From the NCBI GenBank assembly GCA_964017185.1, contig OZ024870.1, forward strand, positions 26,187,621 to 26,251,620: a stretch of DNA of 64,000 nt, given 5' to 3'. Made by a program: the position numbers and the translations under genes. Below the pieces are notes generated by a model. That model did no database searches and was not told the DNA's origin. It saw nothing but the letters and a program-made list of their open reading frames with translations. The DNA comes from Rugalucina vietnamica (lineage: Eukaryota > Mollusca > Bivalvia > Lucinida > Lucinidae). Shown here piece by piece: positions 1 to 64,000 of the stretch (position 1 is the stretch's first letter; each line of letters starts with the position of its first letter).

Positions 1-2523
1 CTCATTTAGGATTAAGTGATCATTTTCCAGTATTTCTTACACGCAAGACAAATTGTTCAGCCCCTAAATTGACTCACCATACTATTTCATATAGATCATT
101 CAAAAATTTTGATGAAGAGACATTTTCTTCTGATTTGCTGAATGCACCTTGGGACTTGATTAAAGTTTTTGATGACACAAATGATGTTGTTGAAACATGG
201 TCTGACATGTTTTTATCTATAGTTGATAAACATTTACCCTTAAAATCACATAGAGTGAAATATAAACAGCAACCTAAGTGGATGACCCCTGACATAATTG
301 ATGCAATAAAAACCAGAGATAGGCACAAATCACTGAATAATGATAATCAGTATAAAATTTGGCGTAACAAAGTAACATCACTTATAAAGCAATCAAAGAA
401 AGCTCAGTACTCAGCCATAATAAATGAGAATAATAATAATCCTAGTAGTGTATGGAAGTTATTTAAGGAAATTGGAATCAAAAATAAAAATAACATCAGT
501 AAAATTTCTTCAATAAAGATTGGAGAAAATTGTGTTGATGATAATTTTGAAATGGCCACACACTTCAATAATTTCTTTGTATCAATTGCTTCAAAACTGA
601 AAGGGCCAATAAAAAGTTGCAATTTTGAAAAACTGAAAGATTTCTGTGATAGCAAAGTCCCTGATGGTATTGATTTTAATATCCCAGAAATATCACGTGA
701 TAAAGTATTTAAATTTTTGTCCAATATTGATACATCCAAAGCTACAGGATATGATCAGATTGGTCCACGATTACTCAAAATAGCTGCACCTCTCATTGCT
801 GACAGCATCACTTACATTTGTAACCTAAGCATTCAAAATTCCTGTTTCCCTGATAAGTGGAAGGTTGGAAAAGTAACACCACTTCATAAAAGTGGCTCTA
901 AAGATGATGTAAATAATTTTAGACCTATATCTGTACTCCCAATATTGTCAAAAATTCTTGAAAAACATGTACATGACTCTTTAATGGATTTTCTTATCAA
1001 ACACAGCTTGCTTCATCGTACACAGTCAGGTTTTAGGCCTTCATTTTCATGTGAAACAGCATTACTAGGAATGGTTAATAAATGGCTAAATGCAATTAAT
1101 GACGGATTTATGATTGGGGTAGTTATGATTGATTTTAAGAAAGCTTTTGATCTAGTTGACCACAAGATTTTACTACAAAAACTCAAACATTATAAGCTAT
1201 CTGATAAAACTATGTCATGGTTTGACTCATATCTTTTACATCGAAAACAAAGAGTATGTGTTAACAATGTAACTTCAGATGATGAAATTATAATTAACGG
1301 GGTTCCTCAAGGCTCGATCTTAGGCCCCCTTATGTTTTTATTATTTATTAATGATCTACCCCTTTATACAAAGCCAATACACACTGATATGTATGCTGAT
1401 GACACAACGTTGTATGCAATTGGGATTTCACAGGAGGAAATTGAAAGAAATTTACAACTGGCTTTGATCAACCTCTCTAAATGGTGCATAGCTAATGGCA
1501 TGGTTATAAATACTGCAAAGACTAAACTAATGTTGATTACAACTCATCAGAGAAGAACCATCTTGAACACTAATGATTTGATATTATCTTTTAACAATGA
1601 AAACTTAAATACAGTAGACAAAGATAAAATACTAGGGGTAATAATTGATAATAACTTATCATGGACAAGTCATGTTGATCTACTTTGCAAGAAAATATCA
1701 TCTAATTTGTGGCTTTTGTCAAGAATAAAAGAGTACCTTAATATTGAACAAAGAATCCAGTTCTACAAAACATATATCCAGCCTCATATAGATTATTGTA
1801 GTTTAGTATGGGGTGGCACCTCCCAAAGTAACCTGGGTAGAATATTTCGTCTTCAGAAACGAGCGTGTAAAATCATTTTAGATTATAATATTGAAAATAT
1901 TGACCAAAGTATAAAAGATATGAAAATTCTTACAATTTTTGAAAGATTATTTTTACGAAAAGCCAAATTCATGTTTAAAGTTGACAGATCTGAAACGCCT
2001 AAATATATACAAGAAATGTTTAATCAACGAATTTTGGATGATACAATGCCACTTTTAAGATCTACAATGTCTTCTTACTTTATTCCTCCTAGGCCGAAAA
2101 AAGAAATATTTAAACAAAGCTTCATTTATTCGGGACCTTTAGTATGGAACTCATTACCAACTAATTTAAAAAATCTAAGCTCATTAAGCTCATTCCATAA
2201 TAATTTTGTAAAGTGGTTAAAACAGTAAACAATGTTCATGTACTCTGTTGTATATAACATGTAAATTCATCTGTATATAATGCCTTATTTTTAATTACTT
2301 TATGTTTAGGTTTAGTAGTGTGAATATGAGTTTGAGTGTAACATTAATGTTTCATTTTGTTTCAATTGTTCCTTCATTTGATACATGTATATTTGTTAAG
2401 TTTTGTGTAAATTTGTAATTGTGTTTTTCATGTTTGTAGATTAGTGAGGGCCACATGGAAGATTAGTTTGTACTAAATGTGTTTACCCTCGTTAAATAAA
2501 GTCGATTATTATTATTATTATTT
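1..2523 (+). mobile_element. non-LTR retrotransposon, 3' part (5' end outside window)
   Basis: The element holds the end of an endonuclease, a complete reverse transcriptase, a 3' UTR of about 280 bp and a tail of TTA/ATT repeats at about 2505-2523 right after AATAAA at 2496-2501. A short microsatellite tail instead of poly(A) is common in the CR1/L2/Jockey group of LINEs, so I place it there; the exact clade needs a phylogeny. The target duplication cannot be checked because the 5' end lies outside the window. The open frame has no stop or frameshift, so this copy is young. Confidence 0.9.
3..2228 (+). CDS. LINE ORF2: endonuclease end plus reverse transcriptase, 5' partial
   Basis: The frame is open from the first codon of the window, so the start is upstream. 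The first residues contain Ser-Asp-His at 15-23, the C-terminal catalytic SDH motif of APE-type endonucleases, followed by the usual linker. Reverse transcriptase motifs follow in order: FRPISV near 918, GFRPSFSCETALL near 1030, the DFKKAFDLVDH block near 1130, GVPQGS at 1299-1316 and the catalytic YADD at 1392-1403. The C-terminus has the FYKTYIQPHIDY and LQKRACKIIL blocks and ends in a PLVWNSLP motif, typical of CR1/Jockey-group ORF2 proteins. The protein should nick target DNA and prime reverse transcription from it. Stop codon at 2226-2228. No RNase H domain is seen. Confidence 0.92.
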   Translation, partial: HLGLSDHFPVFLTRKTNCSAPKLTHHTISYRSFKNFDEETFSSDLLNAPWDLIKVFDDTNDVVETWSDMFLSIVDKHLPLKSHRVKYKQQPKWMTPDIIDAIKTRDRHKSLNNDNQYKIWRNKVTSLIKQSKKAQYSAIINENNNNPSSVWKLFKEIGIKNKNNISKISSIKIGENCVDDNFEMATHFNNFFVSIASKLKGPIKSCNFEKLKDFCDSKVPDGIDFNIPEISRDKVFKFLSNIDTSKATGYDQIGPRLLKIAAPLIADSITYICNLSIQNSCFPDKWKVGKVTPLHKSGSKDDVNNFRPISVLPILSKILEKHVHDSLMDFLIKHSLLHRTQSGFRPSFSCETALLGMVNKWLNAINDGFMIGVVMIDFKKAFDLVDHKILLQKLKHYKLSDKTMSWFDSYLLHRKQRVCVNNVTSDDEIIINGVPQGSILGPLMFLLFINDLPLYTKPIHTDMYADDTTLYAIGISQEEIERNLQLALINLSKWCIANGMVINTAKTKLMLITTHQRRTILNTNDLILSFNNENLNTVDKDKILGVIIDNNLSWTSHVDLLCKKISSNLWLLSRIKEYLNIEQRIQFYKTYIQPHIDYCSLVWGGTSQSNLGRIFRLQKRACKIILDYNIENIDQSIKDMKILTIFERLFLRKAKFMFKVDRSETPKYIQEMFNQRILDDTMPLLRSTMSSYFIPPRPKKEIFKQSFIYSGPLVWNSLPTNLKNLSSLSSFHNNFVKWLKQ

Positions 2524-2785
2524 ATTACAACAAAATAATTAATATGCCTACTGTTGGTCATATTCACAACAAAGTGTGAAAGAAGTAGGATGTATACTTT
2601 CTTTTGCCTCTCGGTATATATTCTAAGATGATATAAAACATTTAATGGATGAACCTTTTTGGTTACTCACTCACAGTCCCTGATACAGAATGTAGCGTTA
2701 TTAGCAGCTGATTTTCAGCAGTGGGTCCAAAATTTCGGTAGACAGGGTTCAAATTTCATTTTTTTCAATTTCATCTAATGTAATT
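2524..2785. other. unannotated spacer
   Basis: About 260 bp of AT-rich sequence between the LINE tail and the first palindromic MITE. I see no coding potential or repeat ends. Confidence 0.5.
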
Positions 2786-3021
2786 TGAGCCGTCTCGTGG
2801 GAAAACCAACAATGTGGTTTCCGAACAGGTCCGACACAAACCGGCCTGTACAAGCACAGAAAAGAGCTAGAAGCTTGAAATTTCGGATTTAAGTAGAAGA
2901 GGAATTGTACTATCCGAGTAGCGAAAACAAATGCGCTGATCAGCTTCGCGGTTACCGTGAAGCTGATCTGCGTCTTTGTTTTCGTCTATGCAGATTGTTG
3001 GTTTTCCCACGAGGTGGCTCA
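2786..3021. mobile_element. palindrome-cored MITE, family A
   Basis: Ends are imperfect terminal inverted repeats (TIRs) of about 28 bp: TGAGCCGTCTCGTGGGAAAA at the left and the matching GGCTCA at the right. The core is a near-perfect palindrome around GATCAGCTTCGCGGT flanked by CGAAAACAAA and TTTGTTTTCG. About a dozen copies lie in the window in both orientations. No protein is encoded, so it depends on a transposase from elsewhere. Confidence 0.85.
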
Positions 3022-3082
3022 TTTGGTCTCAAAGTGACAGTGTTTCATGGAACTCCTTTTGTTTGTCTCATACAATGTTATT

Positions 3083-3314
3083 TGAGCAGCGTCATGAGAA
3101 AACGGGACTTTTGTATATGCGAAAACAAAGGCGTAGATCGGCTGTGCAGTAATTGAACAGCTGATCAGCACCTTTGTTTTCAATACATGGAAAGTACAAT
3201 TCCTCCTCTATTGATTTCCAAAATTTCAAGCTTCTAGCCTTCTGTGACTGTACAGGCTGGTTTGTCGGATTTGGTCAGAAACCCCGAAGACCGGTTTTCT
3301 TGTGTCACGGCTCA
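3083..3314. mobile_element. palindrome-cored MITE, family A
   Basis: A second copy in the opposite orientation to the one at 2786. It starts TGAGCAGCGTCATGAGAAAA and ends CACGGCTCA. The core palindrome is degenerate (GGCTGTGCAGTAATTGAACAG). It ends 88 bp downstream of the stop codon of the first receptor exon, so it may lie in that gene's 3' UTR. Confidence 0.82.
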
Positions 3315-3402
3315 TTTATGTACATGCTTAATTGCTTATCCTCTTCCCATAATCTGTTGTCACACATACAGCCTGGTTTGTGTCCACCATAGTAAGAAAT
3401 CC

Positions 3403-4373
3403 CTATTTCAGGTTCAGTATTTCAAGCATCAATGGTTCAATGTCACACGGGTTCACCTGTAGCAAAATCTTTGTATGACAATCATTCAGCTGTTTCATGT
3501 CGGCAATTTTCTGCATTAGTGTTGCAAAATACTCTTGTCCCTTCGTAAAAGAGAACTCGGCCTCTAGATAGTGCTTCAGTAAGACAAGATACTTATCCTG
3601 TATGTTGGAAATCATCTCCTTGTTGCGAACCTCATCGCCGTCAGGATCAAATACCACAATGATCTGAAGCAGAGCGAACAGACCATAATCGTTGGCGGTG
3701 ATTTCTTTCAGGGTGCGGCAGTACTCTGTGTGTAGATCATGAATCTCTCCGAATCCTGTTGTACTTTTCAGTATGCTCGTGGGAATGGTGCCAGTCGGTG
3801 TGACCCAAGCATCGTCCTCTATACTGTAGAAGAACGCCGATCGTAGCAGCAAGGAATTCAGAACTGACGCTTTTAACGCTGCAATCTGATCCTCCTGTGA
3901 GAGTTGCTGGAAATCCTGCATGCGTTTAATGAACTTGATCAATCTTCTCACCGCTACTTCCGACTGGTTTACCAAATCGTTAGCAGAACTGTAGCTATTT
4001 TCTGTAACATTCGGGATCATTTCACCTATTGTACTGGAATATGATTTCTTGAGCTCTTCAAAGAGGACAATTTCTGCGGGGACAAGGGTACGGTACAGGT
4101 TAGGATCTTTCTCCGGCATCACTGCTCCCAGCATCTGTGGGGTTTCCAGGAGATACGAATCTTTCCAGCTTGGTGCCTGTGTCAGGGCCTCGGACAGACT
4201 CGTCAGGAAGGATTCCGAGCCGTAAAACAATCCTGACTGGTCCGGTTGCTGGTCAGTGTCGGACAGGGGCTCTTCTTTGACATTGATCTGATCAGACTCT
4301 GATGACCCCTGAACCCTCTTGCGTTGACGGTTTGCTGCCACCTTCTGCATACGAGCTCGCCGTTCAGTGTCAT
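3403..4373 (-). CDS. nuclear receptor hinge + ligand-binding domain, terminal exon (copy 1)
   Basis: This exon encodes the ligand-regulated part of a nuclear receptor in the NR1I/NR1J (VDR/PXR/HR96) style. A 3' splice site (pyrimidine tract then AG at 4374-4375) opens the exon with two bases of a split codon, followed by DTERRARM and the Met at 4350. Counting from that Met, 1-30 is a basic hinge, helix 1 starts near 91 and the helix 3-5 signature is 131-175 (IKFIKRMQDFQQLSQEDQ). Helix 10/11 is 249-263 and the AF-2 helix 305-312 (EPLMLEIL), which keeps the co-activator glutamate. This is the only copy with the canonical Asp-Gln pair in helix 4. The basic hinge matches sequence that follows the second zinc finger in HR96-like receptors. 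No DNA-binding exon was found within 7 kb upstream. The LBD fold is clear; the subfamily is inference. Confidence 0.88.
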
Positions 4374-4516
4374 CTTAAAAGAGAAAAAAAAAAAAAAAAC
4401 ATAAATAAGAACTTGGATAATTACATGAATAAATTATCACCTATGTCACATATGTACATCTACTTTACAGCTGTCTCAAAATGTTAATCATTTCTGTAAT
4501 AATTAAGACATAGAAA

Positions 4517-4867
4517 TGTAATTGCACAGCTGATAAACGCCTTTGTTTTTCATTCACAGATATAGCTCAATTTTGACCTCTGGCGCATCAAAAGTAAGGC
4601 GAGTACATTAAGTAGCATGTGAAAGGTAAATAAGGACGAAATGCCACAAATGCTCCGTTGGGTAGCACAGATGGTATTTGTACCGTTACAATCTGAATAT
4701 CCTTTCGTGTGCTGCTAAGTAGACTTGTCTGATCATTGGTACGCCAGAAGTCAAAACTAAACAATAGTAGAACCTCTTCTTCTTCAATCTGAAATTTCAG
4801 ACTTCTAGCATTGTGGATGTGTGTTGGACTTCATCTGAACCCCCACGTTTGCTCGTGACACGGCTCA
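4517..4867. mobile_element. family A MITE remnant, split by about 220 bp
   Basis: The core half (GCACAGCTGATAAACGCCTTTG, partly decayed) lies at 4517-4551. The distal half (CTGAAATTTCAGACTTCTAG through GACACGGCTCA) lies at 4770-4867. The intervening 220 bp are unrelated to the MITE. It sits in the intron upstream of the first receptor exon. Confidence 0.6.
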
Positions 4868-5900
4868 CATAACGTCATTGTCACAAAACCCTGTCTTATA
4901 GTGGTCTTCATTATACCCAGGTGTGCAGGTACTGGTCTTAATTTTCATGCATGCCAATTTACTACAGGGTGCAAAGTTGAAACTCTGATGTAAAATCAAC
5001 CCTTCGGAGGACATTCATGAGTTTTATCTCCAGCTTCAATTTTTACTGAAATAAATCTTCCTGTTCAGACAAGAAGAGTAGGCTGCTTCAAGGAGTTTGT
5101 CAACTGATAAGGTTTAAACTAAGCAGTTATCCAGTACAATGTGACCATCCTTTCACAGGGAATTATCCTCACTGAGAGCATTGACAACATTGTAACTGAC
5201 TACACTCCATATGATCTGAAATGTGTTATCAGTAAACTCTAATTCAACAACAAAGTCAAACATTCCAGCAACTACCATTGTAATCATTCACTGAATACTG
5301 AAAATCTTGAAATTTTATGTGACTTTAATTTCGCTAATTATCCATTTCCTAATTATCAACAAGTTCTTGAATTCGCGAGAAGCATTCTTAAAACCTTATG
5401 TAAGTGTTTTACTTGTGAGAACTTTGAATTCTCGAGGCATTGAATTTGCAGAAGTTAGCGAAAATTAAATTCTTGCAAACATTTCTGAACTTAATTAACA
5501 AAACATGTAAAAGCTTGTTTGTTAACTAAAAAGCAGATTCTGCAACAAATATTGAATTGAACACACAGCCATTTTTCTTGGCGTTCACATGTAATGGCAA
5601 TAAGATTAAAAATTTGCATGCACATTGTATGCAAAGTGTTAAAATTCAATCTAACCCATGTATGCAAATTTCCTGTGTGTATTTACATTCACATGAGCAT
5701 TTTTGCCTTCCATATGCAAAGTTGCACTGTCATGACCAGTCATGCAAAAACTTAATGCTTGGAAATTTTGGTACATGGAAATTTGACTGGGATCAAAGTG
5801 GGGTTTGTAGCAAGTACTCGACAAATCATTACATCAAAGTTAGACAAATCCTTAATAACATACTTTACAAGTTCAGTTCATTGTCTTCATCATTTCAAAG
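4868..5900. other. unannotated intergenic or intronic sequence
   Basis: About 1 kb of AT-rich unique-looking sequence. A region rich in ATGCAAA near 5610-5750 gives short open frames with no recognisable motif. I searched it on the minus strand for the four-cysteine pattern of a receptor zinc finger and found none. Confidence 0.4.
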
Positions 5901-6380
5901 TAGGAAAAAAAGTCACAGGAAAATTAGTCACAGAAAAAAACCCTCACAGAGTTGGGTAAGAAAAAAAATGTCACGGGAAAAAAAGTCACAAACATAGAAT
6001 CTTTTTTCTTTTTTCCTATGTTATGTTATAAATGGACATTATTATTTTTATTATTACTAGTACACTGTATTATTAAAATATCTTTGTTTGGGTTGATGTT
6101 TTACATCCTGATTATCAATTTACAATCATGTTGGGATATAGCTATGCTTCCTGAGTACTTAACCAGTTTTCTTGGGGCTTCTTAGAGACTTGCCCAAGAC
6201 AGTTCCTAATCATGTCTTACTTTAAACATAAAAATTCATGTATAAACAGATTGTGTATTTTCTATTAGTTTCTTACTTTTGTGACTTTTTTCCTGTGACT
6301 TTTTTTTCCGTGACTTTATTTTTGTGACTTTTTTTTCCGTGACTTTTTTCCTGTGACTTTTTTTTCGTGACTTTTTTTCT
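5901..6380. repeat. element with inverted GTGACTTTTTT minisatellite ends
   Basis: At 5901-5995 the motif AAAAAAGTCACRGG recurs about five times. At 6281-6380 its reverse complement (GTGACTTTTTTCC) recurs about seven times. The arms face each other across about 285 bp, so the RNA could fold back. Related GTGACTTTTT runs without a partner arm lie at 8381-8450 and 38505-38610. Confidence 0.6.
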
Positions 6381-6709
6381 TTCCAACATTCTTCAGAAAC
6401 ATATCAGATAACATAATTATTATCTCAAAATGTCAGTAAGAAACCTGCTAAGGCCATCTCATTCAAATTGATCTAGTTCTATAGGACATGTAAAACCCCT
6501 AAAATACTAAAAACAAAGGTTCCACTAACCTGACTGAATATATATGGATAATAGATATTACAGTAAAATAATTCGCTTTTATCTGAAACTGGAAGGAAAC
6601 GTGAATCTTATCTACCCCTAGCAACCAGTATTGTCAGGGTCTGTGAAGCTACATTTTGCCTCAATTTTTTGAGTAGTTATGAGAGAAAAAAAAAAAGATG
6701 TCTCTGACA

Positions 6710-6937
6710 GAGCCGCTAAAAACCAACAATCTGAATATGCGAAAACAAAGGTGCAGATCAGCTGCGCAGTAACAGTTACTGCGCATGCGCAGCTGATCAG
6801 CAGCCTTATTTTCGCTACAGGATAGTACAATGCCTCTTTTTTCTAACTCTGAAATTTCAAGCTTCTAGCATGCTTCTGAGGCTGTACAGCCTGGTCTGTG
6901 TCTGACCTGGATTGTTGATATTCTCATGAGAGGGCTT
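6710..6937. mobile_element. palindrome-cored MITE, family A
   Basis: It begins GAGCCGCTAAAAACCAACAA and carries the palindrome as GCGCAGTAACAGTTACTGCGC. The distal half contains TTTCAAGCTTCTAGC and CTGTACAGCCTGGT. The right TIR is decayed, ending near AGGGCTTGTC. Confidence 0.75.
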
Positions 6938-7090
6938 GTCATAGTAATCTTCAGGTTTCTCAATTATCAGGCCATGGTAACTATGGCAACTCATAGAAAT
7001 ACCTTTTATGGAATGTTCTAGAATGAGATCTTTATAAGCAAAAAAAAAAAGTTACAAGATATGAAGTAAATATAAAATGAAGATCTGTGC

Positions 7091-8386
7091 CATTACGGAA
7101 ACGTGCCCATGCAATAAGCACATCTTTTAAATTGTAAAAGTTTAAAATTGTAAATAGGGAGCAAGATGACTGGCTATTTCCACACAAGAGAATCAAGCAA
7201 ATACAATCGTAATGAGTGATGACTCGGCGAGGTGGTTCTAACGAGTACCCACAATCTATGTTTTGGAGCAAAAATAAGTAAAATAGGTATACCCCTGCAT
7301 ACCGCAGTTTTGCTATACAAAGTGGGGTACAAGGGGGTACACATTACGAGGGGAAAGCAAAAAGTTCGTGGACTTTGTCAATAAAATCAAAAGTATATAT
7401 GCGATTTCTCTGAAATTACCGTATGTTTGCGATCAATTTAATACAAACAAACATAGAAAGTTTCAGACAAATCGCTTGATAAATATCGTTTCTATGGCAG
7501 TTTGTTTGATGCGTGTTAGCACTACCCGGAGCACGCCAAGACGTTAACGTCATTTGCCAACGGGTTTTCTGTATATGCTGGCCGAGTCAAAAGTTCCTAT
7601 AAAAACATTATTTCTCATTCGACTTCAAGCAAATTTTCATATATTTATTCCCCATCGGTGAAGGATTACAGTAGAAAGTTTAAGGCAAATCGCTAGAAAA
7701 ATTTAGTATTTATGACAATTTCTGCGACAGACGCTAGGATTATACGGGGCATGCCATGATAGTAAAGTTGTTCGCGTAGTTTTTTGTGCTTACTTGTTGT
7801 TTTTAACAGCTATTTCGTTGTGACTAACACTTTGCACATCATTGAACACTGTTGTATGCTTCAGTTCTGATGTGTCTCTAGCTGTTTGTAACAAATCAGA
7901 CGTTTCTGTAGATTTTATTCGGAAGTCTCGCACAAATTTTATCGATGTGCAAGTTTCCGCCATTTACCAGTAACGTCATTTTACTAAATTTTTGCTTAGA
8001 CTTGTCTTTCAAAAAGTGTCGCTGTAGCGTTGTCTTTCGAATGCGAGAACTGCAATTTCACATTTCAAGCCGAATTACATAATTATCAATATTTCCATAA
8101 TTTAAGGAGATTTAGAAATGACATTTTTTAAAATATTTTTATATTTATAAACACGTAAACAGAGATTTTACGGCATGCTCCGGGGTAGCAAACCCCACGT
8201 GTTTGTCGATGTAATTTGACCAATTAAAAATAAGATTCGACAAATAACATTTCACATGAATGTCAACAATAGACCATTATTACACTTGTGAAAATACAAA
8301 AACAATCGGACGTCAATTATAAAAGTTATTAAGAAAGTCCACGAACTTTTTGCTTTCCCCTCGTACACGGACATGTTTTCGTGATG
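7091..8386. mobile_element. MITE family B, interrupted by a mariner-like element
   Basis: The left TIR is CATTACGGAAACGTGCCCAT at 7091 and the right TIR is ACGGACATGTTTTCGTGATG ending at 8386. The centre holds GGCGAGGTGGTTCTAACGAG and a CCCACAATCTATGTTTTGGA block shared with copies at 12481, 12922 and 38693. A 1017-bp element sits between 7346 and 8364, and removing it restores a continuous family B sequence. Confidence 0.85.
7347..8363. mobile_element. mariner-like non-autonomous element with TA target duplication
   Basis: The TIRs are about 30 bp and nearly identical: CGAGGGGAAAGCAAAAAGTT at the left and its complement AACTTTTTGCTTTCCCCTCG at the right. TA flanks both ends (7345-7346 and 8364-8365), the target duplication of Tc1/mariner transposons. 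No transposase frame is present inside, so it is a deleted derivative. The uninterrupted host sequence, ACATTACACGGACATG, is present at 12733 in a sister family B copy and proves the insertion event. Confidence 0.9.
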
Positions 8387-8680
8387 CTTTTTTCTTGTGA
8401 CTTTTTCTACCCAAATCTCTGAATTTTTCTGTGACATTTTTTCCTATGACATGAAAAATTGCAGATATAATAGAACCTGACTGGAAGAGAGAAAGCTGGA
8501 ATAAATGTAATAATTTGATTCTTGTTCGAGAAAGGCAACAGACCGAGGTATTCAGTTGATTAACCCAAATTTGACGAATGGATTTTCCGATCATTACCAT
8601 TTGGGTGACGCCACTTTCATTTTAGGGGTGTCAGGAGAGATTTTTAAATTTAATTCAATTTTTCGATGAAATTCCTCTAA
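8387..8680. other. GTGACTTTTT run and spacer
   Basis: It holds three loose GTGACTTTTT motifs at 8395-8450, then unremarkable sequence leading into a GC-rich hairpin element. No coding potential is seen. Confidence 0.4.
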
Positions 8681-8747
8681 GCAAACAGAATAGCCCCAGA
8701 TGGGACGCCGCGTTCTGCGGCGTCCCGTCTGGGGCTATTCTGTTTGC
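8681..8747. repeat. GC-rich 67-bp palindrome, core of a hairpin MITE
   Basis: Arms of 31 bp (GCAAACAGAATAGCCCCAGA... and its complement) differ at one position and enclose a loop of about five bases. The same hairpin with flanking CGATGAAATTCCTC occurs in the opposite orientation at 46178-46240. Shared sequence beyond the arms suggests an element of about 200 bp (roughly 8590-8790). Such a palindrome would cruciform easily. Confidence 0.8.
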
Positions 8748-8970
8748 CTATGTCCCATAAAATGGACGCGAGGCTTAAATGAGTTAAAGTAACAGTAACT
8801 TCTATGTCAACCATTTCTACAGCAACAGTTGTAAATTTGGCGCAAAAGACATAGAATAGCAAACAAACTTGTCGATTTTATAATCTGCTCTTTTCACTAT
8901 ATGAATCCGCACAAATGTATGATTTCCGCACTCTTGTAATATGCCCCATTAATTACCTATGTCACCATTT

Positions 8971-9206
8971 ATAGGTAAAATACTTTGACCATGCCGCCTG
9001 AACTCACGTTATGAAGTTTTGTAAACATGGTAAAAGGGGCACCTATTTGTTTTACGCATTTTTCCAGCGCCATGTGAAGCACGTGGTCATATATTGTTCA
9101 CCATCATAGAGTCGCATTATTGAGAACATAGTTATTTAAGCAGTCCGATCAACAAGTGCATATCTATATCAGAGGTTAAGCGGCACGGTCAAAGTATTTT
9201 ACCTAT
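8971..9206. mobile_element. MITE family C
   Basis: The 26-bp TIRs start ATAGGTAAAATACTTTGACC, differing at one position from the complement of the right end (GGTCAAAGTATTTTACCTAT). It is non-coding. A second copy with the same ends lies at 25047-25284. Confidence 0.85.
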
Positions 9207-9234
9207 ATGTCACATTAATCATTGATATTTACTT

Positions 9235-9405
9235 TCAGTAATGATGATTATAATAACTAGTGTGTCATAGAGAGTCAACTAAATTCTTATGTAATATATT
9301 TTTTTTCAAGGACAACAACATGGTGATATTCAAATGCTACATCAAGTAGGCATGGCACTTTTATAATCAAATAAACACCGGGACACAAACATTTAATAAT
9401 CTTGT
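9235..9405. repeat. single unit related to the 17.4-18.3 kb tandem array
   Basis: It shares GTGTCATAGAGAGTCAACTA, an ACATGAAGTAGG-type block and GGCACTTTTATAAT followed by AAACACCGGG with the array at 17440-18265. It is probably a solo monomer or the source element. Confidence 0.6.
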
Positions 9406-10111
9406 AACTGCTCAGCTGATCTGGTCCAAGAATTACAACACATATATGATGTACATTTCAGTCTCATTATAATGTGCCTCAATATAATGCAGTTTTCATT
9501 ATAAGATGGCAATGTCATGGCTCCCAAATTGATTAGAATACCACATAACACAGTTTCACTTATACACAGTCTACTTCTATGGACCCCTGGAGCGGCATTA
9601 TGAGGTTGTACTGTATATGGCAGCCATCATGACCATTCATCCATATTACCATTAACCTATTACATGTAGCTGAGAAACATGTGGTATGCAATGGGTGACG
9701 CATCCTAAGTTGAGATGAGAAGTTTGAGTTTTCTCCTATAGCGTTTACTCTATTAACTGATAAATAGGTGCATTGAACAAAAATTGAATGAGAGTAACAT
9801 AAGGAATCCAGGATATTTTGTTTTCGCAAACACTTCTGCCCCATGAACATATACATGTAGTACTTGCATCACAATAACATTGAAGTGTTTGCAAAAACAA
9901 AATAACCAGGATTTCTTATGTTACTTTCTTTCAATAAATGTTCTATTTTTGCTTTGACTATCAGTCAGTCAGTAGAAGAAACGCTGTAGCAGAAACGGCA
10001 ACTTCTGTCTCGATCGCAGTGTGTGTCACCGTTCATTTATTGGTTTGTATGTATACAATACCAGGTGATTCTCAGTAGTGTATAAGCTTAAAAGAAGATA
10101 ATGTTTGAAAA
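9406..10111. other. unannotated sequence
   Basis: About 700 bp without recognisable genes. TATAATG-rich stretches near 9470-9620 loosely resemble the small CCTCTTTATAACA element at 42574, but ends are not clear. Confidence 0.35.
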
Positions 10112-10114
10112 TAA

Positions 10115-10418
10115 GGCCAGAGAAAATTAATTGTTAGATTCTCATCCAAATTCAGGAAAATATTAGGGTGGGTGGGTGGATTTTATTTTACACCACCCAA
10201 TATTACTGTCTTGGAGGCCTAGATTCTGATAGGTTTTGTGTATTTTTTGTATAGTATAAGACACACAAACAAATTAGTAAGTGAAATTTATACCTTATCT
10301 TGACTTTTTATTGAAAGATATATTTTTTACTCTTTTCCAACCCAAATAAAAATGATTTTAGAGGGTTTTGAACAGGGGCAGGTGGAGCTGAGAATCTAAA
10401 TATTTATTTTCTCTGGCC
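10115..10418. mobile_element. PIF/Harbinger-type MITE with TAA target duplication
   Basis: The ends are GGCCAGAGAAAAT and its complement ATTTTCTCTGGCC, extending to about 30 bp with mismatches (TTAGATTCTCA shared). TAA flanks both ends (10112-10114 and 10419-10421), the 3-bp TWA duplication of PIF/Harbinger. It is 304 bp and non-coding. Confidence 0.82.
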
Positions 10419-10599
10419 TAAGGTCAGACAACTGAGTAAGGCCATGACTAATCAAGACATCGTTGGACAGACAGACACTAGAGAATGCCTAGACAAAAAC
10501 ATAAATATAAATCTCACAGCTCAGATGAGCTAAAAGAAAGCTTTATTTTACAGACTAATGTCACCCCAAAATTTAAACAAAATATGCAGGAGACCAATC

Positions 10600-10640
10600 A
10601 AAAAAAAAAAAAAAAATAAATAAATAAATAAAAAAAAAAA
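10600..10640. repeat. A-rich low-complexity tract
   Basis: A run of 17 A followed by TAAATAAATAAA and ten more A. It may be the tail of an old retro-insertion, but no body or target duplication is recognised. Confidence 0.7.
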
Positions 10641-10959
10641 TGTTATTTTCAGATTTGATTTTTGACATCCCAGTCAACAATTTTTCAATCATGTAAGGGT
10701 GACTCATGAAAGGGTGACAGAGCGAAGGATTCCTCTGTGGAACCAGCAGTATGGAGAGCAATGTGCCTTGCTGAAGAAAACAACTTGGCAAACAGGACCT
10801 AATGATTTGGAATCCTACCCTCTACTCAGCTTAGATCACTGAGAGATAAGGCTAGTGACAGCTTAGATTAGCCTTAGCCATAGCATTGGCCAGTGACTAG
10901 CAGTGACAGCTTAGACTAGAGATATGAATGCATACCAAAAGTGCTAATAGCATAAAAAA

Positions 10960-11285
10960 TTAAATACATAATCATAATAGCAGATCAATGCTTAATGTCC
11001 CTAGCAGGCTAGCAGCTATGGCCATGTGGAGACGTTGCCTCCATTATATTGGACTTCTACTCAAAATTAGGATGTCATGACATTCAAACAAAGCTCCAAA
11101 TATAGCCACAAAGACTTATATGTGTGGATGGTTTGATTTGAACCACTTTCCCTGGGCAGGCTGACTTGAGTGGTTAACCAGTAATCAGACGGTCAGTCAG
11201 TAGCGTATAAGCTTTGATGGAGGCACAAGCAGCCCATCTACATGTATTTCTTTAGGCCCCAATGGACGGGAGCCCCAGTTTTAAT
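10960..11285. repeat. dispersed repeat of about 320 bp, copy 1
   Basis: It matches 24420-24725 across GTTGCCTCCAT, GAGGATGTCATGACAT, CCTGGGCA..., GGTTAACCAGTAA and TATAAGCTTTG(A/C)TGGAGGCA. No coding potential. It ends about 40 bp from the stop of the second receptor exon. Confidence 0.7.
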
Positions 11286-11323
11286 AAGAATATGCACCAT
11301 ATCATTTCTTAAGTGACCAATGT

Positions 11324-12309
11324 TTACACTTGAAATATCTCTCTCATAAGAGGCTCAATTTTCTCCACAGGAATTTGCTGAGCCATGTCACTTATTACAT
11401 CACCAGTCAATCTTATGTCCTTTAGTTTACCCAAGAGGTAAATAAATAATTTCTTGCCTTCAATGAAATTATATTTTGACTCCAAATAATGTTTCAGAAG
11501 AATCATATAGATATCCTGCACATCTGATAAACGTCGACAATTTGTTGATCCTTCCCCAGCAGCGTTAAACATCAAAATGCACATAACTAAAGCTTGTACT
11601 GGAGTGTCAATGTTTATCTCCCCTGCCATACTTCTACAAAGTTTGATGTACATTTCAATTTTCTCTAAATGATCTTGAAATACTTGTCTAAGAAAGTCAA
11701 CATGTAACGGTAAGCTCCTCTCAAAAATAATGCTTTCACTTCCTACATCGAAAAGACAGGCTCCACTCCAAACTAAACAGCACAACATGTGCTCCTTTAA
11801 ACAAGTTGTCTGAGTTTCAATTGGAAGACTTTTAAACTCTTCAACAGATTTGATAAAACCCACTAACTTTCTAACAGATATTGAAGCCAAATTAAGAAGG
11901 CCATAACTTTCTGACAAATTTTCAACTGAATATTCCATACTCCTACTATCATACTTTTCCGAAAAAGCATTTTCCAAATTGGAAATTTTTGTCTTTTCTT
12001 CCTCGGTTAAGTTTCGCTTTACATCTGAATGGCAGCTTTCAATTTTCTCTTTGACGTCTTTATCTACATTGTCTACATGGTGTTCTGCAGTCACATGAGA
12101 CACAGCCATGCTGCTTTCCTTTTTCCTTCTCGAACAGGCTTCAGTTTCACTAACATTGTAGGAACGACAACCTGATCTTTTAGCCCCAGCTTTCCTACTA
12201 CCCTTTTTGTAGGCACGAAACATTCCAGATTTCTTCGAACAAACTTTACATGTACGTTTCTGTCTATTTTGCACAACTTTAGCCATACGATCTTGTTTTT
12301 GTGACTCAT
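11324..12309 (-). CDS. nuclear receptor hinge + ligand-binding domain, terminal exon (copy 2)
   Basis: The exon opens after TTTACTCTTGCAG (splice AG at 12310-12311) with two bases of a split codon, then ESQKQDRM and a basic stretch VVQNRQKR. The hinge has a CKVCSKKSG segment and later single cysteines, loosely like half a zinc finger but without the second cysteine pair. Helix 1 is marked by LTEEEK, the helix 3-5 signature by FIKSVEEFKSLPIETQ, helix 10/11 by VQDIYMILLKHYLESKY and AF-2 by EPLMREIF just before the stop. The helix 4 Asp of the usual Asp-Gln pair is Thr. About three-quarters of the protein matches copy 3 at 22154; the matching DNA extends about 100 bp into the upstream intron, so these two arose by local duplication. 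Ligand unknown. Confidence 0.87.
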
Positions 12310-12480
12310 CTGCAAGAGTAAACAAAAATGCAGATTAGCATGAGCTGTGCCATGAGAAAACCTGGCTTTACAATGCATGTGTACACAAAACTTCAGATCT
12401 ATGCCCTTGGTTTTATCTATCGTTAAGTGACCTGGTGCATCAGGGCTTCTGATCAACTATGGAACAAACTTGAAGTCCCT

Positions 12481-12759
12481 CATTACGAAAACTTGCCCAT
12501 GCAATATACAGAGATTTTTTAAGGTTTAAAAATTGAAAATTTTCAGCTCAAAAATTTTGATATTTTTCTTATTTTTGCTCAAAACATAGATTGTGGGTAC
12601 ACGTTAGAACCGCCCCGGCGAGGCGGTTCTAACGTGTACCCACAATCTATGTTTTGGAGCAAAAATAAGAAAAATAGGTATACCCCTGCATACCCCCGTG
12701 TTGCTATATAAAAGTGGGGTTCAAGGGGGTATACATTACACGGACATGTTTTCCTGATG
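12481..12759. mobile_element. MITE family B, complete copy
   Basis: TIRs are CATTACGAAAACTTGCCCAT and CGGACATGTTTTCCTGATG. The centre is a palindrome GTTAGAACCGCC / GGCGGTTCTAAC flanked by a long inverted pair containing CATAGATTGTGGGTAC. This copy preserves the empty site of the mariner-like insertion seen at 7345. Confidence 0.87.
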
Positions 12760-12921
12760 GTTATGGAAGAAGCTGGAAGCTAGGCTGTTTGCTTCAGTTG
12801 ATTATTTTGCCATATAATGGATGGTCAGTTATCCTTCTCCTTTGGGGCTAGACTTCCAAATGAGTTCACAACTACAAACTGCACGTGTTTGCCAGATAAC
12901 ACAGATAACTCCTCTTCTATG

Positions 12922-13133
12922 CATTACGAAAACATGCCCATGCAATATTTAAAGTTGTATAAAATGAAAATTTTCAGTAGAAAGGTTTTGATATATTTCT
13001 TATTTTTGCTCAAAACATAGATTGTGGGTACTCGTTAGAACCGCCTCGGCAGTAAACCCCTGTAAACCCCAGTTTTTCTATATAAAAGTGGGGTTTAAGG
13101 GGGTATACATTTCACAGACATGTTTTCCTGATG
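12922..13133. mobile_element. MITE family B, copy lacking the central palindrome half
   Basis: It starts CATTACGAAAACATGCCCAT and ends TGTTTTCCTGATG. About 70 bp after AACCGCCTCGGC are missing compared with the copy at 12481, which removes one hairpin arm. Confidence 0.83.
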
Positions 13134-13730
13134 GTACATGGGGTTCTATCTCATGTTTACTGGGATATTGATCCAACATGCTTCTGACCGACAACTGCCC
13201 ACTGTTTCTAGATGCTTGAAAGTTGGAGATTATATACTTAGCATCGATGAAAGTAACATGGAGAAAATCAGGTTCATACAACACATGACAATATTAGGTT
13301 TATTCTGAAGGGACAACTTCTGATACTCCAGCCTTAATTGTCAAATGCATTATACCCACTTGATGACAATTAAACATCAAAAATACAGCAAATTGTTAAA
13401 TTTGGATGCTTCCTGAAAGTTTAAGGAGCTGATAGAATAATTTTAATTTTTTGGTGGCATTTTAAAAGAGGATGCAAAGTAGGTCAAATTATCCTTCTGG
13501 ATGTATCTTCTGCTGATTTGAGCATAAAAACTTCTTTACATGTGTGACCTTGACATTTCAAAATGTGCAATTTAAGGTTGTTTCACAGTTTCATTTGAAC
13601 TTGGTGATTCGAGCTACCCAGACTGGAGTATTGTGACCCCATTTGATTTTCAAACAAAATCAAATGATCACTACTTATTTTGGGCTGATACCCAGACCTC
13701 AATCAAATCTTATCCGCTTGCACTCAGTTT
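13134..13730. other. unannotated spacer
   Basis: About 600 bp with a lone TGACCTTGACATTTC at 13546 but no gene-like frame. I looked here for a minus-strand zinc-finger exon belonging to an upstream receptor and found none. Confidence 0.4.
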
Positions 13731-14802
13731 TTAGCTCACCTGAGCCGAAGGCTCACAAGGTGAGCTTATAGGATGGCCATGATCCAGCGTCCGTCCGTCC
13801 GACCGTCCGTCGTCCATCCGTCGTCCACAATTTCAAAGATCTTCTTCTCTGAAACCACTTGGCCGATCTAGTTAAAATTTTATGTGGAGCCTCCTTGGGT
13901 AGTGGCATTTCAAGTTTGATCGCGAAATCCAGGTCACATGACCAAGATGGCCACCACGCCCATATATGGTAAAAACTCTTTAAAAATCTTCTTCTCCAGA
14001 ACCGGTGGGCCGATTTCCACGAAACTTGGTATATATAGCATCGGGGACTTCAGCCCATCATAGTTTGATAAAATGATGACCCTTGGATGACCTTGACCTA
14101 TTTTACGGCAAGGTCAAATTTGGAAACATAGGCTTTTACATGGGAAAAAGTGAAAACTATGGATTTTTTGAAAACTATTGTAGCCTGAGGCCTGAAAAGT
14201 GGTAGATGCAAACAACTAATGGAGTAGATGAAGGTATGTGATTAATTTAGGTCAAGGTCATCTCTTGACCTTGGCCAGTCTGTCGTCCATTCACACTTTT
14301 CAAAGATCTTCTTCTCTGAAACTGCTGGGCCAATCAAAGTGAAATTTTATGTGGAGCATCTATGGGTATGGGAGACGAAAGTTTGATCGCGAAATCCAGG
14401 TCACATGACCAAGATGGCCGCCACGCCCATATATGGTAAAACCACTCAAAAATCTTCTTCTCCAGAGTCTGTCGTCCATACACACTTTTCAAAGATCTTC
14501 TTCTCTGAAACTGTTTGGCCAATCAAAGTGAAACTAGAAAGAGTTTTCAGAGGAAAACATATGTCCCCCCTCTCTGCCCCAACCCACTTCTAATTTTGTA
14601 AATTTTTACATATAACCCTGAAAAATATATACCAACAGACATTTTAAATTAAAACCAATATATACCAACAGGCATTTTAAAATATCACATGTTTCAGCTT
14701 TCCATATTTATAAAGTTTGAAGTTTCACGAATTTTACCCATCTACAATCCCAAACCAATCCTTGCTGGTATCAACTAATATGCAAAGTTTGAAGAAAATC
14801 GG

Positions 14803-15311
14803 TGTAACGTACAGCCGAGCCAAGCCACAGCAAACCCCGCTGATGGAAAAGCATGCTCATCCACCAAGGGTGGTTTACTGCGCTATATACCTAACACTTA
14901 CTCTAATCACAAAGTTTCGAGTTTCTAATTTGCATATTACTACCCGCTAATATGCCGTTAATAGGTTGCACCAACGTATTCTACAAGGGAGACTATCCCG
15001 TTACATTACTTCCCCCTCCGAGAAGACTCGCATCGAGTCTTGGCCTGGGGACTACATGGGTAAGGCAACTCCGTTCTGGCAGTTGTCATCATCCCATCGC
15101 TGCCACCAAATGTAACGAACAGCCGAGCCAAGCCACAGAAACCCCGTCGGTGGAAAAGCATGCTCATCCACCAAGGGTGGTTTACTGCGCTATATACCTA
15201 ACACTTACTCTAATCACAAAGTTTCGAGTTTCTAATTTGCATATTACTACCCGCTAATATGCCATAATAGGTTGCACCAACGTATTCTACAAGGGAGACT
15301 ATCCCGTTACA
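14803..15311 (-). mobile_element. TRIM: miniature LTR retrotransposon
   Basis: Two direct repeats (14803-15005 and 15111-15311, about 202 bp) begin TGTAACG and end CGTTACA, the TG...CA rule of LTRs. They enclose only 105 bp. Read on the minus strand, the internal segment starts TTTGGTGGCAGCGATGGG, shaped like a tRNA primer-binding site, and ends with the purine tract CGGAGGGGGAAG next to the LTR. TCGG flanks both ends (14799-14802 and 15312-15315), a 4-bp target duplication. No protein is encoded. Confidence 0.88.
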
Positions 15312-15995
15312 TCGGTAAAAAACCACTCAAGTTAGAGAGCGGAAACGAAACAAATGCAATTTTTAACCTCAATCAAGGGCCAAAACTCTAAAGTCTTTTG
15401 ACGAAATTTACCCATCTACAATCCCAGACCACTCCTTGCCGGTATCAACTCATATGCAAAGTTTGAAGAAAATCGGTCAAAAACTACTCAAGTTAGAGAG
15501 CGGAAACGAACAAAATCCATTTTTTAACCTCAATCAAGGGCCATAACTCTAAGGTCGTTTGACGAAATTTACCCATCTACAATCCCAAACCACTCCTTGC
15601 CGGTATCAACTAATATGCAAAGTTTGAAGAAAATTGGTCAAAAACTATTCAAGTTAGAGAGCGGAAACGAACAAAATGCAATTTTTAACCTCAATCAAGG
15701 GCCATAACTCTAAGGTCATTTGACGAAATTTACCCATCTGCAATCCCAAACCACTCCTTGCCGGTATCAACTCATATGCAAAGTTTGAAGAAAATCGGTC
15801 AAAAACTACTCAAGTTAGAGAGCGGAAACGAACAAAATGCAATTTCTAACATCAATCAAGGGCCATAACTCTGAGGTCGTTTGACGAAATTTACCCATCT
15901 ACAATCCCAAACCACTCCTTGCCGGTATCAACTCATATGCAAAGTTTGAAGAAAATCGGTCAAAAACTACTCAAGTTAGAGAGCGGAAACGAATG
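15312..15995. repeat. tandem array of 161-bp monomers
   Basis: The landmark GAGCGGAAACGAA recurs at 15337, 15498, 15659, 15820 and 15981, exactly 161 bp apart. Each unit contains CTCAATCAAGGGCCA and TTTACCCATCT. A diverged half-unit lies left of the TRIM at 14717-14802, so the TRIM landed inside the array. Confidence 0.9.
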
Positions 15996-17187
15996 GAGCC
16001 ACCTGGATTTTCAAAGTTAATTGACCTTTGTGACCTTGAAAATTAGGTCAAGGTCATCGAAATCTAATCACTCCATTCGGCTGTCCCAATGAAGTTTCTG
16101 TGCCAGTTTGGTCTAAATCCATCAAGTGGTTCAGGAGATATCGTGCAGACAAAAAGCTACGCCGACGCCGACGACATCCACACCAAAAACAATATGTCCC
16201 CCACCCCTTCGGAGGGGGGACAGAATTTTATGTGGAACATCCATGGGTAGGGGAAACGAAAGTTTGATTGCAAAATCCAGGTCACATGACCAAGATGGCC
16301 GCCACGCCCATATATGGTAAAAACCACTCAAAAATCTTCTTCTCCAGAACCGGTGGGCGGATTTCCACGAAACTTGGTATATGTAGCATCAGGGACTTCA
16401 GCCCATCATAGTTTGATAAAATGATGACCCTCAAAAAATCTTCTTCTCCAGAACTGGCAAGCCGATTTTCATGAAACTTGGTATGTAGCATTTGGGACTC
16501 CAGCCCATCATAGTTTGATAAAATGATGACCCTAGGATGACCTTGACCTATTTTACGGCAAGGTCAATTTTGGAAACATAGGCTTTCACATGGAAAAAGG
16601 CGAAAACAATGGATATTTTGGAAACTCTTGCAGCCTGAGACCTGAAAGTTGCTAGATGCAGACAACTAATGGAGTCAATGAAGGTAAGTAATTAATGAAG
16701 GCCAAGGTCCTTTCTTGACCTTGACCCAAGGTCATTTAAATATCAAAATTAAAATTAAAGTTTTCTCAGAAATCACTGGGTTTGGAAACTATTGCAGCCT
16801 GAGACCTGAAACTTTACAGATGCAGACAACTTATTAAGTCAATAAAGGTGTGTGAGTATTCAAGGTCAAGGTCATGTAATGATGACTTAATACTCCAAGA
16901 TCAGGCTTCAGGTGAGCGTTCTCAGGACCAATGGTCCTCTGGTTAGCTTTCACATGATGATGAAAAACAATTAAGGCTTTTTTAAATGTCTGTGAAGCCT
17001 AAAGGTGTGTGTGAGTGCGCGCGCGAAAATAATGATGTTATTGACTAACAGGAGTTACTGGGTATATTTTTCATGGCACTTTGTTATCTACAAGGCAGGT
17101 GTCAGGGGTCCATATCGTCACAATGTTCCAGTGTTTGTGTGCTACATGCAAACCTTAATACCCATGTCACAAATTATTAAACATATT

Positions 17188-17423
17188 TGAGCCTGTGCGT
17201 GAGAAAACCAACAATTTGCATGGGCGAAAACAAAGACGCAGATCAGCTTCGCGGTAACTGCGAAGCTGATCAGCATCTTTGTTTTCGCTACACAGATAGT
17301 ACATTTCCTCCTCTACTTATTCCCAAATTTTCAAGATTCTGGGTCTTTTCTGTTACTGTGCAGGCCGGTTTGTGTCGTACCTGGTCGAAACCCAAATTGT
17401 TGGTTTTCTCACGCACAGGCTCA
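17188..17423. mobile_element. palindrome-cored MITE, family A, near-complete
   Basis: TIRs match over about 30 bp: TGAGCCTGTGCGTGAGAAAA at the left and TTTTCTCACGCACAGGCTCA at the right, perfect over 20 bp. The core palindrome GATCAGCTTCGCGGT... spans about 60 bp. This is the best-preserved TIR pair in the family here. Confidence 0.9.
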
Positions 17424-17439
17424 TATTTACTTTCAGCAA

Positions 17440-18265
17440 TAATGATTATGATAACTGGTGTGTAAAAGAGAGTCAACTAGATTTTCATGTAACAGATTTA
17501 TTCCAAAGAAAACATGTCAATAAGATTTATTCATAAAGTTGGTATGGCACTTTTATAATTAACTAAACACCGGTGTGGCACTTTATAATTAACTAAACAC
17601 TGGGTTACAGATTTATTCCAAAGAAAACATGTCAATAAGATTTATTCATAAAGTAGGTATGGCACTTTTATAATTAACTAAACACCGGTGTGGCACTTTT
17701 ATAATTAAGTAAACACTGGGTTACAGATTTATTCCAAAGAAAACATGTCAATAAGATTTATTCATAAAGTAGGTATGGCACTTTTATAATTAACTAAACA
17801 CCGGTTAACAAATCTTCTGGTACAACTGTCACTACTCAAATGCTATATGATGTAGGTATGGCACTTTTATAATTAACTAAACACCGGGTTACAAATCGTC
17901 TTGTACAACATGTCACTAAGGTATACTCAGATGCTACATGAAGTTGTAGGTATGACACGTTTATAACTAACTTAACCCCAGATTACCAAATGGTCTGGTA
18001 CAACATGTCACTACTCAAATGCTACATGAAGTAGGTGTGGCACTTTTATAAATAACTTGACACCAGGTTACAAATCGAACATGAACAACATGTCACTGCC
18101 ACACTTTTAAAATTAACTTAACACTGGGTTACAAATCATCTTGTACAACATGTCACTAAGGTATACTCAGATGCTACATGAAGAAGGTGTGGCAAGTTTA
18201 TAATTAACTTAACACCGGGTTACAAATGGTCTTGTACAACATGTCACTAAGGTATATTCAGATGC
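17440..18265. repeat. tandem repeat with TGGCACTTTTATAATTAACT units
   Basis: Seven or more units of about 60-125 bp. The 3' part of each is GGCACTTTTATAATTAACTA followed by AACACCGG. The first three share ACAGATTTATTCCAAAGAAA while later ones share TACAACATGTCACTA and CAGATGCTACATGAAG. The unit is related to the solo copy at 9235. Confidence 0.85.
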
Positions 18266-18294
18266 TACATGAAGCCTTTGGCTCATATGAGCTA

Positions 18295-19329
18295 ACTAGA
18301 GGACCAGTGATCCTGTAAACGCTCACCTGAGATCTGGGATATAAACCAATAAACTTGTTCAACTATTATGGTCATGGACAACCTATATTGACCTTGCCAT
18401 ACAATGGGTCAAGGTCATCACAGCGTCATAATTTATGTATATATTGTAGTACTTTAGTCCACAATGTTACATGCCAAGTTTTGTTGAATTAGTCCACCAG
18501 TTCCGGAGAAGATTTTTTAAGGGTTTTTAACATCTATGGACATGGCAGCCATCTTAGTCATGTGACCTGGATTATTTATGTATACATTGGTTCCCACTTG
18601 CTATAGATGCTTCATATCAAATTTGGCTTTGATTGGCCAAGCGGTTTCAGAGAAGATCTTTAAATATTATGGTGATATTTATGTATATCTTGGTCATGAG
18701 ACCTCGACCATTTATATAAACTTTCATTCCCCTTTCCTAAGCATGCTCCAAATGAAGTTTGGCTTTGATTTGCTATGCTGTTTCAGAGAAGAATACCTTT
18801 GATTATTATGGTAATATACACGTATATTGCCCCGGTGTGGGTCAGACCAGCCCCTAGGGTCCAGTTTTTTTTCAGAATCATAAATCTTCAGCCCATTTGC
18901 CCATTTCCTTTAAGTTTTTCCCTTCAAATTACATTTTGACAATTTTCCCCATTCAAATGCATGGGTGACCTATGTTGACCTTGCCATAAAATAGGTGAAG
19001 GTCATCCCAGGGTCATGATTTATATAAATTTTGTAGAACTCCTCTCCCTGATGCTTCATGCCAGTTTCAAGATCATAGGCCTTCTGGTTCTGGAGAAGGT
19101 TTTTGCTATTTATAGCCATGGTGGCCATCTTGGTCATGTGACCTGGACCATTTATATAAACTTTTGTTTCCCCTTCCTAAGGATGCTCCACATTAAGTTT
19201 GGCTTTGACTGGCCAAGCTGTTTCCGAGGAGAAGATCTTTGAAATTGTGGATGACGGCGACGACGACAGACCCCGGAGCATGGCCATCCTATAAGCTCAC
19301 ATTGTGAGCCTTCGGCTCAGATGAGCTAA
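18295..19329 (+). mobile_element. large hairpin-ended repeat, family 1
   Basis: It starts CTAGAGGACCAGTGATCCTG, a variant of the usual CCAGAGGACCAATGGTCC, and ends in the hairpin GTGAGCCTTCGGCTCA followed by GAGCTAA. The body has repeated CATTTATATAAACTTT, TGACCTTGCCATAAAATAGG and GGTCATGTGACCTGGA blocks. A leftover 3' hairpin of an earlier copy abuts it at 18273-18295. Confidence 0.8.
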
Positions 19330-19715
19330 AAATTCTGTGGACAAAAAAAAATAAATGTTAACTTGCCAAAACAATCTGGCAGAAGTAGGACTTGAACATA
19401 CGACCTTTCATTTGGGGTCCTAACCTCTATCACCAGGTCACTATAATGCCCACACACATATTTAGACAAACATTCAAATACCAATTGGAACTGCCTTGTC
19501 CAATCAGAGATCAGACTCCAATGCGTATACAGCATAGGATTATGTATGAAATTTGTGCATTTTGTTAGGTCAAGTGCAGACGAAAAAAAGTACAGGAACA
19601 TGACTGTGTTGACAAACCGATTGATCATGAAATCAGTTATTCTTCAAGTTCAAGAGTTTATTTCAACATCCCATACGTGTACACACTTCAGTAACTGCAT
19701 TTCTTCAATGTTATA
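19330..19715. other. unannotated spacer
   Basis: About 390 bp with no gene. A GTCCAATCAGAG stretch at 19498 resembles TCGTCCAATCAAG at 39270, hinting at another diverged repeat. Confidence 0.35.
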
Positions 19716-19952
19716 TGAGCCGCGACGTGAGAAAACTGGTCTTCGGGGTTTCCGACCAGGTCCGACACAAACCGGCCTGTGCAGTCACAGAAGCAAACTA
19801 GAGGCTTGAAATTTTGGCTATAAGTAGAAGAGGAATTGTACTATCCGAGTAGCGAAAACAAAGGCGCTGATCAGCTTCGCGGTTACCGCGAAGCTGATCT
19901 GCGCCTTTGTTTTCGCCTAGGCAAAAATCCGGTTTTCTCACGATGCGGCTCA
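19716..19952. mobile_element. palindrome-cored MITE, family A
   Basis: TIRs TGAGCCGCGACGTGAGAAAA and TTTTCTCACGATGCGGCTCA. The core GATCAGCTTCGCGGTTACCG is a near-perfect palindrome flanked by CGAAAACAAAGGCGC and GCGCCTTTGTTTTCG. Confidence 0.88.
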
Positions 19953-20382
19953 TTTATGACAGATTATAATCATTAAATTTGCTACATTTGAATTTGTTTA
20001 TTTGGCATCCTACGACATCAAGGTTGTGGCATGGGCAGACAGTGCATCACATTGACATGTGACTCATTTGCATGAAGTAGTCCAATTTTATACATCCGCA
20101 GCCTGATTTTAATTGGGCGAGGAGTTCCAGTATGATTCAAATACAGGGGAACCAAAAATGCTTGGTTCTAATTACTACAAACAACATTAGTATATCAATT
20201 GATGAGTAACTATCACATGTGCATGTAAGATGTTGGGTAAGTTATCAGTTTTCATATATCTTCATATATCAGGTTTACACAGTACACATGCACAAGAAAG
20301 TAATAAGCATGCATATAATATAGTTATGTGAAACATTGTGAAACTTAACTTTTTAAACTTTTAAATAATTTTCCACAACATA
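19953..20382. other. unannotated spacer
   Basis: AT-rich sequence of 430 bp between two MITEs with no visible gene or repeat end. Confidence 0.35.
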
Positions 20383-20583
20383 TGCGCCCCATCATGAGAA
20401 AACAAACATTTTACATATGCAATTCGCAGTTAAGCACCTTTGTTTTCGCTACAAAGATAGTACAATTCCTCTACTTTCTTAATTTGAAATTTCCAGCCTC
20501 TGGTCATCTTCTGTGCTTGTGCAGCCTAGTTTCTGTCTGACCTGTTCTGAAACCACATAGTTGGTTTTCTTATGAGGCGGCTC
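20383..20583. mobile_element. family A MITE, palindrome mostly deleted
   Basis: It begins GCGCCCCATCATGAGAAAAC and ends TTCTTATGAGGCGGCTCA. Only AATTCGCAGTTAAGCACC remains of one side of the core, so it is about 35 bp shorter than other copies. Confidence 0.75.
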
Positions 20584-20621
20584 ATATGTAGGGAAATGAC
20601 AAAAAAATACAATATCAAATA

Positions 20622-20654
20622 AAACAACAACAACAACAACAATAACAACAACAA
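20622..20654. repeat. (AAC)n microsatellite
   Basis: Eleven imperfect AAC units, just left of the element that starts near 20663. Confidence 0.8.
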
Positions 20655-20662
20655 TTAAAACA

Positions 20663-22066
20663 GTGTTTTCTGAGGAAAACTATGTCCCCCCAACAACCGT
20701 GGGGTAGTTACCTTGTGACATGAAGTTTCTTTCTATGGGGGGTGGGGGGTGCTTGGGGTGTTTGGCAGTGGTTGTAAGTATTTTTTCCCCGAATGACTTG
20801 CGTGAGTGAGCTATAGCTGTTACACCTGGACCTCTTTATAACATGATCAGTGTTGGACCCCAATTGGACTATTTTGCTCTTTGTCTATACATTTACCCTC
20901 AATATAACACAGTTTGGATAGCTAACACAGAAATTGGACCCCAGCAATAGTGTTATAAAAAGGTTGAGGTGTACTTGAATAGCCTCTTGTGTTCAGAGTA
21001 GTCAATATCAATATTGAGTCTCCTCCTAGCAATGTTTCTGTGCCAGTTTGGTAAAAATCTATTAATTTGATCAGAAGATATGGCATCGGAAATATTTATC
21101 TAAACAGTTTTCATGGGCTGGCGACCTTGAAAATTAGGTCAAGGTCACCAAAATCTAATAAACCCTGAGTCTCCTCCAAGCAATGCTTCAGTGCAAGTTT
21201 GGTAAAAAAATCCATCCATTTGATCAAAAGATAATTATGATGTCCGAAATGCTTAATTTTCAAGGTCACAAAAAAATTAATTAACTCAGGTCAAGGTCAC
21301 CAAAGTTATAAACTAAGTCTCCTCCCAAAAATGTTTCTGTGCAAGTTTGGTAAAAATCCATCCATTTGATCAGACATCCATTTGATCAGAAGATATGGAG
21401 TTGGAAATGTTCATTTAAAAAGTTTTCATGGGCTGGTGACCTTGAAAATAAGGTCAAGGTCACCAAAATCTAATCAAGTCTGAGTCTCCTACCAGCAATG
21501 CTTCTGTGCTAGTTTGGTCAAATTCATCCATTTGTTCACATGATATGGTGCTGGAAATGCTAATTTTAAGTCTTCATGGGCTTGTGACCTTGAAAATTAG
21601 TTCAAGGTCACAAAAATCTAATAAACTCTATGTCTCCTAAAAATGTTGTTGTGCAAGTTTACTGAGTTAGAATCCATCCATTAGTTCAGAAGATATCATG
21701 CCAGAAAGACTAATTTCAACAGTGTTCATGGGCTGGTGACCTTGAAAATTAGGTCAAGATGACCAAAATTTAATCAACTCTAAGTCTTCTTCCAACAATT
21801 TTTCTGTTCAAGTTTGGTTAAAATCCATTCATTTATGCAGAAGATATTACATCGGAAAAGCTTATTTTGACAGTTTTCATGGGCTGGTGACCTTGAAATA
21901 TAAGTCAAGGTCATCAAAATCTAATCAACTCTTTTCCCCCTCCCAACCATGTATCTATGCATGTTTGCTGAAATTCCATCCCATGGTTCAAAAGATGACG
22001 TGTCGGAGAGAAGGACGCCAACGCCGACAGGATCCCGCCAAAAGTCTTCGGTTGTGGGGACATAAT
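20663..22066. mobile_element. element with TATGTCCCC ends and about 152-bp internal repeats
   Basis: The left end is GTTTTCTGAGGAAAACTATG followed by TCCCC; the right end is GTTGTGGGGACATAATA. Between 20990 and 21990 the block TGACCTTGAAAATTAGGTCA recurs every 150-155 bp, six times, each followed by a CATCCATTTGATCAG-type segment. It ends in ACGCCAACGCCGACAGG, as does the relative at 16160. A small CCTCTTTATAACA element sits inside at 20822. Confidence 0.7.
20822..20973. mobile_element. small MITE with CCTCTTTATAACA ends, copy 1
   Basis: Left ACACCTGGACCTCTTTATAA, right TTATAAAAAGGTTGAGGTGT. The interior shares GGATAGCTAACACAGAAATT with the complement of 42574-42768. Non-coding. Confidence 0.65.
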
Positions 22067-22153
22067 ATCATTTCACAATATAGAAAAATGACAAAAAAGA
22101 CTTAAAATAGTGAATTAAAATATGCACCATATCATTTCCCATGTGACCAATGT

Positions 22154-23149
22154 TTAGACTTGAAATATTTCTCTCATGAGTGGCTCTATTTTTTCCACAG
22201 GAATTTGCTGAGCTATTTCATTAAACCTGTAATCAGTTAATCTTATGTCTTTAAGTTTACTCAAGAGGTACGCAAAGAATTTCTTGCTTTCACCATATGT
22301 ATATTTTGACTCAAAATAATGTTTCAGAAGGATCATATAGGTATCCTGCACATTTGATAAATGTCGACGATTTATTAATCCTTCTCCGGCAGGGTTAAAG
22401 ACCAGAATGCACAAAAATATGGCCTGTATTGAAGTGTCAATGTTTATCTTCCCTGCTATACTTTTACAAAGTTCAATGAACATGTCTACTGTGTTTAAAT
22501 GATTCTGAAATACTTGTCTAAGAAAGTCAACATGCAAGGGTAAGCTCCCCTGAAAATATATAGTTTCACTTCCCACATCGTAATTACTGATCGCAATCCA
22601 AACTAAACAGCTACACATGTGTTCCTTTAAACAAGTTGTCTGAGTTTCAATTGGTAGACTCTTAAATTCCTCAACAGATTTGATAAAACTCACTAACTTT
22701 CTAACAGATGTTGAACCTAAATTAAGAAGACCATAACTTTTTGACAAATTTTCAACTGAATATTCAATAGAACCACTTTTATACCTTTCCAAAAAAGCGT
22801 TTTCTAGATCAGATACTTTTGCCTTTTCATCTTCTGTTAAGTTTCGCTTTACATCTGAATGGCAGCTTTCAATTTTCTCTTTGACGTCTTTATCTACATT
22901 GTCTGTAGGGTGTTCTGCAGTCACACAAGAAGCAGCAATACTGCGTTCCTTTTTCCTGCCCGAACAGATTTCAGTTTCACTAACATTGTAGGAACGACAA
23001 CCTAATCTTTTAGCCCCAGCTTTCCTACTGCCACTTTTGTAGGCATGAAACATTCCAGACTTCTTTGAACAAACTTTACATGTATGTTTCTGTCTATTTT
23101 GCACAACTTTTGCCATTCGATCTTGTTTTTGTGACTCATCTGCAAGAGT
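22154..23149 (-). CDS. nuclear receptor hinge + ligand-binding domain, terminal exon (copy 3)
   Basis: The exon opens after TTTTACTCTTGCAG (AG at 23150-23151) in the same phase as the other copies, then ESQKQDRM. Domain order and motifs are those of copy 2: the CKVCSKKSG hinge, helix 1 LTEDEK, helix 3-5 FIKSVEEFKSLPIETQ, helix 10/11 VQDTYMILLKHYFESKY and AF-2 EPLMREIF. Hinge and AF-2 are almost unchanged from copy 2. The segments that line the pocket differ strongly, for example VWIAISNYDVGSET against VWSGACLFDVGSES. The frame continues open through the splice site into the intron, which gives a spuriously longer reading; I trim it at the splice AG because copies 1, 2 and 4 share that junction. 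Confidence 0.87.
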   Translation of the reverse strand, partial: TLADESQKQDRMAKVVQNRQKHTCKVCSKKSGMFHAYKSGSRKAGAKRLGCRSYNVSETEICSGRKKERSIAASCVTAEHPTDNVDKDVKEKIESCHSDVKRNLTEDEKAKVSDLENAFLERYKSGSIEYSVENLSKSYGLLNLGSTSVRKLVSFIKSVEEFKSLPIETQTTCLKEHMCSCLVWIAISNYDVGSETIYFQGSLPLHVDFLRQVFQNHLNTVDMFIELCKSIAGKINIDTSIQAIFLCILVFNPAGEGLINRRHLSNVQDTYMILLKHYFESKYTYGESKKFFAYLLSKLKDIRLTDYRFNEIAQQIPVEKIEPLMREIFQV

Positions 23150-23572
23150 AAAATAAAAATCCAGATTAGCATGAGCTGTGCCAAGACTACTAGTATTACA
23201 ATGTCTTTGTAAAGAAATGTTCAGAGATGCCCTTATAGGTAAGGCATCTGGCTTCAATCCTTCCATCTGGTATCTGTCAATAATTTCAAAGGTCTGCTGC
23301 CAAGCAGTGAGGTTGGTGGTTTTGGTATAGGACATTGTTATAGTTGGAGGGAACTAATAATCACTTGTTGTTGTCTGATAGGTTAAGAACTCTTGTTCCA
23401 ATAGCCACTTCTGCTTCCCTGAGGAGAATCAAATATGAGGTCAGAAAGTTCTCTCGTTTTGTCCGATTTACATTTTGTGTAATGAAAATACACAGTCTTG
23501 TAAAATTCAGCATTGCCTTCATTGCGAAAAGTAAATTTGACATAACAGGAGAATTTTCTGGCGCCTCGTATA
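23150..23572. other. intron-proximal sequence upstream of copy 3
   Basis: The first 100 bp match the region upstream of copy 2 (AGATTAGCATGAGCTGTGCC). The rest has no recognisable exon or repeat. Confidence 0.45.
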
Positions 23573-23799
23573 TGAGCCACATCATGAGAAAAACGGATTT
23601 TTGCCTATGCAATAACAAAGACGAAGATCAGCTGTGCAGTAACTGCACAGCTGATCAGCACCTTTTTTTGCTACTCAGATAGTACAATTCCTCCTCTACT
23701 TAGATCCAAAACAAGCATCTAGCCCTCTTCAATGACTGTACGGTTTGTGTCAGACCTGGTCGGAAACCCCGAAGACCGGTTTTCTCACGTCGCGGGTCA
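23573..23799. mobile_element. palindrome-cored MITE, family A
   Basis: Ends TGAGCCACATCATGAGAAAA and GGTTTTCTCACGTCGCGGGTCA. The core is the AGCTGTGCAGTAACTGCACAGCT variant, a 23-bp perfect palindrome, shared with the copies at 43265 and 47209. Confidence 0.85.
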
Positions 23800-24419
23800 T
23801 ATATAAACAACTAACATAGGAATCCATAGGCTACTGCATTACATTCCCTGATTTTTTAATGCTCCTATTTGAGCAGGAGTTAATCTGTTGAACATCGCGG
23901 AGTGTTTGGTAGATGTGATTATCTTCCATAAAGTTTGTGAACAGAAAAATGATCAACATAGATTCTGATTATTTTTCGACACAATAAAGAACGAGTATAG
24001 CCCAAAGGGTACTGATCGATCACTTAAGAACAAACAATATAGAGTGGTCAAAACATTTTCCCATTATAACTCTTTTTAGATTTTTCCCATTGCTCAAGGG
24101 CAGCTAATTCTACAGTCTGATGTCCAATCTGACCAAATTTCTGACCAATTTGTAACATTATGGTCATACTTGTTTCGACTTCAGCCTTCTGTTGAAAATT
24201 TTTTATTTTTCTTTTTAACATTTGCTCTAAGCATAGTACAAAAAGTGAGGTGTATGGGGTGTATATTACAGGGACATTCAGGTGCACGATGTGTCTTATA
24301 CATGTATATACTTATAGCATGCTCACACCCTTCACCACCAGTTACAGGTCAATCACATTATAACACTACCGGTATCTTTTGTGTCCAGAGAAACAGAAAG
24401 TGTTTATAAGTTTTGTATG

Positions 24420-24725
24420 TTTGAATTGATGCTTTACATCCCAGTCAACAGCTAAGGTCATGTCGGGAGGTTGCCTCCATTTTATGGGACTTGTACACAA
24501 AATGAGGATGTCATGACATCCAACAAGTGCTTGAAATATAACCATCCAATTAAGCCACAAAAGGCTTATACGTAAGAACGGTTTCACTTGAAAACACTTT
24601 TCCTGGGCAACCTCAGACCTAAGCCGTTAACCAGTAAATGGATGGTCAGTCAGTAGTGTATAAGCTTTGCTGGAGGCACAAGCAGCCCATCCATTTCTTT
24701 AAGCCCCAATGGGTGGGGGCCCTGT
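24420..24725. repeat. dispersed repeat of about 320 bp, copy 2
   Basis: It matches 10960-11285 (GTTGCCTCCAT, ATGTCATGACATCCAA, GTCAGTCAGTAGTGTATAAG). It opens with GCTTTACATCCCAGTCAACA, a phrase also seen at 57820. Confidence 0.7.
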
Positions 24726-25046
24726 TAATAAATGAAGCCATGTTATAATGAGGTAACACACACAAAACATCAACTCCTGATCCTTGCTAACCTCTAACTT
24801 TTCTTTCTACAAGACATTAAACAAAAATAAAAAAAGCTATTTAACATGCAATGCACTTTTTTAAATTCAAATATCTTTTTATATTTCTTACTTCTACACA
24901 TAAATTGATTATTTTTGACACCAACACTCATTAAAATGTCCTCTTTGTTATTTGGCTTGAATGTTTATGTTTAATGTATTTCATGTTGTCTATAATATCA
25001 GTTTTAAAAAATGACACATTTGTCACTGATAAAACAAATTTCTATT

Positions 25047-25284
25047 ATAGGTAAAATACTTTGACCGTGCCGCTTGATACTGCGCTATATATATTCATGC
25101 AAAGAGTTCATGATGAGAAATAGGTAATGTCAACATTCACGTGTTTATTTTTTGACTTCGTATTGCCTCGCAACATTAACGGTTTATGAATATCACATAC
25201 TCGTGTCTGAATTACAATAACTAATCTATGTGATCAATCCAGTCACATTGAGTTCAAGCGGCACAGTCAAAGTATTTTACTTAT
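25047..25284. mobile_element. MITE family C, copy 2
   Basis: Left TIR ATAGGTAAAATACTTTGACC, right TIR GGTCAAAGTATTTTACTTAT preceded by GCGGCACA. Length matches the copy at 8971 within 2 bp, while the centre has diverged (TTCATGCAAAGAGTTCATGA). Confidence 0.85.
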
Positions 25285-25496
25285 ACTACTACATTAAATC
25301 ATTTTATACCTATAGTATTAAAATACACTTTAAACTTGCTAGTTATCATCATTTGCAAATTTAGGAGAGCTTCTGAAGGGGCTTAAGTGGTACCACTGTT
25401 TATCTTTTCCAGTTCCATGTGAAGCACATTACTCGCATGTCAATTTACCATTTCAGAATGACATTATAGAAAACATACTGATAACAGTGCAATCAA

Positions 25497-25662
25497 TCAG
25501 ATTAGCCTCCGTGGTGCAGTGGTTATGTCACTCGCCTCGTAAACCAGGGTACGCAGGTTCGATCCCGGGCTTCTCCAGTCCGTCGGATGGGACTATAAAC
25601 CAAAGTCCCGTCTCCATATGACCTTAGCTGTTGGTAGGACGTTAAACCCGAATCAACCAACC
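25497..25662 (+). mobile_element. tRNA-derived SINE with 14-bp target duplication
   Basis: The head has RNA polymerase III box A (TGGTGCAGTGGTTA) and box B (GGTTCGATCCC), spaced as in a tRNA, then a body ending GACGTTAAACCCGAATCAA. AACAGTGCAATCAA flanks both ends (25483-25496 and 25663-25676), a perfect LINE-type target duplication. It is not a functional tRNA gene, since the acceptor stem does not close. The tail is short ACCAACCAA rather than poly(A). Confidence 0.88.
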
Positions 25663-25679
25663 AACAGTGCAATCAACAA

Positions 25680-25923
25680 ATGAGCCGCATTATGAGAAAA
25701 CAAACAATCTGCCTTGTAAACCAGGGGACGCAGGTCTGACAAACCGACCAGTACAGTCACAGAAGCAAGCTAGAAGCTTGAAATTTTGGATTTAAGTAGA
25801 AGAGGAATTGTACTATCCGAGTAGTGAAAACAAAGGCGCTGATCAGCTTCGCAGTTACTGCGAAGCTAATCTGCGCCTTTGTTTTCGCATAGGCAAAAAT
25901 CTGGTTTTCTCACGACGCCGCTC
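25680..25923. mobile_element. family A MITE with SINE-like patch
   Basis: Left end TGAGCCGCATTATGAGAAAA, right end TTTTCTCACGACGCCGCTCG. Positions 25714-25737 read CTTGTAAACCAGGGGACGCA, nearly identical to the anticodon-loop part of the SINE 150 bp away. The usual MITE sequence at that place is missing. Confidence 0.82.
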
Positions 25924-26189
25924 GTATATATACTCACGACGCAGCTCGTATATACAACATAAAATCATTCTACTACAGTCCTCGGCAATCAACACGAGAG
26001 TCAGAGATTTACTGTTAGTAATCTGAATGGTGTTTCCTATTGGTCAAATGTTTTTATTTCATTCATATTTCTAATGGTAAATTTCAGATGTCACTCTCAT
26101 GTTGATCGTTCAGTATAGCTTAACATGTATTGAGGTCTGTGAAAATGACAATATATACACTGGGATATCTTTATTTTGTTCAGTACCTT

Positions 26190-27271
26190 TTACTTTATAT
26201 CATAAACTTCCTGCAATAGAGGCTCTACAGTTGCTGGGTTAATCTCGTGCAAAACAGCTAGCATTGCAGCACTACACTCTTTTACTTCTTGAATCTTTTG
26301 CAGCAGATATCCATACATCTTACTGCTATCACTAAATGGTAATGTTGACTCTAAGTAATGTTTTAAGAGAATAAGATACTGATCCTGGATATTTGAAAGA
26401 TGACGGCGCATCAACAGCTCTTCACCATCAGGACTAAACACAAGAATCATTTGGAGAATGACATGAAGTTTGGAATCACTAGGTATTTCCTTCTGTGTGT
26501 CTTTACAAAACTTGATAAATCTTTCTGCAACATCAGTGTGCGATGAAAAGGCTTCAAGGACTAGGACTTCATGAGTAGATCTGCCCAACGCGTCAAAGGT
26601 ACGAGATGTAGGATTGAAGGTGTAAACGGATCGCAGCACAGAGGTAGAGAGGAGATGAGCTTTCAAGCATGCAGTCTGTGTGTCCATCGACAAACTTCTG
26701 AACTCATCTATTGTCTTCATGAATTTTACATAGTCATTGACAAGATATAAAGAATAGTTTATTAGTCCTTGGAGAGAAGACACATCTATATCCATATCTA
26801 CTACTGTTTCTGAATTAACAACATAGCGTAGGAAATTTTCATGTATGTGTCCTAATTTCACTTCCTCCTCGGCTGTCAGAACACGCTGTATTCTAGTTGT
26901 GGTACCATCCTTCTCCTTTGTTTTGGAATCCACACTTGTTCCCTGATCATTATTGTCAAGAGAAGCAACAGGAATATTTGATTTGCCTTTTGCAGCAATA
27001 TTTGATTTGCTTTCCACACCAACATTATATTTGCTTTCCGCATCAACATCAGACTTGCTTTCCACATCAACATTATATTTGCTTTCCACACCAACATTAG
27101 ATTTACTTTCCACACCAACATTAGATTTGCTTTCCACACCAGTATTTGATTTGCTTTCCACAACAGTGTCATTAACTCTGCTACATCCAGCTATGCCATG
27201 TTTTGCTGTTTCTGCAGATCGCTTTCCACTGGCTACTTTTCTTGTTTTCCTTCTATTTTGACTCAAGTCAT
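26190..27271 (-). CDS. nuclear receptor hinge + ligand-binding domain, terminal exon (copy 4)
   Basis: It opens after CTTCTTCTAATTTGCAG (AG at 27272-27273) in the shared phase, then DLSQNRRKTRKV. The hinge carries about eight imperfect copies of an 8-residue unit (VESKSNVG type) that separate the basic segment from the LBD. Helix 1 is marked by LTAEEEVK, helix 3-5 by VKFMKTIDEFRSLSMDTQ, helix 10/11 by IQDQYLILLKHYLES and AF-2 by EPLLQEVY. The co-activator glutamate is kept and the helix 4 Asp is Thr as in copies 2, 3 and 5. A polyadenylation-like AATAAA (complement of 26170-26175) lies about 15 bp after the stop codon, which fits a terminal exon. Confidence 0.87.
26972..27167 (-). repeat. 24-bp coding minisatellite in the copy 4 hinge
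   Basis: About eight units of 24 bp, each a variant of GATTTGCTTTCCACACC plus ACA, GTA or TCA, encode the repeated ESKSN hinge. Unit length is a multiple of three, so length changes keep the frame. On the other strand the same repeat gives an apparent frame rich in LLSTPT that has no support as a gene. Confidence 0.9.
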
Positions 27272-27489
27272 CTGCAAATTAGAAGAAGAGCCTTATTTTG
27301 CTTCCAATTTTGACATTTTTCCACTAACTGACTACTGCTCTTCTTAAGAGAAGGCAAAGAATTAGGGGATATGCTATTAGCTAAGGTGGGTACAGATTGG
27401 CAATTGTGCAGGTGAGGATACAGATAAGAAATAAAATAGAAAGGTTTGATCCTTTGGAAGCAATAAAAACATTCAAAGGGATATAGTAT

Positions 27490-27535
27490 GGACTATATTG
27501 CGCAATTTCGGGTAATGAACCCTCATCAGTAGCCC
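27490..27535 (-). ncRNA. hammerhead ribozyme, type I, intact (copy A)
   Basis: Read on the minus strand: stem I GGGCTA, then CTGATGA, stem II GGGT-TTCATTACCC region (four pairs, five-base loop), then GAAA, stem III ATT-GCGC-AAT, the unpaired A, and stem I TAGTCC. All catalytic core bases are present. Stem I forms six pairs, one of them G-U. Cleavage is predicted after the A complementary to 27496, giving an AUA triplet, which is allowed. The very short stem III is typical of ribozymes in retroelements, which may work as dimers. Confidence 0.85.
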
Positions 27536-27888
27536 TTTTTAAATCGGCAATGAAAGCCAGACTAATGTACTGCAATTTCGAAAATTAACAAGAGAAGTCT
27601 AAATCAAAGACACATTCCTGAATGGGATCAAATAATTTAAACATTGCTTAGAAGTATGTTTCTAAACATGAGTGTTTTGAACACTCTGAATATCTGATCT
27701 CAAAGGACCTAAATAAATATCTGAGTGATCTCAAAGGACCTAAATAAAATATAATCTGCACTATGGATGATGTACAAGGAGACTTTTTAGGGCCCCCACA
27801 TGGCACAACACCAGCTGCAGTAATAGCAAATAAAATATAAAGGTTTGATCCTTTGGAAGCAATAAAAACATTCAAAGGGATATAGTAT

Positions 27889-27934
27889 GGACTATATTGC
27901 AAAATTTCGGGTAATGAACCCTCATCAGTGGCCC
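27889..27934 (-). ncRNA. hammerhead ribozyme, type I (copy B)
   Basis: Same core as copy A: CTGATGA, the four-pair stem II and GAAA are unchanged. Stem III is ATT-TTGC-AAT. In stem I the second base next to the core is C instead of T, giving one C-A mismatch. Predicted cleavage lies between the complements of 27895 and 27894. Stem III has changed in the loop but keeps its pairs, which supports selection on RNA structure. Confidence 0.82.
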
Positions 27935-28275
27935 TTTTAAAACCGGCAACGAAGGCCATAAGCAATGCTACTACTATACTGGTGGTTCACTGAAGATAAT
28001 GATAGCTAAAATTATCAACTGTACCTTTAGAGGCACCCCTTATTCATATAAAAGTCAAGCCAAAAAAGTATACCAGTCCTATTCATAAACTGTACATGTA
28101 ATGATTTGGAAATTTTCTTTTGATTTTTACAAACAATAATTTTCTATTTCAGAATTTTCAGCAAGTTTTTGAATGTGAGAGCTAGTATTTGTGCAGTCTA
28201 TAAAGCTTAGAGTCATTAACAGCAAAAGTTTAAGGAATTCCACAGATTCCCTAACTTACAGTAATTTGACATAAA

Positions 28276-29238
28276 CCGTTGGAGGATCAAAGGTCCTGTA
28301 AACGCTCACCTTAGCTCCGCTTTATATACCAATAAACATGTTTGAATATTATGGTAAATATAACCCCACTGCAGGGGGAGATGAAGCCTTGGGGTCATAT
28401 TTTTTTTTTTAAATTATCATTATTCTGTCCATTTGCCAATTTCATGTAAATTTTCCCGGGGGGCTTTAGATGACATTTTAACAGTTTTTCCCCTTCCAAT
28501 TCACAGGTTACCTAATGCTGACCTTGCCATAAAATAGATCAAGGTCATCACAGAAGAGGGTCATGATTTATAAATGTATTGTAGTACTCTAACTTGTTCC
28601 TGAAGCTTCATGCAAAGTTTCCTTGAAATTGGTTCACCTGTTCTGGAGAAGATTTTTTGTGGAGAGTTTCTACCATATATGGGCATTACAGTCATTTTGG
28701 TAATGTGGCCTGGATTATTTATTAAAACATTGGTTCCCCCTTCCTATAAGCTTCATATTAAATTGACTATGACTGGCCCAAGTGGTTTCAGAGAAGATCT
28801 TTGAATATTATGGCAAAATATACATGTCCTTTACCCCAAGGAAGGCTAATCCTTGGGGTCCAAATATTTTCAGAATCATGTATCTGCAGTTTATTTGACC
28901 ATTTCCTGCAAGTTTTCCCCGTCAAATGACCTTTCACTGTTTCCTCATTCAAATACATGGGCCACTTATGGTGACATTCCCATAAAACAGGTCAATGTCA
29001 TCACAGCGTAGATTTATGGGTACAATGTAGTACTCCAGTCACCAATGCTACATGCCAAATTTCGTTGAAATCGATCCACCGTTTCCTGAGAAGATTTTTG
29101 AAGGATTTTTACCATATATGGGCATGGCAGTCATTTTGGTCGTGTGACCTGGATTATTTATAAAAACATTAACCCCCCCTCCTTATAGATCAAGTAAAAT
29201 TTGGTTTTGATTGGCCATGCAGTTTCAAAGAAGATTTT
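28276..29238 (+). mobile_element. large hairpin-ended repeat, family 1, 3' truncated
   Basis: It starts CCGTTGGAGGATCAAAGGTC followed by CTGTAAACGCTCACCT. It holds two internal units, each with TGACCTTGCCATAAAA, TTTACCATATATGGGCAT and a TTGGCCATG(C)-type end. It lacks the 3' hairpin because the next copy begins directly. Confidence 0.75.
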
Positions 29239-29240
29239 TG

Positions 29241-32200
29241 ACCAGAGGACCAATGGTCCTGTAAACGCTCACCTGAGATCTGCGGCATATACCAATAACC
29301 CCTGTGCAGGGGCAGTCATCATGGAGCACTTGGGCCATTTTTTTTTTTTTTTCAGAATATTTTCTGCTGGCTTTTCCCTTCAAATGACATTTTAACAGTT
29401 TTTCCCATTCAGATGCATGGGCAACACATGTCGACTTTGCCATAAACTCGGTCAAGGTCATCACAGGGTCATGATTTATATAAACATTGTAGTACTTTAG
29501 CCATCGATGCTTCACGCCAAGTTTAATTGAAATCAGTCTATTGGTTTCAGAGAAGATTTTTGAAGGGTTTTTACCATATATGGGCATGGCGGCCATCTTG
29601 GTCATGTGACCTAGATTATTAATATACACATTGGTTCCCCCATCCTATAGATGCTTCACATAAAATTTGGCTTTAATTGGCCAAGTGGTTTCAGAGGAGA
29701 AGATGTTGGAAATATGGAAATATACATGTATATTGCCCCGGGGTGGGGGCATATGAGCCCCTGGGTCCATTTTGTTTTCAGAATCATTAATATTCAGTCC
29801 TACTACCCATTTCCTGCAAGATTTTCACCTCAAATGACTTTTTAAAAGTTTTCTCCATTCAAATGCATTGGCGACCTATGTTGACCTTGTCGTTAAATAG
29901 GTCAAGGTCACCGCAGGGTCATGATTTATATATACATGCCAAGTTTCTTTGAAATTGGTCCACTGGTTCTGGAGAAGAAAATTTTTGAAGGGTTTTTACC
30001 ATAAATTATATGGGCATGGCGGCCATCTTGGCCATATAAAATTTGAATATTATGGTAATACAGTTGAACCTGCGTTAAGAGACCACGCAGGGGAAGCAGT
30101 AAAAGTGGTCTCCTATGACAGATGGTCTCTAAAGCCAGGCTTCCAAAATTTGGGAAAAATTAGAAAGATCGTCTCAGGTCGCGAAAATACATTACAATTC
30201 CGATTTGTCTCTTAAGAACTCATAGTCAATCAATTGCCTCTTTGTATCGTCTTTGTTTTAGTATATCCCACCCCTAGTGAGATATTATTATCCAAACTAA
30301 ATTATTCCGGTGTATTTAAGTCCATTCAGTCCTCATTGTGTTTGTTTACATGAACCAAGGCAAGTCGCTTATTGTATTGAAAATTTTTATCGCTTATTGT
30401 ATTGAAAAAATTGTAAGGTATGAATTACCAAAATATCGGCAAACAGTGAAATCCCACCTTTCGTTGACATCAGCATACTAACAAGCCTTTGGAACAGGTA
30501 AAGTGTCTATGTGATGTGGATGATAGTGGATGAAGTGTATTGGGTAAAACTCACAGGTACATATGGAATATGTGAAGCGAGTGTGTAACACACGCTTAGC
30601 TTGTTTCACAGTTTGCATTCGCATTACGGTCTGCTAATCAGCTAGTGATTAAAATCATTTACCCTTATTGTGGAGTTGAAATCGTTGAAGTGTGATAATA
30701 ATCAAACGTTGATTTGGTGTCAGATAGATAATTGGTCAACGTTTCAATTGATGTTTTGATTGGAATACAAATGTGACACTGTGACGATCTCAGTTAGTTA
30801 CACAATAAAATATAGGAGATATAGGAAATAAATGAGTGAAAACACAGTAGCAGGTTAAGATTAAAGGAATGCGACACAAATATTTTTAGATAACATGTTG
30901 TTGTTGTTTATTTTGTTAATGAATGAAACGAAGAATGGCTGCCTTATAACACCTCCCTGGCGGAAACCACAATAATTAAGAAAGTGACACAAACATTTTT
31001 TTTCTTTTTAATTCTATTGTTTACAATATCATTTCAATGTAAGCATGGTTGCTTACTGCAATAAATCTGCCAGCTGAGTGGAACTATACCGCAAGTCATT
31101 GTTGCAATTTTGCATAATCCGCCATTATCGTCGCTAATATCGGTCGTTTATTGCGACGAAAATGACCGTTTTTCTTGTTATTTTAGCAGTTGTTGGTCAC
31201 GTTAGGCAGGAAATCGCTTAAGAGAGGTCAATTAACATAGAAAAACGCTCCGGAGGATCATATTGTGGTCGCTTACAACAGGAAAACGCTAAAGACAGGT
31301 GGTCGCTAGGCCAGACTAGACTGTATGCATGTATAATGGCCCCATGTTGGGGCAGATGAGTCCCTGGGGTCAAATTTTTTCAGAATCATTAATATTCAGT
31401 CCAACCGCCCATTTCCTGAAAGACTTTCACTTTAAATGACATTTTAAAAGTTTTCCCCATTCAAATGCACTGGCGACCTATGTTGACCTTGCCGTAAAAT
31501 AGGTCAAGGTCATCACAGGGTCATGATTTTTATATACATTGTAGTACACAAATCATCGATATTCCATGCCAAGTTTCATTGAAATCAGTCCACTGGTTCC
31601 AGAGAAGAAGATTTTTGAAGGGTTTTTACCATTATATGGGCATGGCGGCCATCTTGGTCATGTGACCTGGATTATTTATGTACACATTGGTTCCCCCATC
31701 CTATAGATGCTTCACATAAAATTTGGCTTTGATTGGTTAGAAGATGTTTGAATATCATAGTAATATACATGTATATTGCCCTGGGGTGGGGGCATATGAG
31801 CTCCTGGGGTGCAATTATTTTCAGAATCATTGATATTCAGTCCTACAGCCCATTTCCTGCAAAATTTTCCTTTTAAATGACATTTTAAAAGTTTTCCCCA
31901 TTCAAAACATAGGCGACTTGTGTTGACCTTGCCGTACACTAGGTCAAGGTCATCACAGAGTCATGATTTATATATACATTGTAGTGCTAGAGCCATCAAT
32001 GCTTCATGCCAAGTTTCGTTGAAATCGGTCCACCGGTTCTGGAGAAGAAGATTTTTGAAGGGTTTTTACCAAATATGGCCATGGCGGCCATCTTGGTCAT
32101 GTGACCTGGATTTCTTATATATACATTGGTTCCCCCTTCCTATAGATTCTTCATATAAAATTTGGCATTGGTTGGCCAAGCGGTTTCAGAGAAGATCTTT

Positions 32201-32306
32201 GAAAATGGTGGATGACAGACGGATGGACGACGACGACGACGGATGGACGCCCGGTGCCTGCCTATCCTATAAGCTCACCTGTGAGCCTTCAGCTCAGGTG
32301 AGCTAA
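29241..32306 (+). mobile_element. large hairpin-ended repeat, family 1, with a nested DNA transposon
   Basis: It starts ACCAGAGGACCAATGGTCCT and ends GTGAGCCTTCAGCTCAGGTG followed by AGCTAA. It contains four internal units of roughly 450 bp with GGTCAAGGTCATCACAGGGT, GCCAAGTTTCRTTGAAATC and GGCGGCCATCTTGGTCATGT. The 3' part has a GACGGATGGACGACGACGAC microsatellite just before the hairpin. A 1263-bp insertion sits at 30061-31323. Confidence 0.8.
30061..31323. mobile_element. DNA transposon remnant with TA target duplication
   Basis: The imperfect 25-bp TIRs are CAGTTGAACCTGCGTTAAGA and, in complement, CAGTCTAGTCTGGCCTAGCG, both running into GACCAC. TA flanks both ends and the host repeat resumes exactly (ATGGTAATA before, TATGCATGTATAATGG after). 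Inner arms repeat GGTCGCTTACAACAGG- and GTGGTCTCC-type phrases. No transposase frame is seen in 1.26 kb. Confidence 0.8.
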
Positions 32307-32934
32307 CCAGAGGACCAATGGTCCTGTAAATGCTCACCTGAGATCTGCTGTATATACCAATAAACATGTTTGAATATTATAGAAAATAGTCCCAGTATAG
32401 GGGCAGATTCCCAGTATAGTGGCAGATGAAGCCCTGGGGCCATTTTTTTTTTTCAGAATAATCAATATCCTGTCCATTTGCCAATTTCCTACAACATTTT
32501 CCCTTCAAATGACATTTTAACAGTTTACCCATTCAAATAATTAGGCAAGCCATGTTGACCTTGCCATAAAATAGGTCAAGGTCATCCAAAGGTCACAATT
32601 TATAAACATATTGTAGTACTCCAGTCCCCGATGCTTCATCCCAAGTTTCGTTGAAATCGGTCCTGTGGTTCCGGAGAAGAATTTTGCAGTGTTTTTACCA
32701 TATATGGGCATGGTAGCAATCTTGGTCATGTGACCTGGATTATTTATAAACACATTGGTTCCCCATCCCCATAGATGCTTCATATAAAATTTGGCTTTGA
32801 TTGGCCAAGCGGTTTCAGAGAAGATCTTTGAAAAGTGTGGACGATGGACAGACGGAAGACGGATGACGGACGGACACCGGATCATGGCCATCCTATAAGC
32901 TCACCTTGTTAGCCTAACGGCTCGGGTGAGCTAA
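32307..32934 (+). mobile_element. large hairpin-ended repeat, family 1, short form
   Basis: Starts directly after the previous copy (CCAGAGGACCAATGGTCCTG) and ends TTAGCCTAACGGCTCGGGTG then AGCTAA. One internal unit only. A CGGACGGACACCGG microsatellite precedes the end hairpin. A further 3' end fragment lies at 32935-33017. Confidence 0.78.
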
Positions 32935-33018
32935 AAATGGTGGACAAGGTCGGACGGACGCGAAGTACCTGCCTGTCCAATAAGCTCACCAGTGAGCCTT
33001 TGGCTCAGGTGAGCTAAA

Positions 33019-34885
33019 CCAGAGGACCAATGGTCCTGTAAACGCTCACCTGAGATCTGCTACATATACCAATAAACATGTTTGAATATTATGGTGTTTA
33101 GCCCCAGTGCAGGGGCAGATGAAGCCCTTGGGCCATTTGTTTTCAGAATAATCAATATTCTGTCCATTTGTCAATTTCTAGTTTATTTATTCCCTTTAAA
33201 TGACATGTTAACAGTTTTCCCCATTCAAATGCATTGGCAACCTATGTTGACCTTGTCGTCAAATAGGTCAAGGTCACCACAGGGTCACGATTTATATACA
33301 CATTGCAGTACTTTAGCCATCAATGCTTCATGCCAAGTTTCTTTGAAATCAGTCCACCGGTTCCGGAGGAAAAATTTTTTGAAGGGTTTTTACCATATAT
33401 AGGCTATAGGCATGGCGGCCATCTTGGTCATGTGACTTGGATTATTTATATATACATTGGTAACCCCATCCTATAGATGCTTCACATAAAATTTGGCTTT
33501 GATTGGCCAAGTGGTTTCAGAGGAGAAGATGTTTGAATATTATGGAAATATACATGTATACTGCCACGGGGTGGGGGCATAGAAGCTCCTGGGGACCAAT
33601 CTTTTTCAGAATCATTAATATTCAGTCCTACTGTGCATTTCCTGCAAGACTTTCACTTTAAATGACATTTCAAAAGTTTTCCCCCATTCAAATGCACTGG
33701 CGACCTATGTTGACCTTGCCGTAAAATAGGTGAAGGTCATCACAGGGTCATGATTTATATATACATTGTAGTACTTTAGCCATCGATACTTCATGCCAAG
33801 TTTCGTTGAAATCGGTCAACCGGTTCTGGAGAAGAAGATTTTTGAAGGGTTTTTACCATGTATGGGCATGGCGGCCATCTTGGTCATGTGACCTGGATTA
33901 TTTATGTATACATTGGTTACCCCATCCTATAGATGCTTCACATAAATTTGGCTTTGATTGGCCATGTGGTTTCAGAGGAGAAGATGTTTCAATATTATGG
34001 AAATATACATGTATATTGCCCCGGGATTGGGGCATATGAGCCCCTGGGGTCCATTTTTTTTCAGAATCATTAATATTCAGTCCTACTGCCCATTTCCTGC
34101 AAGACGTTCACTTTAAATGACATTTTAAAAGTTTTCCCCATTCAAATGCATTGGCAACCTATGTTGACCTTGCCGTAAAATACCGTATTCGTTCTAATTA
34201 GCGCACATGCTCTAATAAGCGCACACCCCGGTATTTTCTGAAAAACATATGCATAAGCGCACACTGCTTGAATAGTATATTGGTATTTTACACGAATTCC
34301 ACACATTAATACCGCATTAGAGGCATTAAAACTGAACCTTAAATGATCGAAAACTACTTTCAAACAATTTGAATACTTGAATGACATAACCATTGATAGA
34401 TTTGACGTTGTTATTTAAGCATTTTGATGAGTAGTTTTCCTTCATAGTGTGCGCTAATTAGAACGGTATTTTGTTACCTTAACTTTAAGTTATTTTGAAA
34501 AGTTAACCGCACTGTGCGCTAATTAGAACGAATACGGTAGGTCAAGGTCATCACAGGGTCATGATTTATATACACATTGTGGACCTTGAGTCCCTTATGC
34601 TACATGCCAAATTTCAAGATCCTAGGCCTTTGGGTTCTGGAGAAGAAGATTTTTGAAGGGTTTTTACCATATATGGGCATGGCGGCCATCTTGGTCATGT
34701 GACCTGGATTATTTATATACACATTGGTTCCCCCTTCCTATAGATGCTTCATATAAAATTTGGCTTTGATTGGCCAAGCGGTTTCAGAGGAGAAGATCTT
34801 TGAAATTGTGGACGGACGGACGACGGATGGACGGACGGACGCCGGATCATGGCCATCCTATAACCTAACGGCTCAGGTGAGCTAA
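33019..34885 (+). mobile_element. large hairpin-ended repeat, family 1, with nested MITE
   Basis: Starts CCAGAGGACCAATGGTCCTG and ends CTAACGGCTCAGGTGAGCTAA. Three internal units. Between the GCCGTAAAA and GGTCAAGGTCA parts of the third unit lies a 355-bp MITE at 34183. Confidence 0.8.
34183..34537. mobile_element. MITE with perfect 24-bp TIRs and TA target duplication
   Basis: The left end CCGTATTCGTTCTAATTAGC plus GCAC is exactly the complement of the right end. TA flanks both ends (34181-34182, 34538-34539) and the host repeat GTAAAATAGGTCAAGG is restored on excision. Two more partial copies of the GTGCGCTAATTAGAACG motif lie inside near 34450 and 34220. Perfect TIRs point to recent activity, in a Tc1/mariner or pogo-type system. 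Confidence 0.92.
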
Positions 34886-35663
34886 AAATTGACCATGCTG
34901 TGAGAAAGAGAGAGGTGATTTCAGAGGCCATGGAGCAAGAGCACTGTGGTTTGACACCTACCACATTGTCATGTAGTGAGCTTCAACAAGCCAGCTTTTA
35001 AGCACTCAGAGAACTTGTTAAGTACCAAGGACGCACTGGCTTGGTCCCAGCATAACTAAATATTGTTAAGCTGGACGTAAAAACACTAAAACCTGAACCC
35101 AAGGAGAATGATATATTGATACTAGGTAATAATAACAATAACCAGAGGACCAATGGTCATGTAAACGCTCACCTGAGATCTGCTGCATACGGTATACCAA
35201 AAAACATGTTTGAATATTATGGTATTTAACCCCAGTGCAGGGGCAGATGAAGCCCTTGGGCCATTTTCTTTTTCAGAATAATCAATATTATTTCCATTTG
35301 CCAATTTCTTAGCTCTTGCTGGCTTTTCCCTTCAAATGACATTTTAACAGTTTTTCCCATTCAAATGCAAATTGACCTTGCCATAAACTTGGTCAAGGTC
35401 ATCACAGCGTCATGATCTATATATACATTGGAATACTTTAGCCATCAATGCTTCACGCCAAGTTTCGTTGACATCATTCTATTGGTTTCAGATTTTTGAA
35501 GCCTTTTTACCATATGTGGGCATGGCGGCCATCTTGGTCATGTGACCTAAACTATTAATATACACATTGGTTCCCCCATCCTATGGATGCTTCACATAAA
35601 ATTTGGCTTTGATTGGCCAAGCGGTTTCAGAGGAGATGTTTGAATATTATGGTAATATATTAT

Positions 35664-36417
35664 ACAATTATTGACTTCAATGAGGTAGATATAAGGATTT
35701 ATCTACCTGAAAAACTGATATTCACCGAGGCCAGAGGCCGAGGTGAATATCACTTTTGAGGGTAGATAAATCCTTATATCTACCGAAATTGAAGTCAATA
35801 ACTGTTTTGTTATATGACTTTTCAAGTGTTTATCTTATAACAAATAAACAAACAAAATCATATCAGATGTTAAGTATTAAAGGCTAGACAATGAGGAACA
35901 ATTGATTATGCTTGAAAGATAATTTTGTTAGTTCTTAATAAAACATATGTTATGGGTACTCCTAAGAATCACCATGATGAGGCAATTCCAATGGGTACCA
36001 ACAACATAGGTTCTTATGAAAAATAAACAAAATTATCCCTTAATTATAACTAAATACACCTCATTATCTAGTGCTTTGTTTACCTGTAATAGTGTGCTAC
36101 TGCAAAGCATGTAGATTTCATGAACTGAAATGAGTTCATAGTTATTTATAGCTGACTGGCAGGTTTTAAACACACACATCAAATCATGTCAATTTCATGA
36201 AGCCCATGTTGATTTCATGCTGGTGCTATTTTTTGGGTACTCAGGAGCGTAATATAGATTTTGGAGGTTAATATAGAAAACCTGTCAAAATAATTAACCT
36301 CCAGGAACTGGTTTGATCTGGTATTCATCAGTTTGGTCTGGTTTCAGAGAAATATAAGGATTTATTAATACTGAATGAGCCAATCAGGAGACAGGAATTC
36401 CTTCAGTCATATAACAA
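35664..36417. mobile_element. foldback element, copy 1
   Basis: The left arm is a long palindrome of about 150 bp: TTGACTTCAATGAGGTAGAT... pairs with ...ATCTACCGAAATTGAAGTCAA, centred on GAGGCCAGAGGCCGAGGTGA. The right end AGTCATATAACAA is the complement of TTGTTATATGACT found beside the palindrome at 35807. It interrupts the host at ATGGTAATAT / ACATGTATATTGCC. Non-coding. Confidence 0.8.
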
Positions 36418-37225
36418 ACATGTATATTGCCCTAGGGTGGGGCCATTTAAGCCCTTGGGTCCAACTTTTTTTAGATTCATTAATATACTACCTATTTCCT
36501 GCAATATTTTCACCTCAAATGACTTTTTAAAAGTTTTTCCCATTCAAATGCATAGGCGACCTTTGTTGACCTTGTCGTAAAATAGGTCAAGGTCACCACA
36601 GGGTCATGATTTATTAGCCATTGAGGCTTCATGCCAAGTTTCTTTGAAATCGGTCCACCAGTTCCGGAGAAGAAGATTTTTCAATGGTTTTTACCGTATA
36701 TGGGCATGGCGGCCATCTTGGTCATGTGACCTAGATTATTTATATACACACTGATTCCCCCATTCTAAAGATGTTTCACATAAAATTTGGCTTTGATTGG
36801 CCAAGCGGTTTCAGAGGAGGAGATGTTTTAATATTATGGTAATATACATATATAATGCCCCAGGGTGGGGGCATATGAGCCCCTTGTGTCCAGTTTTTTT
36901 CAGAATCATTAATATTCAGTCCTACTGCCTATTTCCTGCAAGACTTTCACTTTAAATGACTTTTTAAAAGTTTTCTCCATTCAAATGCATTCGCGACCTA
37001 TGTTGACCTTGCCAAGTTTCTTCGAAATCAGTCCACCGGTTTCGGAGAAGATTTTTGAAGGGTTCTTACCATATATGGGCATGGCGGCCATCTTGGTCAT
37101 GTGACCTGGATTATTTATATACACATTGGATCCCCCAACCTATGGATGCTTCACATAAAATTTGGCATTGATTGGCCAAGCGGTTTCAGAGGAGAAGACG
37201 ATTGAATATTATGGAGATATTATAC

Positions 37226-37928
37226 AATTATTGACTTCAATGAGGTAGACATAAGGATTTATCTACCCGACAAAAATTATATTCACCGAGGCCGTTAGGC
37301 CGAGGTGAATATAATTTTTGAGGGTAGATAAATCCTTATGTCTACCGAAATTGAAGTCAATAAATGTTTTGTTATATGACTTTTTGACTATTAATGCAAA
37401 ATTTCTACTTTCATTTTTAAAGCTGAAATCTTATTGCAGAATCAATGTACAATTAAAGGTCCTTCTCACAAGTTTTAACAACTGTTTCTGAAATATTTTA
37501 AAAAGCTGTTTCCCAATAAATGCCTTTCATTTTGTATTTAAAAGACGTGTCACAGAAAAAGTAAAACATGCTATTCTTTTTAGATATACCCATTCAGCCA
37601 AAGAGAAATGAACACAAATAAAACATGTAAAACTAAATTGTTGTAAAAACTCATTAAAAGTCCTTAGTTTACCTGTTGAATGTTGATACATCAAATCATG
37701 TCAATTTCACATAGACCATGTTAATTTCATGCTGATACTATTTTTGGGTACTCAGGAGGGGACTATAGATATTGGAAGTTAATATAGAAAATCTGTCAAA
37801 ATAATTAACCTCCAGGAACTGGTTTGATCTGGTTTTCATCAGTTTGGTCTAGTTTCAGAAAAAATATAACGATTTATTAATACTGAATGAGCCAATCAGG
37901 AGACAGGTTTTTCTTTAGTCATATAACA
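37226..37928. mobile_element. foldback element, copy 2
   Basis: Same palindromic left arm (centre GAGGCCGTTAGGCCGAGGTG), same right part (GAGCCAATCAGGAGACAGG, AGTCATATAACAA) and same host insertion point as the copy at 35664. The middle 300 bp have diverged or been replaced. Confidence 0.8.
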
Positions 37929-38504
37929 AACATGTATATTGCCCCGGGGTGGGGGCACATGAGCCTTTGGGGTCCAATTTTTTTCAGAATCATTAATATT
38001 CAGTCCTACTGCCCATTTCCTTCAAGACTTTCACTTTAAATGACATTTTAAAAAGTTTTTCCCATTCAAATGCATTGGCGGCGTATGTTGACCTTGCCGT
38101 AAAATAGGTCAGCAGGACAGGGTCATAATTTATATATACATTGTAGTGCTTCAGCCATGGATGCTTCATGCCAAGCTTCGTTGAAATCTGTTCACCGGTT
38201 CTGGAGAAGAAGATTTTTGAAGGGTTTTTACCATATATGGGTGTGGCAGCCATCTTGGTCATGTGACCTGGATAATTTATATACACTTTCGTTCCCCCTT
38301 CCTATAGAGGCTTCCTATCAAATTATGCTTTGATTGGCCAAGGAGTTTCAGAGGAGAAGATCTTTGAAAATTGTGGACGAAGATGACGGATGGATGGACA
38401 GACGCCGGGTGCCTACCTATCCTTTAACCTCACCTGTGAGCCTTCAGCTCAGGTGAGCTAATAATGTTCATTTCTAACCAAAAGTCTTGAAAAAAAGGCG
38501 ATAC

Positions 38505-38610
38505 ATGTACTTTTCTGTGACTTTTTTCCTACAACTTTTTTCCTGCAACTTTTTCCCTACCCAAGTCTGTGACTTTTTCCAACTCAATTCTGTGACTTTT
38601 TAGTGAGTGC
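38505..38610. repeat. GTGACTTTTT-type minisatellite
   Basis: About seven loose units such as CTGTGACTTTTTTCC, CTACAACTTTTTTCC and CTGCAACTTTTTCCC. Related to the arms at 5901-6380. Confidence 0.65.
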
Positions 38611-38692
38611 TTTCAGTCACTTTCTTTCCTCTGACTTTTGTTTCTACATTCGTTTCTGTGTATCTCATCTTCTTTTTTCTAACGGGTACAAT

Positions 38693-38842
38693 TGTGGGTA
38701 CCCGTTAGAATCTAACGAGTACCCACAACGTATGTTTTGGATCAAAAATAAGAAAATTAGTTATACCCCTGCAAACCCCAGTTTTTCTATGTAAAAGTGG
38801 GGTTTAAGGGGGTATTTATTACGGGGAAGTGTTTTCCTGATG
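38693..38842. mobile_element. MITE family B, right part only
   Basis: A palindrome TGTGGGTACCCGTTAGA / TCTAACGAGTACCCACA leads into the conserved right arm (ATGTTTTGG, AAAAGTGGGG, GGGGGTAT) and ends GTGTTTTCCTGATG. The left TIR is missing. Confidence 0.75.
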
Positions 38843-39502
38843 TCAGTTTTTGCCAGATTTACACCGACAAAGATTGGTATATAATTGGTAATGCATCTGT
38901 ATTGGGTTGGTCAACTGGTTAAAGTCTGGGGATATAAATGTACTACTAATTAAACAGGACATATACTGGCAATTATATCAGGCACTACACTGGCATTACT
39001 AAAATACTAATAATATGGGGAACAGCAGTGAAAAAGAAACGCTAACAATGAAACTCTGGTTTCTTCTTTCTTTTCTTTAATAAAAGTCAAAACAGACATC
39101 ACAGACAACAAAATAAATTAAAGCAAGGGTAACTAGAATCGTCAGAGAATCTGAAGTCTATTGCCCCACTATAAACCCATGGTGATAACCACAGACTGAA
39201 AAGACTGGCAGCTCAGTTCAAAGTGAGCTTTCATACCTGAGCGGACATGTGGTGACCCAATCGGAGCTGCCTCGTCCAATCAAGTACGACCGAAAGTCGG
39301 TGGTCGATTAACAACAAGATTCCAGCCCTGTTCAATTACATATGTACATTTGTAAAAAAAATACTATATGTTATATAGTTTCACTTCACCAACTTGGCAT
39401 GCAGACTCAGAAACTCTTGAAGGTCCACAAAGTTTACAATTTCATAATGACAATAATAAAAGCATACAAAAGTGAGTCCTTGCCTATTGGGGCTGTAAGA
39501 AA
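38843..39502. other. unannotated spacer
   Basis: 660 bp, no convincing gene or repeat ends. Confidence 0.35.
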
Positions 39503-39721
39503 TGAGCCGCATCATGAGAAAACCAACAATCTCCATATATGTGAAAACAAAGACGCAGATCAGCTTCGCGTTCAGCGCTTTTAACTACATGGATAGTACA
39601 ATTCCTCTCTTTTTCTAAATCCAAAATTTCTAACTTCTAGCCATCTTCTGTGGAGGTACAGACCAGTTTGTGTCAGACCTGTTCAAAAACCACATTGTTG
39701 GTTTTCTTATGATGCAGCTCA
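39503..39721. mobile_element. family A MITE, core deleted
   Basis: Ends TGAGCCGCATCATGAGAAAA and TTTTCTTATGATGCAGCTCA. The core reads GATCAGCTTCGCGTTCAGCG, so most of one palindrome arm is lost. Confidence 0.82.
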
Positions 39722-39734
39722 AATAGGAGGGATG

Positions 39735-40245
39735 CTGGTATTTCCAGGTAAAGCAAATTACTAGCTGATTAGGCCATTTCAATTTTTTTCTATGTTTAGC
39801 GTCCACCCCAGTCAGCAAAACGTACCTACCTATCCGGAAAAAACAAACAAAGCTAGAAAAAAGAACACATAGCGTCTCCTAGTTTACTAACCTTAAATAA
39901 CATACAAAGAAACACAAATAACTGGGTAAACAATATAAAGATATTTATTTGAACAAACGTCTGATTACAATGGTCTGAGACTAGACAAAATTAAATCAGA
40001 CATATGTCCAGAACATAAAGACGTTGAAAATCGGGAAGTACAATACAATTTTTCAATTCAGGAAGCATATTTATTTGCGTTTTTTTTTTTTGTGTGTGTG
40101 TGTGTGTGTGTGTTTTTTCGAAATGTAGGTCCAAAACCAATAATAACCTGCCCGCGGACACTAAACATAGAAAAAAATTGGAATGGCCTTACTGGTCAAA
40201 CACTAAGTCCAAACCTGCCCAGGAAAAGTGGTTTCAGATGTCAAC
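39735..40245. mobile_element. element with inverted arms, unclassified
   Basis: GGCCATTTCAATTTTTTTCT ATGTTTAG near 39771 is mirrored by the complement at 40157-40191. Outer parts share CCAGGTAAAG/CCTGGGCAGG-like phrases. A (TG)n microsatellite lies inside at 40090-40113. Confidence 0.55.
40090..40113. repeat. (TG)n microsatellite
   Basis: Eleven perfect TG units between T tracts. Confidence 0.9.
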
Positions 40246-40266
40246 ACAACCCAGCGTTGGGTAGAA

Positions 40267-42085
40267 CAGGGCTGGGGTTGATTACATTGCAATGTAATTG
40301 ATTAAATTACAGATTACTTTGCACAAACAATGTAATCAATTACAACTGATTACTTTAGATTTTGAATGTAATGGATTAAATTACAATTACTTTGACAAAG
40401 TGATCAGATTACTTTTGATTACTTTGGTAAGATGACAATTAACATCTCTTCTAAATTGGTTTCTTTAATGCAAGTGTTTGCTTCTCACTGGTATTTCATG
40501 TGGAAACAATAGCAACTCACTAAAAGTATCATTTGAACTCAATTCTATTAACTTAAAATTGTCACATTATTTTCCTGAAAGACATGATTCGGCAAACAAG
40601 ACACGATTCCAAATTTTAAACCAAGGTTCCACCTCCATGGCCTTAGTTGCTGGATAAACCATCACATATGCTGTTCAAGGAATTGTTAAGTTTTGTCTTT
40701 CATTGAGTTGTTGTTATTTTGCTGAATTTTATCAAGTAGGCAAGGACGATAAATTACATATTGATGAAAGTCCTGCAAAATTTAAACCTGCATATAATGC
40801 ATATTTTTTTCTAAAACACAGTAAGACGGAATGCCTTTCATGAGTAAAACAATAAGCAGTAACCAGGAATGGACACAATTATAAACAAGCCCTTATCCTT
40901 GAAAACCAAACTCCAAGAAGCTTTGGTTAACTTCACTAACTTAATTATCTTTGATTTACTTAACATGTTCCATTTGTAAAGAAAATATAGTTGTCTTCTA
41001 ATGCATATCTTGATTGTTAACAGTTTATACAGGTGTGGTCACAGGTAAACCTCCCATTTGTTTGACTAAAATGCATAATCAAATTAATTCATCGGAATAC
41101 AACAAAAGAAATTGTTCACACCCTGAACAACCTTTGTTTTCATTATTAAAGTGACACAGCCATATAACTTAATGGGTGAATTAAACTGAGCTTTAGAAGA
41201 ATTATGAAGTTGTAGGCTGTAAATGTTTTTCAATATTTATTATTGCCCCTCTTGTTGCCATTAATGTTGTAACCAGAGGAAACAAACTATCTGATTTAAA
41301 ATGCTTGAATATAGCTGCATCTGATTGCTCTATTAAAATGATTTGTAGCTTAGGGTGTTAGATAATGTAAATTTTCAGTGAATATGCAGTTTCCATATCA
41401 GACTGCAAAAGGCATCAAAATGTATATCAAATAAGTTTGGGCAGCCCCCGTGGCCGAGTGGTTAAGGTCGCTGACTTCAGTGCTCTTGATCATTCGATCA
41501 TCTCACCGATGTGGGTTCGCGCCTCGCACGGAGCACGAATTCATATGTGAGACAAGCCATGTTCTGCTTGCGGGTGTGTCAGGTGGTTTTTCCCCGGGTA
41601 CTCCGGTTTTCGCCCCACCTACCGATTGATTCGTCTAGTTATGAGTTAAAAAGCTTGAAAGGGACGTAAAACTGAATCAAAAAAAAAAAAAAAAAAAAAA
41701 AGTTTGTGATGTTCATTTCATTTTATAACAATTTACAATATAGTTATTTACAAAAACATCCTACGCCTGTGCCATTGCAGACAAGGAAGACAAGTTTCGT
41801 GAATTATGTCCTTTTTGGGGGTGTAGGGGTAGTTTGGATTTTTTCCATATTCATGTACACCATTGGTTCACAATTAACATTTAGCATAAAACCAGTCAAA
41901 GTCTATCTAATTGTAATCAGATGTAATCAAAATGTAATCATGATTACAGACCATTTTTTCATGTAATCGATTAAAATAAATTACTTGTAATCAGAAAAAT
42001 GGCTGATTATTGATAACTGATTACTACAAAATCTGTAATCGATTACAGCTGATTACAATTACAAATTACGATTACCCCAGCCCTG
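40267..42085. mobile_element. non-autonomous hAT element with 8-bp target duplication
   Basis: TIRs are CAGGGCTGGGGT and ACCCCAGCCCTG. GGGTAGAA flanks both ends (40259-40266 and 42086-42093), the 8-bp target duplication of hAT transposons. Subterminal zones of about 150 bp are packed with GTAATC/GATTAC motifs, likely transposase binding sites. No transposase frame is present. A SINE is nested at 41440-41699. Confidence 0.92.
41440..41699 (+). mobile_element. tRNA-derived SINE with A tail, nested in the hAT element
   Basis: The head CCCCGTGGCCGAGTGGTTAA contains box A and GTGGGTTCGCGCC contains box B, at tRNA-like spacing. The body includes TTTTTCCCCGGGTACTCCGG and ends in 21 or more A at 41679-41699. 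AAGTTTG flanks it (41433-41439, 41700-41706), a short target duplication. The body resembles V-type molluscan SINEs in style, but I cannot run the comparison. Confidence 0.85.
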
Positions 42086-42573
42086 GGGTAGAAGTCCCAT
42101 AAAATGGAGGCGGTCTGGTAACATGACGATAGCTGTAGACTGGGAGGTTAAGCAACATATCAAACAAAATACATATCTGTAGAGTCATATATTTTTTGCT
42201 CATAAGGTCAAAACAGATGAGTACACAAACCCATGTATGTAGTTTCCCTACCCAGATCTACCTCATATGCTTCAAAGTCATACTTTTGTTGTGTGTGACC
42301 CTTTAAAGGTGGTTCCGTATTTCCACTGCCAGAAGCAAGAGAAAACAATAACCTATCAAAAACCTGGACCCAAGTCTATGATGCCGGACGGTGAAGCACA
42401 CGAGAATGTGAAACACTGATGTGTATAGCAACCGTATTTACCCGACTTGACCCTATTTATGTCAGCTAATCATGCTGATAAAGTCATCACCATTTCCTTT
42501 GGCAACATTATTCATACAAAAAATGTAGAACAAGAGTACTTTGTCAAAATCAAACAAACAGAAGTGTACAATA

Positions 42574-42768
42574 GTACACCTCAACCTCTTTATAACACTA
42601 TTTTTTGGGTCCAATACAATTTCCGTGTTAGCTATCCAATCTGTGTTATAATGAGAGTAAAATATAAAGCTATATATATAGGAAAATTAGACCATTTGGG
42701 GTCCATGAATGGTCCGTGTTATATCCAAAACCGTGCTGTAATGAACCGTGTTATAAAGAGGTCCCAAC
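42574..42768. mobile_element. small MITE with CCTCTTTATAACA ends, copy 2
   Basis: Left GTACACCTCAACCTCTTTAT, right GTGTTATAAAGAGGTCCCA. The interior CCGTGTTAGCTATCCAATCT is the complement of the copy at 20822. An open frame running through it has no coding support. Confidence 0.7.
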
Positions 42769-42779
42769 TTAATGTCCTA

Positions 42780-43262
42780 GGGTATGAGCGCCCCGATTTA
42801 AATACAATTGGTAAAGTTTTGGAAGCATATGCTTGTGCAAAGCTGTGCTTCAGCCCTGAGAATTTTTTTTTTTTTATTCATGCATTCTGCATTTAAATCA
42901 TGTAGATCACCCTTTCATATGTATATACAGGTCAACCTCATTAGGAAATAGCTGCTCACTCTGCTAACTACATGTTCTCTTTGTACAAGTACCTGATTGT
43001 CAATAGTTTTTTCCCACCTCAGTTTTTGGAGTGGGAATTTCTTTCTGATTGTGTCATTTCCTGATCATTGCTTACTTTTACCTTTCCATTACCTTTGGCA
43101 TTCATAAAAGCAGAAGAGTTTAAGTGTAACAGTTTTATAATGAGCTAATTTAAATACTACATATATATAGCAAAGTTTTCAATTTGGAAGCCATGACATG
43201 GCTGTATTATATTGAAAAATCGCATAATAGTGAGGTGCGCTATAATGCCTTTGAAGTGATTA
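42780..43262. other. unannotated spacer
   Basis: 480 bp of AT-rich DNA with no clear gene. Confidence 0.35.
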
Positions 43263-43264
43263 TA

Positions 43265-43450
43265 AACAACATAAGAGCCCTGTTACAAGAAAACCAGTCT
43301 CTGGGGTTTCCGACCAGGTCCGACACAGTCTCAGAAAAATGATAAATGCTTGAAATTTTGGATATAAGAAGAACAAGTACTGCACTATTCATGAAGCAAA
43401 AACAGCTGTGCAGTTACTGCACAGCTGATCTGCGTCTTTGTTTTCGCATA
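43265..43450. mobile_element. family A MITE, both termini lost
   Basis: GAAAACCAGTCTCTGGGGTT through the palindrome AGCTGTGCAGTTACTGCACAGCT to TTTGTTTTCGCATAATGC, where the next repeat begins. The TGAGCC ends are absent. Confidence 0.75.
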
Positions 43451-43456
43451 ATGCAA

Positions 43457-46056
43457 CCAGAGGACCATTGGTCCTGAGAACGCTCACCTGAAGCCTGATC
43501 TTGGAGTATTAAGTCATAATGAAATGACCTTGACCTTGAATACTCACACACCTTTATTGACTTCATAAGTTGTCTGCATCTGCAAAGTTTCAGGTCTCAG
43601 GCTGCAATAGTTTCCAAACCCAGTGATTTCTGAGAAAACCACAATTTTAATTTTGATATTTAAATGACCTTGGGCCAAGGTCAAGTCATGACCTTGGCCT
43701 TCATTAATTACTTACCTTCATTGACTCCATTAGTTGTCTGCATCTAGCAACTGTCAGGTCTCAGGCTGCAACAGCTGTTTTCGCCTTTTCCCATGTGAAA
43801 GCCTATGTTTCCAAAATTGACCTTGCCGTAAAATAGGTCAAGGTCATCATAGGGTCATCATTTCAACAAACTATGATGGGCTGGAGTCCCAAATGCTACA
43901 TACCAAGTTTCATGAAAATTGGCCTGCCGGTTCTGGAGAAGAAGATTTTTGAAAGGTTTTTACCATATATGGGCGTGGTGGCCATCTTGGTCATGTGACC
44001 TGGATTTCGCGATCAAACTTTCGTCTCCCCTACCCATGGATGCTCCACATAAAATTTCACTTTGATTTGCCAAGCAGTTTCAGAGAAGAAGATCTTTGAA
44101 AAGTGTGTATGGACAACAGACTGGCCAAGGTCAAGAGATGACCTTGACCTATATTAATCACATACCTTCATCTACTCCATTAGTTGTTTGCATCTACCAC
44201 TTTTCAGGCCTCAGGCTGCAATAGTTTTTAAAAAATCCATAGTTTTCACTTCTTCCTATGTAAAAGCCTATGTTTCCAAATTTGACCTTGCCGTAAAATA
44301 ATTCAAGGTCATCCAGGGGTCATCATTTTATCAAACTATGATGGGCTGAGGTCCCCGATGCTACATACAAAGTTTCGTGGAAATCGGCCCACCAGTTCTG
44401 GAGAAGAAGATTTTTGAGTAGTTTTAACCATATATGGGCGTGGCGGCCATCTTGGTCATGTGACCTGGATTTCGCGATCAATCTTTCGTCTCCCCTACCC
44501 ATGGATGCTCCACATAAAATTTCACTTTGATTGGCCGCGCAGTTTCAGAGAAGAAGATCTTTGAAAAGTGTGTATGGACAACAGACTGGCCAAGGTCAAG
44601 AGATGACCTTAACCTATATTAATCACATACCTTCATCTACTCCATTAGTTGTTTGCATCTACCACTTTTCAGGCCTCAGGCTGCAACAGTTTTCAAAAAA
44701 TTCCATAGTTTTCACTTTTTCCTATGTAAAAGCCTATGTTTCCAAATTTGACCTCGCCATAAAATAGGTCAAGGTCATCCAAGGGTCATCATTTTATCAA
44801 ACTATGATGGGCTGAGGTCGTTGATGCTACATACCAAGTTTCGTGGAAATCGGCCCACCGGTTCTGGAAAAGAAGATTTTTGAGTGGTTTTTACCATACA
44901 TGGGCGTGGCGGCCATCTTGGTCATGTGACCTGGATTTCGCGACCAAACTTTCGTCTCCCCTACCCATGGATGCTCCACATAAAATTTCACTTTGATTGG
45001 CCGCGCAGTTTCAGAGAAGAAGATCTTTGTAAAGTGTGTATGGACAACAGACTGGCCAAGGTCAAGAGATGACCTTGACCTATATTAGTCACATACCTTC
45101 ATCTACTCCATAAGTTGTTTGCATCTACCACTTTTCAGGCCTCAGGCTGCAATAGTTTTAAAAAAATCCATAGTTTTCACTTTTTCCTATGTAAAAGCCT
45201 ATGTTTCCAAATTTGACCTTGCCGTAAAATAGGTCAAGGTCATCCAAGGGTCATCATTTTATCAAACTATGATGGGCTGAGGTCCTTGATGCAACATACC
45301 AAGTTTCGTGGAAATCGGCCCACGGGTTCTGGAGAAGAAATTTTTTGAGTGGTTTTTACCATATATGGGCGTGGCGGCCATCTTGGTCATGTGACCTGGA
45401 TTTCGCGATCAAACTTTCGTATCCCCTTCCCATGGATGCTCCACATAAAATTTCACTTTGATTGGCCAAGCAGTTTCAGAGAAGAAGATCTTTGAAAAGT
45501 GTGTATGGACGACAGACTGGCCAAGGTCAAGAGATGACCTTGACCTATATTAATCACATACCTTCATCTACTCCATAAGTTGTTTGCATCTACCACTTTT
45601 CAGGCCTCAGGCTGCAATAGTTTTCCAAAAATCCATAGTTTTCACTTTTTCCCATGTAAAAGCCTATGTTTCCAAATTTGACCTTGCCGTAAAATAATTC
45701 AAGGTCATCCAGGGGTCATCATTTTATCAAACTATGATGGGCTGACATCCCCGATGCTACATACCAAGTTTCGTGGAAATCGGCCCACCGGTTCTGGAGA
45801 AGAAGATTTTTGAGTGGTTTTTACCATATATGGGCGTGGCGGCCATCTTGGTCATGTGACCTGGATTTCGCGATCAAACTTGAAATGCCACTACCCAAGG
45901 AGGCTCCACATAAAATTTCAACTAGATTGGCCAAGCGGTTTCAGAGAAGAAGATCTTTGAAATTGTGGACGACGACGGACGACGGACGACGGACGAACGC
46001 CGGATCATGGCTATCCTATTAGCTCACCTTGTGAGCCTTCGGCTCAGGTGAGCTAA
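43457..46056 (+). mobile_element. large hairpin-ended repeat, family 2, five tandem internal units
   Basis: It starts CCAGAGGACCATTGGTCCTG and ends in the hairpin CTCACCTTGTGAGCC TTCGG then GGTGAGCTAA. A block with ATATATGGGCGTGGYGGCCA recurs at about 43970, 44430, 44890, 45355 and 45815, a period near 460 bp. Each unit carries TTGACCTTGCCGTAAAATAG and CACTTTTCAGGCCTCAGGCT. The last 60 bp before the hairpin are a GACGACGGAC microsatellite. No protein is encoded. Confidence 0.85.
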
Positions 46057-46177
46057 AAATCCTGTTTCCTCATGACACGACTCATAATTAACATGACTTG
46101 TTCTGTAAAATCCTGAGCTAATGATTTGATTTTCTGCTTACCTCACATAAGCCTAACATCCTCTTTATGGGACATGG

Positions 46178-46240
46178 GCAAACAGCCCCAGATGTGACGC
46201 GGCAGAATGCGGCGTCCCATCTGAGGCTATTCTGTTTGCT
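46178..46240. repeat. GC-rich hairpin MITE core, copy 2
   Basis: GCAAACAGCCCCAGATGTGA pairs with the complement of GGCTATTCTGTTTGC. The flank TTTGAGGAATTTCATCGAAA is the complement of the flank of the 8681 copy, confirming one element in opposite orientation. The arms have more mismatches than the 8681 copy. Confidence 0.78.
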
Positions 46241-46390
46241 TTGAGGAATTTCATCGAAAAAAGCAATAACAATTTAAAATCACAACTGAAGCTTCTCACA
46301 ATTAAAGTGGACTCACCCAAATGATAAAGATGGGTGAATCCATTCGTGATTAATGGGTTAATATCCAAGTCATGACATGATGTAGCCACC

Positions 46391-46411
46391 ATAGTAGTAG
46401 TAGTAGTAGTA
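46391..46411. repeat. (TAG)n microsatellite
   Basis: Seven units of the trinucleotide (ATAGTAGTAG...). Confidence 0.8.
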
Positions 46412-46490
46412 AAGATTAGGCTTTTAACGTCATCCTGGGCCAAACGATGTAGCCACCATGAATTTCTTTGGTATTTATATAATCAGTAAT

Positions 46491-46834
46491 TGAGCCGCCC
46501 CATGGGAAAACCAACAATCTGCATAGGCGAAAACAAAGGCGCAGATCAGCTTCGCGGTAACCGCGAAGCTGATCAGCGCCTTTGTTTTCGCTACTCGGAT
46601 AGTACTATTCCTCCTCTACTTAACTCCAAAATTTCAAGAAACAAAGGCGCAGATCAGCTTCGCGGTAACCGCGAAGCTGATCAGCGCCTTTGTTTTCGCT
46701 ACTCGGATAGTACTATTCCTCCTCTACTTAACTCCAAAATTTCAAGCTTCTAGCCTGCTTCTGTAGCTGTGCAGGCCAGTTTGTATCAGACCTGTTCGGA
46801 AACCACATTGTTGGTTTTTCCACGAGGCGGCTCA
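46491..46834. mobile_element. family A MITE with duplicated core
   Basis: Ends TGAGCCGCCCCATGGGAAAA and TTTTTCCACGAGGCGGCTCA. The palindrome GATCAGCTTCGCGGTAACCG and its right flank up to CTCCAAAATTTCAAG are repeated in tandem (about 46530-46637 and 46638-46745) with essentially no differences, so the duplication is recent. Confidence 0.88.
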
Positions 46835-47072
46835 ACTGTAGGAGCTTAGAACTTGCTCAAGAACACTCACAGGGCTACCACATTTTATCATCAAACCACT
46901 ATTCTCTCCAAAAAATATTATGGAATGTAAAAACTGGTAGAGAATACTATAATGTAACATTTTCATTTAAAGTTTCTCCTTTTTCTTGTGTTCTGTGATA
47001 ATGCATCACATATTCAATTATGTGGCATCAATGGAAGAGTCAGACCAGCTTGGAAAATTTATAAAGCCTGAT

Positions 47073-47208
47073 CATAGATTCTATATCTCACTCTTTATTT
47101 ACTTCAAAAAGTTCCTTTGCAAATGGAGCCAACTTATCTGCTCCCATGTTTGCTATGATTTCTTGTCTTTCAGTTGCCACTTGTTTCATGAAGTTGAATT
47201 TTTTTTCG
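47073..47208 (-). pseudogene. truncated copy of the copy 5 receptor 3' end
   Basis: It encodes the last 37 residues or so of copy 5 (KKFNFMKQVATERQEIIANM and onward through the AF-2 region) with the stop codon and 15 bp of 3' flank. It differs from 48521-48651 at about three positions. Upstream it breaks off at a poly(T) and runs straight into a family A MITE, so no splice site, helix 3 or pocket remains. The small open frame that joins MITE and LBD sequence is an accident of the junction. Confidence 0.88.
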
Positions 47209-48518
47209 CTTAGGCAAAAACAAAGACGCAGATCAGCTGTGCAGTAACTGCACAGCTGATCAGCGCCTTTGTTTTCGCTACATGGATAGTACAATGCCTC
47301 ATCTACTTATATCTGAAAGGATCTCGGAAGAAAATATAGGTTTTCCGCCCAAAGTTTGAGTGTTTCTGGCAGCTTCTGTGTTAATCTTATAGAAAAAATG
47401 TTACATTTTCCGTAAAATAAAAGGTTTGTTTAATGCAACAACATGGCAGAAACCTTTTGATGTTACATACCTGCAGCATAAATCTGTGCCAAAGGGGGGG
47501 GGGGGGGGGTCAGATTTCTTCGAAAAATTATTTTGTCAGCAAACAACTTGTTTGCCATAGAATATCAAGAAAATACTACAATATGCTTATTGCAACCTAA
47601 AATAGTGGGTAGAAACTATTTATGGACTAATAACTGGTACATCATCTTTATCAGATTTATAATTCTAAATAACAGTGCCCATCACTTTTGCAAAAACCTG
47701 TACCTTAAATATACTATGCAAAAATATTAAGCAACTTTTACTTTGAACAGTGACTCCATATGGTTTGTAGACATTATGGAAGTTCTTCTGACAGAGCCTT
47801 GCATGTATCGAATTAAGGTAAAACCAATAGTTGTGTGTTGCTAATGTAACGTTAGGTTTTAAGTCCACGGACGCACATCTCAAATACAACATAAACCGTC
47901 AAAAATTGAGAAACATATTTTGCACAGTATATTTATATGCATTGTAAGGTGTACACTTAATGTGTTTACCTATTAAAATAGGACAGATAGTCTGTTCATT
48001 CAGGTAGAACATACATATACAGTATATTTCCATAGCCTTGGTACATTACAAATAATAGAGCTGAGCCCGTTTATCGGTTTTTTGGCTTTTTGACAGCCTT
48101 CCCCCCCTTGCTCAAACATGACATTTAGATATAATATGTCTTTTACAAAAACACATTTGTGTTCAAAATATTTTGATTGGGCAAGGGGGGGAATGTGGAC
48201 TTATAAAAAGTTTCCTATTTCCTATATGCTCCTATATGAAATTCAAAGATTTTGTCCAATTTTTAAAGTACCGGTAGTCACTTCTTGACTTATACACAAC
48301 ATAACATGTCTAAATACAACAGAAACTTACTTTTCGACTGTAATAAACTTCATTTAAGTGCCTGAAACTTGAGATTTTGAAGATTTCTTGGGCAATCTCA
48401 CTAAAGAAATCTTCCGAGATCCTTTCAAGCTTCTAGCCTACTTCTATGACTGTACAGGCCGATTTGTGTTGGACCTGGATGGAAACCCCAAAGACCAGTT
48501 AACTTGCATCACAGCTCA
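47209..48518. mobile_element. family A MITE split by a 1.1-kb inserted element
   Basis: The left part (TCGCTTAGGC, palindrome AGCTGTGCAGTAACTGCACAGCT, ACTTATATCTGAAA) ends at 47318. The right part (TTTCAAGCTTCTAGCCTACT to CACAGCTCA) resumes at 48423. Joined, they match other family A copies. The left TIR is missing at the junction with the receptor fragment. Confidence 0.82.
47319..48422. mobile_element. element with GGATCTCGGAAGA inverted ends
   Basis: The 13-bp perfect inverted ends are GGATCTCGGAAGA at 47319 and its complement at 48410-48422; flanking GAAA and TTTC extend the symmetry to 17 bp. It lies inside a family A MITE. The 1.1-kb interior has a run of 16 G at 47494-47509 and short frames with no recognisable motif. 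Superfamily unknown. Confidence 0.7.
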
Positions 48519-48535
48519 GATTCTATAAAGCTATC

Positions 48536-49578
48536 TCACTCTTTATTTACTTCAAAAAGTTCCTTTGCAAATGGAGCCAACTTATCTGCTCCCATGTTTG
48601 CTATAATTTCTTTTCTTTCAGTTGCCACTTGTTTCATGAAGTTGAATTTTTTCAAGATAAGAGCAAAGTATTCCTTTCCTTTGGCAAAAGAATATTTCGC
48701 TTCAAGATAATGTTTCAACAGAATGTGATACTTGTCTTGCAGATTGGACATATTAGTACGCTGGCCAACATTATCCCAAGCTGGATAAAAAACGATAACC
48801 ATCTCAAAGATTGCCATTAAACTTGGGTCTTTAAACACTTCTGTTTGCATTCCTAAGAAGATGCTCACCAATTTTTCAGTAGTTTCTTTATATACAGTAA
48901 AAGTTTTCTTGAACTCCTCTAGAGAGATTTTGATATCATATAGAACAAGATTGTTTTCTTTGGTGTCATAGGTATAGGCGGCTATTATCATAAGACAGCA
49001 TCGTATGCAAGCCTTCAATGACTTTATTTGTGTATCAATATCCAAACTTCGGAAGTCCTCAACGGTTTTGATGAATTTTAGAAACATCTTAGCCCAGGTC
49101 ATGGCTATTGTATTGTAAATACCATCCATATGAGCCACTGCAGCCGCTATCTCACAATGATCGTGATCTGACTTGCAAGGAGTCTCCACTGCCGTTCGAA
49201 AATTCTTTTCAAGTGTTTCAATGATTTGTTTTTCTTCTTCAGTTAAAGTACGGAAAAGACTCCAACTTGATGTACCATTATTTGTGTCTAAAGGCTGCTG
49301 TACAAAGGCAGTACCACCTGGCAAATTACTTGGACTTGTCTGTGAGAGAAAAGGACTCATTGCTCCATGATATGGTTGATTAAGATTCAAATGTCCAGGG
49401 TATGACATATTCCCATTCAAGCTCCCCTGCCCTGGGGGATTGAGGTTACCCATAGGAAACAAATGACTGGCCTGGGGAGATTTCTCTTGCTTCATTGTCT
49501 GAGCAGGGTGATGTGGCTGATGGAGCTGCCGTTGTGTCAAGGCTTCATTCATTAGCCTAGCTTTCTGATGTCTGTACT
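48536..49578 (-). CDS. nuclear receptor hinge + ligand-binding domain, terminal exon (copy 5)
   Basis: It opens after CTCTTCCGTATAATTCCAG (AG at 49579-49580) in the shared phase, then YRHQKARLMNEALTQRQ, aligned with RARMQKVAANRQ of copy 1. The hinge is long and rich in Gln, Pro, Asn and Gly (about residues 20-105), unlike the other copies and reminiscent of activation-type disordered regions. Helix 1 is marked by LTEEEKQ, helix 3-5 by FLKFIKTVEDFRSLDIDTQ, helix 10/11 by LQDKYHILLKHYLEAKYSF and AF-2 by FAKELF. AATAAA overlaps the codons just before the stop (complement of 48541-48546) and might serve as polyadenylation signal or be chance. This is the most upstream copy in gene direction; no DNA-binding exon is seen in the 14 kb beyond it. 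Confidence 0.88.
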
Positions 49579-49690
49579 CTGGAATTATACGGAAGAGCAA
49601 CGTTGAATACCATGAGATCTAAAATCACAGTATTTGGAAATTTTGGATGTCATCGTATTGCCAAAACATCAGAACATTCTGTTCCTCAAG

Positions 49691-51187
49691 GGCCTGTCAC
49701 ACACTCACGAGTTGAAGCTACGACATGCTACGAGTTGGCATGAGTTATAGTAAGTCGCCGCTTGTCGCATGAGTTGCCAGTAGTTACATTGGAAAACAAT
49801 AGAAGCTGTAATACACTCAAGAGTTGAAGCTACGACATGCTAAGACAAACGCTGACATATGGCGACTTCTGTACGAGTTGCTACGAGTTCACCAAACCAG
49901 AGGACCAATGGTCCTATAAACGCTCACCTGAGATCTGGGATTTGACCTTGCCATAAAATAGGTCAAGGTCATCCCAGGGTCATGATTTACATAAACTTTG
50001 AAGAGCTCCATTCCCTAATGATTCATGCCAAGTTTCAAAATCATAGGCCTTCCGGTTCTGAAGAAGAAGATTTTTAAAGGTTTTTGCTATTTATAGCCAT
50101 GGTGGCCATCTTGGTCATGTGACCTTGACCTTTTATACATAGCTTCATGCTCCACATACGATTTGGCTTTAATTGGCCAAGTGGTTTCAGAGAAAATCTT
50201 TGAATATTATGATCATATACATTTATACATTGCATACTCCCAGCAAGTTTTCCCTCATTTAATTACATTTTACTTTCTTTGCCCCATTCAAATGCATTAG
50301 CGACCTAAGTTGACCTTGCCGTAAAAAAGGTCAAAGTCATCCCAGGGACATGATTTATACAAATTTTGTAGAGCTCCATTGCCTGATGCTTCATGCCAAG
50401 TTTTAAAATCATAGGTCTTCTGGTTCTGGAGAAGAAGATTTTTAAAGGTTTTTGCTATTTATAGCCATGGCGGGTGGCCATCTTGGTCATGTGACCTTGA
50501 CCTTTTATATAAATTTTCATTCCCCCCTCCTAACAATGCTCCACATAAAGTTTGAATTTGACTGGCCAAGCGGTTTCAGAGAAGCTGTTTGAATATTATG
50601 GTCATATACATGTATATAGCCTTTGGGCAGGGGCAGACAAACAACTGGGATCAAAATTTTTTCATGAATATTCTGCCCATTTGCATACTCCCAGCAAGTT
50701 TTCCCCCATTTAATTACATTTTACTAATTTTCCCCATTCAAATGCTTAAGTGACCTAAGTTGACCTTGCCGTATAATAGGTCAAGGTCATCCCAGGGTCA
50801 TGATTTCTATAGACTTTGTAGAGCTCCATTGCCTGATGCTTCATGCCAAGTTTCAAAATCATAGGTCTTCTGGTTCTGGAGAAGAAGATTTTAAAGGTTT
50901 TTGCTATGTAAAGCCATGGTGGCCACCTTAGTCATGTGACCTGGACCATTTATATATACACTTTTGTTCCCCATTCCTAAGGATGCTCCACATGAAGTTT
51001 GATTTTGATTGGCCCAGTGGTTTCAGAGGAGAAGATCTGTGAAATTGTGGACGAAAGACGGACGACGGATGATGACGGAGCATGGGTATACTATAAGCTC
51101 ACCTGGTGAGCCTTCAGCTCAGGTGAGCTAAAAAGTGGGTGGAGCTTAACTCGTAGCTCCAACTCGTGAGTGTGTGAAAGGGGCTTT
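49691..51187. mobile_element. DNA transposon remnant with CACACACTCACGAGTTG inverted ends
   Basis: The left end AAGGGCCTGTCACACACTCA mirrors AAAGCCCCTTTCACACACTC on the other strand of the right end, followed by a shared CGAGTTG and AGCTACGA. Inner phrases with CGAGTTG and CTACGA repeat. Almost all its interior is occupied by a later family 1 repeat. No clear target duplication, so superfamily is open (hAT or PIF/Harbinger are candidates). Confidence 0.72.
49907..51131 (+). mobile_element. large hairpin-ended repeat, family 1, nested
   Basis: Starts CCAGAGGACCAATGGTCCTA, ends GTGAGCCTTCAGCTCAGGTG then AGCTAA. Three internal units with TTGACCTTGCCGTA and TGCTATTTATAGCCATGG. It sits inside the element at 49691-51187 and is therefore younger. 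Confidence 0.82.
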
Positions 51188-51875
51188 AGAAAATCCTATT
51201 GTAAATGTTGGCTGTGCTTGGAATAAGACAAGTGCTGACCAGTTTTGTTCATTTGATTATTCTTGTGAATCATTAAAATAAAGCATTCTGGCAGGTGAAA
51301 TTGATATTGATGAAAATAATGTTTGAAACGGGGGTGTAGTAAGTCAGTCATGTTCAAATGATCTTCTAAAGCCACCAATCAATATTGTCACAAGGGACAT
51401 CAGTACCCATGCGGGAACATGACTTGCTAAAAAGGGTCCAAAACAATCATTTTAATCATACTATTTTCAGTATCATATGCTGTTCTTTTTCAAAAAAGTA
51501 ACAACGTTGCTCTACTGTAACCATGGCTTGAGGCTTAGAAAGGGTGCTTTTTCTGATTCTTAAACAGAAAATTGTAATCCAACACCTTCCTCCACCCTAA
51601 TGGTTAGATCAAAAGTTGCCCCTGCATCATAGCTGATGAGCTGATAGAAATGCTACAAACTAGTCATGTAGTGCATCAGTCATTTGAAATCACAGCCCCT
51701 CCACCTATGGGGAAGGTCAGGATCATGAGAAGCCTCACCCTAAGACAGGCCTCAGGGGACAAACTGGAAGTCAAAACTTTGCTCTTTGCCCTGCCCTTCA
51801 CAATAGAAATCTCCATTTGGTAAGGTTCCTTATGTCAAAGCTGTGTCATTTCCCCTGCACTGTTGGGATAATAAA
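51188..51875. other. unannotated spacer
   Basis: 690 bp with no recognisable gene, repeat or zinc-finger exon. Confidence 0.35.
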
Positions 51876-53091
51876 CCAGAGGACCAATGGTCCTGAGAAC
51901 ACTCACCTGAAGCCTGATCTTGGAGCATTAAGTCATCATGAAATGACTTTGACCTTGAATACTCACACATCTTTATTGACTTCATAAGTTGTCCGCATCT
52001 GCTAAGTTTCAGGTCTTAGGCTGCAATAGTTTCCAAAGCAAGTGATTTCTGAGAAAACCATAATCTTAATTTTGATATTTAAATGACCTTGGGTCAAGGT
52101 CAAGAAATGACATTGACCTTAATTAATTATATACCTTCACTGACTCCATTAGTTGTCTGCATCTAGCAACTTTCAGGTCTCAGGCTGCAATAGTTTCCAA
52201 AATATCCATTGTTTTTCACCTTTTCCCATGTAAAAGCCTATGTTTCCAAAATTGACCTTGCCATAAAATAGGTCTAGGTCATTCCAGGGTCATCATTTGA
52301 TCAAACTATGATGGGCTGGAGTCCCTGGTGCTATATACCAAGTTTCACGGAAATCAGCATATCAGTTCCGGAGAAGAAGATTTTTGAAGGGTATTTATCA
52401 TATATGGGTGTGCGGCCATTTTGGTCATGTGACCAAGATATCGCGTACAAAATATCTATGCCACTATCCAAGGAGGCTCCACATAAAATTTCAGCTTGAT
52501 CGACCAAGCGGTTTCAGAGAAGATCTTTGAAGTGTGGCTTAATTTTGATATTTCAATGACCTTGGGTCGAGGTCAAGAAATGACCTTGACCTTAATTAAA
52601 CTTTCAACAGTAACTCCATTAGTTGTCTCCATCTAGCAACTTACATGTATCAGGCTGCATTAGTTTCCACAATATCCATTGTTTTCGACTTTTCCCATGT
52701 AAAAGCCTATGTTTCCAAAATTGATATTTCCGTAAAATAGGTCAAGGTCACCCTAGGGTCATCATTTGAATAAACTATGATGGGCTGGAGTCCCAAATGC
52801 TACATACCAAGTTTAGTGAAAATCGGCCTGCCGGGTCTGGAGAAAAGATTTCTGAGTGTTTTTCACCATATATGGGCGTGTCAGCCATCTTGGTCATGTG
52901 ACCTGGATTTCACGATCAAACTTTCGTTCTCCCTATCCATTGATGCTCCGCATAAAATTTCACTTTGATTGGCCAAGCAGTTCCAGAGAAGAAGCTCTTT
53001 GAAAAGTGTGTATGGCTGACAGACCGGCCAAGGTCAAGAGATGACCTATACCTAAATTAATCACACACCTTCATCAACTCCATTAATTGGA

Positions 53092-53775
53092 AAAGGTCCC
53101 TCAGGACCTTTTCCACAGTGTTTTCTTTGAATATGAAGAAAATTGTACCCATGATCGACTGCTCTCTCTCAATTACGCGTTTTGTCACATAAAGCGCTTA
53201 ATAAAAACTAGTGAACCCGTCTATGTTGATTAGACAGTTCACCGCAAACAATTTAATTTATCCATTGTTGACACTCCCTGTCAAAAAGCGGTAAATATCT
53301 AGCAAGCAGTCTCGATCGTGGCGACTTCTTATCATAGCGCATCTAAGTTAAGATCGTAGATACCCTGATGAGGGGTACAGAAACTATAGGAACTCTATAC
53401 GACTGACTTTTAGTCCATCACATCGGACCCATGGGTCTCTTTCCGGTAGTATGGCTGCAAGTCAAAATTCAGAACTCTGTCACAAATTGACTGCACTGCC
53501 AAATGGTTTTCTACACTGTGACATATCGACATATTTGATTGTAATCGTGTTCTCTTTATAACTAGCTTTGATTCTGTAACATCAGAAATTTTAGTCAATG
53601 CCTTGAGTGACAGAGACAGATACACACACTGGTCAAGCATTCATAACAAGAAACGATATTTATACGAAACTGAAACGTATGGGAATCGAAATTAATGACA
53701 AACCAGAGAGTCAACAACACTGAAATCTAGAACAAAAGGTATCAACCTGCTGCTGACCTTTTCATTGGTTTCTTT
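53092..53775. other. insertion of about 680 bp of unclear origin
   Basis: The host repeat breaks after CTCCATTAATT and resumes at GTTGTTTGCATCTACC. The insert opens with the hairpin GGAAAAGGTCC / GGACCTTTTCC (53089-53114) and closes with CTGACCTTTTCATTGG. GC content and texture are unlike the surrounding repeat, and it contains one gene-like minus-strand frame. Confidence 0.55.
53410..53640 (-). CDS. hypothetical short ORF, 76 codons, unknown function
   Basis: A Met-to-stop frame within the 53.1-53.8 kb insertion. The composition is protein-like (balanced charge, few low-complexity runs) and it contains a run SVENHLAVQSICDRVLNFDL that could be helical. I recognise no family, signal peptide or membrane segment. 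It could be a captured exon fragment or chance. Confidence 0.2.
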   Translation of the reverse strand: MLDQCVYLSLSLKALTKISDVTESKLVIKRTRLQSNMSICHSVENHLAVQSICDRVLNFDLQPYYRKETHGSDVMD

Positions 53776-54405
53776 TTAAAGAAGCCAACTTGTTGTTTGC
53801 ATCTACCACTTTTCAGGTCTCAGGCTGCAAAGTTTTCAAAATATCCATAGTTTTCACTTTTTGCCAATGTAAAAGCCTATGTTTCCAAAATTTACCTTAG
53901 GTCAAGGTCACCCTAGGGTCATCATTTGAACTAACTATGATGGGCTGGAGTCCCAGACGCTACATACCAAGTTTCGTGAAAATCGGCCTGCCAGTTCTGG
54001 AGAAGAAGAATTTTGAGTGGTTCTTATCCTATATGGGCCTGGCGGCCATCTTGGTCATGTGACCCAGATTTCGTGATAAAACTTTCGTACCTCCTACCCA
54101 TCGATGCTCCACATATAATTTCACTTTGATTGGCCAAGCGGTTTCAGAGAAGATCTTTGAAAAGTGTGTATGGCCGACAGACAGGCCCAGGTCAAGAGAT
54201 GACCTTGACCTAAATTAATCACACACCACCGTCTACTCTATTAGTTGTTTGCATCTACCACTATTCAGGTCTCAGGCTGCAATAGTAGGAAAAGAACTAA
54301 ATAAGCGTTTACGCTTTTGTTCTGATCCTGTCATTGATTGCATGTCTTTGTATTGTTTCTGTACAAAATTTGGAAATAAATATGTTTAAACCAATAGTTT
54401 TCAAA

Positions 54406-55436
54406 CCAGAGGACCAATGGTCCTGTAAACGCTCACCTGAGAACTGAGATATATACCAATAAACATGTTTGACTAGAATGGTAATATACATGTATATAAC
54501 CCCAGGGCAGGGTCAGAGCAACCTCTGGAGTCAATTTCATTTTTAAATCATAAAGATTCAGTCCATTTGCCAATTTACTGCAACTTTTGCCCTTCAAATG
54601 ACATTGTAACAATTTTCCCCATTCAAAAGCGTGGGCAACCTAAGTTGACCTTGCCGTAAAAAAGGTCAAGGTCATCCAAGGGTCATGATTTATACAAACT
54701 TTGTAGAGCTCCATTGCCTGATGCGTCATGCCAAGTTTCAAAATCATAGGCCTTCTGGTTCTGGAGAAGATTTTTAAAGGTTTTTGCTATTTATAGCCAT
54801 GGCGGGCATCTTAGTCGTGAGACCTTGACCATTTATACAAACTTTCATTCACTCTTCCTAAGAATGCTCCACATAAAGTTTGGCTTTGATTGGCCAAGCG
54901 GTTTTAGAGAAGATGTTTGAATATTATGGTCATACACATATATATAGCCCAAGGGCAGGAGCAGACAACCCTCTGGGCCCCAACATATTTTCATAAACAT
55001 GAATATTCTGTCCATTTGCACATTCCTAGCAAGTTTTTTGCCATTAATTGACATTAGACTTCATTTTCCTATTTTTATTCCATTCAAATGCATGGGCGGC
55101 CTAAGTTGACCTTGCCGTAAAAAAGGTCAAGGTCATCTGAGGGTCATGATTTATACAAACTTTGTAGACCTCCATTGCCTGATGCTTCTTGCCAAGTTTC
55201 AAAATCATAGGCCTTCTGGCTTATTATAGCCATGGTGGCCATCTTGGTCACATGACCTGGACCATTTATACAAACTTTCGTTCCCCCTTCCTAAGGATGC
55301 TCCACATGAAGTTTGGCTTTGATTGGCCCAGCAGTTTCAGAGGAGAAGATCTTTGAAATTGTGAATGACGGACGGACGCCGGAGCATGGGTATACTATAA
55401 GCTCACCTTGTGAGCCTAACGGCTCAGGTGAGCTAA
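54406..55436 (+). mobile_element. large hairpin-ended repeat, family 1, nested in family 2
   Basis: Starts CCAGAGGACCAATGGTCCTG and ends CCTAACGGCTCAGGTGAGCTAA. Two to three internal units with GCCATGGYGGNCATCTTAGTC blocks. Excision would rejoin the A-rich host site, so exact ends cannot be set. Confidence 0.82.
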
Positions 55437-55883
55437 AAATACATAGTTTTCACTTTTCCCATGTAAAAGCCTATGTTTCCAAAATTTACCTTGCCGTAAA
55501 ATAGGTCAAGGTCATCCTAGGGTCATCATTTGAACAAACTATGATGGGCTGGAGTCCCAGATGCTACATACAAAGTTTAGTGAAAATCGGCTTGCCGGTT
55601 CTGGAGAAGGAGATTTTTGCGTGGTTTTTACCACAGCCTGCCGGTTCTGGAGAAGGAGATTTTTGCGTGGTTTTTACCATATATGGGCATGGCGGCCATC
55701 TTGGTCATGTCCCGTGAACAAACTTTCATTCCCCCTACCCATGGATGCTCCAAATAAAATTTCAACTTCAGAGAAGAAGATCTTTGAAATTGTGGACGAT
55801 GACGATGGACAACGATGACAGACGGATGGCGGATCATGCTTATACTATAAGCTCACCCATGAGCCTTCGGCTCAGGTGAGTAA

Positions 55884-56603
55884 AAAGTAACAGACCCACA
55901 CTTTAGCCCAGCTATCCCACACCCTTCTCAAAAGGTGGAGAGAACAATGAAAAGGACTGTTTGGAAAATTGTTGACTGAGACATTAAAAATCAATTAGAC
56001 AGTATATATATATTTCTCATTATGCGGCTGAAAATATGTCTCATGCCTGTACTGGGATGACTGTTCATGTGATAATACTTTCATACCCATAGTGTTAAAG
56101 TGGCTATGAAAAGTCATTTACCATGCAAATAACCTATACATGTATATAGAAAACAGCAATAAATTCAGTTTCAACACTATAATATGATAAAACAACAAAA
56201 CCTAGCTATCATTTAGACCAAGGCATTTGTCAACCAATTTCTGTTGCTTTTACATTAATTTGAGATCTGAACTACCACCATCCAACTATATGAATAACTA
56301 AAGTAATCAACCAGCATTGGGTTTAAAACTACCGGTACGCAGTCTGTCACATAATAGATTTACCGAATGGTTATGAAATGAAGAGTCACAAAAATACAAA
56401 ATTTTATTTTTTCATCTCAATTCAAACACAACATTAACATAGAAAATAACTTTTTTACATTAAAAATACATGCAATAATTGACTTTAGATCAAGAAAAAA
56501 AAATAGATCTAGTTAAATAGGACATGACAATATAAAAGAAAGCTTTTCAAGCTTCAGAACAATGTTCTCCCATAGTCAATATGAACATAAACATGACAGC
56601 CAG
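55884..56603. other. unannotated spacer
   Basis: 720 bp of AT-rich sequence with no recognised gene. Confidence 0.35.
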
Positions 56604-56611
56604 ACACTGAC

Positions 56612-57475
56612 CAGGCTTGGGCAGCATTAATTAGCAAAGTAATGCATTGTCATTAGCATTAAAACTGATTTGGAGCATTGGCATTAGCATTGACATTAGC
56701 TAGTTTATAAAAAAAATGCATTGGCATTAGCATTATTTGACAAAATAATGCATTGGCATTAGCATTAGTTTTCAGGTTACTTTGCGATAGGGAATTGAAC
56801 CAGTGCAACGAAGGATTGTACAAGTACCTTCATTGAACATTTAATCAACAATCATACATTGCCGATTCTGGTACTTCAACTTTATTATAAAACATTCATA
56901 AAAAGGATGATCAACTCAGTATAAGATCAAGAACTGATGTATCAAATTCATCACTGTTCAACTTCAAACCTAGTTTCCGTACTGGAACACATTATAAATC
57001 TTATGAATGTATGCAGTTAAATTCGATTTAAAACCTCAAATTCTATTATTGTGAAATGGTGCTGTTCAACAGCATGCCTCAATGAATGTGTTCACCTGAC
57101 AAAAATCTTCATAAAGGCTGACAGGTGACTGCAGATTATTAATTGACATTGTCTGTGACAAACACAATACTGCTTATAATTTAGTTATAGCCAAAGGCAA
57201 ACAAACAACTTCTCAAGTAACAATATGTATTAAAGTGACAATTTATCACATCGTTGGAAATAGTTTACAGTAAACAGGATCCTTATTAAAAAATTAAGAC
57301 AAAGTTTGTAAATCAAAGAAAAAAAGTTTTATAGCTAATGCCCAATCTAATGCTAATGCATTAGCAAAATTTGCAAAAGTAATGCATTAGAATTAGCATT
57401 GTTCTAATGCCAAAATTAATATTAGCATTGGCATTAGCATTAGTTGAGAAATACCTAATGCATTGCCCAAGCCTG
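56612..57475. mobile_element. non-autonomous hAT element with 8-bp target duplication
   Basis: TIRs CAGGCTTGGGCA and its complement TGCCCAAGCCTG. ACACTGAC flanks both ends (56604-56611, 57476-57483). Subterminal zones are crowded with GCATTAG and AATGCATT motifs, paralleling the GTAATC zones of the 40267 element. No transposase frame in 864 bp. Confidence 0.92.
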
Positions 57476-57483
57476 ACACTGAC

Positions 57484-58043
57484 TAGTGATGCTGCAAAAG
57501 GGCCCTTCATCAAAGCTTCAGTGTAGGATGAGAATTTTTAGGCCAGAGGCCAAGGAAGTAGGTTATAGCAATAATACAAAGGCCAAAGGCAAAAATAATA
57601 TAAAAAGTGTTGTTTTGTGACAGGTTAACACTTTTTCATAGGTTATATACATGTATTGGTATATATAATTATCAAAAAGTACCTCATGAGCATTAAGTAT
57701 GTTTCCTTGAAATGTCCCTTAGTCTGCATCCCCGGGATTTCCATTCAACTTTGCCCACACCAGAAATGGTTTAATAGTCTTGGATTTCAATTATTTTAGT
57801 TTGTTGAATTTGCTGCTCAACATCCCAGTCAACAGCTTATGGTTGTAACTATTGATGACAACTGCTTAAAAACAAAATTATGAACACTTGGATGGATTTC
57901 TTTTGACTTATACCTATTAACAACTCTAAATTAATAAAATGCAAAACCATAGAGATTAACCCAATCTTTTTTTATCGTCGAAGACCCTGCTACATCATAC
58001 TGCCATTTGTAATCGTCTCGGGAGTCATAAACACATAGAGAAA
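57484..58043. other. unannotated spacer
   Basis: 560 bp. It contains ACATCCCAGTCAACAGCTTA near 57820, shared with the repeat at 24440, and nothing else recognised. Confidence 0.35.
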
Positions 58044-58866
58044 CCTGAGGACCAATGGTCCTGTAAACACTCACCTGAGATCTACGATATACATGTATAT
58101 ATCTTAGATATATACCAGTAAACTTTACTATAATGGTCACATACATGTATATAGCTCAATGGCAGGGTCAGAATAACCTCTAAGGCCTTTTTTTTTTCAA
58201 AAACATAAATATTCTGTTCATTTGCCCATTAACTAAAAGGTTTTCCCTTCAATGACATTTAAACATTTTTCTGCACATGTGACCTAAGTTGACCTTGCCA
58301 TTAAATCTGTCAAGGTCATCACAGGGTCCAGATTTATAAACACATTCATTGTAGCACTCTAATCCCAATTGCTACATGTCAAGTTTCATTGCAATAGGTG
58401 CAGCAGTTCCGGAGAAGATTTTTGAAGGGTTTTTTTTTTTTTTTTTTATAAGGCATGGTGGCCATCTTGGTCATGTGACCTGGATTATTTATGAACACAT
58501 CAGTTCCCCCTTTATATAATATAGATTCTTCCTATAAAATTTGACTTTGATTGGCCAAGTGGTTTCAGAGAAGATCTTTGAATATTATAGTAATATACAT
58601 GTATCTTGCATGTAGGTGGGGGAAGACCAACCCCTGGGGTCCAAATTGTTTCAGAATCTTACGTCTTCAGTCCATTTGCCCATTTCCTGCAAGTTTTGCC
58701 CTTCAAATGAAATTTATTCAACTTTTTGTTCCCCCTTCCTAAGGATGCTCCATGTGAAGTTTGGCTTTGATTGGCCCAACGGTTTTAGAGGAGAAGATGT
58801 TTGAACATTGTGGACGATGACAACAACAATGACGGACCCCAGAGCATGGGTATACTATAAACTCAC
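58044..58866 (+). mobile_element. large hairpin-ended repeat, family 1, 3' hairpin deleted
   Basis: Starts CCTGAGGACCAATGGTCCTG; ends at GCATGGGTATACTATAAACTCACC, where the final hairpin would begin. One to two internal units. Confidence 0.75.
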
Positions 58867-59164
58867 CGGGGTATACAGGTTCGTTTCATTAATAACATAC
58901 CCCTGCAATGTCGCAAAATAAATTGACCCCGCACCCTACATTGCATGGCTCATTGCTGGATGGTTATTAGTCTGGCCTGGATGAAACTTCTACAATTTGT
59001 GTATACATTTATGTGTTTTAAACTGGTAGTTTGTTTATATTGATCGTGAGCAGTTCCAAAGTTAAAAATCATGAATAATTTGGCCTTTTTGAGAAAGCAG
59101 TATTTTTCTCAGTAAATATGATTGAATAAGAAAATTTATAAAATATTAAAATCAACAGTACTAG
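58867..59164. other. unannotated spacer
   Basis: Unremarkable 300 bp before the tandem repeat. Confidence 0.35.
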
Positions 59165-59671
59165 TAATTTCGCTGTCCTTGTAAAAATAGTTTTATTGCT
59201 GAATCAGTAGAAAATTGGTCTGCCTAGTATCTTTGAGTTGAGGCAGCAACATTTTGTAATACATGTGTTAGCCAGTTGAGGTCTTGGTTTAATTGTATTC
59301 TAATCCGTTTTTAATCGCTAATACATTTTCGCTGTACTGATAGAAATGGCAATTTCGCTGTCCTAGTAAAAATGGTTTTATTGATAAATCAGTATAAAAT
59401 TAATGGTCTCCTTCCTGCCTAGTATCTTTGGGTTGAGGCTTTGGCTTTATTGCAGCAACATTTTGTAATACATGTGTTAGCCAGTTGAGATCTTGGTTTA
59501 ATTTTATTCTAATCCATTTTTAATAATCGCTGATATATTTTCGCTGTACTGATAGAAATGGTAACTTCGCTGTCCTAGTAAAAATGGTTTTATTGATCAA
59601 TAGTATAAATAATTTTCTTCCCGCCTAGTATATTTGGGTTGAAGTTTTGGCTTTATTGCAGCAACAATTTG
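59165..59671. repeat. tandem repeat, three units of about 185-212 bp
   Basis: TTTCGCTGTCCTNGTAAAAA recurs at 59168, 59353 and (as CTTCGCTG) 59565. Shared blocks include GCCTAGTATCTTTG and GCAGCAACATTTTGTAATAC. The third unit stops at GCAGCAACAATTTGTAA, exactly where the DIRS-like element begins. Confidence 0.85.
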
Positions 59672-60060
59672 TAAAAGAGAATTTTTACCCTAGTAGTAAA
59701 ATCCGTTTTAATAAGCGACTTACCATATACTTATCTTATAGCTATGTACCTATGCTACCCTTTCAAAATTTGGACACCCTTACCAGTTTTGGGGCGAGAT
59801 GACCAGAACCTATATGGTGTCTGTGTCAATAGTCACCGGAAACCGGAAGTGCACGAGATTTTCGTGTCAGAATTAAATTGATTTCCAGAATGCCCCAAAA
59901 CTGCCCATAAACGCGGGGAATAACCATGGTTACGGGAGGCTGGGCAAATAAGCAATAATTATATGGTAAGTCGCTTATTAAAACGGATTTTACTACTAGG
60001 GTAAAAATCCTCTTTTAATGAGCGCTTCCTTACCATATACTTATCTTATAGCTATAGAAT
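59672..60060. repeat. terminal inverted/direct repeat structure of the DIRS-like element
   Basis: An arm of about 58 bp at 59672-59729 (TTTTTACCCTAGTAGTAAAA...ACCATATA) is mirrored at 59960-60018. A third, direct copy of the inner part (CTTACCATATACTTATCTTA) lies at 60030. Three related segments of this kind form the end repeats and internal complementary region that DIRS-group elements use to rebuild their termini. Confidence 0.85.
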
Positions 60061-60087
60061 CACCAACCATGGAGGGAGGCATTCTGA

Positions 60088-63000
60088 CTAAGTAAGGGTA
60101 GTCCATATATGCTTACAGAGATGCATAAAGGATCCAGGAAGAGAGTGACAACAGTCACTCGAGAACAACAAGAAGAAGAATTCTTCTAGTCTCCTGTAAA
60201 ACATCTCTGGATGCAGTACCAGTCCTGATATAATATCAGTTATGACTAATAGTACCTTTGGACTATCTGGTATCTGCTGTTGTAGATGGTGTATCGTCAG
60301 GCTAAGCATCTTCATCTGGAGGACCTGATTGTTGGGCCCCCCCACCATCCTTTGAGCTGCAACGATTGGTCCCATTTGCCTAAGGTTTTCAGCCTGTGAT
60401 CCCATATTGCGCAGGTAGAAAGAGGCAAAGGTTGAAGAGTTAGACCAAACTGCTGCCTTAATGACCTCTTCAAGGGGAATCGAGCTGGTGTACGCCCAAG
60501 AAGTGGAAAGAGCTCTCAGTTCGTGAGCTTTAACTTTGAGAAGCTTAATCTGATGCTTGGATAAACTTTTATAGGCATGACTGATTGTGTATTTAATCCA
60601 AGATGAGACTGTCGACTTTTTCAAGTCGTGATCCCCTTTAGTGGGAATGAAAAGTCGAGTTCTGCCATTTCTAATAGACTTAGTTCTGTCAATGTATGCT
60701 TTAATTGCTCTGATTGGGCAAAGCTTGCGATTAAAGTCAGATGAACGACAGTGATTTGACAATTTGGGAATGCGAATGGAATCAGGAGCCTTAGATGGGA
60801 GTTGATTCTTCGCTAAAAAGCCAGGTTGAGTTCTTAATGTGAGTGAACCATCAATATGGCTAAAACGAAAGTGATCTTTGTCAATTGAAAAAGCGTGTAT
60901 CTCAGAAACTCTTTTGGCTGTTGCCATGGCAATGAGAAAAGCTGATTTCAATGAAAGATGAAAAAGTGAGCACTGTGATAATGGTTCGAAAGGTGCCTTG
61001 CATATATGCGAAAGAACAAAGGCAAGGTCCCATTTTGGTGCTAGAGACCTGGAAATTGGTCTCTGTAACTGAAATGATGTAATCAGATCAGATAATACTG
61101 GATGGGAACCAATATCGAAACCAGCCGAAAACTTAAGAGTGTTATAAATCATGGATCTGTAACCTCTAATGGTACTGACCTGACATTTCTTCTCATTGAA
61201 TAGAAATGTCAGGAAATCGGCTATCACATTAGGAGTGGCCTTGATTGGATCAATTTGCCGTTTATTTGCCCAATCAAGGTAGACCCGCCACTTTGCATCG
61301 TAGACTTTGCGAGTAGACTCACGCCTTGCTTTGACGACGTGCTCTGCAACTTGTTTTGAAAATCTCTTATCTCTGATTGATTGTTTGATAAAATCCAAGC
61401 GTGAAGCTGCAGAACATCTATGTTTTGATGCCAAAACCTTCCGTTTAACTGTACGAGCAGGTTTGGCCAAACTGGAAGACTGATTGGATCTGACACCAAC
61501 AGACTCAGAAGTTCTGGAAACCAAGACCTGTTGGGCCAGAATGGGGCTATCAGAACTACTCTGCACTGTGATAGCTTCACTTTGTTTATCACAGCTTGAA
61601 TGAGATGGAACGGTGGAAATGCATAGGCATGAAGATTGTTCCAATTCATTGATAGAGCATCGATTGAAAGTGCCCTCTGGTCGGGAATTGAGGAAACATA
61701 CAGAGGAAGCTTGTGATTCAGACGAGTTGCGAACAAGTCTATGTTTGGAAACTCTGTCATGGAAAAAAGAAGATTGGCTATTTCCTGGTTCAGAGCCCAC
61801 TCTGTCGAAATAGGTTTGTTCACCCTGCTTAGCTGGTCGGCCAGGGTGTTGAACCTGCCTGGAATATGCTTCACAAGTAAGTGGATCTTGTTCCGTTGGC
61901 ACCAAGTTAGAATCTTCCAGGTCTCTTTGCTGAGATCTGGAGAATGAGTGCCTCCCTGGTGAGACAGATATGCCACTACTGTGGTATTGTCTGTTGAAAC
62001 CAGAACCGCGGAGCCCATTATGGCATGGCAAGCAGCTTCCAGAGTGAGAGCTATTGCCAGCATCTCCAGCATGTTGATGTGGAGACGGGATTGGTCTCTG
62101 GTCCAAACACCATGATACAACAGACCCTCCGGTTCCACGTGAGATCCCCAGCCTGCCGTGCTGGCGTCCGTGAAGATCGTGTGAGAGACCGGGGCTACTT
62201 TCAGGGGCACACCTTGGATCCGTTCTTGTTTCCACCAACTGAGGTGATATAATACATCCGGAGTGACTGGGATCAGTTGGTCCAATGGATGTATATGAGG
62301 TCTCTATAGTGACAACAGGTACGTTTGTAATGGTCTGAGATGGAGTCTGCCCAAAACAACGTGATCTGCTGCCGCATTGAGTTGTCCCAAAAGAGACAGG
62401 AAAGTCCTGGCTGATACGAATGTCTCCTGAGAAAAGACCAGAATGGCTTGGAGTATTTTTTGAATTCTGTCCTGAGGAACTCTGACAAGGTTGAGATTGG
62501 TCAAGAATTCCATCCCTATGAATGTGAAAGTCTGTGTTGGAACGAGCTCTGACTTCTCGTAGTTGATAATCAAGCCTAGAGAAGTTATCAAAGACATTAG
62601 ATAATGTCTGTGTTCCAAGAGAGTTCGACGACATTGGTTTCTGGCTAACCAGTCGTCGAGATAGGGATGCAGAATGATCGCTCTTTTCCTGAGAAATGTA
62701 GCAATTACATTCATGAGGTAGGTAAAGACGAAAGGGCTGGTCGAAAGCCCGAATGCTAAAGCCTTGAACTGGAAGATCTGACCGTTCAGAGAGAAGCGAA
62801 GGAACTTGTGTGACTGCTTGTGAATCGGGACATGCAGATACGCATCGGTAAGGTCCAATGAAAATGCCCAATCGTTCGGATAAATGGCATTCCTTACTTT
62901 CCTTTGAGCTTCCATCCGGAAGTTCTGAACGCAGACGTACTTGTTTAGTGGAGACAGATCGATTATGAGTCGGGACTTTCCGTTCTTTTTCGGAACGATG

Positions 63001-63189
63001 AAAATCCGAGAATAAAACCCGGGACTTACCGGGTCGATTTTCTCCACTGCACCCTTCAAAAGGAGATTGGCGACCTCTTCTTCCAGACGAGAGTCCTTCG
63101 ACTGGTTGAAGAAAATTGGGACCTCTGACATGGGAGGGGGTTCTGAGAAAGGAATCAGATACCCTCTCCGGATGATAGAGAGGACCCAT
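60088..63189 (-). CDS. tyrosine recombinase frame of the DIRS-like element
   Basis: The frame is open for 1033 codons, but only about the last 430 residues carry the recombinase. These show an N-terminal core-binding part (RESTRKVYDAKWRVYLDWA), then the catalytic region with Arg in AKRVSEIHAF near 60910, His-x-x-Arg in HELR at 60514-60525, Trp in place of the second His in VWSNSSTF, and the nucleophile Tyr in FYLR at 60415-60417. The first 600 codons overlap the RT and RNase H genes in another frame; their composition suggests they are mostly a shadow, so the true start is probably near 61.5-62 kb or reached by frameshifting. The enzyme should integrate the circular cDNA. Confidence 0.8.
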   Translation of the reverse strand: MGPLYHPERVSDSFLRTPSHVRGPNFLQPVEGLSSGRRGRQSPFEGCSGENRPGKSRVLFSDFHRSEKERKVPTHNRSVSTKQVRLRSELPDGSSKESKECHLSERLGIFIGPYRCVSACPDSQAVTQVPSLLSERSDLPVQGFSIRAFDQPFRLYLPHECNCYISQEKSDHSASLSRRLVSQKPMSSNSLGTQTLSNVFDNFSRLDYQLREVRARSNTDFHIHRDGILDQSQPCQSSSGQNSKNTPSHSGLFSGDIRISQDFPVSFGTTQCGSRSRCFGQTPSQTITNVPVVTIETSYTSIGPTDPSHSGCIISPQLVETRTDPRCAPESSPGLSHDLHGRQHGRLGISRGTGGSVVSWCLDQRPIPSPHQHAGDAGNSSHSGSCLPCHNGLRGSGFNRQYHSSGISVSPGRHSFSRSQQRDLEDSNLVPTEQDPLTCEAYSRQVQHPGRPAKQGEQTYFDRVGSEPGNSQSSFFHDRVSKHRLVRNSSESQASSVCFLNSRPEGTFNRCSINELEQSSCLCISTVPSHSSCDKQSEAITVQSSSDSPILAQQVLVSRTSESVGVRSNQSSSLAKPARTVKRKVLASKHRCSAASRLDFIKQSIRDKRFSKQVAEHVVKARRESTRKVYDAKWRVYLDWANKRQIDPIKATPNVIADFLTFLFNEKKCQVSTIRGYRSMIYNTLKFSAGFDIGSHPVLSDLITSFQLQRPISRSLAPKWDLAFVLSHICKAPFEPLSQCSLFHLSLKSAFLIAMATAKRVSEIHAFSIDKDHFRFSHIDGSLTLRTQPGFLAKNQLPSKAPDSIRIPKLSNHCRSSDFNRKLCPIRAIKAYIDRTKSIRNGRTRLFIPTKGDHDLKKSTVSSWIKYTISHAYKSLSKHQIKLLKVKAHELRALSTSWAYTSSIPLEEVIKAAVWSNSSTFASFYLRNMGSQAENLRQMGPIVAAQRMVGGPNNQVLQMKMLSLTIHHLQQQIPDSPKVLLVITDIISGLVLHPEMFYRRLEEFFFLLFSSDCCHSLPGSFMHLCKHIWTTLT
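61224..62303 (-). CDS. RNase H and C-terminal domain of the DIRS-like polyprotein
   Basis: Same reading frame as the RT gene, from which it is split by a stop at 62304-62306. FTDASTAGWG with the catalytic Asp at 62166-62168 marks the RNase H domain; LEMLAIALTLEA supplies the Glu and STDNTTVVAYL the next Asp. The DLFATRLNHKLPLY region and the AYAFPPFHLIQ block are typical of the tail of DIRS-group RT-RH proteins. It should degrade the RNA strand during cDNA synthesis. It overlaps the recombinase frame by about 1 kb or more. Confidence 0.85.
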   Translation of the reverse strand, partial: RPHIHPLDQLIPVTPDVLYHLSWWKQERIQGVPLKVAPVSHTIFTDASTAGWGSHVEPEGLLYHGVWTRDQSRLHINMLEMLAIALTLEAACHAIMGSAVLVSTDNTTVVAYLSHQGGTHSPDLSKETWKILTWCQRNKIHLLVKHIPGRFNTLADQLSRVNKPISTEWALNQEIANLLFSMTEFPNIDLFATRLNHKLPLYVSSIPDQRALSIDALSMNWNNLHAYAFPPFHLIQAVINKVKLSQCRVVLIAPFWPNRSWFPELLSLLVSDPISLPVWPNLLVQLNGRFWHQNIDVLQLHAWILSNNQSEIRDFQNKLQSTSSKQGVSLLAKSTMQSGGSTLIGQINGKLIQSRPLLM

Positions 63190-63530
63190 GGGTCGTCTGT
63201 AATGCTTTGCCAGTTGTGGACAAAGTGGGCCAATCTTCCTCCTACCGGAACTTGGGGTAGAGGAAGGGGCAGTGGAGAGACATCTTCAGTGTTTCTTAGG
63301 GGCAGAGGCCCCTCCACGAGAGGGGGCACCTCTGCCTCTGTAGCTGGAGCCTCTGAAAGAACTGCCTCTACGGCCACCGCGGCCAGATTGAGGGGGTATT
63401 TTGCTAACCTCAGTAGTCGAGGACTCTGTCTTCTGAGGAGCAGGCTTCTTTTTAGGAGGCTGAGCGCTACGCTTGCCTGAAACATTAGCAGACTGCTGTG
63501 ATTTAGGTTGTTGGGACACAGCGTTGTCAA
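62304..63530 (-). CDS. reverse transcriptase of the DIRS-like element
   Basis: The recognisable RT starts near 63290, after the gag stop. Motifs are GFYSRIFIVPKKNGKSRLII, the DLTDAYLHVPIH block with the first catalytic Asp, ALAFGLSTSPFVFT and YLDDW with the Asp pair at 62652-62657. A TAG at 62304-62306 ends the frame at the start of RNase H. Upstream of 63290 the frame overlaps gag and is Leu/Pro-rich, probably not translated or entered by frameshift. Confidence 0.87.
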   Translation of the reverse strand: MTTLCPNNLNHSSLLMFQASVALSLLKRSLLLRRQSPRLLRLAKYPLNLAAVAVEAVLSEAPATEAEVPPLVEGPLPLRNTEDVSPLPLPLPQVPVGGRLAHFVHNWQSITDDPWVLSIIRRGYLIPFSEPPPMSEVPIFFNQSKDSRLEEEVANLLLKGAVEKIDPVSPGFYSRIFIVPKKNGKSRLIIDLSPLNKYVCVQNFRMEAQRKVRNAIYPNDWAFSLDLTDAYLHVPIHKQSHKFLRFSLNGQIFQFKALAFGLSTSPFVFTYLMNVIATFLRKRAIILHPYLDDWLARNQCRRTLLEHRHYLMSLITSLGLIINYEKSELVPTQTFTFIGMEFLTNLNLVRVPQDRIQKILQAILVFSQETFVSARTFLSLLGQLNAAADHVVLGRLHLRPLQTYLLSL

Positions 63531-63999
63531 CTAATTTGTCCCTATTAGCTTGAACATTACGCTTATAAATCTCATCAACTTCCCCGCCAAAAAGTTTAGA
63601 GGAAGTGATGGGAACGTTCCTAAGACTTTGTTTGGATTCATCCGTTAAGGACTTAGATGCAGAATGGATGGCCGCGTCACGACGGGCCTGCTGCAGACCA
63701 ACAGCCATAAGAGAGGCAACTCCAATGGAATCTCTAATGGCCACGGATAAAGAGTCCAAAGTCCGCTCCAAAAGCTTGGGATCCAACTCCTTCTGGTGTA
63801 AAGATTTGTAAGCCGCAAAGGACAGGATATCGGCATGAGAAAGCGTACGTAATATATCCCGTGAGTATTTCTCATAAGATTCAAGGGACTTCACTGGGAA
63901 ACTGCAGGAACCCTTGAGCGAGAGATCTAAGCGACTGGCATCCCTGTCAAGCTGAGCAGGTTCTGCTGTCGGGAAAAACTCACAATGAGCTTTGTAAAA
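63286..63999 (-). CDS. gag-like protein of the DIRS-like element, 5' partial
   Basis: The frame is open to the window edge. It shows an alpha-helical, charged domain (YEKYSRDILRTLSHADILSF) and a Lys/Pro-rich linker, then an Arg-Gly tail (RGGRRGSSFRGSSYRGRG) suited to RNA binding, with no zinc knuckle. Stop codon at 63286-63288. It is in the same frame as the later recombinase and overlaps the RT frame by about 245 bp. A GTG at 63892-63894 gives one apparent start, but the upstream codons are also open, so the real start is outside the window. Confidence 0.82.
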   Translation of the reverse strand, partial: FYKAHCEFFPTAEPAQLDRDASRLDLSLKGSCSFPVKSLESYEKYSRDILRTLSHADILSFAAYKSLHQKELDPKLLERTLDSLSVAIRDSIGVASLMAVGLQQARRDAAIHSASKSLTDESKQSLRNVPITSSKLFGGEVDEIYKRNVQANRDKLVDNAVSQQPKSQQSANVSGKRSAQPPKKKPAPQKTESSTTEVSKIPPQSGRGGRRGSSFRGSSYRGRGAPSRGGASAPKKH

Positions 64000-64000
64000 T

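Follow-up and report, generated by a model that had tools for sequence, protein, structure and literature searches.

In a 64,000-nucleotide stretch of DNA from the bivalve Rugalucina vietnamica (contig OZ024870.1, positions 26,187,621 to 26,251,620; hereafter the window), a non-coding repeat of approximately 1.4 head-to-tail units runs along the minus strand from its 5' end at 27958 to its 3' end at approximately 27429 and carries two type I hammerhead ribozymes. The locus is an ordinary copy of an element type already known, the metazoan non-LTR retrozyme. We consider it probable that this non-autonomous element was moved by a cycle in which a borrowed reverse transcriptase copies a re-ligated RNA circle. 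Copies of the family have in common a 3' end that lies downstream of the ribozyme cut by approximately 67 nt, their 5' ends are scattered around the unit, and this combination may be new as an insertion footprint.

Two direct repeats of 136 bp (27424–27559 and 27823–27958) showed 93% identity without gaps at an offset of 399 bp, in agreement with the repeats of about 130 bp described in a first-pass annotation. A structural scan, which required CTGA-N-GA, a stem II of at least 3 pairs, GAA, a stem III of at least 3 pairs, H17, and a stem I with at least 5 of 6 pairs, found two sites on the minus strand of the window, none on its plus strand, and no motif on either strand of 200 Markov-1 simulated windows. 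The parts of the motif were stem I GGGCTA/TAGTCC, CTGATGA, stem II GGGT/ACCC, GAAA, and a stem III that retained three pairs in both copies in spite of its different loops (GCGC in copy A, TTGC in copy B), as the annotation had noted. Cleavage is predicted after A17, and the predicted cuts lie 399 bp apart, as had been claimed. Hammerhead A (27490–27537, core at 27529, cut at 27496/27495) paired at 6 of 6 positions of stem I; hammerhead B (27889–27936, core at 27928, cut at 27895/27894) paired at 5 of 6, its stem I strand being GGGCCA with one C-A mismatch, so that of the two ribozymes reported as intact, only copy A fully deserved the description. Since stem I is the open stem, the hammerheads are of type I and not the type III of plant LTR retrozymes. 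A covariance-model search, which the annotation had proposed as a check, did not recover the ribozymes: no Rfam family reached its gathering score anywhere in the window, the best match over the motif in 27300–28100, RAGATH-1-hammerhead on copy A, scored 18.4 bits (E 2.7) where 56.3 would be required, and no Rfam hammerhead matched copy B up to E 10.

The predicted unit-length RNA between the cuts (27496–27894, minus strand) would be 399 nt long with a low GC content of 0.348. Folded as a circle, it gave a calculated minimum free energy of -91.2 kcal/mol (z -2.5, better than 100 of 100 shuffles) with 61% of positions paired. Isolated 136-nt pieces folded no better than shuffles and preferred other pairings in one-stage folding, and in 63-nt pieces the ribozyme structure was less stable than the piece's own minimum by 2.7 kcal/mol for A and by 2.4 kcal/mol for B. 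The reference unit, at locus L021, was 374 nt; the window unit is longer mainly because of a 23-bp direct repeat with an offset of 31 bp (27695–27748, minus strand), found by repeat comparison, of which the reference unit has a single copy. The longest stop-to-stop frame overlapping the element was 112 aa, consistent with the earlier statement that no protein gene lies between the cuts, and the 263 bp between the repeats held no gene for a reverse transcriptase with GIY-YIG. The DNA of a 535-nt stretch had no match in phage records, and the ribozyme pattern had 0 matches in viral contigs and 0 in prokaryote genome contigs.

The annotation had likened the repeats to terminal repeats. They were instead the part that is present twice in a head-to-tail copy of 1.4 units and enclosed no body, and 21 neighbouring unit pairs had spacings of 359–399 bp, within the 150–450-bp repeats given, together with type I hammerheads and a low GC content of less than 50%, for metazoan retrozymes in the main text of Cervera and de la Pena (2020; PMC7229834). 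The identification as a retrozyme was upheld by the type I hammerheads, units of approximately 374 nt, low GC, absence of a sizeable frame, many copies, stem I covariation, and GIY-YIG genes in the genome; judged on its sequence, the locus was supported as fitting the metazoan non-LTR retrozymes of PMC7229834 in all features examined. The same text describes mussel retrozymes with 350–390-bp units, approximately 5000 copies, and dimers to multimers, and proposes that they are moved by LINEs or Penelope-like elements. The family described here resembles them in hammerhead type, unit size, low GC, many copies, multimers and Penelope-like elements in the genome, whereas its unit sequence is the genome's own as far as compared. 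Cleavage and circles were measured in mussel, whereas at the present locus they are predicted from the sequence. Plant LTR retrozymes, which have type III hammerheads, LTRs, and 600–800-nt circles according to PMC7229834, share with this element the lack of coding capacity and the placement of hammerheads in repeats; they differ from it in hammerhead type, and the circles that are a feature of the plant elements are predicted here. Hammerheads are also reported from schistosome satellite-like elements (PMC8490949). The main text of PMC7229834 does not describe a common 3' end with 5' truncation ("truncat" gave 0 matches), and no paper on such ends was among those listed by a literature search.

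The core plus stem II had 2504 exact matches in the host genome (1.09 Gb, 47 contigs) and the exact 32-nt tail had 1215 genome-wide, with 0 matches for the reversed control of the former and for the control of the latter. For analysis of covariation, 62 distinct motifs from the window and L009–L068 were reduced to 51 by removing 5 false regex hits, 2 motifs with indels, and 4 that were identical after trimming. L041–L068 had been sampled by the core plus stem II, so that conservation there is uninformative and stem I was free to vary. In the 51 motifs, 94.9% of cells were paired, as compared with only 18–49% when the structures were slid along the alignment. Changes on both sides of a pair occurred in 18 cells against 7.0 in shuffles, a number reached in 0 of 500 shuffles, and the number of column pairs with such a change (3) did not exceed that in shuffles. 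Columns 7/44 were U-A in 31 motifs, C-G in 13, U-G in 2, and unpaired in 5. Judging from this alignment, stem I is kept in divergent copies by compensatory changes.

Constraint on the core within single copies was considered and rejected, because the core decayed as fast as the rest of the unit. Differences from the majority amounted to 50/709 in the core and 813/11204 in the rest of the unit (p 0.94) in tail-sampled copies, and to 31/522 and 599/8384 (p 0.33) in regions unselected by core. The free core position N7 was split between T (37) and C (15). Among 50 copies of at least 110 nt, 35 of 38 ribozyme-like 48-mers were intact, but the 38 had been chosen by a loose core regex. These sequences may be read as the products of source elements that kept the ribozyme, varying where variation is permitted, and of single copies that drift.

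The ends of the copies were mapped in two samples. The first, selected through matches to the 136-bp repeat or to the core, comprised 73 copies after exclusion of the array at L009, of L043 (the same place as L040), and of elements that were shorter than 50 nt or lay at the edge of a locus. In 53 of these 73 copies the 3' end lay 62–70 nt past the cut; in the other 20 it lay 8 to 305 nt past it, which partly reflects mapping limits. For the second sample, 60 regions were taken from a list of 100 tail matches to contig C1, and all 60 were retrozyme copies. For 24 of these (L069–L092), places neighbouring listed core matches had been skipped, which enriched them for short copies; for the other 36 (L093–L128), only already-sampled and tandem places were skipped, with no core-based selection. 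Of the 31 3' ends that lay inside the region in L093–L128, 21 were at 66–67 nt, 9 at 68–74, and 1 at 90; because the tail pattern forces the 3' end to 66 or beyond, the evidence is the sharp drop after that point. The 5' ends of the same regions were uniform (n = 32, KS p 0.80), and 27 complete copies included none of 70 nt or less and 7 above one unit. When all 60 regions were taken together, 39 of 51 3' ends were at 66–67 nt, the 56 5' ends gave KS p 0.23, and 6 of 47 complete copies measured 60–70 nt, all six from the biased 24 regions, where the 5' ends were non-uniform (KS p 0.011). In the window, the end point corresponds to TATTTTATTT (27429–27438, minus strand), placed from the 3' ends of genomic copies and the likely start of reverse transcription.

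Run-off of the reverse transcriptase at the ribozyme cut was suggested by 5' ends near the cut (L013 at 3351, L022, L028, L051, and L063) and by four copies of 68–70 nt, and was rejected. The L013 end was discounted as part of a duplicated region with a repeated 3' flank, most of the near-cut ends actually lay upstream of the cut by 2–4 nt, and all four short copies came from L069–L092, the regions biased to short copies. After removal of the selection bias no 5' peak remained at the cut (0 of 32 ends at -4 to 0 in L093–L128). L013 itself holds two copies (1830–2468 and 3351–3789) with an identical 3' flank and unlike 5' ends, which suggests a duplicated region that was later altered. No convincing target-site duplications were found in 25 elements when compared with mismatched flanks, the lone candidate being a 24-nt imperfect pair at L022. 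A target preference was also set aside: YA followed TATTTTATT in 41 of 94 distinct junctions against a background of 14.5%, but this excess is confounded by the T that comes next in the unit itself; CA alone, free of that doubt, followed in 18 of 94 against 6.7%. Just upstream of the common 3' end, a possible hairpin CCTTTG/CAAAGG could be read from the sequence (27451–27479, minus strand). In an alignment of 59 of 66 tails (7 tails without the anchor motif were dropped), its first arm CTTTG was kept in 57–59 of 59, and the anchor partly forces the second arm; the arms showed one-sided changes only and no covariation in the aligned tails.

Neighbouring units within one copy were 95.7% identical as compared with 89.7% between loci, and rare variants were common to neighbouring units in 8 of 21 pairs against 2.4%, whereas the nearest unit was the neighbour in only 21 of 42 tests. 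Such private variants would fit one ring read for more than one lap, with homogenisation of arrays as an alternative source. From the observed anatomy of the ribozymes, the size of the family, its covariation, the 3' end that copies have in common, their scattered 5' ends, and the shared private variants, we infer the following cycle of cleavage, ligation, and priming, with a circle as template and a donor enzyme. A head-to-tail copy would be transcribed, its type I hammerheads would cut the RNA into monomers, and a host RNA ligase would close these into circles. Next, a reverse transcriptase supplied by a LINE or a Penelope-like element would start, probably primed from the nicked target, at one fixed internal site, TATTTTATT, approximately 67 nt downstream of the re-ligated cut and just beyond the hairpin, and would copy either part of the circle or more than a full lap before stopping at random. 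A fixed start and a random stop would explain why copies share the 3' end, have scattered 5' ends, and range from approximately 60 nt to several units. With a start approximately 67 nt past the cut, the enzyme would reach the end of a cut linear monomer after approximately 67 nt; copies longer than this would therefore require RNA that was re-ligated at the cut or never cut. The common 3' end thus suggests that reverse transcription begins at one internal position, on either a re-ligated circle or an uncut multimer.

The second of these templates, an uncut multimeric transcript of the same retrozyme, would make the ribozymes irrelevant to mobility, and we regard it as rather unlikely. Multi-unit arrays such as that at L009, with 15 units, do occur, and a Penelope element was moved in vitro without needing hammerhead cleavage, according to PMC11167929. 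On the other hand, the rare variants shared within single copies would be unexpected in transcripts of unlike units, and homogenised arrays would show them too. The L009 array (1626–7249) advances in steps of 371–382 bp; it stops after an integral number of units, not at the common 3' end, and may indicate another route of array making.

The donor may belong to either proposed class. GIY-YIG genes of the Penelope type were plentiful in the host genome, 150 of 451 candidates having been scored, with long open frames; autonomous Penelope-like elements were assigned from the GIY-YIG domain. For RVT_1, 150 of 22218 first-look candidates in the genome were scored. At C15:425918–437860, four GIY-YIG matches in 3893-bp steps, three of them in 964-aa frames, formed a head-to-tail Penelope-type array. 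Penelope-like elements carry minimal type I hammerheads without a proper helix III, and an internal start of reverse transcription is described for one of them (PMC7761336 and PMC11167929, the latter for the internal start). They are like the retrozyme in hammerhead type, in partial head-to-tail copies, and in the internal start proposed here, and unlike it in encoding a reverse transcriptase and GIY-YIG.

A derivative of such an element, in which the repeats would be pseudo-LTRs and the coding body would have been lost, was judged very unlikely. Type I hammerheads are indeed known from Penelope-like elements (PMC7229834 and PMC7761336), and a minimal hammerhead with a GCGC loop was found in 1 of 8 regions downstream of GIY-YIG genes. 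This motif (L131:1425, contig C5, on the GIY-YIG sense strand approximately 1.4 kb downstream of the domain) has GAAA-GCGC-TA and 5 of 6 stem I pairs; the retrozyme's GAAA-TTGCGCAA-TA is similar but has a longer stem, and the likeness may hint at kinship. However, the interval between the two ribozymes was an ordinary non-coding unit, the same as in other copies, and gave no sign of a lost Penelope body, and the hammerhead of the retrozyme has a three-pair stem III. Moreover, none of the 8 downstream regions, taken from different score groups, contained the retrozyme tail or matched the unit beyond 21 nt (longest shared stretches 11–21 nt, best E 0.33).

Spread as satellite DNA through unequal exchange, in which the hammerhead would be carried along, appeared more improbable still. 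Tandem arrays are present, that at L009 comprising 15.04 units from unit position 320 to 319. Most mapped copies, however, were short and dispersed, with more than one unit in 26 of 73 in the first sample and in 7 of 27 complete copies from the unselected regions, and exchange would not be expected to give a common 3' end with scattered 5' ends.

The nearest gene piece to the element was an open frame that encodes the ligand-binding domain of a nuclear receptor (26190–27278, minus strand), in agreement with the receptor exon annotated nearby. A splice-acceptor-like AG (27273/27272) stands approximately 157 bp downstream of the element, and the retrozyme copy may lie inside an intron of the receptor gene. 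A domesticated intronic ribozyme that controls the receptor transcript, a role with which the shared direction of frame and element and the position of this acceptor would agree, is hardly credible for one copy among thousands whose members drift at the rate of the remaining unit. Five minus-strand frames with this domain were found in the window (3403–4374, 11324–12334, 22154–23353, 26190–27278, and 48536–49618), four above the Pfam cut-off and the 48536 frame just below it. A regex search over the window gave no convincing receptor zinc fingers, and such a search can miss fingers split by introns. Within the 26190–27278 frame, a 24-bp repeat occurs seven times (26996–27162) and is translated as a VESKSNVG-like eight-residue repeat. 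Three stretches, 28282–29500 (which adjoins the retrozyme), 33190–34182, and 43777–45962, hold tandem or diverged repeats whose period is approximately 440–465 bp. A retroelement at 60088–63530 (minus strand) had an RVT_1 match of 71.4 bits and weak matches to RNase H and a tyrosine recombinase (phage integrase); from this arrangement we take it to be DIRS-like or Ngaro-like.

SINEs that borrow the tail of a LINE have a fixed 3' end, 5' truncation, and no coding gene. The retrozyme copies share these three traits, whereas those above one unit point, unlike SINEs, to a circular or multimeric template. Animal retrozymes could be mobilised in the manner of SINEs on ring templates: a borrowed reverse transcriptase would recognise one hairpin and start approximately 67 nt past the cut, closure of the ring would enable useful and over-unit copies, and the ribozyme would serve as the ring-maker. 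We put the chances of this reading at about even; it fits the absence of stubs of 70 nt or less among the 27 complete copies of L093–L128. If it is true, the hairpin would be a clue to the donor enzyme. The conserved sequence before the common start site would make the donor findable by comparing tails, and the model of copying from ring templates would become testable.
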